Source: Oceaniovalibus guishaninsula JLT2003
Lineage (GTDB): Bacteria > Pseudomonadota > Alphaproteobacteria > Rhodobacterales > Rhodobacteraceae
Length of the DNA stretch: 64,000 nucleotides
Direction of reading: 5' to 3'
Assembly (NCBI RefSeq): GCF_000299575.1
Contig: NZ_AMGO01000006.1
Span: 62,001 to 126,000 of the forward strand
Under the pieces are notes generated by a model that was given only the letters and a program-made list of their open reading frames with translations, was not told where the DNA came from and ran no database searches. Below are positions 1 to 64,000 of the stretch, piece after piece (the first letter of the stretch is position 1; each line of letters starts with the position of its first letter). The position numbers and the translations under genes are program-made.

Positions 1-393
1 GCGGATTTCGGCGCTGGCGGTGACGTAAAGCTTCACCTGCGCGTCGGGGCAGATGACGGTGCCGATGTCGCGCCCGTCCAGCACCGCGCCACCCTCGCGC
101 CGGGCGAAGCGGCGCTGAAAATCCAGCAGCGCCGCGCGGACGGCGGGAAGGGCGGCGGCGCGGCTGGCCGCCTCGGCCACGGCGGCGGTCCGCAGGTCGG
201 GGCGGGCCAGATCGTCGGCCGTCAGGTCGGCGGCGGCGGCGGCGGGATCGTCGCCCGCCAGCGCACGCGCGCCGACCGCGCGGTAAAGCAACCCGGTATC
301 GAGATGCGCGAACCCGAAGCGTTCGGCCACCGCCCGGCCGATGGTGCCCTTGCCGGCGGCGGCGGGGCCGTCGATGGCGACGGTGAAGATCAT
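1..393 (-). CDS. cmk: cytidylate kinase, C-terminus cut by the window edge
   Basis: Cmk phosphorylates CMP and dCMP with ATP in the cytoplasm, feeding CTP and dCTP synthesis. The reverse-strand protein opens with [17 protein letters not shown], a P-loop (GPAAAGKGT) typical of the family, and later shows [14 protein letters not shown], the conserved DGRDIGT substrate-binding motif. About 131 residues are visible; the rest lies left of base 1. The ATG at 393-391 overlaps the aroA stop as ATGA, so the two are translationally coupled; aroA-cmk is a common proteobacterial order. The assignment is firm. Confidence 0.95.
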
Positions 394-1745
394 CGCGCGT
401 CCCCCTGCACGAAGGTCGCGCCAAGATCGCGCATGAGGTCGATGAAGGCGGGAAAGGATGTGGCGATGGGACCGGCATCGTCCACCGTCACGCCCGCGCG
501 CGCGGCAAGCCCGAGGCAGAGGAACGCCATCGCGATACGGTGGTCCAGCCGCGCCGCGACGGTGGCGCCGCCCGGAACGCCGCCCGGCCCGCGCCCCGCG
601 ACCGACCACCAGTCGGGGCCTTCGTCCACGGCGACGCCGCAATCGCGCAGGCCGCGCGCCATCGCGTCGATGCGGTCGCTTTCCTTGACGCGCAGTTCGG
701 CGGTGCCCGGCATTTCGGTGACGCCTTGGGCGAAGGCGGCGACGACCGACAGGATCGGGTATTCGTCGATCATCGACGCGGCGCGGTCCGGCGGCACGGT
801 GATGCCGCGCATGTCGGGCGAAAAGCGCGCGCGCAGGTCGGCCACGGGTTCACCGCCTTCGTCGCGCGGGTTTTCATAGGTCAGATCCCCGCCCATCTCG
901 CGCAGCGTCTCGTACAGCCCGGCGCGGGTGGGGTTGAGGCCGATCCCCGGCACCAGAACGTCGGATCCGGGCACGATCAGCGCCGCGCAGACGGGGAAGG
1001 CGGCGCTGGACGGATCGCACGGAACGGCGACGGTCTGGGGACGCAGTTCGGGCTGGCCCTGTAGGGTGATGACGTGGCCTTCGTTCGTGCGTTCGGTCGC
1101 AATGTCGGCACCGAAGGCGGCGAGCATGCGTTCGGAATGGTCCCGCGTCGGCTCGCGCTCGGTCACGATGGTGGGGCCGCGGGCGTTCAGCGCCGCCAGC
1201 AGGATCGCGGACTTGACCTGCGCCGAGGCCATGGGCGTGGTGTAATCCACCGGCACCGGATCCGACGCGCCGATCAGCGTCAGCGGCAGCCGCCCGCCCG
1301 ACCGCCCGAAGGCCCGCGCCCCGAACAGCGCCAGCGGATCGGTGATGCGCCCCATGGGCCGCGCGTTCAGCGACGCGTCGCCGGTGAACGTGACGGCGAT
1401 GGGATGGGTGGCGACGGCCCCCATCAGCAGCCGCACGCCGGTGCCCGAATTGCCGCAGTCGATCACCCGGTCCGGTTCGGCCAGACCGCCGACGCCGACG
1501 CCGTGGACCGACCAGGCGCCGGGGCCGTGGCGTATGACCTCGGCCCCCAAGGCGGCCATCGCGCGCCCGGTATCCAGCACGTCCTGCCCTTCGAGCAGTC
1601 CGTCGATCCGCGTCTCGCCGACGGCCAGCGCGCCCAGGATCAGCGCGCGGTGGCTGATGGACTTGTCGCCCGGAATGGCGGCGGTGCCGGTCAGCGCGCC
1701 GCCGCTGCGCGCGGTCATGGGGCGGGGGTCGCCGTGGGGGGTCAT
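390..1745 (-). CDS. aroA: 3-phosphoshikimate 1-carboxyvinyltransferase (EPSP synthase)
   Basis: AroA transfers the enolpyruvyl group of PEP to shikimate-3-phosphate in the chorismate pathway (cytoplasmic). The protein has the N-terminal substrate motif [17 protein letters not shown], then [10 protein letters not shown], and [14 protein letters not shown] near the C-terminus. I start it at the ATG at 1745 ([16 protein letters not shown]), giving 451 residues, the family's usual size; an upstream in-frame ATG at 1772 would add nine unconserved residues. Its stop overlaps the cmk start. The GDKSISHR plus [12 protein letters not shown] pattern suggests the alphaproteobacterial type, but I infer nothing about inhibitor sensitivity. 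Confidence 0.95.
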
Positions 1746-1805
1746 GCGGGCCTCGCTGCGAAACGGCGCCACCCTACAGGGCGGGCCGGGATGCGCAAGC
1801 GCGGG

Positions 1806-2507
1806 TCAATCGCGGCGGAAGGTCAGGTAATGGGGCGTTCGGCCTTCGCGCAAGGCCTTCGATTCGTACCGGGTGCGGGTCCAGTCGGGCCAGGGATCGT
1901 GCAGCGGCGCCTCGACGCGGGTGAAGCCCGCGCGCGGCACTTCCTCCAGCGTCTGGCGGACATAATCGGGGATGTCGGTGGCGATGCGGAACGCCGCGCC
2001 CTTCGCCATGACGCGGGCCAGCGGCGCCAGATGGTCGGGGGTGACGAAGCGGCGGCGGTGATGGCGCGCCTTGGGCCACGGATCGGGGTAGAGAAGGAAC
2101 GCGCGCCCGACGCTGGCATCCGGCAGCACGTCGAACAGGTCGCGCGCATCGCCCGGATGGACGGCCAGGTTGTCCACCCCTGCCGCGCGGATGCGGCCCA
2201 GCAGCATCGCCACGCCGTTGATATAGGGTTCGGCCCCGATGATGGCGACGTGGGGGTTCAGGGCGGCCTGATGCACCAGATGCTCGCCCCCGCCGAAGCC
2301 GATCTCGACCCAGACGGGGCGGTCGCCGAAGCGGGCGGCCAGATCCAGCTTGCGGCGGTCGGGATTGACGTCCCAATCCACCGGGCCGGGGGACAGCGTG
2401 GCCAGATCCTCGGCCAGATACGCCTGCTGGCTGCCGCGCAGGGTATGGCCCTTGCGGCGTCCATAGAAGTTGCGCCAGGGCGCGGCGGGGTGCTTGGGAT
2501 CGGCCAT
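1806..2507 (-). CDS. trmB: tRNA (guanine-N7)-methyltransferase
   Basis: TrmB methylates G46 in the variable loop of tRNAs using S-adenosylmethionine. The 233-residue protein has the SAM site VWVEIGFGGGEHL, the IGAEPYINGVA stretch, the signature FLLYPDPWPKARHHRRRF and a C-terminal RTRYESKALREGR, all hallmarks of the family. The start MADPKHPAAPWRNFYGRRKG at 2507 is preferred; a longer open frame runs upstream but is antisense to the peroxiredoxin gene. It lies about 60 bp upstream of aroA on the same strand and diverges from the peroxiredoxin gene. Confidence 0.95.
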   Translation of the reverse strand: MADPKHPAAPWRNFYGRRKGHTLRGSQQAYLAEDLATLSPGPVDWDVNPDRRKLDLAARFGDRPVWVEIGFGGGEHLVHQAALNPHVAIIGAEPYINGVAMLLGRIRAAGVDNLAVHPGDARDLFDVLPDASVGRAFLLYPDPWPKARHHRRRFVTPDHLAPLARVMAKGAAFRIATDIPDYVRQTLEEVPRAGFTRVEAPLHDPWPDWTRTRYESKALREGRTPHYLTFRRD

Positions 2508-2585
2508 CAGCGGGGTGCTAGTGGCGGCGGCGGCCGCTTGCAACCCGTGCGCGCGGTTGCGATTGTGGCGCAAAAGGATCGCGCG

Positions 2586-3140
2586 ATGAGCCAGACAGAC
2601 TGGGACACCCTGCCGGAACCCGCCGATGACGGCGCGGCGGATCACCTGACCGGGCAGGCCTTGCCCGACATCGCCCTGCCCTCGACCGACGGGGCCGACG
2701 TGCGGCTGGCGGTCGAGCCGGGAACGCTGGTGATCTATGCCTATCCGATGACCGGTCAGCCGGGCCGCGACCTGCCCGACGACTGGGACACGATCCCCGG
2801 CGCGCGCGGCTGCACGCCGCAAAGCTGCGCCTATCGCGACCATGCGGCCGAGCTGGCGGAGCTGGGCGTCGCCGCGATCTACGGCGTCTCGACCCAATCG
2901 ACGGCATGGCAGCGCGAGGCGAAGGAACGGCTGGCCCTGCCCTTCGCGCTGCTGTCGGACGCGCATCTGCACCTGGCCGACGCGCTGAACCTGCCGCGGT
3001 TTCAGGCCGGGGGCGAGGTTCTGCTGCGGCGGCTGACGATGATCGTGCGCGACGGGATGATCGTGCGGGTGCACTACCCCGTCTTTCCGCCCGACGCGGA
3101 TGCGGGCCGGGTGGCCGACTGGCTGCGCGCGAACCGCTAG
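2586..3140 (+). CDS. peroxiredoxin (AhpC/TSA or BCP-like)
   Basis: A 184-residue thioredoxin-fold protein. The region GARGCTPQSCAYRDHAAEL matches the peroxidatic-cysteine helix of bacterioferritin-comigratory-type peroxiredoxins, with two cysteines five residues apart; YGVSTQST and LPFALLSDAHLHLADAL follow in the expected order. The predicted role is reduction of peroxides or hydroperoxides with thioredoxin-like electron donors in the cytoplasm. The start is supported by AAAAGGATC about 8 bases upstream of the ATG. Its TAG stop shares the palindrome CTAG with the opposing pqiC stop. The exact subclass (1-Cys or atypical 2-Cys) is uncertain. Confidence 0.82.
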   Translation: MSQTDWDTLPEPADDGAADHLTGQALPDIALPSTDGADVRLAVEPGTLVIYAYPMTGQPGRDLPDDWDTIPGARGCTPQSCAYRDHAAELAELGVAAIYGVSTQSTAWQREAKERLALPFALLSDAHLHLADALNLPRFQAGGEVLLRRLTMIVRDGMIVRVHYPVFPPDADAGRVADWLRANR

Positions 3141-3697
3141 AGGCCGTCGCGCGCGATCAGGCGGGCCAGTTCGGTCACGGCCAGCCCGCGCGCCACGGCG
3201 ACCGATCCGCGATTGCCGACATCCCAGGGCTGCGCCAGCGCGAAGCGGCGGGCGACATCGGGGCGGTCGCCGTCCGAGGGAGCGACGTAGTATTGCCCGA
3301 TCAGGCGGAACACGCCGTCGCGCCCGGCCAGCGCGCGGGTGATCCGCACCTCGACCCGCGCGTCGGGCGTGTCGAAGAACGGCCAGGGTTCGGCGGCGAC
3401 GCGCGCGGGGGTCAGCGCCGCCAGCGCGAAGGCCAGTTCCTCGGTCATGCCGCGGATGGGATCGTCGGCCCAGAGCACGTTGTCATCGCTGATGAGCGTG
3501 CCCTCGGGCGTTTCCACGAAGATCGGTTCCTGCCCCGCATAGCGCGGCAGCGACACTTCGCGCACCTCGACCGAGGCGACCGAGACGGGGATGCGGTCGC
3601 CGGCGGGAATGGGCGGCACATCGACGCGGATCGTCTGCGTCGATCCGCAGGCGGCGAGCAGCAGCAGCGGCAGCGGCAGGATGCGGGCAAGTCTCAT
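3137..3697 (-). CDS. pqiC: PqiC-family outer-membrane lipoprotein (ABC-type transport auxiliary)
   Basis: A 186-residue lipoprotein precursor: MRLARILPLPLLLLAACGS has a hydrophobic signal and the lipobox LAAC, so the mature protein should start at Cys17. The body (SLPRYAGQEPIFV, DDNVLWADDP, LAFALAALTP) matches the PqiC/DUF330 auxiliary fold. In the Pqi system, PqiC anchors the periplasmic PqiB needle to the outer membrane. It starts one base after the pqiB stop (TGACATG), as the last gene of the operon. It converges with the peroxiredoxin gene, sharing CTAG at 3137-3140. Confidence 0.88.
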   Translation of the reverse strand: MRLARILPLPLLLLAACGSTQTIRVDVPPIPAGDRIPVSVASVEVREVSLPRYAGQEPIFVETPEGTLISDDNVLWADDPIRGMTEELAFALAALTPARVAAEPWPFFDTPDARVEVRITRALAGRDGVFRLIGQYYVAPSDGDRPDVARRFALAQPWDVGNRGSVAVARGLAVTELARLIARDGL

Positions 3698-3698
3698 G

Positions 3699-6545
3699 TC
3701 ACCGTCCGAAAAGCAGGGAATTGGGAGAGCGTTCGATGGTCCGGCTGAGCGAATCGACCGATTTCGCCGCCTCGCGGATGCTGCGCAGGGTGGATCGCGC
3801 CTCGCTGCCCAGCGCCCCGCTCGCCTCGTAGCCCGACAGCACGCCTTCGGCCTGGCCCAGAAGCGCGTTCAACTGCGCGACGATCGTGGGCAGTTCGCCC
3901 GACGCGTCGGCGATGGCGTCGGCGGCCTGCCGGGCCGAGACCAGCGTGGAATTGGCGTTTTCGACCAGGCCGCCTTCCTGAACCTCGATCAGCAGGCGCT
4001 GCACCTCGCCCAGCGCGTCCGACAGCGCGCCGGGCAGACGGGCGGTATCGTCGGACCCGATCAGCGTGTCGGCGCTGGCCAGAACGTCGCTGGCGCGCTG
4101 CGTCAGTTCCTGCAACGGCAGGTCGTTGGCATTGGCGACGAGGCGCTGCAATTCGTCGGCGACGGCCTGCGCGCGGGCGATCAGTTCGGGCGTGCCGTCG
4201 GCGGCGTCGGCCACGGCCTGCGCCGCGCGGCGCGCTTCCGCCAGCACGGGGGCAAGCTGCGCGTTGAGGTCGGTGACGGCGCTTTCCGTCGCGGCCAGCG
4301 CGCTGGCGGCGGTGCCGACAAGGTTTTCCTCGCGCAGTTCGGTCAGCAGAAGGCGCAGTTGCGTGACGGTCTGGTTCAGCGCGTCGGGCAGTTCGGTCGT
4401 GGCGGGCGCGGCGATCAGGGCGTTCACATCGGCCAACAGGGCGTTGACGCGCGAGACCACGGTGTCGAGCGGCAGATCGTCCACGTCCTGCACCACCGCG
4501 TCGAGGTTCGACGCCAGGCTTTCCAGTTGCGCGACCAGCGCCGGAACCCCGTCGATGGCGGTCGAGGCGGATCGCGCCGCCGTCAACGCCTCGTCCAGGA
4601 TCGGGTCGATCCGGGTGCGGATTTCCGTGACCGAGACGGTCAGCGTGTCGAGCGCCGCATTCGCGTTGGCGATCAGGTTCGAGCCGCGGATGTCGGCCAG
4701 CAGCCCTTCGGTCTGCCGCAGTAGCGCGGACACGTCGCCGGTCAGCCCCTGCGTCGCGGGGGCGGCGACCAGCGTGTTCACCTCGGCCAGAATCTCGTCC
4801 ACCGAGGCCACGATGCTGTCGAAGGGCAGATCGCGGATGTCGTTGATCAGCAAATCCAGATCGGCCACGGCGGCGTCGATGCCGTCCAGCGTCTCGGGCG
4901 CTTCGTCCATCGTTTCATAGACGGAATCGGCCGCAACCTCGGCCGCTTCCAGGGCGGCGACCAGCGCCTCGACCGCACCCGCCTCGGATATGCTTTGCAC
5001 CAGCGATTCCAGTTCCTGCGCGGTGCCTTGCAGCGACGCCAGAACCTCGGACGCCTGAACCGGGATACCCTGCACGCTGTCCGAGGCGACCAGACGGCGC
5101 ACATCGCCCAGAAGGCCCAGAACCTCGTCGGGGGTTTCGCGCACGCCCTCGTCGTTCAACAGCGCGTTGACGCTGCCCAGAACGGCGATGGCGCTGTCGA
5201 GCAATTCCTCGATCGGCAGGTTGTTCACGCGGTTGAACACGCCCTGCGCGGTGTCGGCGAAGTCCGATAGTTGCGCGGGCGTCGTCGGGATGATCGGCAA
5301 CGGTTCGCGATCCGGGTCGAAATCGGCATCGGGCGGATCGGTGAGCTGCACCAGCCCGACCTGAAGTCCGCCCAGCAGCGACGCGCTTTGCAACTGCGCC
5401 CGCAGGCCGCTGGCGACGGCGAAATCCAGAAACTCCAGCACGTCGTCGGCGGTGGAATCGTCGGGCAAGCCCAGACGGCCGGGCCGGATTTCCAGCGTCG
5501 TCAGCAGCCGCACCTGCCGGTCGCCGAAACGATCCTCGTCCAGCAGGCCGGTCAGCGCCACGACCTCGCCCACGGCGATGCCGTTGAAATCGACCTTGGC
5601 ACCCACTTCCAGCCCACCGACCGATTCCTCGAATATGGCGGCGATGCGCGCGGGTTCGCCCCCGCCGGTTCCGGCGAAGACGCTGTTGCGCGCGGCTTCC
5701 TCGTTCGGGAACAGCCGAAAGACGCTGCCCGGATCGACCGGCCCGCCGCCCGACACGGTGGTGTCGAACGCGACGCCGCCGCCCAGCAGGGCCGCGATGG
5801 ACGACACGTCCAGCTTGGCCCCCTGCGCGCCGAAGCTGAAGCTGAAACCGGAAGTGTTCCAGAACCGCGTGGCGCTGGTGATCAGCCGCGATTCGGGCGC
5901 GCGGATGAAGGCGTCGGCGACGACCGACACCCCATCTTCGCCCAGACGCAGGTTGTCGATCTTGCCGACCTCGATGCCGCGATAGAGGATCGGCGTGCCG
6001 CTGGACAGACCGCTGATCGTCTCGCTGCGAAGAACGATCGTCAGCCCCTCCTCGCCGTAACGGATGAGCGGAGGCGACGACAGGCCGAGAAAGCGGTCCT
6101 GATCCTCGCCGGCGACGCTGTCCCAGCTTCCTTCGATGAAGACGCCCGACAGCACCGTTTCCAGCCCCGACACACCGCGCGCGCTGACCTCGGGGCGGAC
6201 GACCCAGAATTGCGCGTCGGAATCGACGAACGGCCCCACCTCCTTGTCCAGCCGCACCTCGACCAGGACGTGTTCCAGATCGTCGGTGAAGCGCACTTCC
6301 TCGACGATGCCGACGGTCACGTCGCGGTAGCGCAGTTCGGTTTCGCCCGCGCGCACGCCGCTGGCATTGTCGAACTCGATCTCGATGCGGCGGCCCTCGT
6401 CCTGCCAGCTTTGCCAGACGACGCCCAGCGAGATGAGAAGCGCGCCGATGGGCACAATCCACACCACCGACACGCGGTCCAGAAGACTGCGGCGGGCCGG
6501 CTTGATCTCGGGCTCGGGGACGGCATCGGGCGGCAGGTCTGTCAT
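3699..6545 (-). CDS. pqiB: PqiB-like MCE-domain protein with extended helical repeat tail
   Basis: A 948-residue membrane-anchored protein. Residues 1-20 are cytoplasmic, about 24-45 form one transmembrane helix (VVWIVPIGALLISLGVVWQ), then three MCE (mammalian cell entry) repeats occupy about residues 50-400, recognisable from elements such as GVRAGETELRYRDVTVG, ILYRGIEVGKI and VDFNGIAVGEV. The MCE rings form a tunnel for lipids between the membranes. Typical PqiB is about 550 residues; here about 500 further residues are Ala/Leu-rich helices containing a tandem repeat (separate entry). The ATG overlaps the pqiA stop as ATGA; pqiC follows. Confidence 0.92.
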   Translation of the reverse strand: MTDLPPDAVPEPEIKPARRSLLDRVSVVWIVPIGALLISLGVVWQSWQDEGRRIEIEFDNASGVRAGETELRYRDVTVGIVEEVRFTDDLEHVLVEVRLDKEVGPFVDSDAQFWVVRPEVSARGVSGLETVLSGVFIEGSWDSVAGEDQDRFLGLSSPPLIRYGEEGLTIVLRSETISGLSSGTPILYRGIEVGKIDNLRLGEDGVSVVADAFIRAPESRLITSATRFWNTSGFSFSFGAQGAKLDVSSIAALLGGGVAFDTTVSGGGPVDPGSVFRLFPNEEAARNSVFAGTGGGEPARIAAIFEESVGGLEVGAKVDFNGIAVGEVVALTGLLDEDRFGDRQVRLLTTLEIRPGRLGLPDDSTADDVLEFLDFAVASGLRAQLQSASLLGGLQVGLVQLTDPPDADFDPDREPLPIIPTTPAQLSDFADTAQGVFNRVNNLPIEELLDSAIAVLGSVNALLNDEGVRETPDEVLGLLGDVRRLVASDSVQGIPVQASEVLASLQGTAQELESLVQSISEAGAVEALVAALEAAEVAADSVYETMDEAPETLDGIDAAVADLDLLINDIRDLPFDSIVASVDEILAEVNTLVAAPATQGLTGDVSALLRQTEGLLADIRGSNLIANANAALDTLTVSVTEIRTRIDPILDEALTAARSASTAIDGVPALVAQLESLASNLDAVVQDVDDLPLDTVVSRVNALLADVNALIAAPATTELPDALNQTVTQLRLLLTELREENLVGTAASALAATESAVTDLNAQLAPVLAEARRAAQAVADAADGTPELIARAQAVADELQRLVANANDLPLQELTQRASDVLASADTLIGSDDTARLPGALSDALGEVQRLLIEVQEGGLVENANSTLVSARQAADAIADASGELPTIVAQLNALLGQAEGVLSGYEASGALGSEARSTLRSIREAAKSVDSLSRTIERSPNSLLFGR
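3771..5222 (-). repeat. tandem ~118-residue helical repeats in the PqiB tail
   Basis: Protein-level repeat. Units begin with an (N/D)LP motif: residues 442 (NLPIEELLDS), 572 (DLPFDSIVAS), 690 (DLPLDTVVSR) and 808 (DLPLQELTQR). The second and third units are exactly 118 residues long; the first is divergent (130). Shared positions include VNxL(V/I)AAPAT about residue 20 of the unit, then LLxxxR(E/G)xNL and LxxVLxEAxxAA. The pattern suggests duplicated helical hairpins that lengthen the periplasmic needle. Confidence 0.8.
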
Positions 6546-7162
6546 CGGGCCCTTTCGCTGCCACTGTCCCAGATCATCCGGGGGTCGAAACTTTGCGCCG
6601 CCAGCATGGTGAAGATCACCGACAGCGCGAAGGTGATCGCGGCCGGGCCGGGATTGATGGACGCCACGACGCTGAGTTGCACAAGCGCGCTGAGGATGGC
6701 AACGACGAACACGTCGATCATCGACCAGCGGCCGATGAACTCGACCAGTTCGTAAAGTTTGTGGCGTCGATGCGACGATAACGCGGCCGGCCGCGAGATG
6801 GTCAGCGCCAGATAGGCGATGGCCACGAACTTGCCGATGGGGATGCCGACGCTGGCCACCAGGATGACCAGCGCGATCCCCAGCGCGCCGTGATGGATCA
6901 GCTCGACCGCGCCGCCGACGATGGTGGCGTCGGTTTCGGTGAACAGCACGCGGGTCTTGAGCATGGGAAACAGGTTGGCCGGAATGTAGCACATGAAGCC
7001 GACGATCAGCCACGCCCAGACCCGTTGCAGCGACCGCGTGTCGCGCGACTGCAAGGCCGATCCGCAGCGCGCGCATTCGGCCGTGCCCATCGGCCAGACG
7101 CGGGCGCAGCGGGTGCAGGCGACAAGGCCGCTTTCGCGCGCGGTGCGGATCGGCGCGGTCAT
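6542..7162 (-). CDS. pqiA: PqiA-domain inner-membrane protein (second copy, with zinc-ribbon N-terminus)
   Basis: A 206-residue integral membrane protein with a zinc-ribbon start (ACTRCARVWPMGTAECARCGSAL: two CxxC pairs), followed by about four transmembrane helices with FMCYIPANLFPML, the family's conserved cytoplasmic-edge motif, and KLYELVEFIGRWSMIDVFVVAILSAL. PqiA partners with PqiB in transport of lipids or hydrophobic compounds. E. coli PqiA is one polypeptide with two such halves; here the two halves are separate genes (this one and 7159-7812), joined by ATGA overlaps on both sides. The start MTAPIRTARES at 7162 uses the overlap. Confidence 0.9.
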   Translation of the reverse strand: MTAPIRTARESGLVACTRCARVWPMGTAECARCGSALQSRDTRSLQRVWAWLIVGFMCYIPANLFPMLKTRVLFTETDATIVGGAVELIHHGALGIALVILVASVGIPIGKFVAIAYLALTISRPAALSSHRRHKLYELVEFIGRWSMIDVFVVAILSALVQLSVVASINPGPAAITFALSVIFTMLAAQSFDPRMIWDSGSERAR

Positions 7163-7812
7163 GCGGGGCGGTTCTTCGGATCGAGGTCGCGCCAAATCAT
7201 CCACCGCGAGATAAGGCTTTCCTGCAACAGGATGACGACGACCAGCGCCGCGAACATCCAGAAGGCCGGGCCGTAGCCCACCCGCGCCAGATCGCCCACC
7301 TTCACCAGCGCCACCGCGCAGCCGATGACGAAGATCTCGGCCATCGACCAGGGGCGCAGGTTTTCCGAAAGCCGGAACGCCGCCGCCGCCTGCGGCAACG
7401 GGGCGCGGTCGATGGCCAGAGGCGCGACGACGTAGAGCACCAGCAGCGACCGCAGCACCGGGATCAGCACGATCAGCGCGGCGACGGCGACAGACAGCGC
7501 CGTCATGATGCCGCCGTCCACGAAGGCCAGCGCGGTGTCGAACAGCGACGACGCGTTCGACATGCCCGCGACACGCACGTCGAGGAAGGGGAAGAACGTG
7601 GCGCCGATCATCAGGATGGTGACGGTCAGCGCCAGCGCGATGGTGCGCAGATAGGCCCCCCGCCGCGGCGCGATCAGCACATAGCCGCAACGCCGACAGA
7701 TCGCCCGCTGGCCCAAGGCCGGAATGCGCGCCACATGCAGCGTGTCGCATTGCGGACAGGCGATGATGTCTTCCAGATCGGTCAAGCGGGCATCCCCGGA
7801 TACGGCGGCCAT
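7159..7812 (-). CDS. pqiA: PqiA-domain inner-membrane protein (first copy)
   Basis: A 217-residue protein with an N-terminal zinc ribbon (IACPQCDTLHV then ICRRCGYVL) and four predicted transmembrane segments (about residues 55-80, 95-125, 160-180, 185-205). FRLSENLRPWSMAEIFVIG is the counterpart of the RWSMIDVFVV motif in the downstream copy. It is equivalent to the N-terminal half of a classical PqiA. Its ATG overlaps the adenine deaminase stop (TGATG) and its stop overlaps the next pqiA start (ATGA), so the five genes ade-pqiA-pqiA-pqiB-pqiC look like one transcript. Confidence 0.9.
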   Translation of the reverse strand: MAAVSGDARLTDLEDIIACPQCDTLHVARIPALGQRAICRRCGYVLIAPRRGAYLRTIALALTVTILMIGATFFPFLDVRVAGMSNASSLFDTALAFVDGGIMTALSVAVAALIVLIPVLRSLLVLYVVAPLAIDRAPLPQAAAAFRLSENLRPWSMAEIFVIGCAVALVKVGDLARVGYGPAFWMFAALVVVILLQESLISRWMIWRDLDPKNRPA

Positions 7813-9503
7813 CAGATGATGGCGAACCGGGTCACGTCAACCATGCCGCGGTCGGTGATCTTCAGCGCCGGGATGACCGGCAGGGCGAGGAAGGCCAGTT
7901 GCAGGAACGGCTCGTCCAGGGTGACGCCCAGCGACCGGGCCGCGCGGCGCAGCGCTACCAGGTCATCGCGCACGGATTCGAAGGGATCGAGGCTCATCAA
8001 TCCCGCGACGGGCAGGGCCAGTTCGGCCAGCACCGCGCCGTCGCGGGCGACGACGAAGCCGCCCTCGATCCGGCCCAGCCGCGCGCAGGCCAGCGCCATG
8101 TCGTCGTAACCGACGCCCACGGCCACGATGTTGTGATGGTCGTGGCACACGGTCGAGGCGATGGCCCCCGCCCGCAACCCGAAGCCGCGCACGAAGCCCG
8201 AGGCGACATTGCCGTTCCTGCCGTGCCGTTCGATCACGGTGATGCGCGCCAGATCGCGGGCGGGATCGGGGCGCTTGTCGCCGTCCTGGGGCGGGACGGA
8301 TTCGGTCAGATGTTCGGTGATGATCTTGCCGGGCAGGATGCCGATGACATCGGTTTCGGCCCGGTTCGATGCGGCGCGGAAGGTGTCGCGGGTTATCGTC
8401 GGCGCGCGAACGCTGTCGCGGCCGATGGAGGGCAGCGGCGCGCGGGCATCGAAGGCGGCCGCATCCGCGACGATGCCGTTGCACAGTACCAGCCGCGCAT
8501 CGCATTCCGCCAGCGATCCGACCGCCACGATGTCGGCGCGCTTGCCCGGCGCGATCTGGCCGCGATCCTTCAGCCCGAACGCCTCGGCCGCGGACAGGGA
8601 CGCGACGCGATAGGCGACCAGCGGATCGACGCCGCGCGCGATGGCGTGGCGGATCATGTGGTCGATATGCCCCTGCTCGCCGATATCCAGCGGATTGCGG
8701 TCGTCGGTGCAGAAGGCCAGATAGGGCGACAGCCGTTCGGTCATCAGCGGCAGCAGCGCGTCCAGATCCTTGCTGACCGATCCTTCGCGGATCAGGATCC
8801 GCATCCCCTTGCGCAGCTTCTCGCGCGCCTCGCCCTCGGTCGTCGCCTCGTGCTCGGTGCGGATGCCGGCGGCGATATAGGCGTTAAGGTCGCGCCCCGT
8901 AAGCTGCGGCGCATGGCCGTCGATATGGGCGCCCCTGAATGCCGTCAGCTTGGCCAGCGCGCCCGGATCGCGGTGAATGACACCGGGATAGTTCATGAAT
9001 TCGGCCAGACCCAGCGCCGCCGGATGGTCGCGCAGCGCCACCAGCGCCGCGGCGTCGATATCGGCCCCGGACGTTTCCATGTCGGTCGAGGGCACGCAGG
9101 ACGACAGCATGACCCGCAGGTCCATCACCATGCCGGCGGCGGCGTCCAGGAACCAGCGGATGCCGTCCACGCCCAGCACGTTGGCGATCTCGTGCGGGTC
9201 GCAGATGGCGGTGGTGACGCCGCGCGGCGCGACGCAGCGGTCGAATTCGAACGGGGTGACGAGGCTGGACTCGATATGCAGATGCGTGTCGATGAAGCCC
9301 GGCACCAGCGTCAGGCCGGTGACGTCGAGGATGCGCGCGCCGTCGTAATCCGCCCCGATCCCGGCGACGGTGCTGCCGCATATGGCCACGTCGCCGGGAA
9401 CGGTGTCGCCGGTCGCCACATCCAGCACCGCGCCGCCGCGCAGCACCAGATCGGCAGGCAGGTCGCCGCGTGCGGTGGCGATGAGGCGGGCAAGGTCGGT
9501 CAT
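7812..9503 (-). CDS. ade: adenine deaminase
   Basis: Adenine deaminase (amidohydrolase superfamily) converts adenine to hypoxanthine for purine salvage. The protein of about 563 residues shows the metal-binding [53 protein letters not shown] and FCTDDRN, then a C-terminal domain with [11 protein letters not shown], in the order found in the family. Two starts are possible, ATG at 9512 (MRAMTDL) or 9503 (MTDL); neither has a strong ribosome-binding site, and I chose the second because the matching family start follows it. It is coupled to downstream pqiA by TGATG, an unexpected partnership. Confidence 0.93.
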
Positions 9504-9561
9504 GGCGCGCATCTAGGCCCAACAGGCGCCCCGCGTCCAGCGACCGGCCCTGCCCTGTCCG

Positions 9562-10386
9562 TCACATCTGCTGCTTCTGCGCGCCCGAATGCGGCCGCGC
9601 CTTGCCCAGATCGGGCTTCTGGCCCAGCGGCTCGGGCTTGTCGCGGGCGCTGAACTCGGACCGGCCGTCGAAGGACGGCCCGTGCATCCAGCGGCCCTGC
9701 GGCGTCGGTTCGTCCAGCGACGTGTTGAGGAAGTAATACGAATGTTCGGTCGCCTCGTGCTCGGGCGGGGTTGCGTTGGGAATGGGAAAGTTCGCCTCCA
9801 TCCCGCCCAGCTCCTCGATGACGGCCAGCCATTGCTGCTGGTGCATCGTGTCGCGCGCGATCAGGAACGACAGCATGTCCCTCATGCCGCTGTCCTCGGT
9901 CATGTTGTAAAGCCGGCTGGCCAGGACGCGGCCGGTCGACTCGGCCGTCACGTTGGCCATCATGTCGGCGGCCAGGTTTCCGCTCGCATAGACGTGGCTC
10001 ATGTCGAAGGGCACGCCGTTGGCGTTGACGGGCATCGCCGACAGGCCCGACGACAGGATGTGGCGCGGATTGGCGCCGCCCATGATGGCATGGATGATCG
10101 GATCCTTCGCGGCCTCCTCCTGCGCGGTGACGGGCGCGCCTTCGAGGTTCAGCGCGACGGCATGGCCCAGAAACTCGATATGGCTGAGTTCCTCGGTCGC
10201 GGTCATCATCAGCAGGTCGCGGTATTTGGCATCGCCGCGCGCACCCATCGCCTGAAAGAAATACTGCATGGCGACACGGATTTCGCCCTCGATCCCGCCG
10301 ATGGCCTGTTGCAGGTATTTGGCGAATTGCGGATCGGGCGTATCGACGCGGACCTGGTATTGCAGCTTGCTGGAATGGTGGAACAT
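9562..10386 (-). CDS. manganese catalase
   Basis: A 274-residue ferritin-like protein of the dimanganese catalase family, which dismutates hydrogen peroxide without haem. Counting from the ATG, the putative ligands fall at Glu35 (GIEGE), Glu66 and His69 (TATEELSHIEFLG), Glu149 (VTAESTGR) and His182 (RDTMHQQQW). These match the positions known from the Lactobacillus plantarum enzyme within one residue. The C-terminal 60 residues are polar and unconserved. The start MFHHSSKLQYQV is the canonical family N-terminus, with a GGAGGC-like site just upstream. A peroxide-defence theme is shared with the peroxiredoxin 7 kb away. Confidence 0.92.
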   Translation of the reverse strand: MFHHSSKLQYQVRVDTPDPQFAKYLQQAIGGIEGEIRVAMQYFFQAMGARGDAKYRDLLMMTATEELSHIEFLGHAVALNLEGAPVTAQEEAAKDPIIHAIMGGANPRHILSSGLSAMPVNANGVPFDMSHVYASGNLAADMMANVTAESTGRVLASRLYNMTEDSGMRDMLSFLIARDTMHQQQWLAVIEELGGMEANFPIPNATPPEHEATEHSYYFLNTSLDEPTPQGRWMHGPSFDGRSEFSARDKPEPLGQKPDLGKARPHSGAQKQQM

Positions 10387-10449
10387 TTCTGCCTCCGGCT
10401 GTTGCGGTTGATGTCCCTTCCAAGCCGCGCCGCCGGACGCGGTTCCGCC

Positions 10450-10686
10450 CTAGAACGCGCGGAAGGTCAGCGTCGTCAGCGTCCGCTCGATCCCCGGTAT
10501 CACCGCCAGCTCGTCGTTGATGAACTTGCCGGTATCCTGTCCTTCGGGAATGTAGAGCTTGACCAGCAGATCGTAGTCGCCGCTGGTCGAATAAAGCTCG
10601 GAATGGATCTCGCGCAGGACGATCTCGTCGGCGACCTTGTAGGTGGCGCCGGGGCGGCAGCGGATCTGGACGAAGACGCAGTTCAT
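10450..10686 (-). CDS. stand-alone Lrp/AsnC-type effector-binding domain protein
   Basis: A 78-residue protein (MNCVFVQIRCRPGATYKV to the C-terminal TTLTFRAF). It matches the RAM/AsnC ligand-binding domain alone: a beta-alpha-beta start, HSELYSTSGDYDLLVKLYIP (the conserved SGxYDLLxK core), then IPGIERTLTTLTF. There is no helix-turn-helix. Such stand-alone domains usually form dimeric rings that bind amino acids. The start at 10686 is set by a good GGAGGG site six bases upstream; a longer frame to 10743 lacks one. A function beyond ligand binding cannot be assigned. Confidence 0.82.
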   Translation of the reverse strand: MNCVFVQIRCRPGATYKVADEIVLREIHSELYSTSGDYDLLVKLYIPEGQDTGKFINDELAVIPGIERTLTTLTFRAF

Positions 10687-10734
10687 GGCACCCTCCGGGG
10701 TTTCGCGCCCCCCCTGATACGCCGCCGCCCCCGC

Positions 10735-10763
10735 TTGACACAAGGCGTGGGCGCCGCGCAGAT
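10735..10763 (+). promoter_or_regulatory. candidate sigma-70 promoter for the 2-hydroxyacid dehydrogenase gene
   Basis: A perfect -35 hexamer TTGACA (10735-10740) is followed 17 bases later by GCAGAT (10758-10763), a weak -10. The gene start is 26 bases downstream at 10789. The spacing is ideal but the -10 is poor, so the call is tentative. Confidence 0.4.
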
Positions 10764-10788
10764 CGGGGGACAGGGATCAGGGGGCGAC

Positions 10789-11727
10789 ATGACGGAAACC
10801 ATCATCGCGATCGGCGGCTACGACCCCTGGGACCGCGACGCGCTGGAACGGATGGGCCGCGTGATCTGGCTGACGGTCGCGGACGGGATCGCGGATCTGC
10901 CGGCCGACGACCGCGACGCCGTGCGGATCGTGGCGTTCAAGGGGCACACGCCCTTTCCCGCGCAAGCCATCGCGCGGCTGCCGAAGCTGGAGCTGATCGC
11001 CAATTTCGGCGTGGGCTATGACGCCATCGACGCCGATGCCGCCCGCGCGCGCGGCATCGCCATCACCAACACCCCCGACGTTCTGAACGACGACGTGGCC
11101 GATCTGGCGGTGGCGCTGCTGCTGGCGCAGTCGCGGCAGATCGTGCAGGGGCACCGTCACGTCACATCGGGCGCCTGGGCCGCAGACGGCCCGATGGCGC
11201 TGAACCGCAAGGTCAGCGGCAAGCGGGCGGGGATCATGGGGCTGGGGCGGATCGGCCACGCCATCGCGCACCGGCTGACCGGGTTCGACATGGACATCCA
11301 CTATCATTCGCGGTCCGAAAAGAAGACGCCGGGCTGGACCTTCCATCCCGACCCGGTCGATCTGGCGGCCGCGGTCGATTTCCTGTTCGTGTCGCTGGTG
11401 GGCGGGCCGGGAACGGACGGCTATGTCTCGGCCCAGGTGATCGACGCGCTGGGGCCGGACGGCATCCTCGTCAACATTTCGCGCGGATCGACGGTGGACG
11501 AGGACGCGCTGATCGCGGCCCTGCGTGACAACCGCATCAGGGGTGCGGCGCTGGACGTGTTCCGGTCCGAACCCGACCCCGATCCGCGCTTTCTGGATCT
11601 GCCCAACGTGCTGCTGCAACCGCATCAGGCCTCGGCCACGGTCGAGACGCGCAGCGCGATGGGACGGGTGCAGCGCGAAAACATCGCGGCGTTCCTAAAG
11701 GGACGCCCGCTGGTCACGCCGGTCTGA
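10789..11727 (+). CDS. D-isomer-specific 2-hydroxyacid dehydrogenase
   Basis: A 312-residue NAD(P)H-dependent dehydrogenase of the glyoxylate/hydroxypyruvate reductase class. Seen in order: NFGVGYDAIDADAA, the dinucleotide-binding GIMGLGRIGHAIAHRL, catalytic Arg in NISRGSTVDEDAL, Glu in FRSEPDPD, and His in LLQPHQASATVETR. It is expected to reduce 2-ketoacids such as glyoxylate or hydroxypyruvate, or to act on a sugar-acid product. It converges on a sugar-acid dehydratase/SDR operon, which hints at a shared role in sugar-acid metabolism, but substrate specificity cannot be read from the sequence. Confidence 0.88.
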   Translation: MTETIIAIGGYDPWDRDALERMGRVIWLTVADGIADLPADDRDAVRIVAFKGHTPFPAQAIARLPKLELIANFGVGYDAIDADAARARGIAITNTPDVLNDDVADLAVALLLAQSRQIVQGHRHVTSGAWAADGPMALNRKVSGKRAGIMGLGRIGHAIAHRLTGFDMDIHYHSRSEKKTPGWTFHPDPVDLAAAVDFLFVSLVGGPGTDGYVSAQVIDALGPDGILVNISRGSTVDEDALIAALRDNRIRGAALDVFRSEPDPDPRFLDLPNVLLQPHQASATVETRSAMGRVQRENIAAFLKGRPLVTPV

Positions 11728-11730
11728 TCG

Positions 11731-11754
11731 CCCCTTCATCTTTCTTCAAATACC
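11731..11754 (+). repeat. recurrent intergenic CTTCATCTTTC motif, copy 1
   Basis: CCCCTTCATCTTTCTTCAAA followed by TACC. The same element with three substitutions (CCCCTTCATCTTTCCCGAAA then TACC) occurs at 43501-43524. From memory, this kind of sequence is common after genes in Rhodobacteraceae. Here it sits four bases after the dehydrogenase stop, in the position of a 3' UTR. Confidence 0.6.
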
Positions 11755-11763
11755 CCGGGGAGC

Positions 11764-11783
11764 GCGAGGGGCCGGCCCCTCGC
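11764..11783. terminator. palindromic terminator-like hairpin between convergent genes
   Basis: A perfect 20-base palindrome, GCGAGGGGCCGGCCCCTCGC. It begins just downstream of the convergent dehydrogenase gene and touches the SDR stop codon at 11783. It could end transcription from both sides, although no T-run follows on either strand. Confidence 0.5.
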
Positions 11784-12520
11784 TAGCCGCGCCCGATGAA
11801 GGGCATCGCCGTCGCCATGATCGTGTGGAACTGCACGTTCGCCCCTTCGGGCAGCTCGGCCATGTAAAGCACCGATGTCGCCACATGCGCCACATCCATC
11901 ACCGGCTCGGCCCGCACCGATCCGTCGGCCTGCGCGACGCCGCGCGTGAAGGCCGCCGACATGTCGGTCAGCGCGTTGCCGATGTCGATCTGGCCGCAGG
12001 CGATGCCATAGGCCCGCCCGTCGAGGCTGAGCGCGCGCGTCAGCCCCGTCATCGCGTGCTTGCTCATCGTGTAGGGCGCGGTGCCGGGGCGCGGGACATG
12101 GGCGCTGATCGATCCGTTGTTAATGATGCGCCCGCCCTGCGGATCCTGCCGCCGCATCTGGCCGAAGGCCGCGCGGGCGACCAGGAACGCGCCGGTAATG
12201 TTCACGTCGCAAACCCGGCGCCAGTCCGCCAGCGCGATCTCGTCGATGGGCGCGGCGGGGGCGCCGGTTCCGGCATTGTTGAACACCGCATCGATCCGGC
12301 CCCAGGCCCCGGCGGCCTGCGCGAAGGCGGCTTCGACATCGGCTTCGTCTGTCACGTCGCAGGGCAGCACCAGCGCGTCCCGGCGGCCCGCCGCCGTTTC
12401 TTCCAGCGTCGCGCGCGTCCGGCCCAGCAGACCCACCCGCCAGCCGCGCTCCAGCGCCAGCGACGCCACCGCGCGGCCGATGCCGCTGCCCGCGCCGGTG
12501 ACGATCATGCCGCGCGGCAT
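11783..12520 (-). CDS. short-chain dehydrogenase/reductase
   Basis: A 245-residue classical SDR: cofactor motif [15 protein letters not shown], the NNAG motif ([11 protein letters not shown]), and the catalytic Ser-Tyr-Lys set in [10 protein letters not shown] then [12 protein letters not shown]. The protein is NAD(P)-dependent and cytoplasmic. Its ATG overlaps the stop of the upstream IlvD/Edd dehydratase (TGATG), so it most likely acts on the dehydratase product, a 2-keto-3-deoxy sugar acid, as in oxidative L-fucose or L-arabinose-type pathways. That substrate is inferred from context only. Confidence 0.85.
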
Positions 12521-14301
12521 CAGTGGCTGTCCCGCGGCAGGTCGCGCGCCACCCGACGATAGGCGGTCGCCAGTTCCAGGCACCCGCCCTTGTCCAGTTG
12601 CCCGACATGGGTGCGATAGATTTCCTGCCACGGCGTCTGGCTGACCAGGTGCGGCGGCGTCCAGTCGGCCTTGCGCCGCTGCCATTCGCCGTCGTCCACC
12701 AGCGCCGTCAGCGTGCCTTCGTTCAGGTCCAGCCGCACCCTGTCGCCGGTGCGCAGATAGGCCAGCCCGCCGCCCACCGCCGCCTCGGGCGAGGCGTTGA
12801 GGATCGAGGGCGATTCGCTGGTGCCCGATTGCCGCCCGTCGCCCACAGTGGGCAGATGGTTCACGCCCTGCCGCACCACCGCGTCGGGCGGCAGCATGTT
12901 CACCACCTCGGCCGAGCCGGGATAGCCGACGCAGCCCACGCCGCGGATGAACAGGATCGTCTCGGCGTCGATGTCGAGGGCGGGGTCGTTGATGCGGTGG
13001 TGGTAATCCTCGGGGCCGTCGAACACGACGGCGCGCGCTTCGTGGATGCCCTCGCGCCCCGGATGGCTGAGATAGCGGCGGGCGAAATCGACAGAGATGA
13101 CGCTGGATTTCATCAGCGCGCTGTCAAAGAGGTTGCCGTGCAGCACCCGGAACCCCGCATCGGCGCGCAGGGGCTCGTTGCAGGACCGGATCACGGTGGA
13201 ATCCCCGGACCGGATGTCGCGGATATTGCCGCCCATCGCCCGACCGGTGACGGTCATGGGATCGCGCCGGATATGGCCCGCGCGATCCAGCTCGCCCATG
13301 ATCGCGGGGACACCCCCCGCGCGATAGAACGCCTCGCCCAGAAACTCGCCGGCGGGTTGCATGTTCAGCAGCAGCGGGATGTGAAAGCCGACGCTTTCCC
13401 AGTCGGTGACGTCCAGATCCACCCCGGCATGGCGCGCGATGGCCTGAAGGTGCGGCGGCGCGTTGGTCGATCCGCCGATGGCCGAGTTGACGACGATCGC
13501 GTTCTCGAACGCCGCGCGGGTCAGGATGTCGGAGGGTTTCAGATCCTCGCGCACCAGCTCGACCGCGCGGCGCCCGGTGCGATAGGCCATCGCCATGCGT
13601 TCGCGGAAGGGCGCGGGGATGGCCGAACAGCCCGTCAGCGACATGCCCAGCGCCTCGGCCATGGCGTTCATCGTGCTGGCGGTGCCCATCGTGTTGCAAT
13701 GCCCCAGGCTGGGCGCGCTGGCGCAGACGCGTTCCATGAATTCGTCATAGCCGATCTCGCCTTCCGCCAGCAGGCGGCGGCTTTCCCAGATGACCGTGCC
13801 GCTGCCCACCAGCTTGCCCTGCCAGTGCCCGTCCAGCATGGGGCCGCCCGACAGCACGATGGCCGGGATGTCCACGGTCGCGGCCCCCATCAGCATGGCG
13901 GGCGTGGTCTTGTCGCAGCCCGTGGTCAGCACCACGCCGTCGATGGGATAGCCGTGCAGCACCTCGACCAAACTCAGATACGCCAGGTTGCGGTCCAGCG
14001 CCGCCGTGGGTCGCTTGCCGGTTTCCTGCAAGGGATGGGTCGGAAACTCCATCGGGACGCCGCCCGCGTCGCGGATACCGGCCTTGATGCGGTCCGTCAG
14101 GAAGACGTGGATCTTGTTGCAGGGCACCAGATCGCTGCCGGTCTGGGCGATGCCGACGATGGGCCGGGCGCCCTGCAATTCGGGGCGGGTATATTCCTGG
14201 TTCAGATACCGCTCGATATAGAGCGCGGTCATGCCGGGATTGTCCGGGTTGTCGAACCATTCCTGGCTGCGCAGCTTGCGTCCGGCTTTGGGGTCGGCCA
14301 T
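12520..14301 (-). CDS. IlvD/Edd-family sugar-acid dehydratase (L-arabonate/D-xylonate type)
   Basis: A 593-residue Fe-S dehydratase that removes water from an aldonic acid to give a 2-keto-3-deoxy acid. Putative cluster cysteines fall at Cys61 (DLVPCNKIH), Cys129 ([13 protein letters not shown]) and Cys202 ([12 protein letters not shown]), each two residues later than in the characterised Rhizobium L-arabonate dehydratase. [13 protein letters not shown] and [19 protein letters not shown] are further family motifs. The start [17 protein letters not shown] at 14301 has AAGGTG upstream; an upstream in-frame extension is unconserved. It is coupled to the SDR gene. Confidence 0.9.
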
Positions 14302-14368
14302 CTGTTCACCTTGGGATCGGGCGTCGGATGCAGTCTGGTCCCGCCGGACGGGCGGTTGCAAGGGCGAC

Positions 14369-15277
14369 ATGGCGCACGGACACCATCATCACGTCGAGCC
14401 AGGCGCAGGCGACCGGCGGGTCGCGCTGGCCATCGCCGTCAACATGGGCCTCACGGTCGCGCAGGTGATCGGCGGCATCGTGTCGGGCAGCCTGTCGCTG
14501 ATCGCGGATGCGCTGCACAACTTTTCCGATGCGATTTCGCTGATCATCGCGTTCGGCGCGCGCAGGATCGCCCGCCGCCCCGCCGACGACGCCATGACCT
14601 TCGGCTATGGCCGGATCGAGGCGGTGGCCGCGCTGGTGAACTATACCACGCTGATCGTCATCGGGCTTTACCTGCTTTACGAGGCGGCCGAGCGGTTCAT
14701 CGACCCGCAGCCGGTGGCGGGATGGATCGTCGTCGCCGTCGCGGGCGTGGCGCTTGCCGTCGATGCGGTGACGGCGCTGCTGACCTATGCGCTGTCGAAG
14801 GAATCGGTGAACATCCGCGCGGCCTTCGTTCACAACGTCGCCGACGCGCTGGGATCGGTCGGCGTGATCGTCGCGGGCAGCCTCATCCTGCTTTACGGCT
14901 GGACCTGGGTGGATCCGGCGGTGACGGTGCTGATCTCGGGCTATATCCTGTGGCAGGCGGCGGTCGGGTTGCCGGGCGTGGCGCGCATCCTGATGCTGGG
15001 CGTGCCGCCCGACATGGATCCGCGCGCGGTGCTGGACCGGATTCGCGCGGTGAGCGGCGTCGCGGACGCGCACCATCTGCATCTGTGGATGCTGGACGAA
15101 CACCGCACCGCGCTGGGCGCGCATATCGTGGTCGCGCCCGGCGCCTGGAACCGCGCCGACGCGATCAAGGCCGCGGTCAAGCAGGCACTGGCCGAGGACG
15201 GCATCGGCCACGTCACGCTGGAACTGGAATGCGCCGCCCATGCCTGCGAAGGGATGCAGGCGGTCGGTCACGGCTAG
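14369..15277 (+). CDS. cation diffusion facilitator transporter (CzcD/ZitB-like)
   Basis: A 302-residue inner-membrane metal/proton antiporter. The His-rich start MAHGHHHHVEP is typical of zinc exporters. Six transmembrane helices are apparent; TM2 carries DALHNFSDAISL and TM5 carries HNVADALGSVG, the two HxxxD metal sites. The C-terminal cytoplasmic domain (ADAHHLHLWMLDEHRTALGAH) follows. The start at 14369 has AGGG upstream and lies 67 bases from the divergent dehydratase start. It probably exports Zn2+, and perhaps Cd2+, Co2+ or Fe2+. Confidence 0.92.
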   Translation: MAHGHHHHVEPGAGDRRVALAIAVNMGLTVAQVIGGIVSGSLSLIADALHNFSDAISLIIAFGARRIARRPADDAMTFGYGRIEAVAALVNYTTLIVIGLYLLYEAAERFIDPQPVAGWIVVAVAGVALAVDAVTALLTYALSKESVNIRAAFVHNVADALGSVGVIVAGSLILLYGWTWVDPAVTVLISGYILWQAAVGLPGVARILMLGVPPDMDPRAVLDRIRAVSGVADAHHLHLWMLDEHRTALGAHIVVAPGAWNRADAIKAAVKQALAEDGIGHVTLELECAAHACEGMQAVGHG

Positions 15278-15281
15278 ACGA

Positions 15282-15815
15282 TCACGCCTCGGCCGGATCC
15301 AGCCGCAGGGCGGTGCCGTTGATGCAATGCAGCGGATCCGCATCGGGCGCGATGATGTGCCCCAGATGACCGCCGCAGCGGCGGCAATGCACCTCGGTCA
15401 ACTCGATGGGTTCGGGCATCAGGCCGTTGTAATCGGTCGTCTCGATCCCCAGCAGGACCGCGTTCGGGATGGCCTGAGTAAAGAAGACGAACCCCATCGG
15501 CAGCTCCGTCCAGTGGTCGGACCGGAACAGCGGCAGGTCGCAGCCGATGCAGCGATAGGTGCCGGGATCGTTGCGGCTGGCATAGGGGCTGATATTCGGC
15601 CGCTCGGTCGCGCCTTCGCGCAGGACGCGGAACTGCTCGTCGGTCAGCGCGGCGCGCCATTCGTCCGGGCTGCGCGTCACCTCGTAAGCAAATGTGCCGT
15701 CGCTTCCGGCGGCTTGCGTGTCCTGCGCGCGGGCGGGGGCTGCGGCCAGCAGCGCGCCGCCCGCCGCACCGGACAGAAAGGCGCGGCGGGGCATCGTCAA
15801 AACGGGGCGGGTCAT
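15282..15815 (-). CDS. Tat-exported MsrB-like (methionine-R-sulfoxide reductase family) protein, divergent active site
   Basis: A 177-residue precursor. MPRRAFLSGAAGGALLAAAPARA is a twin-arginine signal peptide, so the folded protein should reach the periplasm. The body resembles MsrB: YRCIGCDLPLF and VHCRRCGGHLGHI provide the four zinc cysteines, and HCINGTALRL carries the catalytic cysteine. Between them, however, the GTGWPSF segment that binds the sulfoxide is replaced by ELPMGFVFF, and the RYC arginine is LHC. The start at 15815 has AGGAG upstream. It may be a methionine sulfoxide reductase with altered substrate or a paralogue with another function. Confidence 0.75.
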   Translation of the reverse strand: MTRPVLTMPRRAFLSGAAGGALLAAAPARAQDTQAAGSDGTFAYEVTRSPDEWRAALTDEQFRVLREGATERPNISPYASRNDPGTYRCIGCDLPLFRSDHWTELPMGFVFFTQAIPNAVLLGIETTDYNGLMPEPIELTEVHCRRCGGHLGHIIAPDADPLHCINGTALRLDPAEA

Positions 15816-15985
15816 CGGAAAACTCCTGTCATTCAATAGACGGGTCGAGCGTAGGGGCGTGGGTGACGCAAGGGAATGCACGTTTCGGGCATGTCCGCGT
15901 GACCGGCCCCGTCGCCGTTGTGCGGTTGCGGGCGGGGCGCGCGTCCTCTAACCACGGGATCGCCGTCTTGCCGGGGTGAAAAGCC

Positions 15986-17347
15986 ATGCGCCGCGTCCGT
16001 CTGATCGCCCTTTGCCTGATTGCAACCCTTGCCCCGCCGCCGCTGACCGCGCAGCTTGGGCAGGTGCCGCCGCCTGCTGCCGCCCCCGACGCGCCCGCCA
16101 AGGTGGCCACCGTCCCCGACGAGACGATCCGCGAACGGGTGCGCGCCATCATCGACGGGCTGGACGGATACCGCGACGTCGGCGTCACGGTCCGCGCGGG
16201 CATCGTCACGCTGACCGGCCATGCCATCGACCGCGCCGCGATCACCCGGCTGGTCGGTCTGGTCGAGGCGACCGAGGGCGTCGTCGCGGTCGAGAACCGG
16301 ATCGAGGAAAGCACCGACATCGCCGAACGGCTGGACCCGGCGATCGAACGCGCGCAGGACCGGCTGGCCAAGACGATCGCCTTCCTGCCCCTGCTGGGCA
16401 TCGCGCTGGCCGCCGCCGTCGCCGTGGCCTTCGCGGGCGTGCTGCTGGCGCGGCTGCGGCAACCCTGGGAACGGCTGGCCCCCAATGCCTTCATCGCCGA
16501 CATCTATCGCCAGATCGTGCGGCTGGTCTTCATCCTGGGCGGCATCGTCGTGGGGCTGGATCTGCTGAACGCGACGGCGCTGCTGGGCACGTTCCTGGGC
16601 GCGGCGGGGCTGGTCGGGCTGGCGATCGGCTTTGCCGTCAAGGACACGGTCGAGAACTTCATCGCGTCGGTGATGCTGTCGATCCGCCAGCCCTTCGCCC
16701 CCAACGACGTGGTCGAGATCGACGGCGACGAAGGCAAGGTCATCCGCCTGACCAGCCGCGCCACGATCCTGCTGTCCTATGACGGCAACCATATCCGCAT
16801 CCCCAACGCGACCGTCTTCAAGACGCGGATCGTCAACTACACCCGCAATCCGCAGCGGCGGTTCCTGTTCAAGATCGGGGTCGAGGCGGACAGCGACCTC
16901 GCGCGCGCGCGCAAGCTGATGGAGGACACGATCACCGCCCTGCCCTATACGATCGACGTGCCGGGCGTGCTGGTCTGGATCGAGGATCTGAACGAAACGG
17001 GCGCGGTCTTCGCCGTCACCGGGTGGATCGACCAGCGGCACACCTCGCTTCTGCGCGCCCGCGGCGAAGCGATCCGCATGGTCAAGAACGCGGTCGAACG
17101 GCACGGCTTCGCCATTCCCGACACGACCTATCGCATCCGCCTGGAAGGGATGACCGGCGCCGCCCCGCCGCCCGAAGACAAGGCCCCGCCACGCAAGGTC
17201 CCGCCCCCCGATGCCGCCGCCCTGCCCGAGGACGTGCCCGGCGACGTGAAATCCGTGGACGACAGCGCGCTGGAGCGGTTCATCACCGAGGAACGCGCCC
17301 GCCCCGAAACGCCCGACCTGCTGCATCCCGCCGCCCCCAAGGAGTGA
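15986..17347 (+). CDS. mechanosensitive ion channel (MscS family) with N-terminal BON domain
   Basis: A 453-residue protein. Residues 1-23 form a signal peptide (MRRVRLIALCLIATLAPPP), residues about 47-105 match a BON domain (VGVTVRAGIVTLTGHAIDR, VVAVENRIEE), and about 130-160, 180-200 and 205-230 are membrane segments. The pore-lining and beta-domain MscS core follows (GLVGLAIGFAVKDTVENF, FAPNDVVEIDGDEGKV, IRIPNATVFKTRIVNYT). MscS channels release solutes on hypo-osmotic shock. The periplasmic BON domain may contact membrane or peptidoglycan. The C-terminal 60 residues are Pro-rich. It is a monocistronic gene. Confidence 0.88.
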   Translation: MRRVRLIALCLIATLAPPPLTAQLGQVPPPAAAPDAPAKVATVPDETIRERVRAIIDGLDGYRDVGVTVRAGIVTLTGHAIDRAAITRLVGLVEATEGVVAVENRIEESTDIAERLDPAIERAQDRLAKTIAFLPLLGIALAAAVAVAFAGVLLARLRQPWERLAPNAFIADIYRQIVRLVFILGGIVVGLDLLNATALLGTFLGAAGLVGLAIGFAVKDTVENFIASVMLSIRQPFAPNDVVEIDGDEGKVIRLTSRATILLSYDGNHIRIPNATVFKTRIVNYTRNPQRRFLFKIGVEADSDLARARKLMEDTITALPYTIDVPGVLVWIEDLNETGAVFAVTGWIDQRHTSLLRARGEAIRMVKNAVERHGFAIPDTTYRIRLEGMTGAAPPPEDKAPPRKVPPPDAAALPEDVPGDVKSVDDSALERFITEERARPETPDLLHPAAPKE

Positions 17348-17431
17348 CGGATCGCGCCGGCGGGCCCGGTGCGATTTGGTCCCATCATCCCCTTGCACTC
17401 CGCGCGCCCGCTGCGTAGAACGCCGACGCGT

Positions 17432-17506
17432 TGGGGTGTAGCCAAGCGGTAAGGCATCGGTTTTTGGTACCGTGTATCGTAGGTTCGAATCCTACCACCC
17501 CAGCCA
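17432..17506 (+). tRNA. tRNA-Gln (anticodon UUG)
   Basis: The cloverleaf is complete: acceptor TGGGGTG (17432-17438) pairs with CACCCCA (17496-17502), the T-arm carries GGTTCGAATCC, the discriminator is G17503 and CCA is encoded at 17504-17506. The anticodon TTG lies at 17464-17466 in the loop TTTTGGT and reads CAA (and CAG by wobble). The first pair of the anticodon stem is a T-T mismatch. The lower-GC segment that starts right after the CCA suggests this gene has served as an integration site. Confidence 0.95.
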
Positions 17507-17643
17507 ACGCTTCCCTACGAAAGAAGATGGCTTCTGTCTCTTGAAGAGTCGTTGTGGGTTAGGTGGAACAGGGGTTCCGCTCATACCACGGATCTTGTCC
17601 GCCGATGAAGCTCACTCTTACTTTTGGCCGTCCAGCCATACTC

Positions 17644-18078
17644 CTATATCAACTCATCCTGCATGCTACGGTGCATACATTCTAGAACACCGACAATAAC
17701 GTTAAGATTACTAAAGTACGCTAGGGTGCCGCCATCTCGGACATAGCGATACCCGCCTTCAGAATGACTATCAGCTAACCGTTCGATTATATCTGATAAA
17801 TCCTTGTTACGCACCGAGTAGCCGCGCCTCTCGGCCTCACCAAAAAGACTTCTCAAATTGTGGCCATATTGCTTTGACCTAAGCTCAGTCTCACTCATCC
17901 CAGCCTTGGACAAGAAGGCTTTGAGGTATAATTCAACACTGAAGCCAAGTAAATTATAGATAGCAAAAAATACGGAATCTCTGGTCCCGTCTGGTCTGAA
18001 CTCATAAGGGCGAAGCAGATCAACAGCTTGTCGATGTCCGTCAGCTGGTTTAAAGAAGTCCTTTGCTGTGCTTGACAT
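17644..18078 (-). CDS. HEPN-like domain hypothetical protein in AT-richer segment
   Basis: A 144-residue protein of unknown function. The helical stretch FAIYNLLGFSVELYLKAFLSK followed by YGHNLRSLFGEAERRG resembles the HEPN-type helical bundle found in many nucleotidyltransferase partners and toxin or defence proteins; a clear RxxxxxH ribonuclease motif is not evident. Start ATG 18078 (MSSTAKDFFKPADGHRQA) is preferred to the upstream TTG at 18096. Codon use and base composition differ sharply from neighbours (many A/T-ending codons), indicating recent acquisition next to tRNA-Gln. No partner toxin, antitoxin or integrase gene is visible nearby. Confidence 0.6.
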   Translation of the reverse strand: MSSTAKDFFKPADGHRQAVDLLRPYEFRPDGTRDSVFFAIYNLLGFSVELYLKAFLSKAGMSETELRSKQYGHNLRSLFGEAERRGYSVRNKDLSDIIERLADSHSEGGYRYVRDGGTLAYFSNLNVIVGVLECMHRSMQDELI

Positions 18079-18479
18079 AATATTGCTCAACCCCAAGTTA
18101 TCTATGTCTCGGAGTTAAGAGTGATGATCTTATTTTCAAGTGGCGGATAAAGATTGCTGGTGATTCTTTCGACTAATGCGTGTATGACAGGCCAATGCCT
18201 GATAAACTGAAATTTAGCAGCATTGCGTCCTACCAGAGCGCCACCGCATCCAATTTAAAGTCTTCACATTGAGATCCGGCACGAGTTGATTGCAGACGGT
18301 GATTCCTCTGACGTTGCCCCGACTGCGATCCGGCCTTCGCGGCGCGAGCCTCGTCGCATGTTCGCCGGCCACGCACCACACCCTGATCGTCGCCCGGCCG
18401 CAGGGCCGCCGGAAGGGCGCCGTCACGCGCCCCGACAGCCGGTCCGCCGCGGCCGCTTGCGGCGACAAGTCTCGGCCCG
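18079..18479. other. non-coding segment between the acquired HEPN-like gene and the catabolic island
   Basis: About 400 bases without a gene I can support. The left part (to about 18280) is AT-richer like the HEPN gene; the right part returns to the high GC of the backbone. No duplicated tRNA-Gln 3' end, integrase or transposase fragment was recognised. Open frames here look like random high-GC frames. Confidence 0.5.
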
Positions 18480-19310
18480 TCAGGTCGTCGGCAGCCCGAG
18501 GATGTCGCGCGCCTGGGCTGGGGTGGCGACGGGGCGATCGTGGCGGGCGGCGGCCTCGGCGGCAAGGCGCACCAGCGCCGCGTTCGACGGCGCCAGCCTG
18601 TGCCGGTCCAGCCGGATATTGTCCTCGAGCCCGGTGCGAAGATGCCCCCCGGCCCCGGCGGCCCAGTCGTTGAGGACCGCCTGCCCCGGCCCGATTCCCG
18701 CCGCGCACCAGGGCGCGTCGCCGAACAGGTGCCGCTTGGCCGACAGCATCGCGTCGAAGGCGTGACGGTCCACCGGCAGGGCGTTCCGCACGCCCATCAC
18801 GAACTGGCAATAGGGCTGTCGCGGAAGGCGTCCGTCCCGGTGCATCGCCGCCGCCTGATAGAGATGGGACAGATCGAAACACTCGATTTCCGGCATCACG
18901 TCATGGGCGGCCATTTCCGCCGCAAGCCAGTCCACCAGATCGGGCGGGTTTTCGTAGACGCGGGTGGGAAAGTTGTTCGACCCGACCGAAAGCGAACACA
19001 TGTCGGGCCGCAGCGGAATCATCCCGCCCCGCGCCCGCCCCGCCCCCGACCGGCCGCCGGTGGAAAGCTGCACGATCATGCCGGGGCAATGCGCGCGGAT
19101 CCCGCGCATCAGCGCATCGAAGCGATCGGGGTCGCTGCTGGGCGTCTCGTCGTCGTTGCGGACATGGCAATGGGCAATGGCCGCGCCCGCCTCGAACGCC
19201 GCCTGCGTGCTCTCGATCTGTTCGGCCACGGTGATCGGCACGGCCGGATTGTCGGCCTTGCGCGGCAGCGACCCGGTGATGGCGACGCAGATGATCGCGG
19301 GGGACGCCAT
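18480..19310 (-). CDS. BKACE-family beta-keto acid cleavage enzyme
   Basis: A 276-residue TIM-barrel enzyme of the Kce/BKACE (DUF849) family, which condenses a beta-keto acid with acetyl-CoA and splits it to acetoacetate plus a CoA thioester. Zinc ligands are visible as His47 and His49 in AIAHCHVRND and Glu in the GLEDNIRLDRH motif near residue 230. Its start overlaps the dioxygenase stop (TGATG; ATG at 19310, with an alternative GTG at 19313). In this hydroxyquinol-type operon the natural substrate would be 3-oxoadipate, giving succinyl-CoA and acetoacetate. That reaction is known for some family members; its assignment here is inference. Confidence 0.85.
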   Translation of the reverse strand: MASPAIICVAITGSLPRKADNPAVPITVAEQIESTQAAFEAGAAIAHCHVRNDDETPSSDPDRFDALMRGIRAHCPGMIVQLSTGGRSGAGRARGGMIPLRPDMCSLSVGSNNFPTRVYENPPDLVDWLAAEMAAHDVMPEIECFDLSHLYQAAAMHRDGRLPRQPYCQFVMGVRNALPVDRHAFDAMLSAKRHLFGDAPWCAAGIGPGQAVLNDWAAGAGGHLRTGLEDNIRLDRHRLAPSNAALVRLAAEAAARHDRPVATPAQARDILGLPTT

Positions 19311-20227
19311 CACGCGGTCCCCGGATCGGCGGCGGTGAGGGCGGCCTGGGACGGCGTGCCGCCCGTCTCTCCGGGGCGGGCCATCACGATATCGAACCGC
19401 GAGCGCCAGACGGTGTCGCCGTCCACCCGCTCATAGGTCGCGATCAGGCTTTCCTTGACGCCGAAGACGGTATCGTCGTCGAGATATTCGTCGCCCTCGA
19501 CGAAGGAATGGCTGACGATGGTGTGATAGCCGTCGGCCTTCACCAGAAGATGCATGTGTCCGGGCCGGTTCGGATGACGCCCCAGCGCGACCAGCATCTT
19601 GCCCACCGGCCCGTCATCGGGGATCGGATAGCTTACGGGTTTGATGCCCCGGAACCGATAGCGTCCGTCCGCCCCGGTGATGAACCGGCCGCGATTGTTC
19701 CATTTTGGCTGGATGTCGGGCTGCTGGACGTCGTAATAGCCGTCGGCATTGTCGGACCAGACGTCAAGCTCGGCCCCTTCGAGGGAGTTGCCCCGCGTAT
19801 CGGTGATCGTGCCCTCGAACAGGCACGATTCGCCCTTGCCGTCCAGGCAGATGTCGTCGCCCATCTGGCGCAGCGGGGCGTCCGCCACGTGGAACGGCCC
19901 GAAGACGGTATTCTCGGTCGCGCCGTGGGGGCGGCGGTTGTTGATCGCATCGACCAGCATCGACAGGCCCAGCGTATCCGACAGAAGGATGAATTCCTGG
20001 CGCTCGGGCGAACAGATCTGGCCGGTGCGGGTCAGGAAGTCGATGCCGAAGGCCCATTCCTCTTCGGTCAACTCGACCTTCTTGGCGAAGGCGTGCAGAT
20101 GTTCGACCAGCTTGGCCATGACCTGCGCCAGGCGCGGGTCGATGCCGTCGCCCATACGCTCGTTCACGGCTTCGACCGACCGGGCCTCCGAAAAGTAGCG
20201 GCGGCCTTCTTTCCTTGTCGCGTTCAT
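19310..20227 (-). CDS. intradiol ring-cleavage dioxygenase, hydroxyquinol 1,2-dioxygenase type
   Basis: A 305-residue non-haem Fe(III) enzyme that cleaves hydroxyquinol (1,2,4-benzenetriol) between two hydroxyl groups to maleylacetate. An N-terminal helical linker (residues about 25-110) is followed by the beta-sandwich with TVFGPFHVADAPLRQMGDDI. Iron ligands are predicted as Tyr in DNADGYYDVQQ, Tyr in the PVSYPIPDDGP loop, and the two histidines of RPGHMHLLV. Catechol and chlorocatechol dioxygenases share the fold; the neighbouring maleylacetate reductase favours hydroxyquinol. The start has GAGAG upstream and no in-frame competitor. It is the first gene of a dioxygenase-BKACE pair. Confidence 0.88.
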   Translation of the reverse strand: MNATRKEGRRYFSEARSVEAVNERMGDGIDPRLAQVMAKLVEHLHAFAKKVELTEEEWAFGIDFLTRTGQICSPERQEFILLSDTLGLSMLVDAINNRRPHGATENTVFGPFHVADAPLRQMGDDICLDGKGESCLFEGTITDTRGNSLEGAELDVWSDNADGYYDVQQPDIQPKWNNRGRFITGADGRYRFRGIKPVSYPIPDDGPVGKMLVALGRHPNRPGHMHLLVKADGYHTIVSHSFVEGDEYLDDDTVFGVKESLIATYERVDGDTVWRSRFDIVMARPGETGGTPSQAALTAADPGTA

Positions 20228-20351
20228 GGCGCTCTCTCGGTTGATGTTGACTGGGCGATGCGTGGGATGTCGTCGGCACGGCGCGGTCCTGCGGCCGATC
20301 CGACAAGGCGGCGGCGGATCGGGAACAGTTGCAGGCCCGTCCGCCCGGCGA

Positions 20352-20492
20352 TCAATCCCCTCCGGAAAAGGCGGCCAGCGCGCCCGATCGCGGGCTTGCA
20401 TATCCCAGACGGATCCGGCCCCCCCGCGCGATGGCTGGGGCGGCCAGACCCGAGGCGGCGGAAGTCTTCATCAGGTGGCGATGTGTCGGCAT
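20352..20492 (-). pseudogene. N-terminal remnant of a branched-chain-amino-acid-type ABC substrate-binding protein
   Basis: A 46-codon frame with a good GGAGAG site reads MPTHRHLMKTSAASGLAAPA, then IARGGRIRLGYASPRSGAL, ending at TGA (20352-20354). This closely resembles the twin-arginine-like leader and first strand (KIRLGYVSPQSGPLA) of periplasmic-binding-family 6 proteins, which are usually about 400 residues long. The twin arginine is RH here, and the remainder is missing. The fragment lies between the maleylacetate reductase and dioxygenase genes, so a binding-protein gene was probably deleted from the operon. Confidence 0.6.
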
Positions 20493-20510
20493 GGCACTCT
20501 CCGGCTCGGG

Positions 20511-21563
20511 TCAGTCTGCGGGCGGATCGCCCGCCCAGGCGCGCGCCAGCAGGGCGCGGATGGCGTCCTGCTCGACAGGGCGGGGGTTCCAGTAGGGATT
20601 CGCGGCGGCGGCGGCGGCGGTGCGGTCGAGATCGGCCTCCTTCATGCCCAGCTCGCGCAGGCTGCGCGGCGCGCCCAGCCGTCCGGCGAAGGACCACAGC
20701 GCATCGGCGGGCCGTCCCCCGCCCAGAAGCTCGGCCAGGGGGCGCAGGCGGTCGGCGGCGGCGTCCTGGTTATAGGCGGTCGCGTGCGGCAGGATCACCG
20801 CATGCGTTTCGGCATGCGGCAGGTTCAGCATGCCGCCGAGCGTGTGGCAAAGCTTGTGGTGCAGCGCCATGCCGACCCGCCCCAGCACCGCCCCGCAGGC
20901 CCAGGCGCCGCGCTGCGTCGCCTCGCGCGCATCGAGGTCGCCCGGCGTCTCGACCACGGCGGGCAGGCCCTGCGCGAAGGCGCGCAGCCCGTCCATCGCC
21001 AGCGCGTCCGTTTCCGCATCGCGGTCGCGGGCATAAAGCGCCTCGACCGCGTGGGCCATCGCGTTGAGCGCGCTGGTCACGGTCATCGCCACGGGCAGCG
21101 TCGCGATCAGTTCGGGGTCGTAAAGGACGGTCTGGGGACGCACGCGCGGATCGGTGAGCGTTGTCTTGGCGCCATCCTCGGTCTGTCCGAGGATCGGCGT
21201 CGCCTCGGACCCCGCATAGGTCGTGGGTATCGCCACCTGCGGCAGGCCCGTGCGCAGCGCGATGGCCTTGCCCAGCCCGACGGTCGATCCGCCGCCGATG
21301 GCCACCAGACAATCGGCCGCCACCTCGCGGGCATGGGTCAGCGCCGCTTCGGTCACATCGACGGGGGTATGCATCGCCGCGCCGGTGAACAGGCCCGCGC
21401 TGGCCGATCCGATGTCGCCCGCCAGATCCATCGCCATTTCGGCCTGATGCGGCGTCGAAAGGATCACGGCGCGGCTGCGGCCCAGCGCCGCGATCTCCTC
21501 GCCCGTTTCACGCCGCATGCCGCGACCGAAGCGCACCTTCTGCTCTGTCACGATCTCGGCCAT
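20511..21563 (-). CDS. maleylacetate reductase
   Basis: A 350-residue iron-type alcohol dehydrogenase homologue that reduces maleylacetate to 3-oxoadipate with NAD(P)H. The nucleotide site is AIGGGSTVGLGKAIAL; IPTTYAGSEATPILGQTEDG and MALHHKLCHTLGGMLNLPHAETHAV are characteristic of maleylacetate reductases rather than of general alcohol dehydrogenases. The start at 21563 has GGAGGG seven bases upstream. It heads the second operon of the catabolic island, with a bipartite LysR-type operator 58-94 bases upstream, then the binding-protein remnant, the dioxygenase and BKACE. Confidence 0.92.
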   Translation of the reverse strand: MAEIVTEQKVRFGRGMRRETGEEIAALGRSRAVILSTPHQAEMAMDLAGDIGSASAGLFTGAAMHTPVDVTEAALTHAREVAADCLVAIGGGSTVGLGKAIALRTGLPQVAIPTTYAGSEATPILGQTEDGAKTTLTDPRVRPQTVLYDPELIATLPVAMTVTSALNAMAHAVEALYARDRDAETDALAMDGLRAFAQGLPAVVETPGDLDAREATQRGAWACGAVLGRVGMALHHKLCHTLGGMLNLPHAETHAVILPHATAYNQDAAADRLRPLAELLGGGRPADALWSFAGRLGAPRSLRELGMKEADLDRTAAAAAANPYWNPRPVEQDAIRALLARAWAGDPPAD

Positions 21564-21620
21564 GCAACCCTCCAGCATCCTGCGGCAATCGCGATGCTAG
21601 TGCGGCTTCCGGGGCATCCT

Positions 21621-21657
21621 GATCGAATTATCGGCACCAGTCATACCGCGGCGTTAT
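21621..21657. promoter_or_regulatory. bipartite LysR-type operator upstream of maleylacetate reductase
   Basis: GATCGAAT (21621-21628), 14 bases, then ATACCGCGGCGTTAT (21643-21657), a T-N11-A element with inverted ATA/TAT ends. The same two half-elements with identical 22-base offset occur at 30021-30057 beside the LysR gene. The order places the palindrome distal and GATCGAAT proximal to the reverse-strand gene, as expected for a LysR activator's recognition and activation sites. Confidence 0.7.
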
Positions 21658-21668
21658 AAGTCGCCGTC

Positions 21669-23492
21669 CTATGCCTCGGCCTTCCCGGCATCGCGCGGCG
21701 GACGGGTTCCGGTCGCCGAATCCGGCCCCGGCATCGCGGCGCATTCGCGGAAAATCCGCGCCGTGCAGGAGGCGCAGATGTCGGGACCCAGGTTCGGGAC
21801 CATCTCGGCGATCGCCTCGCCCTTTCCCAGATGGATGAACCGTCGGTTCAGCGCCCGCATGACCTTCATCCGCGCCAGCTTGACGATGGTGCGGGGCGTC
21901 CGCGTCATCAGATGAAAACTGCCCCCCCGGCCGCGCCTGCGGGCGCTTTCCTCGATCAGCAGATCGCCCCCCGCCAGGTCGATTTCGCCGATCCCCTTGA
22001 GGATCAGCAGCATGTGCTTCTGACCGGAACGGTCCCTCTCGATCCGGCGGAACGCATCGCGCACCATGCCCACCGATCCGAAGAACAGCGGACCGTCCAG
22101 TCGCACGACGACGAGTTGCGGACATTCGGGCAGCCCAAGCTCGACCGCGTCCTTGAACATCCGCGTCGGGCTGTCGGGATCGGGCGCCCCGATGGCCACG
22201 ACCGGGCGCGACGAATTGCGGATGAAGAACAGGAACGACAGGAAGACGCCGACATAAACGGCGAATTCCAGGTCGATGAGCAGGGTGGACAAAAACGTGG
22301 CCGAGGCGATGGCCGTTTCCGTCCGCGACGTCGCGGCGATCCGGCGCAGTTCCCCGAAATCGACCAGACGCCAGGCCACCAGAAGGATGACGCCGCCCAT
22401 CGCCGCGTCGGGCACCCATGCGAACCAGTCCGAGACGAGCTGAAGGATCGCGAATAGGAAGACGGCCGCGAAGACGGCCGCAAGCGGGCTCTTCGCGCCG
22501 GCCTCGAAGTTCACCCCGGACCGCGTGAAGGATGCCGATGCCGGATAGCATTGGAAAAGGCTGCCGGCGATGTTGGACGCGCCCTGTCCCAGGATCTCGC
22601 GGTTGCCGTCGATAGGCTGGCCGGACCGCATCCCGATGGCGCGCGCGACGGACACCGCTTCCAGCAAGCCGACGAGCGCGATGGCGAAGGCGGCGGATCC
22701 GTAGTCCTGCACGAAGGAAAAACCGAACTCGGGCACCTGGAACGACGGCGCGCCGCTTGAGACGGGGCCGATGGTGGGCACGGTCATGCCGAACCGATGG
22801 CCGCCCAGCGCCAGCAGGGTGCCCGCCGCAAGCGCGATCAGATAATTCGGCCAGCCGGGCCGCCACCAGCGGATGCCGCCGCCCACAAGAAGGACGACCG
22901 CCCCTATGGCAAGCGTCTGCGGATCGGCCTGCGCCGCGGCCGCCGGCAGGGCCGCCAGGAAATCGTGCAGGTCGTTGGGACGGGGCAGGTCCACCCCCAG
23001 AAGATAGCGAAGCTGACTGAGCGCGATCAGCAGCGCCGCGCCGGCGATGAAACCCGTCATCACCGAGTGGGACACGAAATCCATCAGCGCCCCCAGCCGC
23101 GCAAGACCGAAGGCCAGCTGGATCGCCCCGACCAGCAGCGCCAGGGCGATGGCCGCGCGGATATACTCGGGATCGGACGGATCGAGGATGCCCGAGAGCG
23201 TTCCGAAGACCAGCGCCGAAATTGCGGTCGTCGGACCCGACACGGCATGCCAGCTCGATCCGACAAGGGCCGCGACCACGGGCGGGATCATCGCCGTGTA
23301 GAACCCGTATTCGGGCGGCAACCCCGCGATCGCGGCGAAGGCGACGCCCTGCGGCAGCACGATGGTGGCCCCGGTCAGTCCGGCCAGCGCGTCGCTGCGC
23401 AGGGTGGCGGGCGTGACCCGTCCCCGCCAGTCCGAAAGCAGGCGGAAGCGTCCGGCGCGTTGCGCGAGGGATGCGCGAACGCCGCCGCTCAT
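21669..23492 (-). CDS. SulP-family anion transporter with C-terminal STAS domain
   Basis: A 607-residue inner-membrane transporter (SLC26/SulP). The membrane domain (residues about 30-430) includes GATIVLPQGVAFAAIAGLPP, YGFYTAMIPP, VSGPTTAISA and CYPASASFTRSGVNFEAGAKS, the family's sulfate-transport signatures. A cytoplasmic STAS domain follows at about 460-560 (VVRLDGPLFFGSVGMVRDAF, GIGEIDLAGGDLL). A Cys-containing tail (DICASCTARIFREC) is unusual. It begins four bases after the sulfatase stop and ends the operon. With a sulfatase next door, movement of sulfate is the obvious role, though direction and substrate (sulfate, bicarbonate, dicarboxylate) are unknown. Confidence 0.88.
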   Translation of the reverse strand: MSGGVRASLAQRAGRFRLLSDWRGRVTPATLRSDALAGLTGATIVLPQGVAFAAIAGLPPEYGFYTAMIPPVVAALVGSSWHAVSGPTTAISALVFGTLSGILDPSDPEYIRAAIALALLVGAIQLAFGLARLGALMDFVSHSVMTGFIAGAALLIALSQLRYLLGVDLPRPNDLHDFLAALPAAAAQADPQTLAIGAVVLLVGGGIRWWRPGWPNYLIALAAGTLLALGGHRFGMTVPTIGPVSSGAPSFQVPEFGFSFVQDYGSAAFAIALVGLLEAVSVARAIGMRSGQPIDGNREILGQGASNIAGSLFQCYPASASFTRSGVNFEAGAKSPLAAVFAAVFLFAILQLVSDWFAWVPDAAMGGVILLVAWRLVDFGELRRIAATSRTETAIASATFLSTLLIDLEFAVYVGVFLSFLFFIRNSSRPVVAIGAPDPDSPTRMFKDAVELGLPECPQLVVVRLDGPLFFGSVGMVRDAFRRIERDRSGQKHMLLILKGIGEIDLAGGDLLIEESARRRGRGGSFHLMTRTPRTIVKLARMKVMRALNRRFIHLGKGEAIAEMVPNLGPDICASCTARIFRECAAMPGPDSATGTRPPRDAGKAEA

Positions 23493-23496
23493 CGGT

Positions 23497-25122
23497 TCAT
23501 CCGCGTTCGCTGAACGGCCGCCCGAAGGTCGCTTCGTATTCGCTTTCGTCCCAGAAGCCGATCAGCACGCCGGGGGGTTCGCCCCCGGTCATCCGCTCGA
23601 TGGCGTCGGGCGGCATGGTGATGCGGTTGTGATGCTGCCGCGCCCAGGCGAAGATCGCGGCCTCGAGCCGTTCGCGCACATCGGCGGTTGCCGGATCCGC
23701 CCCCAGATCCGTCAACTCGTCGGGATCGGTTTCCAGATCGAACAGCATCGACCGGAACCCTTCGGCGAAGATCAGCTTCCAGCGCGCGTCGCGGACCATG
23801 ATCAGCCGCGCGTCCTTCTGGTCGTTGCCGATGATCTGCCGCGCCTCGCGCGTCGCGTAATCGTATTCGCTGATCGCATAGCGCCGCCAGCGGGCGGGCG
23901 GGGCGGAATCGTGCAGCAGCGGCGCAAGGTCGCGTCCCTCCAGGATATGGGGCTTGGGCGGCGCGCCTTGAAACGCCAGGAATGTGGGCGCGAGGTCGAT
24001 CATCTCGACCAGTTCGTCGCGCGCCGTGCCGCGCGTCGCATCCGCCTCGGGCCGCGGATCGTAGACGATCAGCGGCACCCGCACCGAAGGGTCGTGGAAC
24101 AGATCCTTCTCGCCCATCCAGTGATCGCCGAGGTAGTCCCCGTGATCGGAGGTGAAGGCGATCATCGTGTTCCCGAACAGGCCTCGCTTTTCCATGAAGT
24201 CGAACAGCACACCCATCTGATCGTCGATCTGCTTGATAAGCCCCATATAGGCCGGGATCACCCGCTCGCGCACCGCGTCGCGCGAAAAGCTGCGGCAGAT
24301 GCGGCTTTCGCGATAGGCCTTGTAAACCGGATGATCGTTCTCCAGCTCGGCCTGCGAACGGACGGGCGGCAACACATGCTCGGGTCTGTACATCGCATGA
24401 TAGGGGGCGGGCACGATATAGGGCCAGTGCGGCTTGATCAGGGACAGGTGGCACAGCCACGGCCGGTCGCCCATCTCCTCCATGAAAGCCATCGCGCGGC
24501 GCGTCATGTAGGGCGTCTCGGAATGCTCCTCGGGGATGTCGGCGGGCAGGTGGGAATATTTCAGCAGCCAGCCGGAGAGCAGCTCGCCGTCGTCGCCGCG
24601 ACCGGAATTGGCGGCCGTGTCCCACGGATCGTCGCGGTCGATGCCGACCGACCGCAGATATTCGTCATAGCGCGGATGGCCGCCATAGGGGCCGGGCGGG
24701 TGCAGGCCGTCGTCGCGCTCCCAGGGCTCGAACCCGCATTCCGACACATGCACCCCGATGGTCGATCCGGGGTCGATGCCCAGCCATTCCATCCCTTCGG
24801 TATCGGCGACCATGTGCGTCTTGCCGACGATGGCCGGCACCACCCCGACCTTGCGCAGGTGGTCGCCCAGCGTCGGCTCGCCCACGCGCAGGGGAAAGCC
24901 GTTCCAGGTGGCGCCGTGGCTGCGGCAGTACCGCCCGGTATAGGCGCTCATCCGCGAGGGTCCGCAAAAGGGCGACTGCACATAGGCGCGGTCGAAGCGC
25001 ACGCCGCGCGCCGCCAGCCGGTCGATGTTCGGCGTGTGCAGATGCGGATGGCCGTAGCAGGACAGATAATCCCATCGAAGCTGGTCGCACATGATCCAAA
25101 GGACGTTGCGGACATCGCCCAT
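23497..25122 (-). CDS. sulfatase/phosphonate monoester hydrolase-like enzyme
   Basis: A 541-residue alkaline-phosphatase-superfamily hydrolase. Metal-binding Asp13 lies in MCDQLRWDYLSCYG; PFCGPSRMSAYTGR holds the C-x-P-S-R signature in which Cys53 would become formylglycine; Lys101/His103 (GKTH), Lys230/His232 (KPHWP) and Asp326/His327 (SDHGDYLGDH) complete the usual active-site set. No signal peptide is present, so it acts in the cytoplasm on an imported ester. It is 11 bases after the TRAP binding-protein gene and four before SulP. An aryl- or alkyl-sulfate substrate is likely; phosphonate monoesters are an alternative. No maturation enzyme (FGE) is seen in this window. Confidence 0.88.
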   Translation of the reverse strand: MGDVRNVLWIMCDQLRWDYLSCYGHPHLHTPNIDRLAARGVRFDRAYVQSPFCGPSRMSAYTGRYCRSHGATWNGFPLRVGEPTLGDHLRKVGVVPAIVGKTHMVADTEGMEWLGIDPGSTIGVHVSECGFEPWERDDGLHPPGPYGGHPRYDEYLRSVGIDRDDPWDTAANSGRGDDGELLSGWLLKYSHLPADIPEEHSETPYMTRRAMAFMEEMGDRPWLCHLSLIKPHWPYIVPAPYHAMYRPEHVLPPVRSQAELENDHPVYKAYRESRICRSFSRDAVRERVIPAYMGLIKQIDDQMGVLFDFMEKRGLFGNTMIAFTSDHGDYLGDHWMGEKDLFHDPSVRVPLIVYDPRPEADATRGTARDELVEMIDLAPTFLAFQGAPPKPHILEGRDLAPLLHDSAPPARWRRYAISEYDYATREARQIIGNDQKDARLIMVRDARWKLIFAEGFRSMLFDLETDPDELTDLGADPATADVRERLEAAIFAWARQHHNRITMPPDAIERMTGGEPPGVLIGFWDESEYEATFGRPFSERG

Positions 25123-25133
25123 CGCCTGTCCCC

Positions 25134-26159
25134 CTATTCGGCCGAAAGTTCGGCGACGGTCCCGGTATAGGTCTCCAGCGCCGCCTCGGCGTCGATCCCC
25201 TTCGCCGCCGCCTCGGCCAGCCACCCGTCCACGAAGGGCCGCGCCAGGCCGTCCAGTTCGGCCTCGAATGCGTCGGAGGCGTCGACGACCTCCATCTCCG
25301 CCTCGATTTCGGCCCAGGCCGCGCCTTCCTCGCGGTTCCACACGTCGCCGGCCAGTTCGGCGAACGCCTCGCCCGACACCGACATGATCGCCGCCTGATC
25401 CTCGGCCGAGATCTCGTTCCATGTCTCTTCGCCCACGAAGAACGAAAAGGAAGGCGTGAAGATCTTGCGCCCGGTGCGCGTGACCGACGTGGCATAGGGA
25501 AGCACGTTGAACGACGCCGCGTCCGAAGCGGGAATGCCGACGAACCCGTCGACCACGCCGCGCTGGACGATCTCGGTCATCTGGACGGCCGGGCCGGACA
25601 CGACGGGCGATCCTTCCTGCTTGAGCATCTCGGCCGTCACGCCGGGCAGCGCCCACATCTTGCGCCCGGTCATCTCGTCCACCGAGGTGATCGGCGTGTC
25701 TGTCATCGAATAGAAATCGGCACCCGGCGCGACGAACAGACCCAGCATGTGGACCCCCTCGATCGGATCGGCATCCGCCAGATGCGCCTCCCAGGTGCGC
25801 CACAGCGCGAATGAATTCGCCCGCGCATCGGCCGAGCCCGAGAAGGGCAGCAGCGACACTGCGCCGCCCGTGGCCTCGTTGGCGATGAAGCCGTTGAACT
25901 GGAACGCGGCGTCGAACACCCCGCCCCGCACCGAGGCAAGCTGTTCGGGCGGCGGCGCCATGCTTTTGGCGGGGATGTTCACCCGCACGCGGCGGTCGGT
26001 GACGCGCTCGACCTCCTCGCCCCAGGCGGCCATCACGTCGCGGCAGTTGAAGTGCTGCGCGGGAAAGAAGCAATTCGCGACGATCCGGGTCGCGGCGTCG
26101 GCGGCCGGGGCCGTCAGCGTCAGTCCGATCGCGGCGCAGGCGAGATAGGGCGTCTTCAT
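25134..26159 (-). CDS. TRAP transporter substrate-binding protein (DctP family)
   Basis: A 341-residue periplasmic protein with signal peptide (MKTPYLACAAIGLTLTAPAA, cleavage near ADA-AT). The mature part follows the TRAP DctP pattern: RRVRVNIPAKSMAPPPEQL, the GGVFDAAFQ loop, MTGRKMWALPG (the arginine that usually binds a carboxylate is in this region), and QRGVVDGFVG. It delivers an organic anion to the DctQM membrane unit encoded upstream. GGAGG-type sites precede the ATG. The ligand is unknown; context suggests an aromatic or sulfated aromatic anion. Confidence 0.88.
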   Translation of the reverse strand: MKTPYLACAAIGLTLTAPAADAATRIVANCFFPAQHFNCRDVMAAWGEEVERVTDRRVRVNIPAKSMAPPPEQLASVRGGVFDAAFQFNGFIANEATGGAVSLLPFSGSADARANSFALWRTWEAHLADADPIEGVHMLGLFVAPGADFYSMTDTPITSVDEMTGRKMWALPGVTAEMLKQEGSPVVSGPAVQMTEIVQRGVVDGFVGIPASDAASFNVLPYATSVTRTGRKIFTPSFSFFVGEETWNEISAEDQAAIMSVSGEAFAELAGDVWNREEGAAWAEIEAEMEVVDASDAFEAELDGLARPFVDGWLAEAAAKGIDAEAALETYTGTVAELSAE

Positions 26160-26180
26160 CCTCGGTCCTCCATTGATGGT

Positions 26181-27476
26181 TCAGTAGATCAGGTCGGGTA
26201 TGGCGGTGACGATCTGAGGGAAGATCAGGATCAGGCACAGCGCCACCAGCATCGCGACGACGAAGGGCAGCACGCCGCGGAACATCTCCATCAGGTCGGC
26301 ATCGGTCAGGATCGACTTGACGACGAAGACGTTCATCCCGACCGGCGGCGTGATCAGCCCCATCTCGATGACCAGCACGATGATGATGCCGAACCAGATC
26401 AGATCGACATCGGCATCCAGCAGCGCCGGCATGAAGACCGGAACCAGCAGCAGCAGGATGCCGATCGCCTCGAACACCATGCCCATCAGGATCGCGATGA
26501 CGGTGATCGCCACGACCAGCCCGAACGGCCCCAGATCCAGCGCGTCGATGGCGTCGAGGATCAGGAAGGGCAGCCCGATGTAATTGGCGTAATCGGCGAA
26601 GATCAGCGCCCCGAAGATGACCAGGAACAGCGCCGCCGTCGTGCTCATCGCTTCGGCCAGGCTGTCGATCCATTCGCCCGGCGTCAGCAGCCGCCCGCGG
26701 GTCATCGCGATGACGGCCGCGCCCACCGCGCCGATGCCCGCGGCTTCGGTGGGCGTGAAGATCTTGCCGTAGATCCCGCCCAGTACCAGCACGAACAGGC
26801 CGATGATCGGCAACACGGCGCGCCCGGCGCGGCGGTCGGGGCCCGGTTCGTCCGCGGTGTCCGAAGGCGCCGCCTCGGGGTCGATCCGCGTCCAGATCGC
26901 GACCGTTCCCATGAACAGAAGGACCAGCAGCAGGCCGGGGATCATGCCCGCAAGGAACAGCCGGCCGATATCCTGCTCGGCCACGATGCCGTAGATGACC
27001 AGCGGGACCGAGGGCGGGATCATGATGCCCAGCGTGCCGCCGGCGGAAATCACCCCGGTGGACAGGCTGTCGCGATAGCCGAACCGGCGCATTGACGGCA
27101 TCGCGACCTTGGTCATGGTCGCCGCCGTCGCCAGCGACGACCCGCAGACCGCCCCGAACCCCGCGCAGGCCACCACCGTCGAATGGGCCAGCCCGCCGCG
27201 CAGATTGCGAAACCGTGCATGCGCCGCCTGATACAACTCGTCCGACACGTTCGAGCGATAGATGAACACGCCCATCAGCACGAAAAGCGGGATCACGCTG
27301 AGGTTGTAGTTCATGGCGTCTTCCAGGATCCGCTGGCCGCTCATCTGCATGGCCGGGCCGAGGCCGCGTTCCAGCGCGAAGCCGAAGAAGCCGACCAGCA
27401 GCGTCGCCACCCCGATCCGCACCCCGATGAAGCACAGCAGCAGAAGGATGACGATGGCCAGCGTCGCGGTCAGCAT
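26181..27476 (-). CDS. TRAP transporter large permease subunit (DctM family)
   Basis: A 431-residue sodium-coupled permease with 11-12 predicted transmembrane helices. Recognisable segments include IPLFVLMGVFIYRSNVSDEL, GAVCGSSLATAATMTKVAMP, GTLGIMIPPSVPLVIYGIV, TPTEAAGIGAVGA and MGLITPPVGMNVFVVKSI, all diagnostic of DctM. Two elements carry the PP-containing re-entrant loops. Its ATG overlaps the dctQ stop (TGATG). It forms the membrane complex with DctQ and receives substrate from the DctP protein encoded 21 bases downstream. Confidence 0.93.
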   Translation of the reverse strand: MLTATLAIVILLLLCFIGVRIGVATLLVGFFGFALERGLGPAMQMSGQRILEDAMNYNLSVIPLFVLMGVFIYRSNVSDELYQAAHARFRNLRGGLAHSTVVACAGFGAVCGSSLATAATMTKVAMPSMRRFGYRDSLSTGVISAGGTLGIMIPPSVPLVIYGIVAEQDIGRLFLAGMIPGLLLVLLFMGTVAIWTRIDPEAAPSDTADEPGPDRRAGRAVLPIIGLFVLVLGGIYGKIFTPTEAAGIGAVGAAVIAMTRGRLLTPGEWIDSLAEAMSTTAALFLVIFGALIFADYANYIGLPFLILDAIDALDLGPFGLVVAITVIAILMGMVFEAIGILLLLVPVFMPALLDADVDLIWFGIIIVLVIEMGLITPPVGMNVFVVKSILTDADLMEMFRGVLPFVVAMLVALCLILIFPQIVTAIPDLIY

Positions 27477-27964
27477 CACGCATCCTCCGGCGGGCCGTCC
27501 GCGGCATCCGGCTCGCGGTAGCCGCTCAGCTCGACGACGAACGCCACAAGCGCCAGAAGCGCGCAGGCGCACAGGATGCCGGCCAGCGGCCAGTCGAGGA
27601 CGATGGTGGTGCGGTCCGTCCGCCACGCCTCGTATGCCAGTTCGCCCAGTTGGGCGGCGATCAGGGCGAAGGTCAGGATCGACAGGGCCCGCACGAACAG
27701 GCGGCGCGGCCGCCGCGCGACCCGGTCGAGCGCCGGCTCCAGCACATCGACTGTGATATGCCCCCGATTGGCCGAGGCCAGCGACATGGCCGCGAAGATC
27801 GAGATCGCCAGAAGGAACTGGATCATCTCGGCCACGCCGAAGACCGGCGCGTTGAAGGCATAGCGCCCGATCACGTCCACGAAGGTCAGCACCATCATCG
27901 CGAAAAGGGCGATGGCGGCCACACCCCGCGACAGCACGACCAGATAGCGCGGCAAGACGTTCAT
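27476..27964 (-). CDS. TRAP transporter small permease subunit (DctQ family)
   Basis: A 162-residue protein with four transmembrane helices (about residues 14-38, 48-66, 90-110 and 130-150). MMVLTFVDVIGRYAFNAPVFGVAEMIQ and LASANRGHITVDVLEPAL contain the conserved R-Y and RGHI(T/S)VD signatures. It stabilises the DctM subunit. It is the second gene of the hydroxylase operon, 88 bases after the monooxygenase stop, and is translationally coupled to dctM. Confidence 0.9.
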   Translation of the reverse strand: MNVLPRYLVVLSRGVAAIALFAMMVLTFVDVIGRYAFNAPVFGVAEMIQFLLAISIFAAMSLASANRGHITVDVLEPALDRVARRPRRLFVRALSILTFALIAAQLGELAYEAWRTDRTTIVLDWPLAGILCACALLALVAFVVELSGYREPDAADGPPEDA

Positions 27965-28052
27965 TCCGTTCCTCCCTACCCGGTCGGCAGACCGGCATGG
28001 CCTGCCAAAAGGCGGCGCTGCGTGTCCGGCGCGGCGCCGCCGGGGCGCCGTT

Positions 28053-29810
28053 CTACAGCGCCAGGATCGTCTTCATCGCGGCGGTCAGATCCCCCTCGGG
28101 GTCGTCGGTCATGGCATGCCGCCGCCAGGCGACGTGGTGGTCGGGGCGCACCAGCAGACAGCCGCTGTCGCTCACCTCCCGCAAGGCCGCCCAATTGCCG
28201 GTGTGATCGACATGGGGCCGGCGCGGCCCGATCACATGCGCGGCGATCTCGATGCCCAGCCGGTCGCCCACGGCGCGGGCGGCGTCGGCCCACCGCTCGC
28301 CCCCGATCGCGGTCAGGATCGTGAACCGCCCGTGCCCGCACAGATCCAGCGTCGAAAGAGGCTCGCCCGTCTCGTGGGTATAGACCCAGGCATGGGGCAG
28401 CCGCGCGCCGGGCCAGGTCGTCGGCTGATAATGCAGCTCGGCGTCCTTCTCGAAGGGCGGCTCCTGCTGGTCCTCGGCCAGGATCGCGCCGGACCGGTAG
28501 CGCTGGTTCATCTCGACGCCATGCGCGTCGAACTCGTATTTCTTGTGGGCGATGGCGGCGCGCAGGGCGGCGCGCTGCGCCTCCGCCTCGGGGGTCGCGT
28601 CGCCGCGCGCCTCAAGGCTCTTCTGCATCTCCTCGGGCTTCACGCCCTCGGTCATGCCCAGCGCGTCGAAGATCGGCTTCGTCTCGCCGATGGACTTGTT
28701 GGCGCGGGTCACGATCTGCTTGGCCACGGGCGCGCGTTCCGCGTCGTAACTGTCCAGCAGCGTCGCGCCGGCCGTGCCGTTCAGCACCATCGCCAGCTTC
28801 CATGCCAGGTTGAACGCGTCCTGGATCGACGTGTTGGACCCCAGCCCGTTCGACGGCGGATGGCGATGAATGGCATCGCCCATGCAGAACACCCGCCCTT
28901 CCGAAGTGCGGGTCGCGTAGTAATTGTTGACGGTCCAGGTGTTGGCGCTGAGCAGCTCGATTTCCAGGTCCGGGTCGCCGACAAGTTGCCGCGCCACGTT
29001 GGTCGCCATCTCCGCGTCCACATCGGGCGCGTCCTGATTGATGTCGTATCCCCAGACGATCAGCCACTCGTTCCAGGGGCGGACCATGCGCACCAGTCCC
29101 ATGCCGATCCCGCCGACATCCGCGCCGGGCTGCATCACCCAGTAAAGGACGGACGGTCGGTGGGCGACGTATTTCGTCAGGTCCGCGCGGAAGTGGATGT
29201 TCATCGAACCGCCCACCGCCATCTTGCCGTCGAAGGGTAGGCCGGCATGCTCGGCCACCAGGGATTTGCCGCCATCCGCGCCGATCAGGTATTTCGACCG
29301 GATGGTTAAATCCTTGCCCGACAGCCGGTCGCGGCAGGTGGTGGTCACGCCGTCCTCGTCCTGCTCGTGCGACAGGTATTCGGTGGACATGCGCGCCTGC
29401 GTGCCGCGCTTGCAGGCGGTCTTGAACAGCAGCGGCTCCATCAGCGTCTGGGGCATGTCGTTCATCATCGTCGGGCTGGACAACAGATGCTCGGCCTTGC
29501 TCTGCGGGCTGTTGCCCCAGGCGGTCATGCGGCCGATCTCCTCGCCGGCGAGGCTTTCGCAAAAGACGTTCTCGCCCATCAGATCCTGATGCGTGGCGAA
29601 CAGATAGGCCTCGTCCTCGACATCCCGGCCCAAGTCGCGCAGCACCTCCATGGTGCGCTGGTTGGTGATATGGGCGCGCGGCGTGTTGGCAAGCCACCGA
29701 TAGCGGTTGATCGCCATGTTCTCGACGCCATAGCTCGACAGAAGCGCCGCCGCCGCCGAGCCTGCCGGCCCGGTGCCGATCACCAGCACGTCGGTCTGAA
29801 TGTCGCTCAT
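28053..29810 (-). CDS. FAD-dependent phenol hydroxylase (TfdB-like aromatic monooxygenase)
   Basis: A 585-residue class A flavoprotein monooxygenase. The FAD-binding GxGxxG lies in DVLVIGTGPAGSAAAALL, followed by PRAHITNQRTMEVLRDLG, the DG motif YLIGADGGKSLV, and CMGDAIHRHPPSNGLGSN then IQDAFNLAWKL. The pattern is closest to TfdB-type 2,4-dichlorophenol 6-monooxygenase and resorcinol or hydroxyphenol hydroxylases; a thioredoxin-like C-terminal domain follows. It should hydroxylate a phenol ortho to its OH, producing a catechol or hydroxyquinol for the dioxygenase. It is first in the operon, with AGGAGA ahead of the ATG and the LysR gene divergent. Confidence 0.88.
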   Translation of the reverse strand: MSDIQTDVLVIGTGPAGSAAAALLSSYGVENMAINRYRWLANTPRAHITNQRTMEVLRDLGRDVEDEAYLFATHQDLMGENVFCESLAGEEIGRMTAWGNSPQSKAEHLLSSPTMMNDMPQTLMEPLLFKTACKRGTQARMSTEYLSHEQDEDGVTTTCRDRLSGKDLTIRSKYLIGADGGKSLVAEHAGLPFDGKMAVGGSMNIHFRADLTKYVAHRPSVLYWVMQPGADVGGIGMGLVRMVRPWNEWLIVWGYDINQDAPDVDAEMATNVARQLVGDPDLEIELLSANTWTVNNYYATRTSEGRVFCMGDAIHRHPPSNGLGSNTSIQDAFNLAWKLAMVLNGTAGATLLDSYDAERAPVAKQIVTRANKSIGETKPIFDALGMTEGVKPEEMQKSLEARGDATPEAEAQRAALRAAIAHKKYEFDAHGVEMNQRYRSGAILAEDQQEPPFEKDAELHYQPTTWPGARLPHAWVYTHETGEPLSTLDLCGHGRFTILTAIGGERWADAARAVGDRLGIEIAAHVIGPRRPHVDHTGNWAALREVSDSGCLLVRPDHHVAWRRHAMTDDPEGDLTAAMKTILAL

Positions 29811-30020
29811 CGCTGTTCTCCTCGGACTGTCAGGTCTTCGTGGCCGCCGGGGCGGCTGCGGAACGGGGAGCGAACGGGCGCCGGCGGAAGGGCGTGCCGC
29901 CGTTCGGCGCAGGTCGGCCCCTGCGAGGCGTCGGCCGCCAAGCTCTGCCCCGTTGCCGTCATCCCGTCCGGCCCTCCGATCTCTCTGCCCTCGTGCCTAG
30001 CATCCCGCCGGTGCGCTGTT

Positions 30021-30057
30021 GATCGAATGCAGGATGGCGAATATACCGCCAGGTTAT
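30021..30057. promoter_or_regulatory. bipartite LysR-type operator between regulator and hydroxylase genes
   Basis: GATCGAAT (30021-30028), 14 bases, then ATACCGCCAGGTTAT (30043-30057). The T-N11-A palindrome overlaps the LysR start codon (30056-30058), so binding would repress the regulator's own gene while the proximal element faces the hydroxylase operon on the reverse strand. The arrangement is duplicated at 21621-21657. The hydroxylase start is about 210 bases away, so a long 5' leader is predicted. Confidence 0.68.
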
Positions 30058-31006
30058 GAAATTGCAGAACGAGCATCTCGAACTTCTCTGGTCGATCACC
30101 GAACATGGCGGGCTGAGCCAGGGCGCGCGCGCCATGAACAAATCCCAGCCCTCGGCGTCGCGGACGATTTCGCTGCTGGAAAAGCGCATCGGCGCGCCGC
30201 TTTTCGAACCCGGCCGCCGTCCCCTTTCCCCGACCGATCTGGGCAAGGCGCTGGCCCGGATAGGCGGCCGCATGCATGCCCTGAACCGCGAGGCGTCCCT
30301 GCTGGTCAAGCGCCATTCCAGCGGCGAGGCGGGGTTGATCCGGCTCGGCGGGACGCCGATCTTCATGGATGGCGTCGTCGCGTCCTTCATCGCCGATTTC
30401 CAGCGCACGCGGACCGATATCCGCATCGACCAGTTCTACGACTATCACGAAGCGCTCGTCACGCAGCTCGACAACGCGACGCTCGACCTCGCCCTTCTGC
30501 CGATGAGACGCGGCGCGGTGCCCGAAACGATGCTGTTCGATCCCGTCCTGCCGGGCCGCAACGTCGTGGCGTGCCGGGTCGGCCACCCGCTTTGCCGCAA
30601 GCCGGACGTGTCGGCCGCGGATCTCGCCTTCTATCCATGGATCGCGCCGCCCGCCGGCAGCCCGCTGGCACGGGATCTGACGCAGATGCTGCGCGGGTTC
30701 GGCAGCGCGAATCTTCGCATCAACTTCTCGGGCGGCACGTTCTCGTCGATCCTCAGCGTCCTTACCGGATCGGACGCGCTGACGCTGCTGCCCCATTCGG
30801 TCGTCTTCACCGCCGGCGGCGGTGGCCTTCTGGCCGACCTTCCGGTCGAGGTTCCCCATCCGACGCGAAAGCTGGGGATCATGCGGCGCAAGGATGTGCC
30901 GCTCGACGGGGCGATCGGGCAACTCCACGATTTCCTGACGGCCCGCTTCGCATCCCTCTCGATGCAAATGAGCAAACGAAACCGCTTGCAGGACGATGCC
31001 GGTTAG
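30056..31006 (+). CDS. LysR-family transcriptional regulator
   Basis: A 316-residue regulator: winged helix-turn-helix at residues 3-62 (LSQGARAMNKSQPSASRTISLLEKRIGAPLFE in two adjacent pieces), then a periplasmic-binding-like effector domain from about residue 90 to 300 (GEAGLIRLGGTPIFM, LDLALLPMRRG, ALTLLPHSVVF). It is divergent from the phenol hydroxylase operon and its start lies within the operator. It most likely senses a pathway intermediate or substrate and activates both operons. An alternative start further on would delete the DNA-binding helix, so 30056 is accepted despite a modest ribosome-binding site (CCAGG). Confidence 0.88.
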   Translation: MKLQNEHLELLWSITEHGGLSQGARAMNKSQPSASRTISLLEKRIGAPLFEPGRRPLSPTDLGKALARIGGRMHALNREASLLVKRHSSGEAGLIRLGGTPIFMDGVVASFIADFQRTRTDIRIDQFYDYHEALVTQLDNATLDLALLPMRRGAVPETMLFDPVLPGRNVVACRVGHPLCRKPDVSAADLAFYPWIAPPAGSPLARDLTQMLRGFGSANLRINFSGGTFSSILSVLTGSDALTLLPHSVVFTAGGGGLLADLPVEVPHPTRKLGIMRRKDVPLDGAIGQLHDFLTARFASLSMQMSKRNRLQDDAG

Positions 31007-31042
31007 GGCCCGACCGGGCGCAGGGTCGCGGGCAGGCGCCCC

Positions 31043-31672
31043 TTACCCGCAGAACCGCTCCTCCAGCCGCATCGCGCGCGTTGCCGGAATGCCGCCGCGC
31101 TTCCAGATCCGCGTGTCCGCATCCGGGTCCGGCACAAGCTGCTCGCGCGCGGTCCGGTCTTCCAGCCGTTCCTCCAGCGTTTCCTTGTCCGGGGTGCGGT
31201 CGGCCAGTTGCGGGCGGGGGGCGATGTCGCGGGCGATCCACTGGCAAAGCCCGATATCGCGCATCTCGGCCTCGGCCATGACGCTGACGCCGCGCAGGTC
31301 GATCAGATGGCCGCGCTTGGTGCCGATACCCGTCACGCCGAAGGTCAGCGCCTCATCGAAGGTCATCGTCTCGGTGCGCGGACCGAACAGGCGGTCCTCG
31401 TCCAGCCAGTCGGTGCCGCTGGCGACATCCAGCACGAAGGTTCCGGGCGGCACCAGCACGCGGAAAAAGCGCCCGCCCTCGATATAGGCGGCCAGCGCCG
31501 GATCGCCGGTCGCGGCATCGCGCAGCGTGATGTAATGATCGCGCCCCGGATCGGTGCGGATCTGCAAGGGCAGCGTCGCGGGCAGGCCGCTGCGGTTCCA
31601 CATCAACCCGTGATCGGGCGCGGCCATCGCCGCCCCGGCCATCAGCAGAACCAGCAGCGCCGCCCGGATCAA
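31043..31672 (-). CDS. conserved secreted hypothetical protein
   Basis: A 209-residue precursor of unknown function. Starting at TTG 31672 gives [17 protein letters not shown], a clear signal peptide, and the start overlaps the stop of the zinc-finger gene (ATTGA); an ATG at 31723 would place it inside that gene with an awkward Arg-rich extension. The body contains [18 protein letters not shown] and a long acidic/basic tail ([21 protein letters not shown]). No domain is recognised. A periplasmic or outer-membrane location is expected. Confidence 0.65.
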
Positions 31673-31884
31673 TGCCCGCCCGCGCCCGGCGCCAGGACGA
31701 ACCGCTTGTCGCAATAGCCGCATTCGACCCAGCCGCGTTCTTCGGGGATTTGCAGCCAGACGCGCGGATGGGTCATCTGCCCGTCGCAGCTGACGCGGGT
31801 GGTGGTCACGGTTTCCAGTTCGGGCACGTCATAGACGCCCGTGGGCGGCAGGGCACCCGGATTGTCGACGGGTTTCTCGGACAT
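31669..31884 (-). CDS. CHCC zinc-finger domain protein
   Basis: A 71-residue protein. A Cys-His pair in [17 protein letters not shown] and [10 protein letters not shown] give the C-H-C-C zinc site of the zf-CHCC family, which includes the small NDUFS6 subunit of complex I. The start [16 protein letters not shown] at 31884 is preferred because GGAGG lies at ideal distance; the ATG at 31893 is too close to that site. Its stop overlaps the following signal-peptide gene. A role in respiratory complex I assembly is suggested by the family only. Confidence 0.85.
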
Positions 31885-31977
31885 GGCGCGCATCCCTCCG
31901 GCTTGCCCCGCAGGACGGCGGGGGCTAGGTCGCCTCCTATATCGGGGATCGGGGCGGAACCCTCAAGGGAGCATGGC

Positions 31978-32913
31978 ATGACCGGACAGGCGATCGAGAT
32001 CGAGGGCCTTCGCAAGACCTATCCGGGCCGGCGCGGCGAGCCGCCCAAGGAGGCGCTGAAGGGCATCGACCTGACCATCCCGCAGGGCAGCATCTTCGGC
32101 CTGCTCGGCCCCAACGGCGCGGGCAAGTCCACGCTGATCAACATTCTGGCCGGGCTGGTGGTCAAATCCGCCGGAACGGTGCGGATCTGGGGCTTCGACC
32201 AGGACGTGAACCCCCGCCAGTCGCGCGCCGCCATCGGCGTGATGCCGCAGGAACTGAACCTCGATCCGTTCTTCACGCCGCGCGGCGCGCTCGACGTGCA
32301 GGCGGGGCTTTACGGCGTGCCGAAATCCGAACGCCGCACCGACGAGATCCTCGCCATGATCGGTCTGGCGGACAAGGCCGACGCCTATGCGCGCTCGCTT
32401 TCGGGGGGGATGCGGCGGCGGCTGCTGCTGGGCAAGGCGCTGGTTCATGCGCCGCAGATCCTGGTGCTGGACGAACCCACCGCCGGCGTGGACATCGAAC
32501 TGCGCCAGATGCTGTGGCGCAACGTGCGGCGTCTGAACGACGGCGGCACCACCATCATCCTGACCACCCACTACCTCGAGGAAGCCGAGGAGATGTGCGA
32601 CGAGATCGCCATCATCCATCACGGCGAGGTTCTGGTCCGCGACACCACCGCGCATCTGGTCGCGCGCGTGGATGCGAAGACCATGGTCATCACCCCCGAA
32701 GGCGACGCGCCCGCCGACCTGCCCCTGCCCGACGGCGTGACGCTGGACCGGCGCGCCGACGGCAAGCTGGCGCTGCACTATTCGCGCGGCCGCACCCCGC
32801 CGGGCGACATCCTGAACGCGTTGAACGCCGCCGGCATCGCCATCGCCGATGTCGGCATCGAGGAGCCGCGGCTGGAGGACGTGTTCCTCGACCTCACCCG
32901 CGCCGTGGCCTGA
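31978..32913 (+). CDS. ABC transporter ATP-binding protein (ABC-2 export type) without adjacent permease
   Basis: A 311-residue ATPase: Walker A LLGPNGAGKSTLINIL (residues about 37-50), Q-loop VMPQELNLD, signature SLSGGMRRRLLLGKAL, Walker B ILVLDEPTAGVD and the switch His in LTTHYLEEAEEM. The C-terminal 90 residues match the CcmA/NatA-type extension. These partner with ABC-2 membrane proteins, but the next gene is a SpoIIAA-like protein, so the partner permease is elsewhere or lost. The start 31978 has AAGGGAG upstream; the ATG at 31973 reads into a stop after two codons. Confidence 0.9.
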   Translation: MTGQAIEIEGLRKTYPGRRGEPPKEALKGIDLTIPQGSIFGLLGPNGAGKSTLINILAGLVVKSAGTVRIWGFDQDVNPRQSRAAIGVMPQELNLDPFFTPRGALDVQAGLYGVPKSERRTDEILAMIGLADKADAYARSLSGGMRRRLLLGKALVHAPQILVLDEPTAGVDIELRQMLWRNVRRLNDGGTTIILTTHYLEEAEEMCDEIAIIHHGEVLVRDTTAHLVARVDAKTMVITPEGDAPADLPLPDGVTLDRRADGKLALHYSRGRTPPGDILNALNAAGIAIADVGIEEPRLEDVFLDLTRAVA

Positions 32914-32965
32914 TGCGAAACCCTTTGCGCCCCGCCCCGTTGGGCGCGCAAAGGAGTGTTCCGCG

Positions 32966-33352
32966 ATGTTGAAATCCGCCAGCATAGAACAGACGCCGAC
33001 GACCCGCCCCGACGTCTTCGCCTTCCGCATACACGGCCAGGTGACGCAGCCCGACATGGAAGCCCTCGGCGCCTACATGAACGAAGTGTTCGACCGCTTC
33101 GACAAGGTCTCGATGCTGCTGATCTTCGACGGCTACGAAGGCTCTGAGACCGGCGCGTCGTCGGGATGGGAATCGATCAAGTCGCGTGTCCGCTCGCCCG
33201 CCAAGCTGGACCGCTACGCCCATCTGGGCGCGTCCAAGGCGACCGAGCGCATGGTCGGCGCGCTCGGCGCGATGCTGCCGGTCGAGGCGAAGGGCTTCGA
33301 CCGCGCCGACGAGGATGCGGCCTGGGCCTTCGTCGGCGCGCGCCCGGCCTGA
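32966..33352 (+). CDS. SpoIIAA-like (STAS-fold) protein
   Basis: A 128-residue cytoplasmic protein. FRIHGQVTQPDMEALGAYM, VSMLLIFDGYEGSETGASS, SKATERMVGALGAML and the terminal AWAFVG match the SpoIIAA-like (DUF3478) family, a membrane-interacting lipid-binding fold with no anti-sigma partner visible here. GGAG precedes the ATG. It follows the ABC ATPase by 52 bases, with an imperfect GC-rich inverted repeat between, and converges on the HIT gene with three bases between stops. The physiological role of the family is not settled. Confidence 0.85.
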   Translation: MLKSASIEQTPTTRPDVFAFRIHGQVTQPDMEALGAYMNEVFDRFDKVSMLLIFDGYEGSETGASSGWESIKSRVRSPAKLDRYAHLGASKATERMVGALGAMLPVEAKGFDRADEDAAWAFVGARPA

Positions 33353-33355
33353 CGC

Positions 33356-33736
33356 CTATTCCGGCGCCAGCATCCGTCCAAGGGGACGCCCCCCGAGGAT
33401 GTGCAGGTGGTAATGCGGCACCTCCTGCACGCCCGCCTGCCCCGCGTTGGAAATGGCGCGATATCCGCTGCCGCCCGCCCCCGGCGACACCCCCAGATCG
33501 GCGCAAAGCCGCGCCGTCAGCCGGGTGAAATCCAGGATCTCGGCATCGCTTGCATTTCCGAAGAAATCGTCGTGGCAGACATAGGATCCCTTGGGGATCA
33601 CCAGAACATGCACCGGCGCCTGCGGACGGATGTCGTTGAAGGCCAGCGAATGCTCGGTCTCGGCCACGGTGTCGTTGGGGATCTCGCCGCGCAGCATCCT
33701 GGCGAAGATGTTCTGGTCGTCATAGCTGAAGGGCAT
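33356..33736 (-). CDS. HIT-family hydrolase
   Basis: A 126-residue histidine-triad protein. NIFARMLRGEIPNDTV, LAFNDIRPQAPVHVLVIPK and the catalytic VPHYHLHILGGRPLG (HxHxH) are clear. These enzymes hydrolyse purine nucleoside phosphoramidates and adenylylated compounds. The start at 33736 has GGAGGC upstream. It is followed upstream on the same strand by the PfkB kinase gene, 40 bases away, and may be cotranscribed with it. Confidence 0.92.
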   Translation of the reverse strand: MPFSYDDQNIFARMLRGEIPNDTVAETEHSLAFNDIRPQAPVHVLVIPKGSYVCHDDFFGNASDAEILDFTRLTARLCADLGVSPGAGGSGYRAISNAGQAGVQEVPHYHLHILGGRPLGRMLAPE

Positions 33737-33775
33737 GGCAGCCTCCGTCCTTCGTTGTCGATCCTGCGGGCCGGA

Positions 33776-34768
33776 TCATCCCAGCCCGTTTTCCCTGAAC
33801 AGCGCGCGCAGGTCGGCCTGCGGCCGCGCCCCGATATGGCCGATCACCTCGCTCGCGGCCAGACAGCCCATCCGCGCGCAGGTCACGGCATCGCGCCCCT
33901 CGGCGGCACCCCAAAGGAACGCCCCGGCAAAGAGATCGCCCGCCCCCGTCGCGTCCTCGACCCGCGTGGGGAAGGCGGGCACGTGGCTGCGCGCGCCGTT
34001 CACGACGACATGCGCGCCCTTCTCGCTTTCGGTGCAGGCGACCAGCGCCACCTGCGCCCCCGCCCGCGCCACGGCGGCGTCGAAATCGTCGGTCCGGTAC
34101 ATCGACAGGATCTCGGCCCGGTTGCAGAACAGCAGATCCACATCCTCGGCGATCATGCGCGCGAACGCGTCGCGGTGCCGTTCGACGCAGAACGGATCGC
34201 TGAGCGTCAGCGCGACGCGGCCCCCCGCCCCCTTGGCCGCGGCAATCGCCTTGGCAAAGGCCGCATGGCTGTCCGGCCCGTCGAAGCGATAGCCTTCCAG
34301 ATAGATCCAGTCCGCCCCCCCGACCTGCCGCTCGTCGATATCGTCCGGCGACAGGAACTCGGTCACGCCCAGATAGGTGTTCATCGACCGCTCGCCGTCC
34401 GGCGTCACCAGCACGATGCAGCGCCCCGTTTCGGCGGCATGGTCGCGCGGCGCCAGCGTGGTGTCGTAATCCACCCCTTGCGCGCGCAGGTCGTGCGCGA
34501 AGATCGCGCCAAGCTGGTCGTCCTTGACCTTGCCGATATAGGCCGTGCGCGCGCCCAGATGCGCGGCCCCGGCAATGGAATTGGCCGCCGAACCGCCGCT
34601 GACCTCGGTCGCGGGACCGATGCGCGAATAAAGCTCCACCCCGCGGTCGCGGTCGGTCAATTGCATGATGCCCTTCTCGACCCGGTTCTCGGTCAGGAAA
34701 TCCTCGTCGCAGCGGGCCAGCACATCGACCATGGCGTTGCCGATGCCGACGATCTGATAGGGTTTCAT
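33776..34768 (-). CDS. PfkB-family carbohydrate/adenosine kinase
   Basis: A 330-residue ribokinase-like kinase. The N-terminal IVGIGNAMVDVLARCDED, VSGGSAANSIAGAAHLGA, and near the C-terminus VEDATGAGDLFAGAFLWG (anion hole and catalytic Asp) show the fold. The closest annotated relatives in this group are called adenosine kinases or sugar kinases; I cannot distinguish between them. The ATG overlaps the nth stop as ATGA. Confidence 0.9.
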   Translation of the reverse strand: MKPYQIVGIGNAMVDVLARCDEDFLTENRVEKGIMQLTDRDRGVELYSRIGPATEVSGGSAANSIAGAAHLGARTAYIGKVKDDQLGAIFAHDLRAQGVDYDTTLAPRDHAAETGRCIVLVTPDGERSMNTYLGVTEFLSPDDIDERQVGGADWIYLEGYRFDGPDSHAAFAKAIAAAKGAGGRVALTLSDPFCVERHRDAFARMIAEDVDLLFCNRAEILSMYRTDDFDAAVARAGAQVALVACTESEKGAHVVVNGARSHVPAFPTRVEDATGAGDLFAGAFLWGAAEGRDAVTCARMGCLAASEVIGHIGARPQADLRALFRENGLG

Positions 34769-35424
34769 GGCTGTCCTTTCGCTTCGGTCTTGTCGGGCCA
34801 GGGGCACAGATCGGCGATCAGGCAGGCCGGGCATTTCGGCTTGCGCGCCACGCAGGTATAGCGTCCGTGCAGGATCAGCCAGTGATGCGCGTGGCGCTGA
34901 TAGGGGGCCGGCACGTTGTCCTCGATCGCGCGCTCGACCGCCGCCACGTCCCGGCCGGGCGCGATGCGCGTGCGGTTGCCGACGCGAAAGATATGCGTGT
35001 CCACCGCCTGCGCGGGATGGCCCCACCACATGTTCAGCACCACGTTCGCCGTCTTGCGCCCGACGCCCGGCAGGCTTTCCAGCGCCGCGCGGCTGGACGG
35101 CACCGCGCCGCCGTATTCATCCACCAGGATCCTGCTCAGCGCCATGACGTTGCGCGCCTTGTTGCGGTAAAGCCCGATGGACTTGATATGCGCGGTCAGC
35201 CCTTCCTCGCCCAGCGCCAGCATCTTTTCGGGCGTGTCGGCGACCTCGAACAGCGCCCGCGTCGCCTTATTCACGCCGGCATCGGTGGCCTGCGCGCTCA
35301 GCGCCACGGCGACCAGCAGCGTATAGGCGTTCAGATGCTCCAGCTCGCCCTTCGGTTCGGGCTCGGCCTGGCGGAACCGCTCGAAGATCGCGACCTGCGC
35401 GGCATAGGGCAAGGGCTTGGCCAT
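34765..35424 (-). CDS. nth: endonuclease III
   Basis: A 219-residue base-excision DNA glycosylase/AP lyase for oxidised pyrimidines. The helix-hairpin-helix SLPGVGRKTANVVL, the catalytic Asp in QAVDTHIFRV, and the [4Fe-4S] site CVARKPKCPACLIADLC (spacing x6, x2, x5) are all present. The start MAKPLPYAAQVAIF at 35424 has AGGAAC upstream and a divergent gene 108 bases away. Coupling to the kinase gene by ATGA is seen. Confidence 0.96.
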   Translation of the reverse strand: MAKPLPYAAQVAIFERFRQAEPEPKGELEHLNAYTLLVAVALSAQATDAGVNKATRALFEVADTPEKMLALGEEGLTAHIKSIGLYRNKARNVMALSRILVDEYGGAVPSSRAALESLPGVGRKTANVVLNMWWGHPAQAVDTHIFRVGNRTRIAPGRDVAAVERAIEDNVPAPYQRHAHHWLILHGRYTCVARKPKCPACLIADLCPWPDKTEAKGQP

Positions 35425-35532
35425 GCCGTTCCTATGCCCGCGCGGCTGCCCCGCGACAAGCCCGCGCGAAACCGCAATTTCCGGGTCGCCCGCCCTTCCG
35501 CCAGCGCCTATGCCCAAGGCACGGAGGATGCG

Positions 35533-36375
35533 ATGACCGAAGACAGCTATTACTGGAAGCTGATGCGCCGCGCCATCGACCGGCTGGACGCCGAGGGCGG
35601 GCGCGCATTGACGCTGGAACAGATCGCGGCCGAGATGCACCTTTCCCCCGCGCATTTCCAGCGGGTGTTTTCGCGCTGGGTCGGCATCAGCCCCAAGCGG
35701 TTCCAGCAATACCTGACGCTCGATCACGCGCGCCGCCTGCTCGACGCCCGCTTCACCACGCTCGACACGGCGGCCGAGGTGGGGCTGTCGGGCGGCGGCC
35801 GCCTGCACGACCTCTTTCTGCGGTGGGAGGCGATGAGTCCCGGCGATTTTGCCCGTCGCGGCGCCGGGCTGACGATCTTCTGGGGCTGGCACGACAGCCC
35901 CTTCGGCCCCGCGCTGGTCATGGGCACCGCGCGCGGCCTCTGCGGCATCGCGTTTGCCGCCGAAACCGGCGCGGATGCGGCGATGGCCGACCTCGCCGCG
36001 CGCTGGCCCGACGCCACGCTGGTCGAGGATGCGGCGATGCTGCGGCCTTGGGCCCAGGGGGCCTTCGGTCACGCCGTGGACGGCGGCAATTCCGCGCCCC
36101 TCTATCTCATCGGCGCGCCCTTCCAGATCCAGGTCTGGGAGGCGCTGCTGCGGATCCCCACCGGCCACGTCACCACCTATGGCGAGATCGCGCGCGCCAT
36201 CGGCAACCCCAAGGCCGTGCGCGCCGTCGGGACCGCCGTGGGCCGCAACCCGATAAGCTGGCTGATCCCCTGCCACCGGGCGCTTCGCGCGACGGGCGCG
36301 CTGGGCGGCTATCATTGGGGCCTGCCCGTCAAGCGCGCGATGCTGGCGCACGAGGCGGCGGCGACGGGGTTCTGA
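35533..36375 (+). CDS. AraC-type HTH fused to O6-methylguanine-DNA methyltransferase (Ada-like, lacking the zinc domain)
   Basis: A 280-residue protein. Residues about 10-100 are an AraC-type double helix-turn-helix (LTLEQIAAEMHLSPAHFQRVF, ISPKRFQQYLTLDHARRL), and the C-terminal half is the suicidal alkyltransferase with the acceptor cysteine in LIPCHRALRATGALGG. Classical Ada also has an N-terminal Cys4 zinc domain that senses methyl phosphotriesters; that is absent, so self-induction as in E. coli is not expected. GGAGG precedes the ATG at 35533. Confidence 0.93.
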   Translation: MTEDSYYWKLMRRAIDRLDAEGGRALTLEQIAAEMHLSPAHFQRVFSRWVGISPKRFQQYLTLDHARRLLDARFTTLDTAAEVGLSGGGRLHDLFLRWEAMSPGDFARRGAGLTIFWGWHDSPFGPALVMGTARGLCGIAFAAETGADAAMADLAARWPDATLVEDAAMLRPWAQGAFGHAVDGGNSAPLYLIGAPFQIQVWEALLRIPTGHVTTYGEIARAIGNPKAVRAVGTAVGRNPISWLIPCHRALRATGALGGYHWGLPVKRAMLAHEAAATGF

Positions 36376-36476
36376 CGCCTGCGCAACTTTCCGCCAGATC
36401 GCGCTTTGTCCGTGCGAACGGTCCGCACCCCCGGTATATGCTGCCGCGGATGTGTGACCCGAGGAAAGAGGAAGAC

Positions 36477-37139
36477 ATGATTGCCAAGAACACAATGATC
36501 GCGCTGGGGGCGTCCAGCCTGCTGGCGCTGGCCGCCTGCGCGCCCGTCGGCCCCAATGGCGGCCCGACCGAACTGAACCGCACCCGCGAAGGCGCGCTGA
36601 TCGGCGCGGGCATCGGCGCGGCGACCGGCGTTCTGACCGGCGGCGACAACAAGCTGGAAAAGGCGCTGGCCGGCGCGGCCCTCGGGGCGGCCGGCGGCGC
36701 AGTCGTCGGCAACGTGCTGGACCGTCAGGCGGCCGAGCTGCGCAGCGACTTCTCGAACAACGCCATCGACGTGGTGAATACCGGCAACGAACTGATCGTG
36801 CGCATGCCGCAGGACATCCTGTTCGCCACCGACAGCGCCAACGTCTCTGGCAGCCTGGTCGGCGACCTGCGCGTGCTGGCCGCCAACCTCAACCGCTATC
36901 CCAATTCCGTGGTCGAGGTTCAGGGCCATACCGACAATACCGGCGCCGCCGCCTATAACCAGCAATTGTCCGAACGCCGCGCCCAGGCCGTCAGCACGAT
37001 CCTGGCGCAGAACGGCGTGTCCGGCAGCCGCCTGCGCGCCGTGGGCTACGGCGAAAATCAGCCGATCGCGTCGAACCTCGATCCGGCGGGCCGCGCGCAG
37101 AACCGCCGCGTCCAGATCGTCATCCGCCCGACGGCCTGA
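36477..37139 (+). CDS. OmpA-family outer-membrane lipoprotein
   Basis: A 220-residue lipoprotein: MIAKNTMIALGASSLLALAAC ends in a lipobox (Cys21 is the mature start), then a glycine-zipper stretch (GALIGAGIGAATGVLTGG, ALAGAALGAAGGAVVG), then an OmpA-like peptidoglycan-binding domain (VVEVQGHTDNTG, NQQLSERRAQAVSTIL, GYGENQPIASN, AQNRRVQIVI). This is a YiaD-type anchor linking the outer membrane to the cell wall. GGAAAGAGGA precedes the ATG. A bidirectional terminator follows the stop. Confidence 0.9.
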   Translation: MIAKNTMIALGASSLLALAACAPVGPNGGPTELNRTREGALIGAGIGAATGVLTGGDNKLEKALAGAALGAAGGAVVGNVLDRQAAELRSDFSNNAIDVVNTGNELIVRMPQDILFATDSANVSGSLVGDLRVLAANLNRYPNSVVEVQGHTDNTGAAAYNQQLSERRAQAVSTILAQNGVSGSRLRAVGYGENQPIASNLDPAGRAQNRRVQIVIRPTA

Positions 37140-37155
37140 CATCCCCGAAAACGCA

Positions 37156-37184
37156 AAAGGCCCGGACAGCGCGTCCGGGCCTTT
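37156..37184. terminator. bidirectional intrinsic terminator between the OmpA-type gene and atpF
   Basis: A perfect 12-bp stem, AAAGGCCCGGAC / GTCCGGGCCTTT, around the loop AGCGC. Runs of A on one side and T on the other fit intrinsic termination of the forward lipoprotein gene and the reverse Fo operon. Confidence 0.88.
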
Positions 37185-37204
37185 CCTGCGTTCCAATCAT
37201 CGTC

Positions 37205-37762
37205 TCAATGCAGCTTTTCGCGCACCGTCTCGATGGATTGATCGATCAGCGCATCGCCGCGCTGGGCGTCCATCTGCCGGGCCAGCACGTCGCGCGCCGC
37301 CGCAACGGCCACCTGGATCGCCCGGTCGCGCACGTCGCGCACGGCCTTTTCCTCGGCCGACGCGATCTGATCGCGGGCGGCCTGAACGCGCCGCGCGATG
37401 GACTCGTCCAGATCGGCCTGCGCCTTGGCGGCCTGCGCCTTGGCATCCTCGCGCGCGGCGGCGACGATGCGGTCCGCCTGCCCCTGCACCTCGCGGTGCT
37501 TGCGCTCGTAGGATGCCAGCAGGGTCTGCGCTTCCTCGCGCAGGCTGCGCGCCTCGGCCAGATCGTCGCGGATGCCGTCGGCGCGCTTGTCCAGCATCTC
37601 GGCCAGCTTGCGGAACACCTTGAAGTAGATCAGCACGCCGACAAAGACGATGAAGCCCAGCAGCACCACGAAGTTGGTGTTGTTCAGCGAAAAGAACGGG
37701 CCGGTCGCCGCCAGGGCCGGACCCGCCGCGACAAGCGCGGGCAGCACGAAAAGACGCGTCAT
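37205..37762 (-). CDS. atpF: ATP synthase Fo subunit b
   Basis: A 185-residue peripheral-stalk subunit. Its N-terminal signal-like helix (about residues 26-50, [20 protein letters not shown]) anchors it in the membrane, and the rest is a charged dimeric coiled coil ([20 protein letters not shown] onward). It pairs with b' to connect Fo to the delta subunit of F1. Its ATG overlaps the b' stop (ATGA). It is the last gene of the Fo operon. Confidence 0.95.
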
Positions 37763-38334
37763 CGTTCGGCCCCCTTCAACCTGTCGTCCACCGCGGCGTG
37801 AACCTGCGCGGTGTCGTCCCGGCCGCCGAAGGCCGCGACGATGGCGATGGCGGTATCGCGCGCCACTTCCTGCACCGCGTCCATCGCGCCTGCGCGGATC
37901 TCGTTGATGCGCGCCTCGGATTCGGCCGATTGCTCGGCGATGTCGGCATCGGCCCGTTCCATCGCCGCCTGGATCTGCGCCTGCATCTCGGCCTTGTTCT
38001 CGGCCACGATGCGGCCCGCTTCGGCGCGCGCATCCGCCAGCGCCTTGTCGTAGGCCGCTTCGGACTGATGCGCCTTCAGCTTCAGTTCCTCGGCCGAGGC
38101 GATGTCGTTGGTGATGCTGCCCTGGCGCTCGGCCAGAACGGCGCCGATGCGCGGCAACGCCACGCGCGACAGGATCAGATAGATCGCCACCAGCGCGACG
38201 ATCAGCCAGAAAATCTGGTTCGGATACGTCGAAAAGTCGAGTTGCGGCATGCCGACCGCCTCGGCCCCTTGCGGGACTTCGACGATCTCGACAAGCTCAC
38301 CCCCCGGCGCGACGAGGATTTCTTCGGTTTCCAT
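37759..38334 (-). CDS. atpG: ATP synthase Fo subunit b'
   Basis: A 191-residue second stator subunit, found in photosynthetic bacteria, chloroplasts and many alphaproteobacteria. After a polar N-terminus of 28 residues comes [20 protein letters not shown], the characteristic start of the membrane segment, then [20 protein letters not shown] and a long coiled coil. It forms a heterodimer with subunit b. Presence of separate b and b' supports the alphaproteobacterial assignment. The symbol atpG for b' follows that nomenclature; note the gamma subunit is also so named in others. Confidence 0.92.
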
Positions 38335-38396
38335 ACTGTTCCCCTGACGAAAGGATGGACCGGACAGCCCGTGCCGCCCGGCCTTCGGTCAGACGA

Positions 38397-38642
38397 TCAG
38401 ACGGCGAACATCAGCAGCAGCGCGACCAGGAACGAGAAGATCCCCAGCGCTTCGGCGAATGCGATACCGATGAACAGCGTGGCGGTCTGGGCGGCGGCGG
38501 CCGACGGGTTGCGCAGCGCGCCAGCCAGGAAGTTGCCGGCGACGTGGCCCACGCCGATTGCGGCGGCACCCGACCCGATGGCCGCAAGGCCCGCGCCGAT
38601 GAACTTGCCCAGATCCGCGTATGCGATGATTTCGCCTTCCAT
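38397..38642 (-). CDS. atpE: ATP synthase Fo subunit c
   Basis: An 81-residue hairpin of two transmembrane helices that forms the rotor ring. The first helix is Gly/Ala-rich ([18 protein letters not shown]), the polar loop is ALRNPSAAA, and the proton-binding carboxylate is Glu64 in [11 protein letters not shown] glutamate without the Na+ ligand pattern implies proton coupling. It lies between atpB and b' in the Fo operon. Confidence 0.96.
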
Positions 38643-38718
38643 AGTCGTCTCTCCTTGGGTTTGACGTTTGGTTCGGGACGGCGGCGCCGCCCGGTCGATC
38701 CTTGCGGCGGCTCGCGCC

Positions 38719-39489
38719 TCAATGATGGGGATGCAGCGCGTCCTTCAGATAGACGCAGGTGAGGATAGTGAAGACATAGGCCTGGATGAACGCCACCAGC
38801 ACTTCCAGCGCATAGATGGCCGTGATCGCCAGCACAGGGATGAACGCGAACAGCCCCAGCGCGCCGGCGAACCCCGCGAACACCTTTAGCACCGCATGGC
38901 CCGCCATGATGTTGCCGGCCAGACGGATGGAATGGCTGACCGGGCGCACGAAGTAGGAGATCAGCTCGATCACCGCCAGGATGGGCCGCAGCACCAGCGG
39001 CGCGGACGACACCCAGAACAGCCCCAGGAACGACGCGCCGTTCTTGACGAAGCCCAGCACCGTCACCGTGACGAACACCGCCAGCGCCAGAACCGCCGTC
39101 ACCGCGATATGCGCCGTGACCGAGAACGACGCCGGGATCAGCGCCAGGAAATTGGCCAGCGTGATGAACATGAACAGCGTCATGATATAGGGGAAATAGC
39201 GCAGCCCCTCCTTGCCCGACACGTCCTCGATCATTTTGTAAACGAAACCGTAGGCCAGTTCGGCGATGGATTGCGCGCGGCTGGGCACCACGTTGCGCCC
39301 GCGCATCCCGGTGATCAGCAGCAGCACGACGCACAGCACGATGATCGCCATCCACAGCGTCGCGTTGGTGACGGTGAACATGCCGACGCCGCCGTCGCCG
39401 AACAGCGGATAGATGATGAACTGATCCATCGGATGGATGTTCAGTCCGCCGGCGGCATGTTCCTCTCCGATCGCGACCACGTCAGCCAT
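38719..39489 (-). CDS. atpB: ATP synthase Fo subunit a
   Basis: A 256-residue multi-pass membrane stator. The essential arginine is in [17 protein letters not shown], and [22 protein letters not shown] forms the final helix with the conserved Gln. [19 protein letters not shown] is also typical. It provides the two half-channels for protons across the inner membrane. It begins three bases after the atpI stop. Confidence 0.95.
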
Positions 39490-39492
39490 CGT

Positions 39493-39812
39493 TCAGTCCT
39501 TCTTTTCCGCCGCATTCCTGTCGGCATCCGCCTGAACCTCTTTCGCGGTGCGCATCATCGTCTTGATGCCGGCCGCGAGGCCCAGAAATATGAACAGCAC
39601 CAGAAAGATGGGCATGGTGCCGAAAAGCGCGTCCAGCCCGTATCCGATGCCGAAGCCGATCCCCAGACCGGCCACCAGCTCGATCACCATCCGCCAGGCC
39701 ATGTTGGCCATCGAATAATGCTCGTCCGAACGGGGGCGGGGGCCTGCGCGCGCCGCGCGGCAAGACGCTTTTCCAGCGCCTCCATCCGCGTCCGGGTGGC
39801 ATCGTCGACCAT
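39493..39812 (-). pseudogene. atpI: ATP synthase protein I, apparent one-base frameshift near the N-terminus
   Basis: The frame from ATG 39711 encodes the membrane part ([23 protein letters not shown]; 72 residues), but family members carry about 35 extra N-terminal residues. These are present in another frame from ATG 39812 (preceded by GAGG): [20 protein letters not shown] followed by RAQAPAP. Adding one C in the C-runs at about 39730-39743 would join the two frames. So this is either a sequencing error, programmed slippage or real mutation. AtpI helps c-ring assembly. The intact 72-residue membrane part could still be made from the internal ATG. Confidence 0.65.
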
Positions 39813-39964
39813 CGAACCCTCGTTCCGTCGCCGCCGTGCCTAGTGACGCGCCATGCCGAAGTCAAGGCACGGAAGACCTCGGGAAGTCAATGACTTGGCA
39901 CGATCATGGACGGCAGCGCGAACCGTATGACATTCAACCGGATCGTTGACCGTCGCCGCGCGCC

Positions 39965-40402
39965 ATGCCACGCCGGGGCATGGCGCCGACGCTCGACCTC
40001 ATCTTCGCAGCCCTGTCCGATCCGACACGCCGGGCGATCCTGATGCTGTTGCTGGAAGACGACATGACTGTCACCGATGTCGCCGCGTCGTTTCCCGTCT
40101 CGCTCGCCGCGATCTCGCGGCATCTGGCGATCCTCGGCCGCGCGGGCCTGATCGCCCAGGAACGCAGCGGGCGGCTGACATGGTGCAAGCTCGACCCGGA
40201 CGCCATGCGCGCTGCCAGCGTCTGGATGCAGTCCTTCGGCCAGTTCGAGCCTGTCCATCTCGACAGTTTCGAGCGGTTCCTCAGCCGCGAACTGCGGCCG
40301 TCAACCCTCGGGTCGTCAAAGAACGAAGCTGGCGATCGCGATGACGGTAACGACAAGCCCGACGATATAGATGATGCGATTCCCGGCAATCCCTCCGGTT
40401 GA
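39965..40402 (+). CDS. ArsR-family transcriptional regulator
   Basis: A 145-residue winged-helix protein. LDLIFAALSDPTRRAILMLLLEDDMTVTDVA in two parts and SLAAISRHLAILGRAGLIAQERSGRLTW are the standard ArsR recognition region. No metal-binding cysteines of the ELCVCDL type are seen, so the effector is unlikely to be arsenite. The start could be 39965 or the ATG at 39980. The C-terminal 35 residues are unusually acidic/polar. There is no obvious target gene next to it. Confidence 0.82.
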   Translation: MPRRGMAPTLDLIFAALSDPTRRAILMLLLEDDMTVTDVAASFPVSLAAISRHLAILGRAGLIAQERSGRLTWCKLDPDAMRAASVWMQSFGQFEPVHLDSFERFLSRELRPSTLGSSKNEAGDRDDGNDKPDDIDDAIPGNPSG

Positions 40403-40442
40403 GCGATGCGTCCGGGGAACGTCCCTACCGGCCGCGCAAAGA

Positions 40443-40467
40443 AAAAGGGGGCGCAAGGCCCCCTTTT
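40443..40467. terminator. intrinsic terminator downstream of the secreted Asp-rich gene
   Basis: AAAAGGGGG (40443-40451), a loop, then CCCCCTTTT (40459-40467): a nine-bp stem with A and T tails on the two sides. It lies between convergent genes (ArsR regulator and the Asp-rich secreted protein) and could serve both. Confidence 0.75.
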
Positions 40468-40493
40468 CCGATCTCGTGCGAACCTCGGTCCAC

Positions 40494-40763
40494 TCAGTTG
40501 ACGACGGCGCCCGCCGTGGTCGTGGCCGACGAATCGTCGTCGTTGTCGTCATCGTCGTCCAGAATCAGCGCCAGGACACCGATCGCGCCGATGGCGGCGA
40601 CGGTGGCGCCGGCGGCACCCAGACCGCCCAGCGAACCGGCCGGGGCGGGCGCGACGGCGACGATGGGCTCTTCGATGGCGGGGGCCAGGCCGCCGGCGCT
40701 GGCGGCCGACGATAGGGCGACAAGGCCGATAGCCGTTGCAGCGACGATTTTCTTCATGAACAT
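40494..40763 (-). CDS. small secreted protein with hydrophobic segment and poly-Asp tail
   Basis: An 89-residue protein. MFMKKIVAATAIGLVALSSAASA is a clean signal peptide, followed by an Ala/Pro stretch, a Gly/Ala hydrophobic segment (about residues 45-65) and the acidic tail LDDDDDNDDDSSATT. The function is unknown; similar small acidic exported proteins are frequent in Rhodobacteraceae. Start ATG 40763 is favoured over 40796 because AAAGGAAC lies six bases upstream. The acidic tail may bind divalent cations, but that is speculation. Confidence 0.7.
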   Translation of the reverse strand: MFMKKIVAATAIGLVALSSAASAGGLAPAIEEPIVAVAPAPAGSLGGLGAAGATVAAIGAIGVLALILDDDDDNDDDSSATTTAGAVVN

Positions 40764-40972
40764 GATTGTTCCTTTCCCGTGAACTCTAACTCGCATTCCG
40801 CTTACCTGACATCAGGCTCACCATGCAACCCGCCAATCGACCATCGGGTGCCAGCGCACCGGAAAAACGCGCAGAATGCCGCCGAGTGTGACATGGATGC
40901 CTGACTCGCCCACCCGTTCATGCCGCATCGCGGCATCGTGACGGAACCGCCGCCCCCCGCTGTCGTTCGCCC

Positions 40973-40996
40973 TGCGATACGCCATCTTTTATCGCA
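40973..40996. repeat. inverted repeat ahead of the 92-residue hypothetical gene
   Basis: TGCGAT (40973-40978) and ATCGCA (40991-40996) form a 6-bp inverted repeat with a 12-base spacer, ending 11 bases upstream of ATG 41008 and abutting the AAAGGA ribosome-binding site. It could be a protein-binding operator or a translation-controlling hairpin. A second palindrome, ATGCCGCATCGCGGCAT, lies at 40920-40936. Confidence 0.45.
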
Positions 40997-41007
40997 AAGG
41001 ACTGCCC

Positions 41008-41286
41008 ATGACGCCCTATGCCTTCGCAACCCCCGCCCTGCCCTTCCGCATGGCGCTCGTCTTCGCCAACCGTTTCGCCCAGGTGTTTCCCGACGCGCTG
41101 CGCGACGGGGCGGCGATTCTCGACCGCCTGACCGACACCGCCGGCCGGACGGGCGACCGGCCCGCCGCCCTGCCCGCGGCCCAGCCCGAGATTCGCCGCA
41201 TCGGCCATGTCGAGCCGTTCGAGGATATCGCCCATCCCGGCGCCGAGGCGGCCGACATCGTTCTGGCCAAGGCCCATTCCGAATGA
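41008..41286 (+). CDS. hypothetical protein, 92 residues
   Basis: I do not recognise this protein. It is MTPYAFATPALPFRMALVF at the start, with a helix-like middle (FAQVFPDALRDGAAILDRL) and an acidic C-terminus (EPFEDIAHPGAEAADIVL). It has no signal peptide or clear membrane segment. AAAGGA six bases before the ATG supports translation, and an inverted repeat immediately upstream suggests regulation. The next gene (ffh) has its own promoter 3 bases after this stop. Confidence 0.5.
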   Translation: MTPYAFATPALPFRMALVFANRFAQVFPDALRDGAAILDRLTDTAGRTGDRPAALPAAQPEIRRIGHVEPFEDIAHPGAEAADIVLAKAHSE

Positions 41287-41289
41287 TCC

Positions 41290-41318
41290 TTGACCGCCGG
41301 GCGGCCCGTCCCTAAAAG
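41290..41318 (+). promoter_or_regulatory. sigma-70-type promoter for ffh
   Basis: TTGACC (41290-41295), a 17-base spacer, then TAAAAG (41313-41318). Both hexamers agree well with the housekeeping consensus. It would drive ffh with a leader of roughly 140 bases, ahead of the whole ffh-to-rpmE gene run. Confidence 0.6.
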
Positions 41319-41328
41319 ACGACCGTTC

Positions 41329-41458
41329 CCGGAGGCAATGCTTCCGGTCCCCCGCCACGGGGGATCGCCCCCCGTCAGCGAGGTTTCGCCCACGGGGGCG
41401 CTTCACGTTTTCCGCGTCCCGCCGCGTTCGGGCACGCACCGCACCAGTCACGGGGGAT
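41329..41458 (+). promoter_or_regulatory. structured 5' leader of ffh with alternating CCCCCG/CGGGGG pairs
   Basis: A first hairpin is CCGGAGGC-AAT-GCTTCCGG (41329-41347). After it come CCCCCG (41349-41354), CGGGGG (41358-41363), CCCCCG (41369-41374), CGGGGG (41393-41398) and CGGGGG (41451-41456). Elements 1:2, 2:3 and 3:4 can pair alternately, and the last sits in the purine tract before the ffh ATG (41467), so a free CCCCCG element could mask that site. This resembles an attenuator or translational switch; whether it is one is inference. Confidence 0.45.
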
Positions 41459-41466
41459 ACCCGCCC

Positions 41467-42975
41467 ATGTTCGAGAATCTCTCCGACCGCCTTTCAGGCG
41501 TGTTCGAGCGCCTCACAAAACAGGGCGCGCTGTCCGAGGACGACGTTCGCACCGCCCTGCGCGAGGTCCGCGTCGCCCTGCTGGAAGCGGACGTGTCCTT
41601 GCCCGTCGCGCGCGACTTCGTCCGCGCCGTGCAGGACAAGGCCACCGGCCAGGCCGTCACGAAATCCGTCACCCCCGGCCAGCAGGTCGTCAAGATCGTT
41701 CATGACGAACTGGTGCACGTGCTGGGCGGCGATGCCGATGACGGCGCGCTGAAGATCGACCAGGTTCCCGCCCCGATCCTGATGGTCGGGCTTCAGGGTT
41801 CGGGCAAGACCACCACCACCGCCAAGCTGGCCAAGCGCCTGACCGAACGGGACCGCAAGCGGGTGCTGATGGCTTCGCTCGACACCAACCGGCCGGCGGC
41901 GATGGAGCAGCTCGCCATCCTCGGCAGCCAGATCGGCGTCGATACCCTGCCCATCGTGCCGGGCGAAACGCCCGTCCAGATCGCCCGCCGCGCGAAACAG
42001 CAGGCGACGTTGGGCGGCTACGACGTCTACATGCTCGACACCGCCGGCCGCCTGCATATCGACGCCGAGCTGATCGCCCAGGCCGCCGAGGTGCGCGATG
42101 TCGCCAATCCGCGCGAAACGCTGCTGGTCGTCGACGGGCTGACCGGACAGGATGCCGTCAACGTCGCGACCGAATTCGACGACAAGATCGGCGTCACCGG
42201 CGTCGTGCTGACGCGGATGGACGGCGACGGTCGCGGCGGCGCCGCCCTGTCGATGCGGGCCATTACCGGCAAGCCCATCCGCTTCGTCGGGCTGGGCGAG
42301 AAGATGGACGCCATCGAGACGTTCGAGCCGTCCCGCATCGCCGGCCGCATCCTCGGCATGGGTGACATCGTGGCGCTGGTGGAAAAGGCGCAACAGACGT
42401 TCGAGACCGAGCAGGCCGAACGGATGATGAAGCGGTTCCAGAAAGGTCAGTTCAACATGAACGACCTGAAAATGCAGATGGAACAGATGCTCAAGATGGG
42501 CGGCGTGTCCTCGATGGTGGGGATGCTGCCCGGCGCGCAGAAGATGGCCAAGGCCGTGGACGAGGCGGGCTTCGACGACAAGGTCATCGCCCGTCAGATC
42601 GCGCTGATCCAGTCGATGACCAGGAAGGAACGCGCCAATCCGCAGATCCTTCAGGCCAGCCGGAAAAAGCGCATCGCCGCCGGCGCGGGGATGCAGGTCA
42701 GCGACCTCAACAAGCTGCTCAAGATGCACCGCCAGATGTCCGACATGATGAAGAAGATGGGCAAGGGCGGGATGCTGAAAAAGGCGATGGCCGGCATGTT
42801 CGGCAAGGGCGGCCTGCCCGGCGCCGGCGGCGCCGCCCCGACCGAGGAACAGTTGCAGGCCGCGCAGGCGCAGCTCGGCAAGATGGGCGGCTTTCCCGGC
42901 GCGGGCGGCGCCAACCCCTTCGCCACCGGCGCGTCCCTGCCGCCGGGACTGTCGGGCTTCGGAAAGAAGCGCTAG
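41467..42975 (+). CDS. ffh: signal recognition particle protein Ffh
   Basis: A 502-residue GTPase that, with SRP RNA and the FtsY receptor, targets inner-membrane proteins co-translationally. The N domain begins MFENLSDRLSGVFERL; the G domain has GLQGSGKTTTTAKLAK, LDTNRPAA, DTAGRLHID and TRMDGDGRGGAAL; the Met-rich M domain from about residue 330 contains MNDLKMQMEQMLKMGG, the LIQSMTRKERANP helix-turn, and MHRQMSDMMKKMGKGGML. The tail is Gly/Pro-rich. GGGGGA precedes the ATG. A GNAT gene starts three bases after the stop. Confidence 0.97.
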   Translation: MFENLSDRLSGVFERLTKQGALSEDDVRTALREVRVALLEADVSLPVARDFVRAVQDKATGQAVTKSVTPGQQVVKIVHDELVHVLGGDADDGALKIDQVPAPILMVGLQGSGKTTTTAKLAKRLTERDRKRVLMASLDTNRPAAMEQLAILGSQIGVDTLPIVPGETPVQIARRAKQQATLGGYDVYMLDTAGRLHIDAELIAQAAEVRDVANPRETLLVVDGLTGQDAVNVATEFDDKIGVTGVVLTRMDGDGRGGAALSMRAITGKPIRFVGLGEKMDAIETFEPSRIAGRILGMGDIVALVEKAQQTFETEQAERMMKRFQKGQFNMNDLKMQMEQMLKMGGVSSMVGMLPGAQKMAKAVDEAGFDDKVIARQIALIQSMTRKERANPQILQASRKKRIAAGAGMQVSDLNKLLKMHRQMSDMMKKMGKGGMLKKAMAGMFGKGGLPGAGGAAPTEEQLQAAQAQLGKMGGFPGAGGANPFATGASLPPGLSGFGKKR

Positions 42976-42978
42976 GCG

Positions 42979-43497
42979 ATGCCCCTCACCCACGCCCCCA
43001 CCCTGACCACCGACCGCCTGATCCTGCGCGGTCCCGAACGCGGCGACCTGCCCGCGCATGTCCGCTTCGCCACCACGTCGGACCGGATGGCGGCGATCGG
43101 CGGGCGCACCACCGAAGACGGGGCGTTCCGCGGCTTTCTCGCCGGCATCGGCCACTGGCACTGGCATGGCTACGGCTTCTTCACACTGACGCGCCGCGAC
43201 GATCCGGCACCGCTGGGCCGGGTCGGTCTGCTCAACCTGGCAGGCTGGGCGGATGTCGAACTGGCATGGCACCTCTATGACGGGGCCGAAGGCCACGGCT
43301 TCGCCACCGAGGCGGGTGCCAAGGTCCGCGACTGGGCGCGCGGCACGCTCGGCATCGACCGCCTTGTCAGCTATATCGACGCCGCGAACGCGCGTTCGCA
43401 GGCCACCGCCCGCCGCCTCGGGGCCGCGACCGACGGCGCCCGCGCCGCGCACGATGGCGATGCCGAAATCTGGCGCCATCCGCAGGCCGGCGCATGA
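42979..43497 (+). CDS. GNAT-family N-acetyltransferase (RimJ/RimL-like), copy 1
   Basis: A 172-residue acetyltransferase. TLTTDRLILRGPERGDLPAH is the typical start; ELAWHLYDGAEGHGFATEAGAK gives the acetyl-CoA binding motif A (GxG-type loop), and LVSYIDAANARSQATARRLGA the motif for the C-terminal alpha-helix. Such enzymes acetylate amino groups of ribosomal proteins, antibiotics or metabolites; the substrate is unknown. It starts three bases after ffh and its stop overlaps the next GNAT gene (ATGA), so it is within the ffh-rpsP transcript. Confidence 0.9.
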   Translation: MPLTHAPTLTTDRLILRGPERGDLPAHVRFATTSDRMAAIGGRTTEDGAFRGFLAGIGHWHWHGYGFFTLTRRDDPAPLGRVGLLNLAGWADVELAWHLYDGAEGHGFATEAGAKVRDWARGTLGIDRLVSYIDAANARSQATARRLGAATDGARAAHDGDAEIWRHPQAGA

Positions 43498-44102
43498 CCT
43501 CCCCTTCATCTTTCCCGAAATACCCATCCGACGCCGCCGCCGATTGCCCCGTCACAAGGCTGGAAACCGACCGGCTGATCCTGCGCGCCATCTCGCCCGC
43601 CGATCGGGACGGCTATGTCGCCTTCTTCACCTCGGACCGCTCGCGATTCGCCGGCGGTCCTCTGGAACGCACCGACGCCTGGCGCTGGTTTGCGGCCGAG
43701 ATCGGGCATTGGCGGATCCACGGATGGGGCATGTTCGCCGTGGCCGAAAAGACCGCGCCGGACGTGACGCTGGGCATCGTCGGTCCGTGGTTCCCCGATG
43801 GCTGGCCCGAGCGCGAGGTGGGCTGGCTGCTCTGGCCGCAGGGCGAGGGGCGCGGCATCGCGGCCGAAGCGGCGCGCGCCTGCCTCGATCACGTGTTTCG
43901 CGACCTGCACTGGCCGACCGCCGTCAGCTACATCGCGCCGGACAATCACCGCTCGATCGCGCTGGCCGAACGGCTGGGCGCGGTGCGCGACCCGTCAGCG
44001 CGGCCCCATACGCCTGGCGATCTGGTCTATCGCCACGCGCCGCCGCGAAACGTACGTTTCGGCCCGCGAACTGTACAAGTTGTACAGAAGGACACGCCAT
44101 GA
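43494..44102 (+). CDS. GNAT-family N-acetyltransferase, copy 2
   Basis: A 202-residue homologue of the preceding protein: VTRLETDRLILRAISPADRDG, GWLLWPQGEGRGIAAEAARA (acetyl-CoA site) and YIAPDNHRSIALAERLGA. The first 17 residues (SPSSFPKYPSD) are encoded by a copy of the CTTCATCTTTC intergenic motif (43501-43524). That suggests either a start further downstream or recent capture of non-coding DNA into the gene. The stop overlaps the chorismate mutase ATG (ATGA). Confidence 0.9.
   Translation: MTSPSSFPKYPSDAAADCPVTRLETDRLILRAISPADRDGYVAFFTSDRSRFAGGPLERTDAWRWFAAEIGHWRIHGWGMFAVAEKTAPDVTLGIVGPWFPDGWPEREVGWLLWPQGEGRGIAAEAARACLDHVFRDLHWPTAVSYIAPDNHRSIALAERLGAVRDPSARPHTPGDLVYRHAPPRNVRFGPRTVQVVQKDTP
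43501..43524 (+). repeat. CTTCATCTTTC motif, copy 2, inside a coding region
   Basis: CCCCTTCATCTTTCCCGAAA then TACC, differing from the copy at 11731-11754 at three positions. Here it lies at the extreme 5' end of the second GNAT gene and is read as SPSSFPKYP. Confidence 0.55.
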
Positions 44103-44398
44103 CCGACGCCGCCCGCGCCGCCGACCTGCTGAAAGAGCATCGCGCCAGCATCGACCGGCTGGACGCGATCCTTGTCTATACGCTGGGCGAGCGGTTCAAG
44201 CACACCCAATCCGTCGGCCGCCTCAAGGCCGAACACGACCTTCCGCCCAGCGATCCCGCCCGCGAGGCGCAGCAGATCGCCAGGCTCCAAGCCCTTGCGA
44301 AAGAGGCGGATCTCGACCCCGATTTCGCCCGCAAGTTCCTGGCCTTCGTCATCGCGGAGGTCATCCAGCACCACAAGAAAATATCAGGAGATCAATAA
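44099..44398 (+). CDS. chorismate mutase (AroQ class)
   Basis: A 99-residue all-helical protein. [42 protein letters not shown] in sequential pieces contains the Arg and Lys residues of the AroQ active site, and the family's D-x-x-R and later H-K pattern (IQHHKKI) follow. It converts chorismate to prephenate for Phe and Tyr synthesis. It ends one base before rpsP starts; the SD site AGGAG for rpsP lies inside its last codons. Confidence 0.9.
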
Positions 44399-44399
44399 G

Positions 44400-44756
44400 A
44401 TGGCTATGAAGATCCGGCTCGCCCGCGGTGGCTCCAAGAAGCGTCCGCATTATTCCATCGTCGCCGCCGACAGCCGCATGGCCCGCGACGGACGCTTCAT
44501 CGAGAAGCTCGGCATCTATAACCCGCTGCTTGCCAAGGACAGCGAAGACCGCGTGAGGATGGACATGGACCGCGTTCAGCACTGGCTGGAGCAGGGCGCC
44601 CAACCGACCGACCGCGTCGCCCGCTTCCTCGAAGCCGCCGGCATCCGCCCGAAGAAGGATCGCGCCAATCTGAAGAAGGGCGAACCCGGCAAGAAGGCCA
44701 CCCAACGCGCCGCCGACCGCGCCGCCAAGGCCGCCGCGCCTGCTGAAGCCGAGTAA
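44400..44756 (+). CDS. rpsP: 30S ribosomal protein S16
   Basis: A 118-residue S16. [41 protein letters not shown] and the central [19 protein letters not shown] are diagnostic. S16 helps assemble the 5' domain of 16S rRNA. The C-terminal extension is Lys/Ala-rich, as often in alphaproteobacteria. ATG 44400 with AGGAG nine bases upstream is the start. rimM follows after 18 bases. Confidence 0.97.
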
Positions 44757-44774
44757 GATCAAGGGGTTGCGCGG

Positions 44775-45296
44775 ATGACTTCCGCGATCTGCGTCGGCGT
44801 CATCGGCGGCGCCTTCGGCGTGCGGGGCGAGGTGCGGCTGAAAAGCTATTGCGCCGACCCCGCCGCCATCGCCGATTACGGCCCCCTACGGACCGAGGAC
44901 GGCGCCACCTTCGCCGTCACGCTGCAACGTCCCATCAAGGACGGCTATGCCGCGCGCCTGTCGGGCATCGCGACGCCGGAAGCGGCCGAAGCCCTTCGCG
45001 GCAAACGACTTTTCGCCCCGCGCGACCGCCTGCCCGCTTTGCCGGACGAGGAATACTATCACGCCGACCTGATCGGCCTCGGCGTCGTCGGACCCGGTGG
45101 CGCAATGCTGGGCCGTGTCCTTGCGGTCGTCAACCACGGCGCGGACGACCTGCTGGAAATCGCGCCCGAAGGCGGCGGCGAGACGGTCCTGCTGCCCTTC
45201 ACCCGAAAGGCTGTGCCGACCGTCGATCTGGCTGCCGGCCGCATCGTCGCCGATCCCCCGGATGGAATATTTCCCGGTTCGGGCGACGACGGCTGA
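44775..45296 (+). CDS. rimM: ribosome maturation factor RimM
   Basis: A 173-residue assembly factor for the 30S head. [46 protein letters not shown] in two parts and [22 protein letters not shown] cover the RimM N-domain and the PRC-barrel. Located between rpsP and trmD as in most bacteria. The C-terminus ends in Gly/Asp-rich residues. The start has GGGTTG-type context with no better alternative. Confidence 0.93.
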
Positions 45297-45379
45297 GGTC
45301 TTGGAACATTGCCCTGCCCTTCCCGTTTGCCTTGCGAACCCGGCGCATCGCGTGCCGCGACCCGATGGAAGGACCACCC

Positions 45380-45541
45380 ATGATCAAGCTTATCCTCATC
45401 CTTTTGGCCGTTGCGGCCATCGCCGCCCTGCTGGGCTTCGGCAGCATTTCCGGCGCGGCCCTGACCGGCGCCAAGGTTTTGATCGCCATTGCGCTGATCG
45501 TGTTCCTGCTGGTGGTGCTGGGCGTCATCGCCATCGTCTGA
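45380..45541 (+). CDS. DUF1328-family small membrane protein
   Basis: A 53-residue protein, too short for usual open-frame thresholds. MIKLILILLAVAAIAALLGF then GSISGAALTGAKVLIAIALI gives two transmembrane helices and resembles DUF1328 (YtjA-type) proteins with a LGFGxIxGxA turn. It lies between rimM and trmD in the same direction. AAGGACC precedes the ATG. Function unknown; these small proteins are often induced by envelope stress. Confidence 0.75.
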   Translation: MIKLILILLAVAAIAALLGFGSISGAALTGAKVLIAIALIVFLLVVLGVIAIV

Positions 45542-45560
45542 CGATGCTTCCCGAGGGCCG

Positions 45561-46310
45561 ATGCCGATGACGGATCGCCCTTGGGAAGCCCGCATCGTCA
45601 CCCTGCTGCCCGAGGCGTTTCCGGGCGTTCTGGGCCTGTCCCTTACGGGGCGGGCCCTTTCCGCCGGGCTCTGGCGGCTTTCCACCATCGACCTGCGGGC
45701 ATTCGGCGAAGGCCGCCACCGCAATGTCGACGACACCCCGGCGGGCGGCGGCGCGGGGATGGTCCTGCGGCCCGATGTGGTCGACCGGGCGCTGGCGCAG
45801 GCCGCCGAGGGAACGGACCGCGCCCAATGGCCGGTCGTCTATCTGTCCCCGCGCGGCGCGCCCTTCGACCAGCGGACCGCCCGCCGCCTTGCCGCCTGCC
45901 GGGGCGTGACGCTTCTTTGCGGCCGGTTCGAGGGCGTCGATCAGCGCGTTCTGGACGCCTGGCAGGTCGAGGAGATCAGCCTCGGCGATTTCGTCCTGAC
46001 GGGGGGCGAGATCGCCGCGCAGGCCTTGATCGATGCGACCGTCCGGCTTATACCCCGCGTGCTCGGGAACGAGGCCAGCACCGTGGACGAATCCTTTTCG
46101 GATCACCTGCTGGAACATCCCCAGTATACGAGACCCGCCACCTGGTCCGGCCGCGACATTCCCGACATTCTTCTGTCGGGTCATCACGGGCGCATCGCGG
46201 ACTGGCGGCGGGACATGGCCGAAAGGCTGACAAGGGAACGGCGACCTGATCTCTGGCGGGCATGGCGCGGATCGCGCGGACTGGACCCGGACGAAGACCG
46301 AGAGCTCTGA
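45561..46310 (+). CDS. trmD: tRNA (guanine-N1)-methyltransferase TrmD
   Basis: A 249-residue knotted SPOUT methyltransferase that modifies G37 of tRNAs ending codon reading CNN, preventing +1 frameshifts. VVYLSPRGAPFDQRTARRLA, LLCGRFEGVDQRVLD and EEISLGDFVLTGGEIAAQAL are diagnostic for SAM knot and G37 recognition. The start could be ATG 45561 or 45567; GAGGG upstream favours neither strongly. It precedes rplS by 48 bases as in the conserved rpsP-rimM-trmD-rplS block. Confidence 0.97.
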   Translation: MPMTDRPWEARIVTLLPEAFPGVLGLSLTGRALSAGLWRLSTIDLRAFGEGRHRNVDDTPAGGGAGMVLRPDVVDRALAQAAEGTDRAQWPVVYLSPRGAPFDQRTARRLAACRGVTLLCGRFEGVDQRVLDAWQVEEISLGDFVLTGGEIAAQALIDATVRLIPRVLGNEASTVDESFSDHLLEHPQYTRPATWSGRDIPDILLSGHHGRIADWRRDMAERLTRERRPDLWRAWRGSRGLDPDEDREL

Positions 46311-46358
46311 GGCGCGACATCTTCGCGGATCAACCGCGAGCGAACATAGGAGCGTCAG

Positions 46359-46748
46359 ATGAACCTGATCGCACAACTCGAAGCCGAGCAGATCGCCGCG
46401 CTCGGCAAGACCATCCCCGATTTCAAGCCGGGCGACACCATTCGCGTCGGCTACAAGGTGACGGAAGGCACGCGCACCCGCGTGCAAGCCTATGAGGGTG
46501 TCTGCATCAGCCGCAAGCACGGCGCGGGCATCGCCGGATCGTTCACCGTGCGCAAGATTTCGTTCGGCGAGGGGGTGGAACGTGTGTTCCCCCTGCATTC
46601 GACCAATATCGACAGCATCGAGGTCGTGCGCCGCGGCAAGGTCCGCCGGGCCAAGCTGTATTACCTGCGCGCGCGTCGCGGCAAATCGGCTCGCATCGCC
46701 GAAGTCACCAACTACAAGCCGCGTTCCGACGCCGGCGCCAAGGCCTGA
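46359..46748 (+). CDS. rplS: 50S ribosomal protein L19
   Basis: A 129-residue L19. [39 protein letters not shown] in two parts, [20 protein letters not shown] and [22 protein letters not shown] are all family motifs. It sits at the interface of the subunits. AGGAGCG precedes the ATG. rpmE starts 12 bases after the stop. Confidence 0.97.
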
Positions 46749-46759
46749 GGAGCGGTCCG

Positions 46760-46981
46760 ATGAAAGCAGACATCCATCCCGACTATCACCTGATCGAGGT
46801 CAAGATGACCAATGGCGACGTGGTGCAGATGAAATCCACCTGGGGCAAGGAAGGCGACCAGATGGCGCTGGACATCGACCCCAGCGTGCACCCCGCCTGG
46901 ACCGGCGGCAGCACCCGTCTGATGGATACCGGCGGTCGCGTGTCGAAGTTCAAGAAGAAGTACGAGGGCCTCGGCTTCTGA
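46760..46981 (+). CDS. rpmE: 50S ribosomal protein L31
   Basis: A 73-residue L31. [39 protein letters not shown], and the C-terminal [11 protein letters not shown] are conserved. The CxxC zinc motif of type A L31 is missing ([12 protein letters not shown]), so this is a zinc-free (C-minus) type, with alphaproteobacterial composition. It ends the ribosomal cluster ahead of a strong terminator. Confidence 0.95.
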
Positions 46982-47005
46982 TCCCGGCGCTTTCGCGCGA
47001 CGCGG

Positions 47006-47029
47006 CGCCGCCCTTCGGGGCGGCGTTTT
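47006..47029 (+). terminator. intrinsic terminator after rpmE
   Basis: CGCCGCCC-TTCG-GGGCGGCG followed by TTTT: an eight-bp GC stem with a UUCG tetraloop and T-run. It closes the ffh-to-rpmE transcript and separates it from mipZ. Confidence 0.88.
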
Positions 47030-47154
47030 CGTTTCAGGGCGGCAAAAGGTTAATACCGCTGTATCAACCTGTTGCGGGGGCCGGATGCGGCACACCCCCC
47101 TTGCCCCCGGCGTCGCGGCATGGTCCTTCCCGGCCAGCAATGCAGGAAGACGGA

Positions 47155-47943
47155 ATGGCGCACATCATCGTCGTCGGCAACGAAAAGGGCGGATCGGGCA
47201 AGTCCACCACGTCGATGCATCTGGCGACGGCGCTGGTCCGCATGGGGCACAGCGTGGGCTGCCTCGACCTCGATCTGCGGCAGCAAAGCTTCGGGCGTTA
47301 CGTCGAAAACCGATTGGCCTGGCTGGCAAAAGCGGGCCTGGACCTGCCCAGCCCGGAGTTCCGGCAACTGCCCGACATCGGCGGCGACCACACGGCCGAC
47401 CGGCGCCTCGGCACCGCGGTCGAGGGGTTGCAGGACCGCAATTTCATCCTGATCGACTGCCCCGGTTCGCATACGCGGCTGAGTCAGGTGGCCCATGCGA
47501 TGGCCGATACGCTGATCACGCCGCTGAACGACAGCTTCGTGGATTTCGACCTGCTGGCCCGGATCGACAGCGACTCGGCGAAGATCCTGGGGCCATCGGT
47601 CTATTCCGAAATGGTCTGGACGGCCCGTCAGGCGCGCGCGCAGGCGGGGCTGAAGCCGATCGACTGGATCGTCGTGCGCAACCGTCTCGGGACGCAGCAG
47701 ATGATCAACAAGAAGAAGATGGGTGCGGCGCTGGAACGGCTGGCCAAGCGCATCGGCTTTCGCGTCGCGCCCGGCTTTTCCGAGAGGGTGATCTTCCGCG
47801 AACTCTTTCCGCGCGGGCTGACGCTGCTCGATCTGAAGGATACCGGCGTCGGCGGGCTGAACATGTCCAACATCGCCGCCCGGCAGGAAGTGCGCGATCT
47901 GGTGAAGGCGCTGAACCTGCCGGGGGTCGAGGTGACGTTCTGA
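47155..47943 (+). CDS. mipZ: MipZ-type division-plane positioning ATPase
   Basis: A 262-residue ParA-like ATPase. Walker A is VVGNEKGGSGKSTTSMHLA with the deviant lysine; CLDLDLRQQSFGRY and ILIDCPGSHTRLSQV follow. Near the C-terminus RELFPRGLTLLDL and VGGLNMSNIAARQEVRDL are specific to MipZ proteins. In Caulobacter MipZ forms polar gradients with ParB and inhibits FtsZ away from midcell. Located just after the ribosomal terminator; converges with atpC with only three bases between stops. Confidence 0.93.
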   Translation: MAHIIVVGNEKGGSGKSTTSMHLATALVRMGHSVGCLDLDLRQQSFGRYVENRLAWLAKAGLDLPSPEFRQLPDIGGDHTADRRLGTAVEGLQDRNFILIDCPGSHTRLSQVAHAMADTLITPLNDSFVDFDLLARIDSDSAKILGPSVYSEMVWTARQARAQAGLKPIDWIVVRNRLGTQQMINKKKMGAALERLAKRIGFRVAPGFSERVIFRELFPRGLTLLDLKDTGVGGLNMSNIAARQEVRDLVKALNLPGVEVTF

Positions 47944-47946
47944 CCG

Positions 47947-48384
47947 TCAGAGGTTGGGCTGCTTGCTGGACAATCCGATATGGGTGCCGACGGCGACCAT
48001 GTCGGCCAGCAGCTTGGCGGCGTCGTCCACCGGGCCGGGTTCGTTCCTGAACGTCTCGCGCGCCTTTTCATGGGCGCGCGACGCGTCCTCGACCATGCGG
48101 TCGTAATGTTCCTGCGTCACGTCCTCGCGCGGCATGCCCTGCTCGGCCAAGACCGAAACGCCATGCTCGCCGATCTCGGCGAAGCCGCCGGTCACGACAT
48201 ATTCGCGCACCCCTTCGGGGCCTTCGACCCGCAGGATGCCGGGACGCAGCGTGGTGATGGTGGGCGCGTGATCGGCCATCGCCGTCATGTCGCCCTCGGC
48301 GCCCGGAATCTGCACCGAGGTCGCCTGATACGACGCGACGTTGCGCTCGGGGCTGACGAGGTTGAACTGCATCGTCTCGGCCAT
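47947..48384 (-). CDS. atpC: ATP synthase F1 subunit epsilon
   Basis: A 145-residue central-stalk subunit. [46 protein letters not shown] in two parts and [21 protein letters not shown] match the beta-sandwich domain, followed by the C-terminal helical region typical of an inhibitory epsilon. It couples rotation of gamma to the c-ring. It is the last gene of the F1 operon (atpHAGDC). Confidence 0.94.
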
Positions 48385-48430
48385 GATCTCTCTCCGGTAA
48401 GCGGGCCGCGCCGGGCGCGGCCCCGTTGGA

Positions 48431-50750
<2,320 letters not shown>

Positions 50751-50762
50751 TGGCCCGCCCCC

Positions 50763-52297
<1,535 letters not shown>

Positions 52298-52298
<1 letters not shown>

Positions 52299-52858
52299 TA
52301 TCCGACCTCTTTCATGGTGTTCTGGAGTGCATTCAGCTTCGCCCGGATCGAGGTGTCGATCATCCTGGAGCCGAGCTTGACGACAAGACCGCCGATCAGG
52401 CTGTCATCGACGCGCATCTTGATGGTCACGTCCCGGCCGACCGACGCCTTCAGCGTCTCGGACAGGCGGGCCTTCTGGTCGTCGCTCAGCGCCTTGGCGG
52501 CCGTCACCTCGGCCGTCACCTCGCCGTTCTCGTCGGCGATGCGCGCGCGCAGCTCGTCCAGCAATTGCGGCAGCACGAACAGACGCCGCTTGGACGCCAT
52601 CAGCCGCAGCGTGTTGGCCAACACGGGGTTCAGGCCCATCCGTTCCGCGATGGCGCCGATGGCCGCCTGCTGTTCGTCGCGAGGATAGATCGGCGAATGG
52701 ATCAGCGACCGGAAATCCTCGCTTTCGTCCAGCGCATCCGAAAGCGCGCCCACATCGCTGCGGATCTGCCCAAGGGCGTCCTCGTCGCGGGCCAGTTCGA
52801 ATATGGCCGTGGCATAGCGGGTTGCGATGCCGGTTGAGATCGAAGCCGGTTCGGACAC
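52298..52858 (-). CDS. atpH: ATP synthase F1 subunit delta (GTG start)
   Basis: A 186-residue stator subunit (OSCP-like). The start is taken as GTG at 52858 ([20 protein letters not shown] follows) with AAAGG upstream; no ATG fits and an ATG at 52936 lies in unconserved sequence. The N-terminal six-helix domain and the C-terminal segment [38 protein letters not shown] are typical. It links b/b' to the top of the alpha-beta crown and is first in the F1 operon. Confidence 0.92.
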
Positions 52859-52915
52859 GTCCACCCTTTCGATATGTTGTCGGCCCCGAACCTTCCATGG
52901 GAAGGAACAAGGCGG

Positions 52916-52944
52916 TTTCTGGCGCCGTTGAGGCATGTCGTCAA
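52916..52944 (-). promoter_or_regulatory. possible promoter of the F1 ATP synthase operon
   Basis: On the reverse strand TTGACG (52944-52939) is followed after 17 bases by CAGAAA (52921-52916). The -35 is good, the -10 weak. It is 58 bases upstream of the GTG start of atpH and in the only intergenic space of the operon's upstream side, next to the small palindrome CTGCTCTAGCAG (52953-52964). Confidence 0.3.
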
Positions 52945-53041
52945 AATCGCGCCTGCTCTAGCAGAGCGGTTGTTCCCCCGCAACCGCCTATGGCGCGGGC
53001 CGCGCGTTCCTTTCGCCGCCGCGGCATCGGCGCGCAGGGCA

Positions 53042-53809
53042 TCAGTCGGGACGCGCCAGGCGGCCCGTCGCGGGTTCGGCCCCCGGCTGCGCCATGCCGT
53101 CGAGCACGCGCAAGGGGCGGCGCACGGCGTCGCGCAATCCGCCCGCCCGCGCCGGGACCTGCTTGGTCGCCTCGACGATCAGCACGCCGCCGGCATAGCG
53201 TCCCGACAGGCGGCTGCCCGTGCGTTCCAGCAGCCCCCCCGCCCGCATCCAGAAGGGACGTTCGGACGGCGGTTGAAACAGGGCGGCGGCATGGCCCGCC
53301 GGAACGAAATCGCCCTCGCGCAGAAGCGCGCCGATCTGGCCCAGCGAATAGGGCCGCCCCGACCCGAACGGCGTGCGATCGTTGCGCGCCCAAAGACCCG
53401 CGCGGTTCGGCACGATGAACAGCGCCCGCCCCCCCGGCCCCAGCACGCGATAGCATTCGGCCAGCAGCGCCTGCGGATTGTCCGACGTTTCCAGCCCGTG
53501 CAGCACCACCAGCTTGTCGGCCATGCCGGTTTGCAGCGGCCAGCCCGTTTCCTCGCACAGGACCGAAAGGTTGGGCTGGCCCGCCGGCCACGGCATCACG
53601 CCCTGCGGGCCGGGCATCAGCCCCACCACGCGCCGCGCATCGGTCAGAAACGGGCGCAACAGCGGCTGCGCGAACCCGAAGCCGACGACGTTCTGTCCCT
53701 TCGCCTCGGGCCAGAAGGCGACGACACGGTCCCGGACGGCCTTTTGCGCCGCGCGGCCCAGACGGGTGCGGTAATAGAAGTTCCGCAGGTCGAGAACGTC
53801 GAGATGCAT
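53042..53809 (-). CDS. class I SAM-dependent methyltransferase
   Basis: A 255-residue protein. [20 protein letters not shown] then [15 protein letters not shown] forms a glycine-containing SAM-binding strand (divergent), and [36 protein letters not shown] matches motifs II-III of a Methyltransf_11-type fold in pieces. The C-terminal Arg-rich region is unconserved. Substrate unknown. It diverges from gloB with 63 bases between starts, a pairing often seen in alphaproteobacteria. Confidence 0.82.
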
Positions 53810-53872
53810 TGAAGCGGGCGGCCCCGGCAATAGGTGTCGCAGCGACCATAGCCATCCGAAGGGACGATAACC

Positions 53873-54643
53873 ATGCCGTTGCAGATCGTCACCGTGCCCT
53901 GCCGCACCGACAATTACGCCTTCCTGCTGCATGACGACGATACCGGCGCCACGGCGCTGGTCGATGCGCCCGAAGCCGCGCCGCTTGTCGAGGCTCTGAG
54001 GCAGCGCGGCTGGCCGCTGGACGAGGTGTGGATCACCCATCACCACGGCGACCATGTCGAAGGGTTGCCGGGACTGCGCGACGCCTTTCCCGGCCTGCGC
54101 GTCACCGGTGCCGCGTCCGATGCGAAACGCCTGCCGCCGCTGGATCGGCAGGTGGAACCGGGCGGATCGTTCCCGTTCGCCGGGCATGACGTGCGGGTGA
54201 TCGACGTGTCGGGGCACACGATCGGCCATCTCGCCTATCACCTCCCCGACGCGCGGGCCGCCTTCACCGCCGACAGCCTGATGGCGCTGGGTTGCGGGCG
54301 GTTGTTCGAGGGCGACGCCGCGACGATGTGGAACAGCCTGCGCCGCCTGGCGGCACTTCCCGACGACACGGTGATCTACAGCGGTCATGAATACACCGCG
54401 GCCAATGCCCGGTTCGCCCTGACGATCGAGCCCGGCAACGACGCCCTGCGCGACCGGGCCGCCCGCGTCGAGGCCGCCCGCGCGCGGGGCGAACCGACGG
54501 TGCCCTCGACGCTGGCCGAGGAAAAGGCGACGAATCCCTTCCTGCGCGCCCACTTGCTCGAAATGAAACGGTCCCTAGATATGCAGCGATCCGACGACGT
54601 CGCCGTCTTCGCCGAAATCCGTGCCCGCAAGGATCGGTTCTGA
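53873..54643 (+). CDS. gloB: hydroxyacylglutathione hydrolase (glyoxalase II)
   Basis: A 256-residue metallo-beta-lactamase-fold enzyme that hydrolyses S-D-lactoylglutathione to lactate and glutathione, completing methylglyoxal detoxification. [16 protein letters not shown] holds the binuclear metal ligands, [30 protein letters not shown] and [15 protein letters not shown] follow in order. CNPFL-like substrate residues ([15 protein letters not shown]) lie near the C-terminus. Cytoplasmic; unrelated to the neighbouring clpA. Confidence 0.95.
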
Positions 54644-54720
54644 CCCGCCCCGTACCGCTGGCGTCCTGGTGCCCCTGGCCCACGATGACCGCGGTGTGAC
54701 CTTCCGGCGCGAAGAATTGA

Positions 54721-54749
54721 CTTGAAGCATGGCCATAAACAACCATCCT
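54721..54749 (+). promoter_or_regulatory. possible heat-shock (sigma-32-like) promoter of clpA
   Basis: CTTGAAG (54721-54727) and CCATCCT (54743-54749), with 18 bases between CTTG and CCAT. This resembles the alphaproteobacterial RpoH pattern CTTGAA...CCTAT in part. It lies about 70 bases before the GTG start of clpA, which would fit a stress-regulated protease; the -10 match is incomplete. Confidence 0.35.
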
Positions 54750-54817
54750 TTAACCCCAAGAGGTCAAGGTGGGGCGACCCGAGGCGTCCGACCCAACGAG
54801 AGAGAGGAGCACTGCAC

Positions 54818-57139
54818 GTGCCTTCATTTTCCCACACGCTCGAACAGGCGATCCACGCGGCGCTGGCACTGGCCAACGGCCGCCGGCACGAACTCGCCAC
54901 CCTCGAACACCTGCTTCTCGCCCTCACGGACGAACCCGACGCCGCCAAGGTGATGCAGGCCTGTTCGGTCGATCTGGCCGATCTGAAGCAGACGCTGACC
55001 GAATTCATCGACGACGACCTGTCCACCCTCGTGACCGAGATCGACGGATCCGAAGCCGTGCCGACCGCCGCGTTCCAACGCGTCATCCAGCGCGCCGCAA
55101 TCCATGTGCAATCGTCGGGCCGCAGCGAGGTGACGGGCGCCAACGTGCTGGTCGCGATCTTCGCGGAACGCGAAAGCAACGCTGCGTATTTCCTGCAAGA
55201 ACAGGACATGACCCGCTATGATGCGGTGAACTTCATCGCCCACGGCGTCGCCAAGGATGGCAGTCACGGGGAAAGCCGCCCGGTCACCGGCGCCCCCGAC
55301 AGCGACGAGGAGAACACGCAGGTGGAGGATGGCGAAGCCAAGGATTCCGCACTGGCGAAATACTGCGTCGATCTGAACGCGAAATCCGCCAAGGGCGATG
55401 TCGATCCGCTGATCGGGCGCGAACACGAGGTGGAACGCTGCGTGCAGGTTCTGTGCCGCAGGCGCAAGAACAACCCGCTGCTGGTGGGCGACCCCGGCGT
55501 CGGCAAGACCGCCATCGCCGAAGGGCTGGCGCGCAAGATCGTGCAGGGGGAAACCCCCGAGGTGCTGAGCAAGACGACGATCTACAGCCTCGACATGGGC
55601 GCGCTGCTGGCCGGCACCCGCTACCGCGGCGATTTCGAGGAACGTCTGAAGGCCGTCATGTCGGAAATGGAAGGCCATGCCGACGCGGTGCTGTTCATCG
55701 ACGAGATCCATACGGTGATCGGCGCCGGGGCGACTTCGGGGGGGGCGATGGATGCGTCCAACCTGCTCAAGCCCGCGCTTCAGGGCGGCAAGCTGCGCTG
55801 CATGGGCTCGACCACCTACAAGGAGTTTCGCCAGCACTTCGAGAAGGACCGCGCCCTGTCGCGCCGGTTCCAGAAGATCGACGTGAACGAACCCTCGGTC
55901 GAGGACAGCGTGAAGATCCTGCGCGGCCTCAAGCCCTATTTCGAGGAACATCACGACATCAAGTACACCGCCGATGCCATCCGCACCGCGGTCGAACTGA
56001 GCGCGCGCTACATCAATGACCGCAAGCTGCCCGACAAGGCCATCGACGTCATCGACGAGGCGGGCGCGGCCCAGCATCTGCTGGCCGAAAGCAAGCGGCG
56101 CAAGACCATCGGCATCAAGGAGATCGAGGCCGTCGTCGCCAAGATCGCCCGGATTCCGCCCAAGAACGTGTCCAAGGACGACGCGGAGGTGCTGAAGGAT
56201 CTCGAAAAGTCGCTGAAACGCGTGGTCTTCGGGCAGGATGCGGCGATCACCGCGCTGTCTTCCGCCATCAAGCTGGCCCGCGCTGGCCTGCGCGAACCCG
56301 AAAAGCCCATCGGCAACTATCTGTTCGCCGGTCCCACAGGCGTCGGCAAGACCGAGGTGGCCAAGCAGCTCGCCAGCGTTCTGGGGGTCGAGATGCTGCG
56401 CTTCGACATGTCGGAATACATGGAGAAGCACGCCGTCAGCCGCCTGATCGGCGCGCCGCCGGGATATGTCGGCTTCGACCAGGGCGGGATGCTGACCGAC
56501 GGCGTGGACCAGCATCCGCATTGCGTGCTGTTGCTGGACGAGATCGAGAAGGCGCATCCCGATGTCTTCAACATCCTGTTGCAGGTGATGGATCACGGCA
56601 AGCTGACCGACCATAACGGCCGCGCGGTGGATTTCCGTAACGTGATCCTGATCATGACCTCGAATGCCGGTGCGTCCGATATGGCGCGCGAAGCCATCGG
56701 GTTCGGCCGCGACAAGCGCGAGGGCGAGGATACCGCCGCCATCGAGCGCACCTTCACGCCCGAATTCCGCAACCGCCTGGATGCGGTGATAAGCTTCGGC
56801 GCGTTGCCGAAGGAGGTGATCATGCAGGTCGTCGAGAAGTTCGTGCTGCAACTGGAAGCGCAGTTGATGGATCGTAACGTCTCGATCGAGCTGACGGACG
56901 AGGCGGCGGCATGGCTGGCCGACAAGGGCTATGACGACAAGATGGGCGCGCGTCCGCTGGGCCGGGTGATCCAGGAACACATCAAGAAGCCGCTGGCCGA
57001 GGAATTGCTGTTCGGCCGGCTGACAAAGGGCGGCGTCGTCAAGGTGGGCGTGCGGGACGGGGCCATCGACCTGCGCTTCGACCCGCCCGAACAGCGGCGT
57101 CTGTCGTCGAAGAAACCGCCGCTTCTGACGGCGGACTGA
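54818..57139 (+). CDS. clpA: ATP-dependent Clp protease ATP-binding subunit ClpA
   Basis: A 773-residue AAA+ unfoldase that feeds proteins to ClpP. An N-terminal Clp-N domain (ELATLEHLLLALTDEPDA) is followed by two ATPase domains, the first with GDPGVGKTAIAEGLAR and the second with GPTGVGKTEVAKQL. IGAPPGYVGFDQGGMLTDGV (pore loop) and MEKHAVSRLIGAPPG are seen. The IGL-type ClpP-docking loop region lies within the second AAA domain. The start GTG 54818 with AGGAG at nine bases is chosen; an upstream ATG frame lacks conserved sequence. No clpS was seen in the short upstream space, although clpS-clpA is a common order. Confidence 0.95.
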   Translation: MPSFSHTLEQAIHAALALANGRRHELATLEHLLLALTDEPDAAKVMQACSVDLADLKQTLTEFIDDDLSTLVTEIDGSEAVPTAAFQRVIQRAAIHVQSSGRSEVTGANVLVAIFAERESNAAYFLQEQDMTRYDAVNFIAHGVAKDGSHGESRPVTGAPDSDEENTQVEDGEAKDSALAKYCVDLNAKSAKGDVDPLIGREHEVERCVQVLCRRRKNNPLLVGDPGVGKTAIAEGLARKIVQGETPEVLSKTTIYSLDMGALLAGTRYRGDFEERLKAVMSEMEGHADAVLFIDEIHTVIGAGATSGGAMDASNLLKPALQGGKLRCMGSTTYKEFRQHFEKDRALSRRFQKIDVNEPSVEDSVKILRGLKPYFEEHHDIKYTADAIRTAVELSARYINDRKLPDKAIDVIDEAGAAQHLLAESKRRKTIGIKEIEAVVAKIARIPPKNVSKDDAEVLKDLEKSLKRVVFGQDAAITALSSAIKLARAGLREPEKPIGNYLFAGPTGVGKTEVAKQLASVLGVEMLRFDMSEYMEKHAVSRLIGAPPGYVGFDQGGMLTDGVDQHPHCVLLLDEIEKAHPDVFNILLQVMDHGKLTDHNGRAVDFRNVILIMTSNAGASDMAREAIGFGRDKREGEDTAAIERTFTPEFRNRLDAVISFGALPKEVIMQVVEKFVLQLEAQLMDRNVSIELTDEAAAWLADKGYDDKMGARPLGRVIQEHIKKPLAEELLFGRLTKGGVVKVGVRDGAIDLRFDPPEQRRLSSKKPPLLTAD

Positions 57140-57163
57140 CACGTCGGAGCAATGCCCGGAATG

Positions 57164-57193
57164 GGGCGGATCGGGAAGCCGGTCCGCCCTTTT
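57164..57193 (+). terminator. intrinsic terminator after clpA
   Basis: GGGCGGA (57164-57170) pairs with TCCGCCC (57183-57189) followed by TTTT. It ends clpA and separates it from the convergent OmpA-like gene, whose stop lies 13 bases on. Confidence 0.78.
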
Positions 57194-57205
57194 CGTTTCG
57201 GGCCG

Positions 57206-59371
57206 CTATCGTTCGGTCAGCTTCAACTCGATCCGCCGGTTGCGGGCGCGCGCTGCGGGCGTGGCGGCCGGATCGACAGGGCGGTATTCGCCGAAACCCG
57301 TGGGCGCCAGACGCCGAGCAGGAAAATTTAGCTCGTCGCTCATATAGCGGACGACGGACAGGGCGCGCGCCTGGCTCAGTTCCCAATTGTCGGCAAAGGC
57401 GCCGGTGCCTGACAGCGACACGTCGTCGGTATGGCCGTCCACGCGGATCACCCAGTCGATATTGTCGGGGATGTCGGCGGCGACCTCGCCCAGCAGCGAC
57501 GCCACGCGCGCGATCTGCGCCTTGCCGGCTTCGGACAGGTCGGCCGACCCGCTGGGAAACAGCACTTCGGACGAAAAGACGAAGCGGTCGCCGACCACCT
57601 GCACGCCTTCGCGGTCGCCCAGAACGTCGCGCAGACGCCCGAAGAATTCGGACTGATACCGTTCCAGCCGTTCGCGTTCGGATTGCTCCAGAAGCAGCTT
57701 CTGCGCCAGGGCGGTGTTCAGCCGCGCGCCGAGATTCTCGACCTGCGCCAGCGGCGTGTCGCCTTCCGCATCCGCCAGGTCCAGTGCCTGGGCCAACCCC
57801 GCAAGCTGATCGCGCAGGGCGGCCACCTGACGGTTCAGCGCCTCGATCTGCCGTTGCGCCCGTTCGGATGCGGTATCGCGCTCGGCCAGTTCGGATTGCG
57901 CGGCCGCCAGAAGCGCCGCCTGCACATCGGCTTCGCTCAGGCGGTCCTCGACGGCGACGCGGGCGGCCAGCACGTCCTGCAATCGGCGGCGCAGATCGGC
58001 GGTCTCGCTCTCCCGCTCGGCCAGGGCGGCTTCCAGCGCCGCTTCGGACCGGACGAGATCGGCGCGCTCGGACGTGCGCGCTTCCAGCGCCGCGGTCAGT
58101 GTCGCGGCGGAATCCCGCAGTTGGGCGGTTTCCAACAGGGCGGCGGTCAGGCGCGCGGTCAGGTCGGCCCCTTCGGCACGAACGCGCTCCAGCTCCTCCT
58201 CACGGGCGTCCTGTGCCAGCAAGGCGGCGGCAAGGCGTTCGTTCAGCGCATCGCGGTCGGCTTCGGCCAGCGCCGTGGCCTCGACCGCCCTGTCCCGATT
58301 TAGCAGCGCCTGCGCCAGGCGCCGGTTCAGGGCGTCCCTGTCCGTCTCGGCGGCTGTCAGTGCCTCCTCCAGCGCGTCGCGGTCCAGAAGGGCGGCGGCG
58401 AGGCGCGTGTCCAGATCGTCGGCGCGCGCGCCCGCAGCGGTCAGCCGGTCCTCGGCCGCTTTCAGCTCCGCCTCGGTCCGGTCCTGCGCCAGCAGGGCGG
58501 CGGCCAGGCGGGAATTGACGCGCGCACGGTCCTCGCCCGCATCGTCGAGCGATTGACGCAAACTTTGCGCCTCCTGCGCGGATCGCTCGCCCGCCAGCAA
58601 CGCCTGCGCCAGCCGCGCGTCCAGATCGTCGCGCACATCCTCGGTCGCGGCCAGAAGGGTCAGCACGCGCTCGGCCTCCTTGCGCTGTTCCTCGAGCGCC
58701 AGGGAAAGCGCGGTCAATTCGGCTTCGGACTCTCTCAGGCGGTCGCGCAGGGCTTGGGCGGCGGCGGCATCGGTCAGACGCGCGGCTTCGGCTTCGTCCA
58801 GCGCTTCGGCCAGAGAGGCCGCGCGGTCGGCGTCGGCGCGCAATTCCGCCGTCAGCGCCTCGAGCGCCTCGCGGCGGGCGGCGGCAAGGCGCGCCGCTTC
58901 GGCCTGGGCGTCGATTTCGTCGCGGGCGCGGGCCAGCGCGAGATCCAGCGCCTCCTTCTCGGTCAGCACCGCATCGCGGGCGGCTTCGGCTCCGGCGAGG
59001 TCGGTGCGGGCAGCGTCGCGTTGGGCAATCAGGCTGGCGACCTGTTCCTCGAACGACGCGATGGCGGCGGCCTGATCGGAAGCCCGGACGCGCAGGGACG
59101 CGACCAGGTCGGCCTGCTCGTCCCGTTCGGCGACCAGCGCCGCACTGCGGTCGCGTTCCAGCCCCAGCAGCCGGTTGAGCCCCGCCAGTTCCGCCGTGAG
59201 GGAGGCGAGTTGCGTTTCCTGCCCCGAAATCTGTTCGCGCAGCACGAACTGCACCACCATGAAGATGGTCAGGACGAACATGATGACCAGCAGCAGTGCG
59301 GTCATGGCATCGACGAAACCCGGCCAGATGCTGGACGACATGGCCCGGCTGGATCGTCGGGACAGGGCCAT
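57206..59371 (-). CDS. OmpA-domain membrane protein with very long coiled coil (MotB/ZorB-like position)
   Basis: A 721-residue protein. Residues about 20-45 (ALLLVIMFVLTIFMVVQFVL) form one transmembrane helix preceded by the PGFVDAMTALLL motif of MotB-type stators (Asp in the membrane is the expected proton site). Residues about 50-555 are an almost continuous Ala/Leu/Glu/Arg coiled coil containing a heptad-phased repeat (LxxRLAxALLxxDR every 28 or 35 residues). A C-terminal OmpA-like peptidoglycan-binding domain follows (VDGHTDDV, NWELSQARALSVV, GFGEYRPVD, RNRRIELKL). It starts one base after the MotA/ExbB-like gene. The function of this pair is unknown. Confidence 0.88.
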   Translation of the reverse strand: MALSRRSSRAMSSSIWPGFVDAMTALLLVIMFVLTIFMVVQFVLREQISGQETQLASLTAELAGLNRLLGLERDRSAALVAERDEQADLVASLRVRASDQAAAIASFEEQVASLIAQRDAARTDLAGAEAARDAVLTEKEALDLALARARDEIDAQAEAARLAAARREALEALTAELRADADRAASLAEALDEAEAARLTDAAAAQALRDRLRESEAELTALSLALEEQRKEAERVLTLLAATEDVRDDLDARLAQALLAGERSAQEAQSLRQSLDDAGEDRARVNSRLAAALLAQDRTEAELKAAEDRLTAAGARADDLDTRLAAALLDRDALEEALTAAETDRDALNRRLAQALLNRDRAVEATALAEADRDALNERLAAALLAQDAREEELERVRAEGADLTARLTAALLETAQLRDSAATLTAALEARTSERADLVRSEAALEAALAERESETADLRRRLQDVLAARVAVEDRLSEADVQAALLAAAQSELAERDTASERAQRQIEALNRQVAALRDQLAGLAQALDLADAEGDTPLAQVENLGARLNTALAQKLLLEQSERERLERYQSEFFGRLRDVLGDREGVQVVGDRFVFSSEVLFPSGSADLSEAGKAQIARVASLLGEVAADIPDNIDWVIRVDGHTDDVSLSGTGAFADNWELSQARALSVVRYMSDELNFPARRLAPTGFGEYRPVDPAATPAARARNRRIELKLTER

Positions 59372-59372
59372 G

Positions 59373-60566
59373 TCAGCCCGCCTGTTTGTCGGCGATCGCA
59401 CCGCCGCGTTGCGCGCGGATCAGGCTGCGCGCCATCTGGCGCAGTTCCTGCCGCAATTCGGCGGTGGTTTCCTGCCGCCCGGCCGCGATCTCCTCAAGCA
59501 GGCGCAGCAGCTGCACGTCGATGGACCGCAGCCGCATCCGGCTTTCGGCGTCGATGGTCCCTGCCCCGGTCTTCTGCGCGGCCTGAAGGATGTCGGCCAG
59601 CCGGTCCTGCCCGTCGGCGACCCGCGCCAATGCCGAATTGACCGATCCTTCCTCGTCCATGCGGTCGGTCATGCGGTCGATGCTGGCCACCAGATCGCCC
59701 ATGCGGTCGTCGGTGCGCGCGCGCGAGGCGTCGGACGCGGCCACGATGTCGCGCAGCCGGTCCACCTGATCGGCCATGTGTTCCATCATCGCCGCCGCGA
59801 CCGCCTGATCGCCGCCTTCCGCGCCTTCGGCCGCGAACCCGACCCGCGTGATCGAGGACAGCCATTCTTCCAGTTCGCGATAGAAACGGTTCTGCGCATG
59901 GCTGGCGAAAAGCTCCAGCAGGCCGACGACCAGCGATCCGGCAAGCCCCAGCAGCGAGGACGAGAACGCCACGCCCATCCCGCCAAGCTGGGATTCCAGC
60001 CCCTCCATCAGCCGGCCAAAAACCTGCATCCCGTCCTCGTTCGCGGACGGCGCCAGCGAACGGATGGTATCGACGATGGCCGGGACGGTGGTGGCAAGGC
60101 CGATGAACGTGCCCAGAAGACCCAGATAGATCAGCAGGTTGACGATATAGCGCGTGATGTCGCGCGCCTCGTCGATCCGCGTCGCCACCGAATCGAGGAT
60201 CGACCGGGACGAGGTCGCGCCGATCTGCATCCGTTGGCCCCGGCTGCGCAGAAGGGCGGCCAGGGGCGCCAGAAGACGGGGCGCGCGGGTGAATTCGTGG
60301 CCCGGATTCTGCGCTGCGAACCCCTCGATCCAGTGGACCGATTGGATCAGTTGCCAGCCCTGCCAGAAACAGGCCAGAATGCCGATCACGAAGACCAGCC
60401 CGATAAACCCGTTCAGCAGCGGGTTGGCCAGAAAGACGGGGGCGACGCGCGGAAACACCGCCCAGGCCCCGATGGCCGTCAGCACCAGCACGGCGACCAT
60501 CAGAACGATCTGGCGAACGGGCTGGGAAAAGATCGGGACGGCGTCGCGCCGGGTCCGGTCGATCAT
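59373..60566 (-). CDS. MotA/TolQ/ExbB-family proton-channel-like protein
   Basis: A 397-residue inner-membrane protein. Helices occur at about residues 18-38, 47-68, 140-165 and 185-215; ILDSVATRIDEARDITRYIVNLLIYLGLLGTFIGL in parts and GGMGVAFSSSLLGLAGSLVVGLLE are the TolQ/MotA pore elements (Thr and Gly-rich). A C-terminal cytoplasmic helical tail of about 150 residues ends QELRQMARSLIRAQR. It should form a pentameric stator around a dimer of the downstream OmpA-like protein, powered by proton flow. Not flagellar, as no flagellar genes are near. Confidence 0.88.
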   Translation of the reverse strand: MIDRTRRDAVPIFSQPVRQIVLMVAVLVLTAIGAWAVFPRVAPVFLANPLLNGFIGLVFVIGILACFWQGWQLIQSVHWIEGFAAQNPGHEFTRAPRLLAPLAALLRSRGQRMQIGATSSRSILDSVATRIDEARDITRYIVNLLIYLGLLGTFIGLATTVPAIVDTIRSLAPSANEDGMQVFGRLMEGLESQLGGMGVAFSSSLLGLAGSLVVGLLELFASHAQNRFYRELEEWLSSITRVGFAAEGAEGGDQAVAAAMMEHMADQVDRLRDIVAASDASRARTDDRMGDLVASIDRMTDRMDEEGSVNSALARVADGQDRLADILQAAQKTGAGTIDAESRMRLRSIDVQLLRLLEEIAAGRQETTAELRQELRQMARSLIRAQRGGAIADKQAG

Positions 60567-60630
60567 CGGGTCATCCTGCCAGCCTTGTCGCGCGTCAGCC
60601 TAGCGGACGCGCCGCGCGGATCCAACGGGG

Positions 60631-61176
60631 TCACGCCGGCAATCCCCGGATGTGGCGCACCCGCATCGCCAGCCATTGCAGGTCGGGGTCGTGGATGCCC
60701 AGTTCGGCCAGGTGCGCGGTCGTGTTGAATAGATATTCGCTGTTGGGGCCCCGTCCGCCCACCGATCTGGCGATGATCTGGGCCTGTTCCTCAAGCTCCA
60801 GCTTGCCGGTATACTGGACGTGATTGCGGTCCACCACATAGGCCACGGCCGTCACCCGCCGTCCGTCGCCCAGGGCGAGCGTCACCTGCCGTTCGAGGTA
60901 GGCCGACGATACCAGTTCGCGCGCGCGTAGCATCGCCAGCGTCGCCGCCTCGGTTCCGCGTCTGGCGCGCAGGGCGAGGCCGGTGCAAAGCGTGCCGTCC
61001 GTCCGGTCGAGCGCCAGCACCAGCCCCGGCGCGGCTTCGGTCCCGCGATGATGCACCGACCGCATGCAGAACGTGCGGTCGTATCCCGGCAGCGCGGCGA
61101 TAACCCGTTCGGCCACGTCGAATTCGGGGTTCCAGATCAGCGATCCGTATCCGAACACCCACAAGTCTGCCTTCAT
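60631..61176 (-). CDS. chaC: gamma-glutamylcyclotransferase (ChaC-type)
   Basis: A 181-residue enzyme that cleaves glutathione to 5-oxoproline and Cys-Gly. VFGYGSLIWNPEFDVAERV carries the nucleotide-like YGSLIW motif, and SSAYLERQVTLALGDGRRV then VAYVVDRNHVQYTGKL follow; the catalytic glutamate of the family is in LELEEQAQIIARS. It is monocistronic with a divergent DUF2125 gene 76 bases away. In this context it balances glutathione, complementary to gloB nearby. Confidence 0.9.
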   Translation of the reverse strand: MKADLWVFGYGSLIWNPEFDVAERVIAALPGYDRTFCMRSVHHRGTEAAPGLVLALDRTDGTLCTGLALRARRGTEAATLAMLRARELVSSAYLERQVTLALGDGRRVTAVAYVVDRNHVQYTGKLELEEQAQIIARSVGGRGPNSEYLFNTTAHLAELGIHDPDLQWLAMRVRHIRGLPA

Positions 61177-61252
61177 CGCGCGCTGGCCCTTCCCTGACCG
61201 GCCCTATAGACACCAAGCCGGGCTGCGGGAAAAGCCCGTGCCGGGGGACGCG

Positions 61253-62251
61253 ATGCGCATATTGTTCGGTCTGATCGTCGTCGCCGCGCTGACGTGGTCG
61301 GGATTGTGGGTCATGGGCGCGCGGCTGGCGAAAGAGCGGCTGGTCGGCTGGTTCGCGGAGCAGCAGGACCAGGGCCGGGTCGCGCGGAACGACGGCATCG
61401 CCGTGCGCGGCTTTCCCAACCGGCTGGACGCGACGGTGACGGCGCCCGAACTGGCCGATCCGGCGACGGGCTGGGGCTGGTCCGCGCCCTTCGTGCAGAT
61501 CATGACGCTCAGCTATCGGCCCAACCACGTCATCGTCGCCCTGCCCGACCGACAGAATGTCGGCACGCCGCTCGGGGATGTGGATGTCGCCAGCGAACGG
61601 CTGCGCGCATCGGCCGTGTTCGATCTGGCCCCCGGCTTCCCGCTGGATCGCGCGACGCTTGTGGGAAGCGATGTGGCACTGACGCTGGATGCAACCAGCG
61701 TCGCGATGGCCGAAATGCGGCTGGCGGTCGATCATCTGCCCGATCCCGGCGGCAGCGGCGCCTATCGGGTCGGCGCGGACCTGACGCAAGTGACGTCGCG
61801 ATCCGGCCTCGACCTGCCGTCGATCGACGAGGTGCGTCTGGATGCGACACTTATCTACGACACCCGCTGGCAAAGCCGGGGGACGACCGAACGGCCCCGC
61901 CTGACCCGGATCGAGATTTCCGATGCCGGTGCCCTGTGGGCCGATGCAGAGATCGGCGCCGAGGGCACGCTGGACATCGGCCCCGATGGCAGGCCGGTCG
62001 GACAGATCGACCTGCGCGTCGAAAACTGGCGCATGCTGCTAAACATGGCCGAAGTCGCGGGTCTGACCCCTGCCGCCACGCGCGCCCGGACGGAACAGGC
62101 GCTGGGATTCGTCGAGATGCTGTCGGGCACCGAAGGGGTCATTGAAGTGCCGCTGATATTCGAGGACGGACGGATCATGGCCGGCCCCATGACCATCGGC
62201 CCGGCCCCGCGGCTGGAACGACCGCTGGACACCGCCCAGCCCGTCAGGTGA
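61253..62251 (+). CDS. DUF2125-family membrane-anchored periplasmic protein
   Basis: A 332-residue protein of unknown function. Residues 1-20 are an uncleaved anchor (MRILFGLIVVAALTWSGLWV) followed by a large beta-rich periplasmic region. IAVRGFPNRLDATVTAPEL, GWSAPFVQIMTLSYRPNHVIVALPD (in parts) and VALTLDATSVAMAEM are the conserved core of DUF2125 proteins. Found throughout Rhodobacteraceae. It ends eight bases into the convergent nadK gene. The start 61253 is chosen because the hydrophobic segment follows directly. Confidence 0.85.
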   Translation: MRILFGLIVVAALTWSGLWVMGARLAKERLVGWFAEQQDQGRVARNDGIAVRGFPNRLDATVTAPELADPATGWGWSAPFVQIMTLSYRPNHVIVALPDRQNVGTPLGDVDVASERLRASAVFDLAPGFPLDRATLVGSDVALTLDATSVAMAEMRLAVDHLPDPGGSGAYRVGADLTQVTSRSGLDLPSIDEVRLDATLIYDTRWQSRGTTERPRLTRIEISDAGALWADAEIGAEGTLDIGPDGRPVGQIDLRVENWRMLLNMAEVAGLTPAATRARTEQALGFVEMLSGTEGVIEVPLIFEDGRIMAGPMTIGPAPRLERPLDTAQPVR

Positions 62252-63005
62252 ACTGTTCGCGCATCAGGCGTTCTTCCAACCCGTGCCCCGGATCGAACAG
62301 GATGCGATGGGAAACCGCGGGTTCGGTGCGGATTTCCACCCACAGCACGTCGCGCACCGACCGCCCGTCGGCGTCGGCCATGATCGGGCGCTTGTCGGGG
62401 TCGAGAACGTCGAGCCGCACCATCGCCGCCTTGGGCAGCAGCGCGCCGCGCCACCGTCGCGGACGGAACGCGGCCATCGGCGTCAGCGCCAGAACGTCGG
62501 CCCCGATGGGCAGGATCGGCCCGTGGGCGGAATAGTTGTAGGCGGTCGAACCGGCCGGGGTGCTGACCAGGACGCCGTCGCAGACCAGCTCCTCCATCCG
62601 GGTCTTGCCGTTGACGCCGATCCGCAGCCGCGCCGCCTGCGGACCGGCCCGCAGCAGCGAAACCTCGTTTATCGCCAAGGCCCTGGCGATCCGGCCGCCC
62701 TGCGTCATCGCCGACATGGCGAGGGGATTGATCACCTCCTCCTCGGCGGCGGCCAGGCGGGCGGGCAGATCGGCTTCGGCGAAATCGTTCATCAGGAAGC
62801 CGATCGTGCCGCAATTCATCCCGTAGACCGGCACGTCCAGATGCGTCGTGTCGTGCATGACGCGCAGCATGTGGCCGTCGCCACCCAACGCGACGACGAC
62901 ATCCGCTTCGGCGGGCGCCACGGTGCCATAGCGGTCGACAAGGGCGGACAGGGCCGTTTGCGCCACATCGGCCGTGCTTGCCTGGAACGCTATTCTGACG
63001 GGCAT
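62244..63005 (-). CDS. nadK: NAD kinase
   Basis: A 253-residue ATP-NAD kinase producing NADP. VVVALGGDGHMLRVMHD holds the GGDG motif; YGMNCGTIGFLMNDF and DGVLVSTPAGSTAYNYSAHGPIL are diagnostic, and AINEVSLLRA the NE motif. The start at 63005 is a canonical MPVRIAFQAS. Convergent with DUF2125; divergent from the hydrolase gene at 63105. Confidence 0.95.
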   Translation of the reverse strand: MPVRIAFQASTADVAQTALSALVDRYGTVAPAEADVVVALGGDGHMLRVMHDTTHLDVPVYGMNCGTIGFLMNDFAEADLPARLAAAEEEVINPLAMSAMTQGGRIARALAINEVSLLRAGPQAARLRIGVNGKTRMEELVCDGVLVSTPAGSTAYNYSAHGPILPIGADVLALTPMAAFRPRRWRGALLPKAAMVRLDVLDPDKRPIMADADGRSVRDVLWVEIRTEPAVSHRILFDPGHGLEERLMREQFT

Positions 63006-63104
63006 GGCGGTCTCCGGTCCGGTCGATCCCAGCCTTGACGCCCCCCCGGCGACAAGACAAGTCACCCGAAACACTTCCTGCCCTTTCCTGCCAAGGAGAC
63101 GACC

Positions 63105-63869
63105 ATGATCGACCTTGCCCGCACCGCGCATGACAGCGACGGCACCGCGCCGCCGCTGCTGATCGCGCATGGCCTGTTCGGGTCGGCGCGCAACTGGGGT
63201 GTGATCGCGCGGCGATTGTCGGATCGGGGGCCGGTCGTCGCCGTGGACATGCGCAATCACGGGCGATCAGACTGGTCGGACGATCATTCCTATGCGGCGA
63301 TGGCCGGGGATCTGGCGCGGGTCGCGGCGGATATGGGCGCGCCTGTCGATGTTCTGGGGCATTCGATGGGCGGCAAGGCGGCGATGATGCTGGCGCTGCG
63401 GCTTCCCGATCTGGTGCGCCGGCTGGTCGTGGCGGATATCGCGCCGGTGGCCTATGACCACAGCAAGATTCACCTGATCGACGCGATGCAGGGGCTGGAT
63501 CTGTCGAAGATCGAGACGCGCCGCGACGCCGACGAGCAGTTGCGTATAACCGTCGACAGCGACGACGTACGGGCTTTTCTGCTGCAAAGTCTGGATGTTG
63601 CGGATCGGTGCTGGCATCTGAACCTGGACGTTCTGCGAAACGCGATGGAGCGGATCACCGGCTGGCCCGACCCCGAGGGACGGTTCGACGGACCGGTCCT
63701 GTTCCTGTCGGGGGCCGATAGCGACTATGTCGGGGACGCGCATCGTCCGGCCATCGACGCGCTGTTTTCCAAGGCGCGGTTCGCGCGGCTGGCGGGGGCG
63801 GGGCATTGGCTGCACGCGCAGAAGCCGCGCGAATTCGAGGCGGCGGTTCGGGCGTTTCTGGATGGCTGA
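63105..63869 (+). CDS. alpha/beta-hydrolase fold esterase (YbfF-like)
   Basis: A 254-residue hydrolase. PLLIAHGLFGSARNWGVIAR (oxyanion region), the nucleophile elbow LGHSMGGKAAMML, and the His in AGHWLHAQKPREFE form the catalytic triad with an Asp in the region LSGADSDYV. RNHGRSDWS is also conserved in YbfF and related acyl-CoA esterases. The start has AAGGAG seven bases upstream. Substrate unknown. Confidence 0.9.
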   Translation: MIDLARTAHDSDGTAPPLLIAHGLFGSARNWGVIARRLSDRGPVVAVDMRNHGRSDWSDDHSYAAMAGDLARVAADMGAPVDVLGHSMGGKAAMMLALRLPDLVRRLVVADIAPVAYDHSKIHLIDAMQGLDLSKIETRRDADEQLRITVDSDDVRAFLLQSLDVADRCWHLNLDVLRNAMERITGWPDPEGRFDGPVLFLSGADSDYVGDAHRPAIDALFSKARFARLAGAGHWLHAQKPREFEAAVRAFLDG

Positions 63870-63929
63870 GCAGGGAACCGGACGGCCGCACGGACGCTTG
63901 GGGATTGCATGAAACCGTTAGGAAACAAC

Positions 63930-64000
63930 ATGATCAGAGCTATCGTCGCCGTCATCGCCTTGGCCGGTCTGGCCGCCTGCAACACCGTTGCCGGGGCCGG
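63930..64000 (+). CDS. entericidin-like small lipoprotein (cut by right edge)
   Basis: The start of a small lipoprotein: MIRAIVAVIALAGLAACNTV then AGAG, with a lipobox LAAC and an AGGAAAC site before the ATG. It resembles EcnA/EcnB (entericidin) peptides of about 45 residues; only the first 23 residues lie inside the window. Its stop is beyond base 64000. Confidence 0.7.
   Translation, partial: MIRAIVAVIALAGLAACNTVAGA

Follow-up and report, generated by a model that had tools for sequence, protein, structure and literature searches.

The block described here raises the question of why genes for a TRAP importer, a sulfatase-type hydrolase and a SulP-family transporter stand inside a gene cluster for hydroxyquinol degradation. 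It lies in a 64,000-nucleotide stretch of contig NZ_AMGO01000006.1 of Oceaniovalibus guishaninsula JLT2003, here called the window. We consider it probable that a hydroxyquinol cluster has lost its ABC importer by deletion and that an uptake-and-desulfation cassette for a dihydroxybenzene monosulfate has taken over its function. Phenols are commonly conjugated with sulfate in animals, algae and seagrasses.

Organization of the gene block

The ten genes that the initial annotation had named are all present, with order and coordinates unchanged. These genes, and the gene remnants found between two of them, are as follows.

18480..19313, minus: BKACE (beta-keto acid cleavage enzyme), 277 aa; PF05853, 300.6 bits; NF053568, 461.5 bits (cut-off 350)
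19310..20227, minus: hydroxyquinol 1,2-dioxygenase, 305 aa; best solved relative 8r2x, 444 bits
20280..20344, minus: fossil, 3' tail of the final HAAT-type ABC permease gene, reading RTGLQLFPIRRRLVG; matches L152 (blastn, E 2.7e-8)
20352..20492, minus: fossil, first 46 codons of a HAAT-type ABC substrate-binding protein gene, stop at its end; tblastn E 5e-14
20511..21578, minus: maleylacetate reductase, 355 aa; 3w5s, 405.8 bits; 3hl0, 400.9 bits
21669..23492, minus: SulP-family anion transporter with STAS domain, 607 aa; PF00916, 301 bits; PF01740, 28 bits
23497..25122, minus: probable SpAS-type arylsulfatase, 541 aa, CGPSR motif; 4upi, 707 bits; 4upl, 658 bits
25134..26159, minus: TRAP substrate-binding protein DctP, 341 aa; PF03480
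26181..27476, minus: TRAP large permease DctM, 431 aa; TIGR00786, 305 bits (cut-off 268); PF06808
27476..27964, minus: TRAP small permease DctQ, 162 aa; PF04290, 69 bits
28053..29810, minus: FAD-dependent phenol ortho-hydroxylase, HbpA/TfdB type, 585 aa; HbpA, 613 bits; TfdB, 507 bits
30056..31006, plus: LysR-type regulator, divergent; PF00126, PF03466

All genes of the block are on the minus strand, with the divergent LysR gene as the sole exception. The block had been read as two operons, a division that the spacing does not establish; the SulP and reductase genes are 90 bases apart, and the minus-strand genes are separated by one long gap only, the 283 bases between the reductase and dioxygenase genes, which hold a deletion scar. 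A promoter scan of positions 17400-31100 yielded one consensus site, with 1.8 expected, and this site is located outside the block. A genomic island inserted at the tRNA-Gln gene (17432-17506) was considered and rejected, since the tRNA 3' end is not repeated in the window and composition does not shift; G+C is 0.677 in the block and 0.64-0.72 across 4-kb steps. The MscS gene adjoins tRNA-Gln in one (G399) of the eight congeners with an MscS match, as judged from the matching regions of all eight (for G394, one region of two). The remaining flanking genes of the window were looked for beyond this pair in G399, with weak ABC ATPase matches as the only result.

Aromatic core of the cluster

The aromatic core of the block is ordinary. 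The hydroxylase had been described as TfdB-like; HbpA (2-hydroxybiphenyl 3-monooxygenase, 613 bits) is a nearer relative than TfdB (507 bits). The dioxygenase belongs to the hydroxyquinol-type intradiol enzymes, with scores of 444 bits to a solved 6-chlorohydroxyquinol 1,2-dioxygenase, 263 to hydroxyquinol 1,2-dioxygenase and 127 to the best catechol 1,2-dioxygenase, and the reductase groups with solved maleylacetate reductases (406 and 401 bits). The hydroxylase is up to 80% identical to hydroxylases of hydroxyquinol clusters, and the LysR protein is 39-55% identical to the LysR of related clusters. Among 80 loci with a close hydroxylase, a maleylacetate reductase gene is found in 72, a dioxygenase gene in 69 and a HAAT permease gene also in 69. 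Hydroxyquinol clusters with a HAAT-type ABC importer, found for example in Ruegeria, Paracoccus, Martelella and Mesorhizobium, have LysR, hydroxylase (74-80% identical), dioxygenase and reductase in common with the block, as well as BKACE in 19 of the 80 loci; whereas the ABC permease is present in 69 of the 80, the block has only a scar of the ABC genes.

Since hydroxyquinol is reached by way of a single ortho-hydroxylase, desulfation should yield a dihydroxybenzene rather than phenol. Among the substrates initially suggested, phenol is thus disfavored and resorcinol, or else hydroquinone, would be expected after desulfation. A point against this is that the closest solved relatives of the hydroxylase carry monophenol names, so that its use on a dihydroxybenzene is suggested only by the downstream genes.

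Scar of an ABC importer

The 283-base gap holds the start of a binding-protein gene and the tail of a last permease gene, i.e., both ends of an ABC operon. The binding-protein fossil (20352..20492) matches L213 with 60.5 bits (tblastn, E 5e-14), compared to 33.5 bits for the best of 100 shuffles, and 69 of its 70 tblastn matches at E<=1e-3 (including the self-hit, and with some overlapping loci) fall at an end of such a gene. In several relatives, the permease fossil matches the 3' end of the permease gene that lies upstream of the hydroxylase gene. For the 124-base part of the scar, three of 100 simple shuffles gave E<=1e-3, the lowest being 1.7e-4, compared to an observed E of 2.7e-8. The site of the scar is also the usual site of the importer, the binding-protein gene being located directly 3' of the reductase gene in 40 of the 72 loci with a reductase; the two congeners that have the hydroxylase possess an ABC importer of the usual kind. 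Judging from these remnants, an older HAAT-type (branched-chain) ABC importer was deleted from the cluster.

Proposed pathway

The DctPQM importer would take up the monosulfate of a dihydroxybenzene, for example of resorcinol or hydroquinone, from which the cytoplasmic SpAS-type sulfatase would free sulfate, and SulP may then export or exchange this sulfate. The flavin hydroxylase would convert the phenol to hydroxyquinol by ortho-hydroxylation, the dioxygenase would form maleylacetate, the reductase would yield 3-oxoadipate, and BKACE would convert 3-oxoadipate and acetyl-CoA to succinyl-CoA and acetoacetate. The identities and order of the genes, the scar and the recurrence of the modules were observed directly. 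While the reaction steps are suggested by the enzyme families, we infer both the substrate and the cassette's takeover of the lost importer's role. The initial proposal that TRAP import, a cytoplasmic sulfatase and hydroxyquinol cleavage form one coherent pathway gains support from the scar of ABC loss and from related sulfatases elsewhere, which go with importers and partly with SulP and ring-cleavage genes.

The genes for all three TRAP components are present (PF03480, PF04290 and PF06808 for DctP, DctQ and DctM, respectively). Relatives of DctP are 34-56% identical, and many of these adjoin a related sulfatase; the closest solved DctP is 4p56 (145 bits), and dihydroxybenzene monosulfate is a putative ligand. 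SulP is below the cut-off of TIGR00815 (332.8 vs. 380.45) and passes Pfam PF00916 (Sulfate_transp); sulfate export and exchange are both conceivable directions of transport.

If the proposed pathway is right, the cluster represents a defined set of genes that would support growth on an intracellularly desulfated aryl sulfate. It would also be a rare case in which a pathway's change of entry substrate can be seen, the scar preserving the two ends of the former importer. A search of open-access literature, by title and start of abstract, found no paper that joins a sulfatase to the hydroxyquinol route.

Distribution of the putative uptake-and-desulfation genes

The front end of the block is unusual compared to relatives. 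Window-type DctP, sulfatase and SulP reached the thresholds (60% coverage for the sulfatase) in none of the 80 hydroxylase loci. A sulfatase scan of these loci was made with three sulfatase queries, so that other sulfatase families could be missed. One of these loci (L154, from genome G126) has the start of a related sulfatase gene at its edge and fails the threshold because it ends inside the gene. In two others, both from Paracoccus, the hydroxylase gene is soon followed by a gene with weak similarity to another sulfatase and by one of the FGE family (L097, identified by models, and L094, by tblastn only). A search of related genomes for the same gene set had been suggested; the complete set was seen in the window genome only, a point against the proposed explanation. 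Among the matches listed, the hydroxylase and a relative of the window sulfatase were both found in 21 relatives, and in two of these (G126 and G151) they lie no more than 12 kb apart, with about 0.2 expected (rough P 0.016); this estimate uses the best places among the matches listed and assumed values for genome size and copy number.

Of 33 unselected loci with a relative of the sulfatase, 28 have an importer beside it, in one case at 30% identity only; importers in L053, L056 and L087 (28-33% identity) were left uncounted, and L060 and L061 have none. A related SulP gene lies directly 3' of the related sulfatase gene in five of the 33 loci, in addition to two fragments. Homogentisate-pathway genes were found within 9 kb of the sulfatase gene in six loci, five of them on the same strand, and no homogentisate gene was found within this distance in the other 27. 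This count was made by eye, with L074 and L086 (GST only) dropped and L077 (opposite strand) counted among the six; the tally before it took generic GST matches as homogentisate genes, and same-strand importers only. Homologs of DctP at E<=1e-50 occur at 12 places in 11 genomes, and a sulfatase is beside the TRAP genes at seven (the window genome, G018, G558, G234, G485, G410 and G321), followed in G321 by hmgA-maiA-fahA.

The nearest relative of the sulfatase, 76% identical and accompanied by TRAP genes, is found in G018. This cassette stands near gluconolactonase-like and DUF1989 genes, and no aromatic gene was found within the 14 kb analyzed, either among the markers searched or among the other ORFs scanned. 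Such a context would fit an alternative explanation, namely that the sulfatase, SulP and TRAP genes serve another sulfate ester, perhaps a non-aromatic one, and were inserted among the hydroxyquinol genes by chance, with free phenol entering otherwise. The five unselected loci without a clear importer, and the majority of loci without a ring-cleavage marker among those searched, point the same way. This explanation is nevertheless unlikely, given that the cassette is inside the cluster, on one strand and with short gaps, that the cluster has lost its ABC importer, and that related sulfatases are found repeatedly close to homogentisate genes and to this type of hydroxylase.

BKACE and the proposed fate of 3-oxoadipate

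In the proposed aryl sulfate pathway, the last step would fall to BKACE, the gene for which overlaps the dioxygenase gene by 4 bases. The protein scores 461.5 bits against NCBIfam NF053568, the model for 3-oxoadipate:acetyl-CoA acetyltransferase (cut-off 350), and is 67-74% identical to 26 BKACE rows, mostly of related hydroxyquinol and pca clusters. A BKACE gene is present in 19 of the 80 hydroxylase loci, directly 3' of the dioxygenase gene in 18, and in none of the eight loci carrying PcaIJF. A pathway ending in BKACE had been thought undescribed, which no longer holds, as this ending is already found in the 19 relatives, in pca clusters, in the NCBIfam 3-oxoadipate model and in print; PMC8963497 reports BKACE in place of PcaIJF in a Methylobacterium pca cluster.

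NF053568 is not specific for aromatic contexts, since all seven BKACEs scored pass it, including two from non-aromatic contexts (L268 and L269), where BKACEs are 72-73% identical to that of the window. By the rule used, no residue column separates these two from the other 24 rows, and the tree groups the window BKACE with one non-aromatic-context BKACE and a pca BKACE, although its branch is long and the grouping has no starred support; its substrate is thus not readable from sequence. 3-Oxoadipate is the putative substrate of BKACE in this cell.

A search for a complete pcaIJF set elsewhere in the genome identified one thiolase over the PcaF cut-off (713 vs. 597), which is probably not part of such a set, as it sits in a paa operon, before paaA, paaB, paaE and paaZ. 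Two CoA-transferase pairs are also present, and models place them just in the PcaI/ScoA and PcaJ/ScoB subfamilies. With these genes, 3-oxoadipate from an otherwise unchanged upper pathway could end by CoA transfer and thiolysis, using a CoA-transferase pair and the paa-operon thiolase, while BKACE would act on another beta-keto acid. Consistent with this, BKACEs from non-aromatic contexts pass the same model and the window BKACE has a long branch. The overlap with the dioxygenase gene, the position directly after this gene in 18 of 80 related loci and the absence from loci with PcaIJF make it improbable. Also against it, the window BKACE agrees with the other 26 BKACEs at all but 8 of the 140 positions listed at which these do not vary, and two of the 8 represent just its longer C-terminus. 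BKACE also replaces PcaIJF in pca clusters of Palleronia and Gemmobacter, and stands beside a CoA-transferase pair in a Phaeobacter pca cluster. The BKACEs of pca clusters are 70-74% identical and likewise adjoin ring-cleavage genes, although those of the protocatechuate branch rather than of hydroxyquinol.

Sulfatase identity, maturation and wider occurrence

The hydrolase is most likely an SpAS-type arylsulfatase, with predicted activity on aryl sulfates. SpAS1 and SpAS2 are arylsulfatases of Ruegeria (Silicibacter) pomeroyi (PDB 4UPI and 4UPL), called AS in PMC5870055. The window protein, with a likely start at 25122 as read from the sequence and no signal peptide seen by eye, groups with these two and apart from phosphonate monoester hydrolases, and its CGPSR is a Cys-type formylglycine motif. 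It has KTH, as do 4upi and 4upl, where 2vqr and 2w8s have YTT; we take this position to divide arylsulfatases from phosphonate monoester hydrolases, and the window protein lacks the YTT of the latter. That the enzyme cuts a phosphonate monoester or phosphodiester instead is very improbable, for although the family is promiscuous and PehA (phosphoric/sulfuric ester hydrolase) is the closest of the named NCBIfam models, at a score far below its cut-off (306 vs. 900), the window protein scores 707 and 658 bits to SpAS1 and SpAS2 compared to 170-225 to phosphonate monoester hydrolases, carries KTH and adjoins SulP.

The main difficulty of the best explanation is a Cys-type sulfatase in a genome without a recognised formylglycine-generating enzyme (FGE). 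In its 68 contigs, 99.99% complete according to the genome table, no protein was identified as FGE, and the anaerobic sulfatase-maturing enzyme (anSME) had no match; the sole PF03781 match (70.5 bits) is beside nitrite reductase and is presumably a NirV-like protein. As 11 of 32 sulfatase carriers are without any PF03781 match and the window genome has the NirV-like one only, these sulfatases may have a maturation enzyme not yet known. If the proposed pathway is right, the block raises the question of sulfatase maturation without FGE.

It is possible, and suggested here only tentatively, that Rhodobacteraceae have a general, modular aryl-sulfate diet, in which one group of cytoplasmic SpAS-type sulfatases with dedicated importers (DctP-TRAP, TAXI-TRAP, TTT or ABC), and sometimes SulP, feeds into different routes of ring cleavage: that of hydroxyquinol here, that of homogentisate in other genomes and a gentisate-like one in R. 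pomeroyi. The window would then capture a switch from an ABC importer, and maturation might depend on the enzyme not yet known. TAXI-TRAP-sulfatase cassettes near homogentisate genes (G119, G149, G153, G173, G232 and G106) have the same order as the block (importer, sulfatase and, where present, SulP), but differ in TRAP type, sulfatase clade and ring-cleavage pathway; for the window genome's own TAXI-TRAP-sulfatase copy, on contig C68, no ring-cleavage pathway was seen. The R. pomeroyi gene taken as SpAS1 encodes a protein 59.6% identical to the window sulfatase over 98% of the query and also adjoins an importer. This importer is a tripartite tricarboxylate transporter, and the neighbors of the gene, rather than hydroxyquinol genes, are gentisate-dioxygenase-like and FAH-family genes, both scoring below model cut-offs.

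Gene content and enzyme types of the block

Profile and ORF checks of the window confirmed the block described in the initial annotation, with ten genes. The minus strand carries the genes for a BKACE (beta-keto acid cleavage enzyme, DUF849), an intradiol dioxygenase, maleylacetate reductase, SulP, a sulfatase-type hydrolase, the TRAP components DctP, DctM and DctQ, and a flavin hydroxylase, and a LysR gene is divergent from this run. The block is compact, and the sole long gap in the minus-strand run is the 283 bases between the reductase and dioxygenase genes. These genes and the lower pathway are of known kinds.

The dioxygenase is hydroxyquinol-like, with 444 bits to 6-chlorohydroxyquinol 1,2-dioxygenase versus 127 bits to the best catechol 1,2-dioxygenase, and comparison with solved relatives identified the reductase as a maleylacetate reductase. 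The hydroxylase is nearest to HbpA (613 bits), followed by TfdB (507 bits). HbpA and TfdB are ortho-hydroxylating phenol monooxygenases, and the hydroxylase appears from its sequence to be of this type. Because a single ortho-hydroxylation reaches hydroxyquinol solely from a dihydroxybenzene, the free phenol entering the hydroxylase is likely resorcinol or hydroquinone. The hydrolase is nearest to the Ruegeria pomeroyi arylsulfatases SpAS1 and SpAS2 (707 and 658 bits), phosphonate monoester hydrolases being far off at 170-225 bits. It contains the motif CGPSR, and KTH at the position where the phosphonate-monoester-hydrolase-side structures 2vqr and 2w8s show YTT; no signal peptide was seen by eye at its N-terminus.

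Sulfatase maturation

Cys-type sulfatases require formylglycine. The sole PF03781 match in the window genome is a 256-aa protein, presumably NirV, beside an apparent copper nitrite reductase, and a search of this genome found no anaerobic sulfatase-maturing enzyme. Among 32 sulfatase carriers examined (3 further congeners were set aside), 13 have a PF03781 match of at least 220 bits, eight, including the window genome, have only weaker matches, and 11 have no match whatever, which suggests maturation without a known formylglycine-generating enzyme (FGE). Possible explanations are another maturase, a gene overlooked or hidden in an assembly gap, or poor activity of these sulfatases.

Loss of an ABC importer from a hydroxyquinol cluster

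The hydroxylase, used as a query in genome_contigs, matched at least 582 relatives; the analysis retained the best 80, each with flanks of up to 10 kb per side, several loci being short owing to contig ends. Among these best 80, the reductase was found in 72 loci, and the dioxygenase and the permease of a branched-chain-type ABC importer (HAAT) in 69 each; none carried the window's sulfatase, SulP or DctP at the thresholds used. One locus (L154) ends inside the gene for a related sulfatase (65%), of which it contains the first third. In the window, the gap between reductase and dioxygenase contains two remnants:

20492-20352, coding (minus) strand: N-terminus of an ABC binding protein, 46 codons and then a stop, recognized by homology
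20344-20280, coding (minus) strand, in a frame different from that of the binding-protein remnant: C-terminus of the last ABC permease, reading RTGLQLFPIRRRLVG

The binding-protein remnant scored 60.5 bits versus 33.5 for the best of 100 shuffled peptides, and its best match, in a relative's locus (L213), had an E-value of 5e-14 and 64% identity over 53 aligned positions. At E<=1e-3, 69 of 70 matches (the self-hit counted, some loci overlapping) lay at one or other end of a HAAT-type binding-protein gene, and such a gene directly follows the reductase in 40 of the 72 reductase loci. The second remnant is nearly identical to the C-terminus of the final permease encoded by the ABC operon to which the binding protein belongs; several relatives (L121, L137, L140 and others) have the matching permease gene 5' of the hydroxylase.

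The ancestral order would have been LysR, reductase, ABC importer, hydroxylase, dioxygenase and BKACE, and in the simplest account the importer was then lost through an internal deletion. In the present order, the TRAP, sulfatase and SulP genes lie between hydroxylase and reductase. Since the hydroxylase now stands in front, at least one rearrangement of the cluster would have occurred besides the deletion. Within the genus, three of the 14 genomes, counting the window's own, have the hydroxylase, and in the two besides the window's (L210, L211) the ABC importer is present. No genome but the window's own, among those examined, has the complete gene combination. What is new is the combination of a predicted sulfate-ester front end with a hydroxyquinol cluster whose ABC importer has been lost.

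The tRNA-Gln gene (17432-17506) lies by MscS, an arrangement kept in the congener G399 (5174-5248 of L236). The genes that flank it further out in the window were not found after it in G399; this site may tolerate insertions. In two Paracoccus hydroxyquinol clusters, a sulfatase-like gene and an FGE-family gene lie soon 3' of the hydroxylase (L097, 12045-14708; L094, approximately 12.1-14.7 kb), and the L097 sulfatase-like gene has a signal-peptide-like N-terminus.

BKACE and the end of the pathway

The initial annotation had described the BKACE-closed route as apparently undescribed, but this part is already known, since BKACE recurs in related hydroxyquinol loci, in pca clusters and in the literature. 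Among the best 80 of at least 582 hydroxylase loci, BKACE (at least 60% identity) was found in 19 and PcaIJF in 8, the two never in the same locus, and BKACE was directly 3' of the dioxygenase at 18 places. Plasmids of Phaeobacter, Palleronia and Gemmobacter likewise have BKACE after pcaG, accompanied in Phaeobacter by a CoA-transferase pair. Excerpts of PMC8963497 report DUF849 genes in pca clusters without pcaIJF and cite Bastard et al. 2014 for beta-ketoadipate as a predicted substrate.

The BKACE model for 3-oxoadipate is non-discriminating: 7 of 7 BKACEs tried passed it, two of them from non-aromatic contexts. These two (L268, L269), at 72-73% identity, lie next to a 3-hydroxyacyl-CoA dehydrogenase-like gene or to one for a BCCT transporter, and the model may therefore be too wide. 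3-Oxoadipate could also be finished by other enzymes of the window genome. In two relatives (L200 in G151, L201 in G126), a different BKACE directly precedes a sulfatase that is followed by TAXI-type TRAP genes, with a hydroxylase of the same kind at a distance of about 5 kb in L200 and 11 kb in L201; the L200 BKACE scores 541 bits to NF053538, 3,5-dioxohexanoate:acetyl-CoA acetone transferase.

Neighbourhoods of related sulfatases

A sulfatase match at E<=1e-100 was found in 137 of 295 family genomes, own included. The 33 loci examined were the places ranked next after the window's own, context ignored, and some, as examples, were also checked with profile models. Up to 9 kb from the sulfatase, with both strands counted, 28 of the 33 have importer genes (TAXI-TRAP, DctP-TRAP, ABC or TTT), one of these (L078) only at 30% identity. 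Five of the 33 have a full-length SulP directly 3' of the sulfatase, with 2 further fragments, and six have homogentisate genes within 9 kb, five of them on the sulfatase's strand. Of the 21 relatives where the hydroxylase and such a sulfatase were both found, 2 have them no more than 12 kb apart. Taken together, the co-occurrence of importer, SulP, homogentisate and hydroxylase genes around related sulfatases makes import, desulfation and then ring cleavage the most economical reading; this part of the initial interpretation is supported, and the novelty of the BKACE route is not.

In the sulfatase tree, the window's protein groups with that of G018 (DctP type, starred), separate from the TAXI clade where SulP occurs; SulP therefore accompanies sulfatases of two separate clades. 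DctP, searched at E<=1e-50 in 390 genomes of the order, gave 12 places in 11 genomes, 7 with a sulfatase beside the TRAP genes. None was found there at G383, G630, G516 or the second G485 place, whose neighbourhood was only partly covered, and the G618 place ends at a contig border. At G321, the sulfatase/TRAP row continues into hmgA, maiA and fahA, all three above the cut-off.

Genes of the hmgA-maiA-fahA set near sulfatase/TRAP cassettes (L064, L065, L077, L079, L080, L083, L264) could possibly represent a route for a sulfated homogentisate precursor. Near the L264 row, a fragment (9592-9942) 72% identical to 42% of the hydroxyquinol-type dioxygenase query may be what is left of an earlier hydroxyquinol cluster.

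The window genome has a second SpAS-type sulfatase (62-63%) on contig C68 (L066, 163500-183400; one of the 33 loci), in a row of TAXI-TRAP, sulfatase and SulP, with no ring-cleavage gene nearby among the markers searched. A third (52-57%; C12:115990-117131, L071 8982-10594) is apparently split across two frames, reflecting either a broken gene or a sequencing error, and lies beside a gene that we take to encode a kynureninase.
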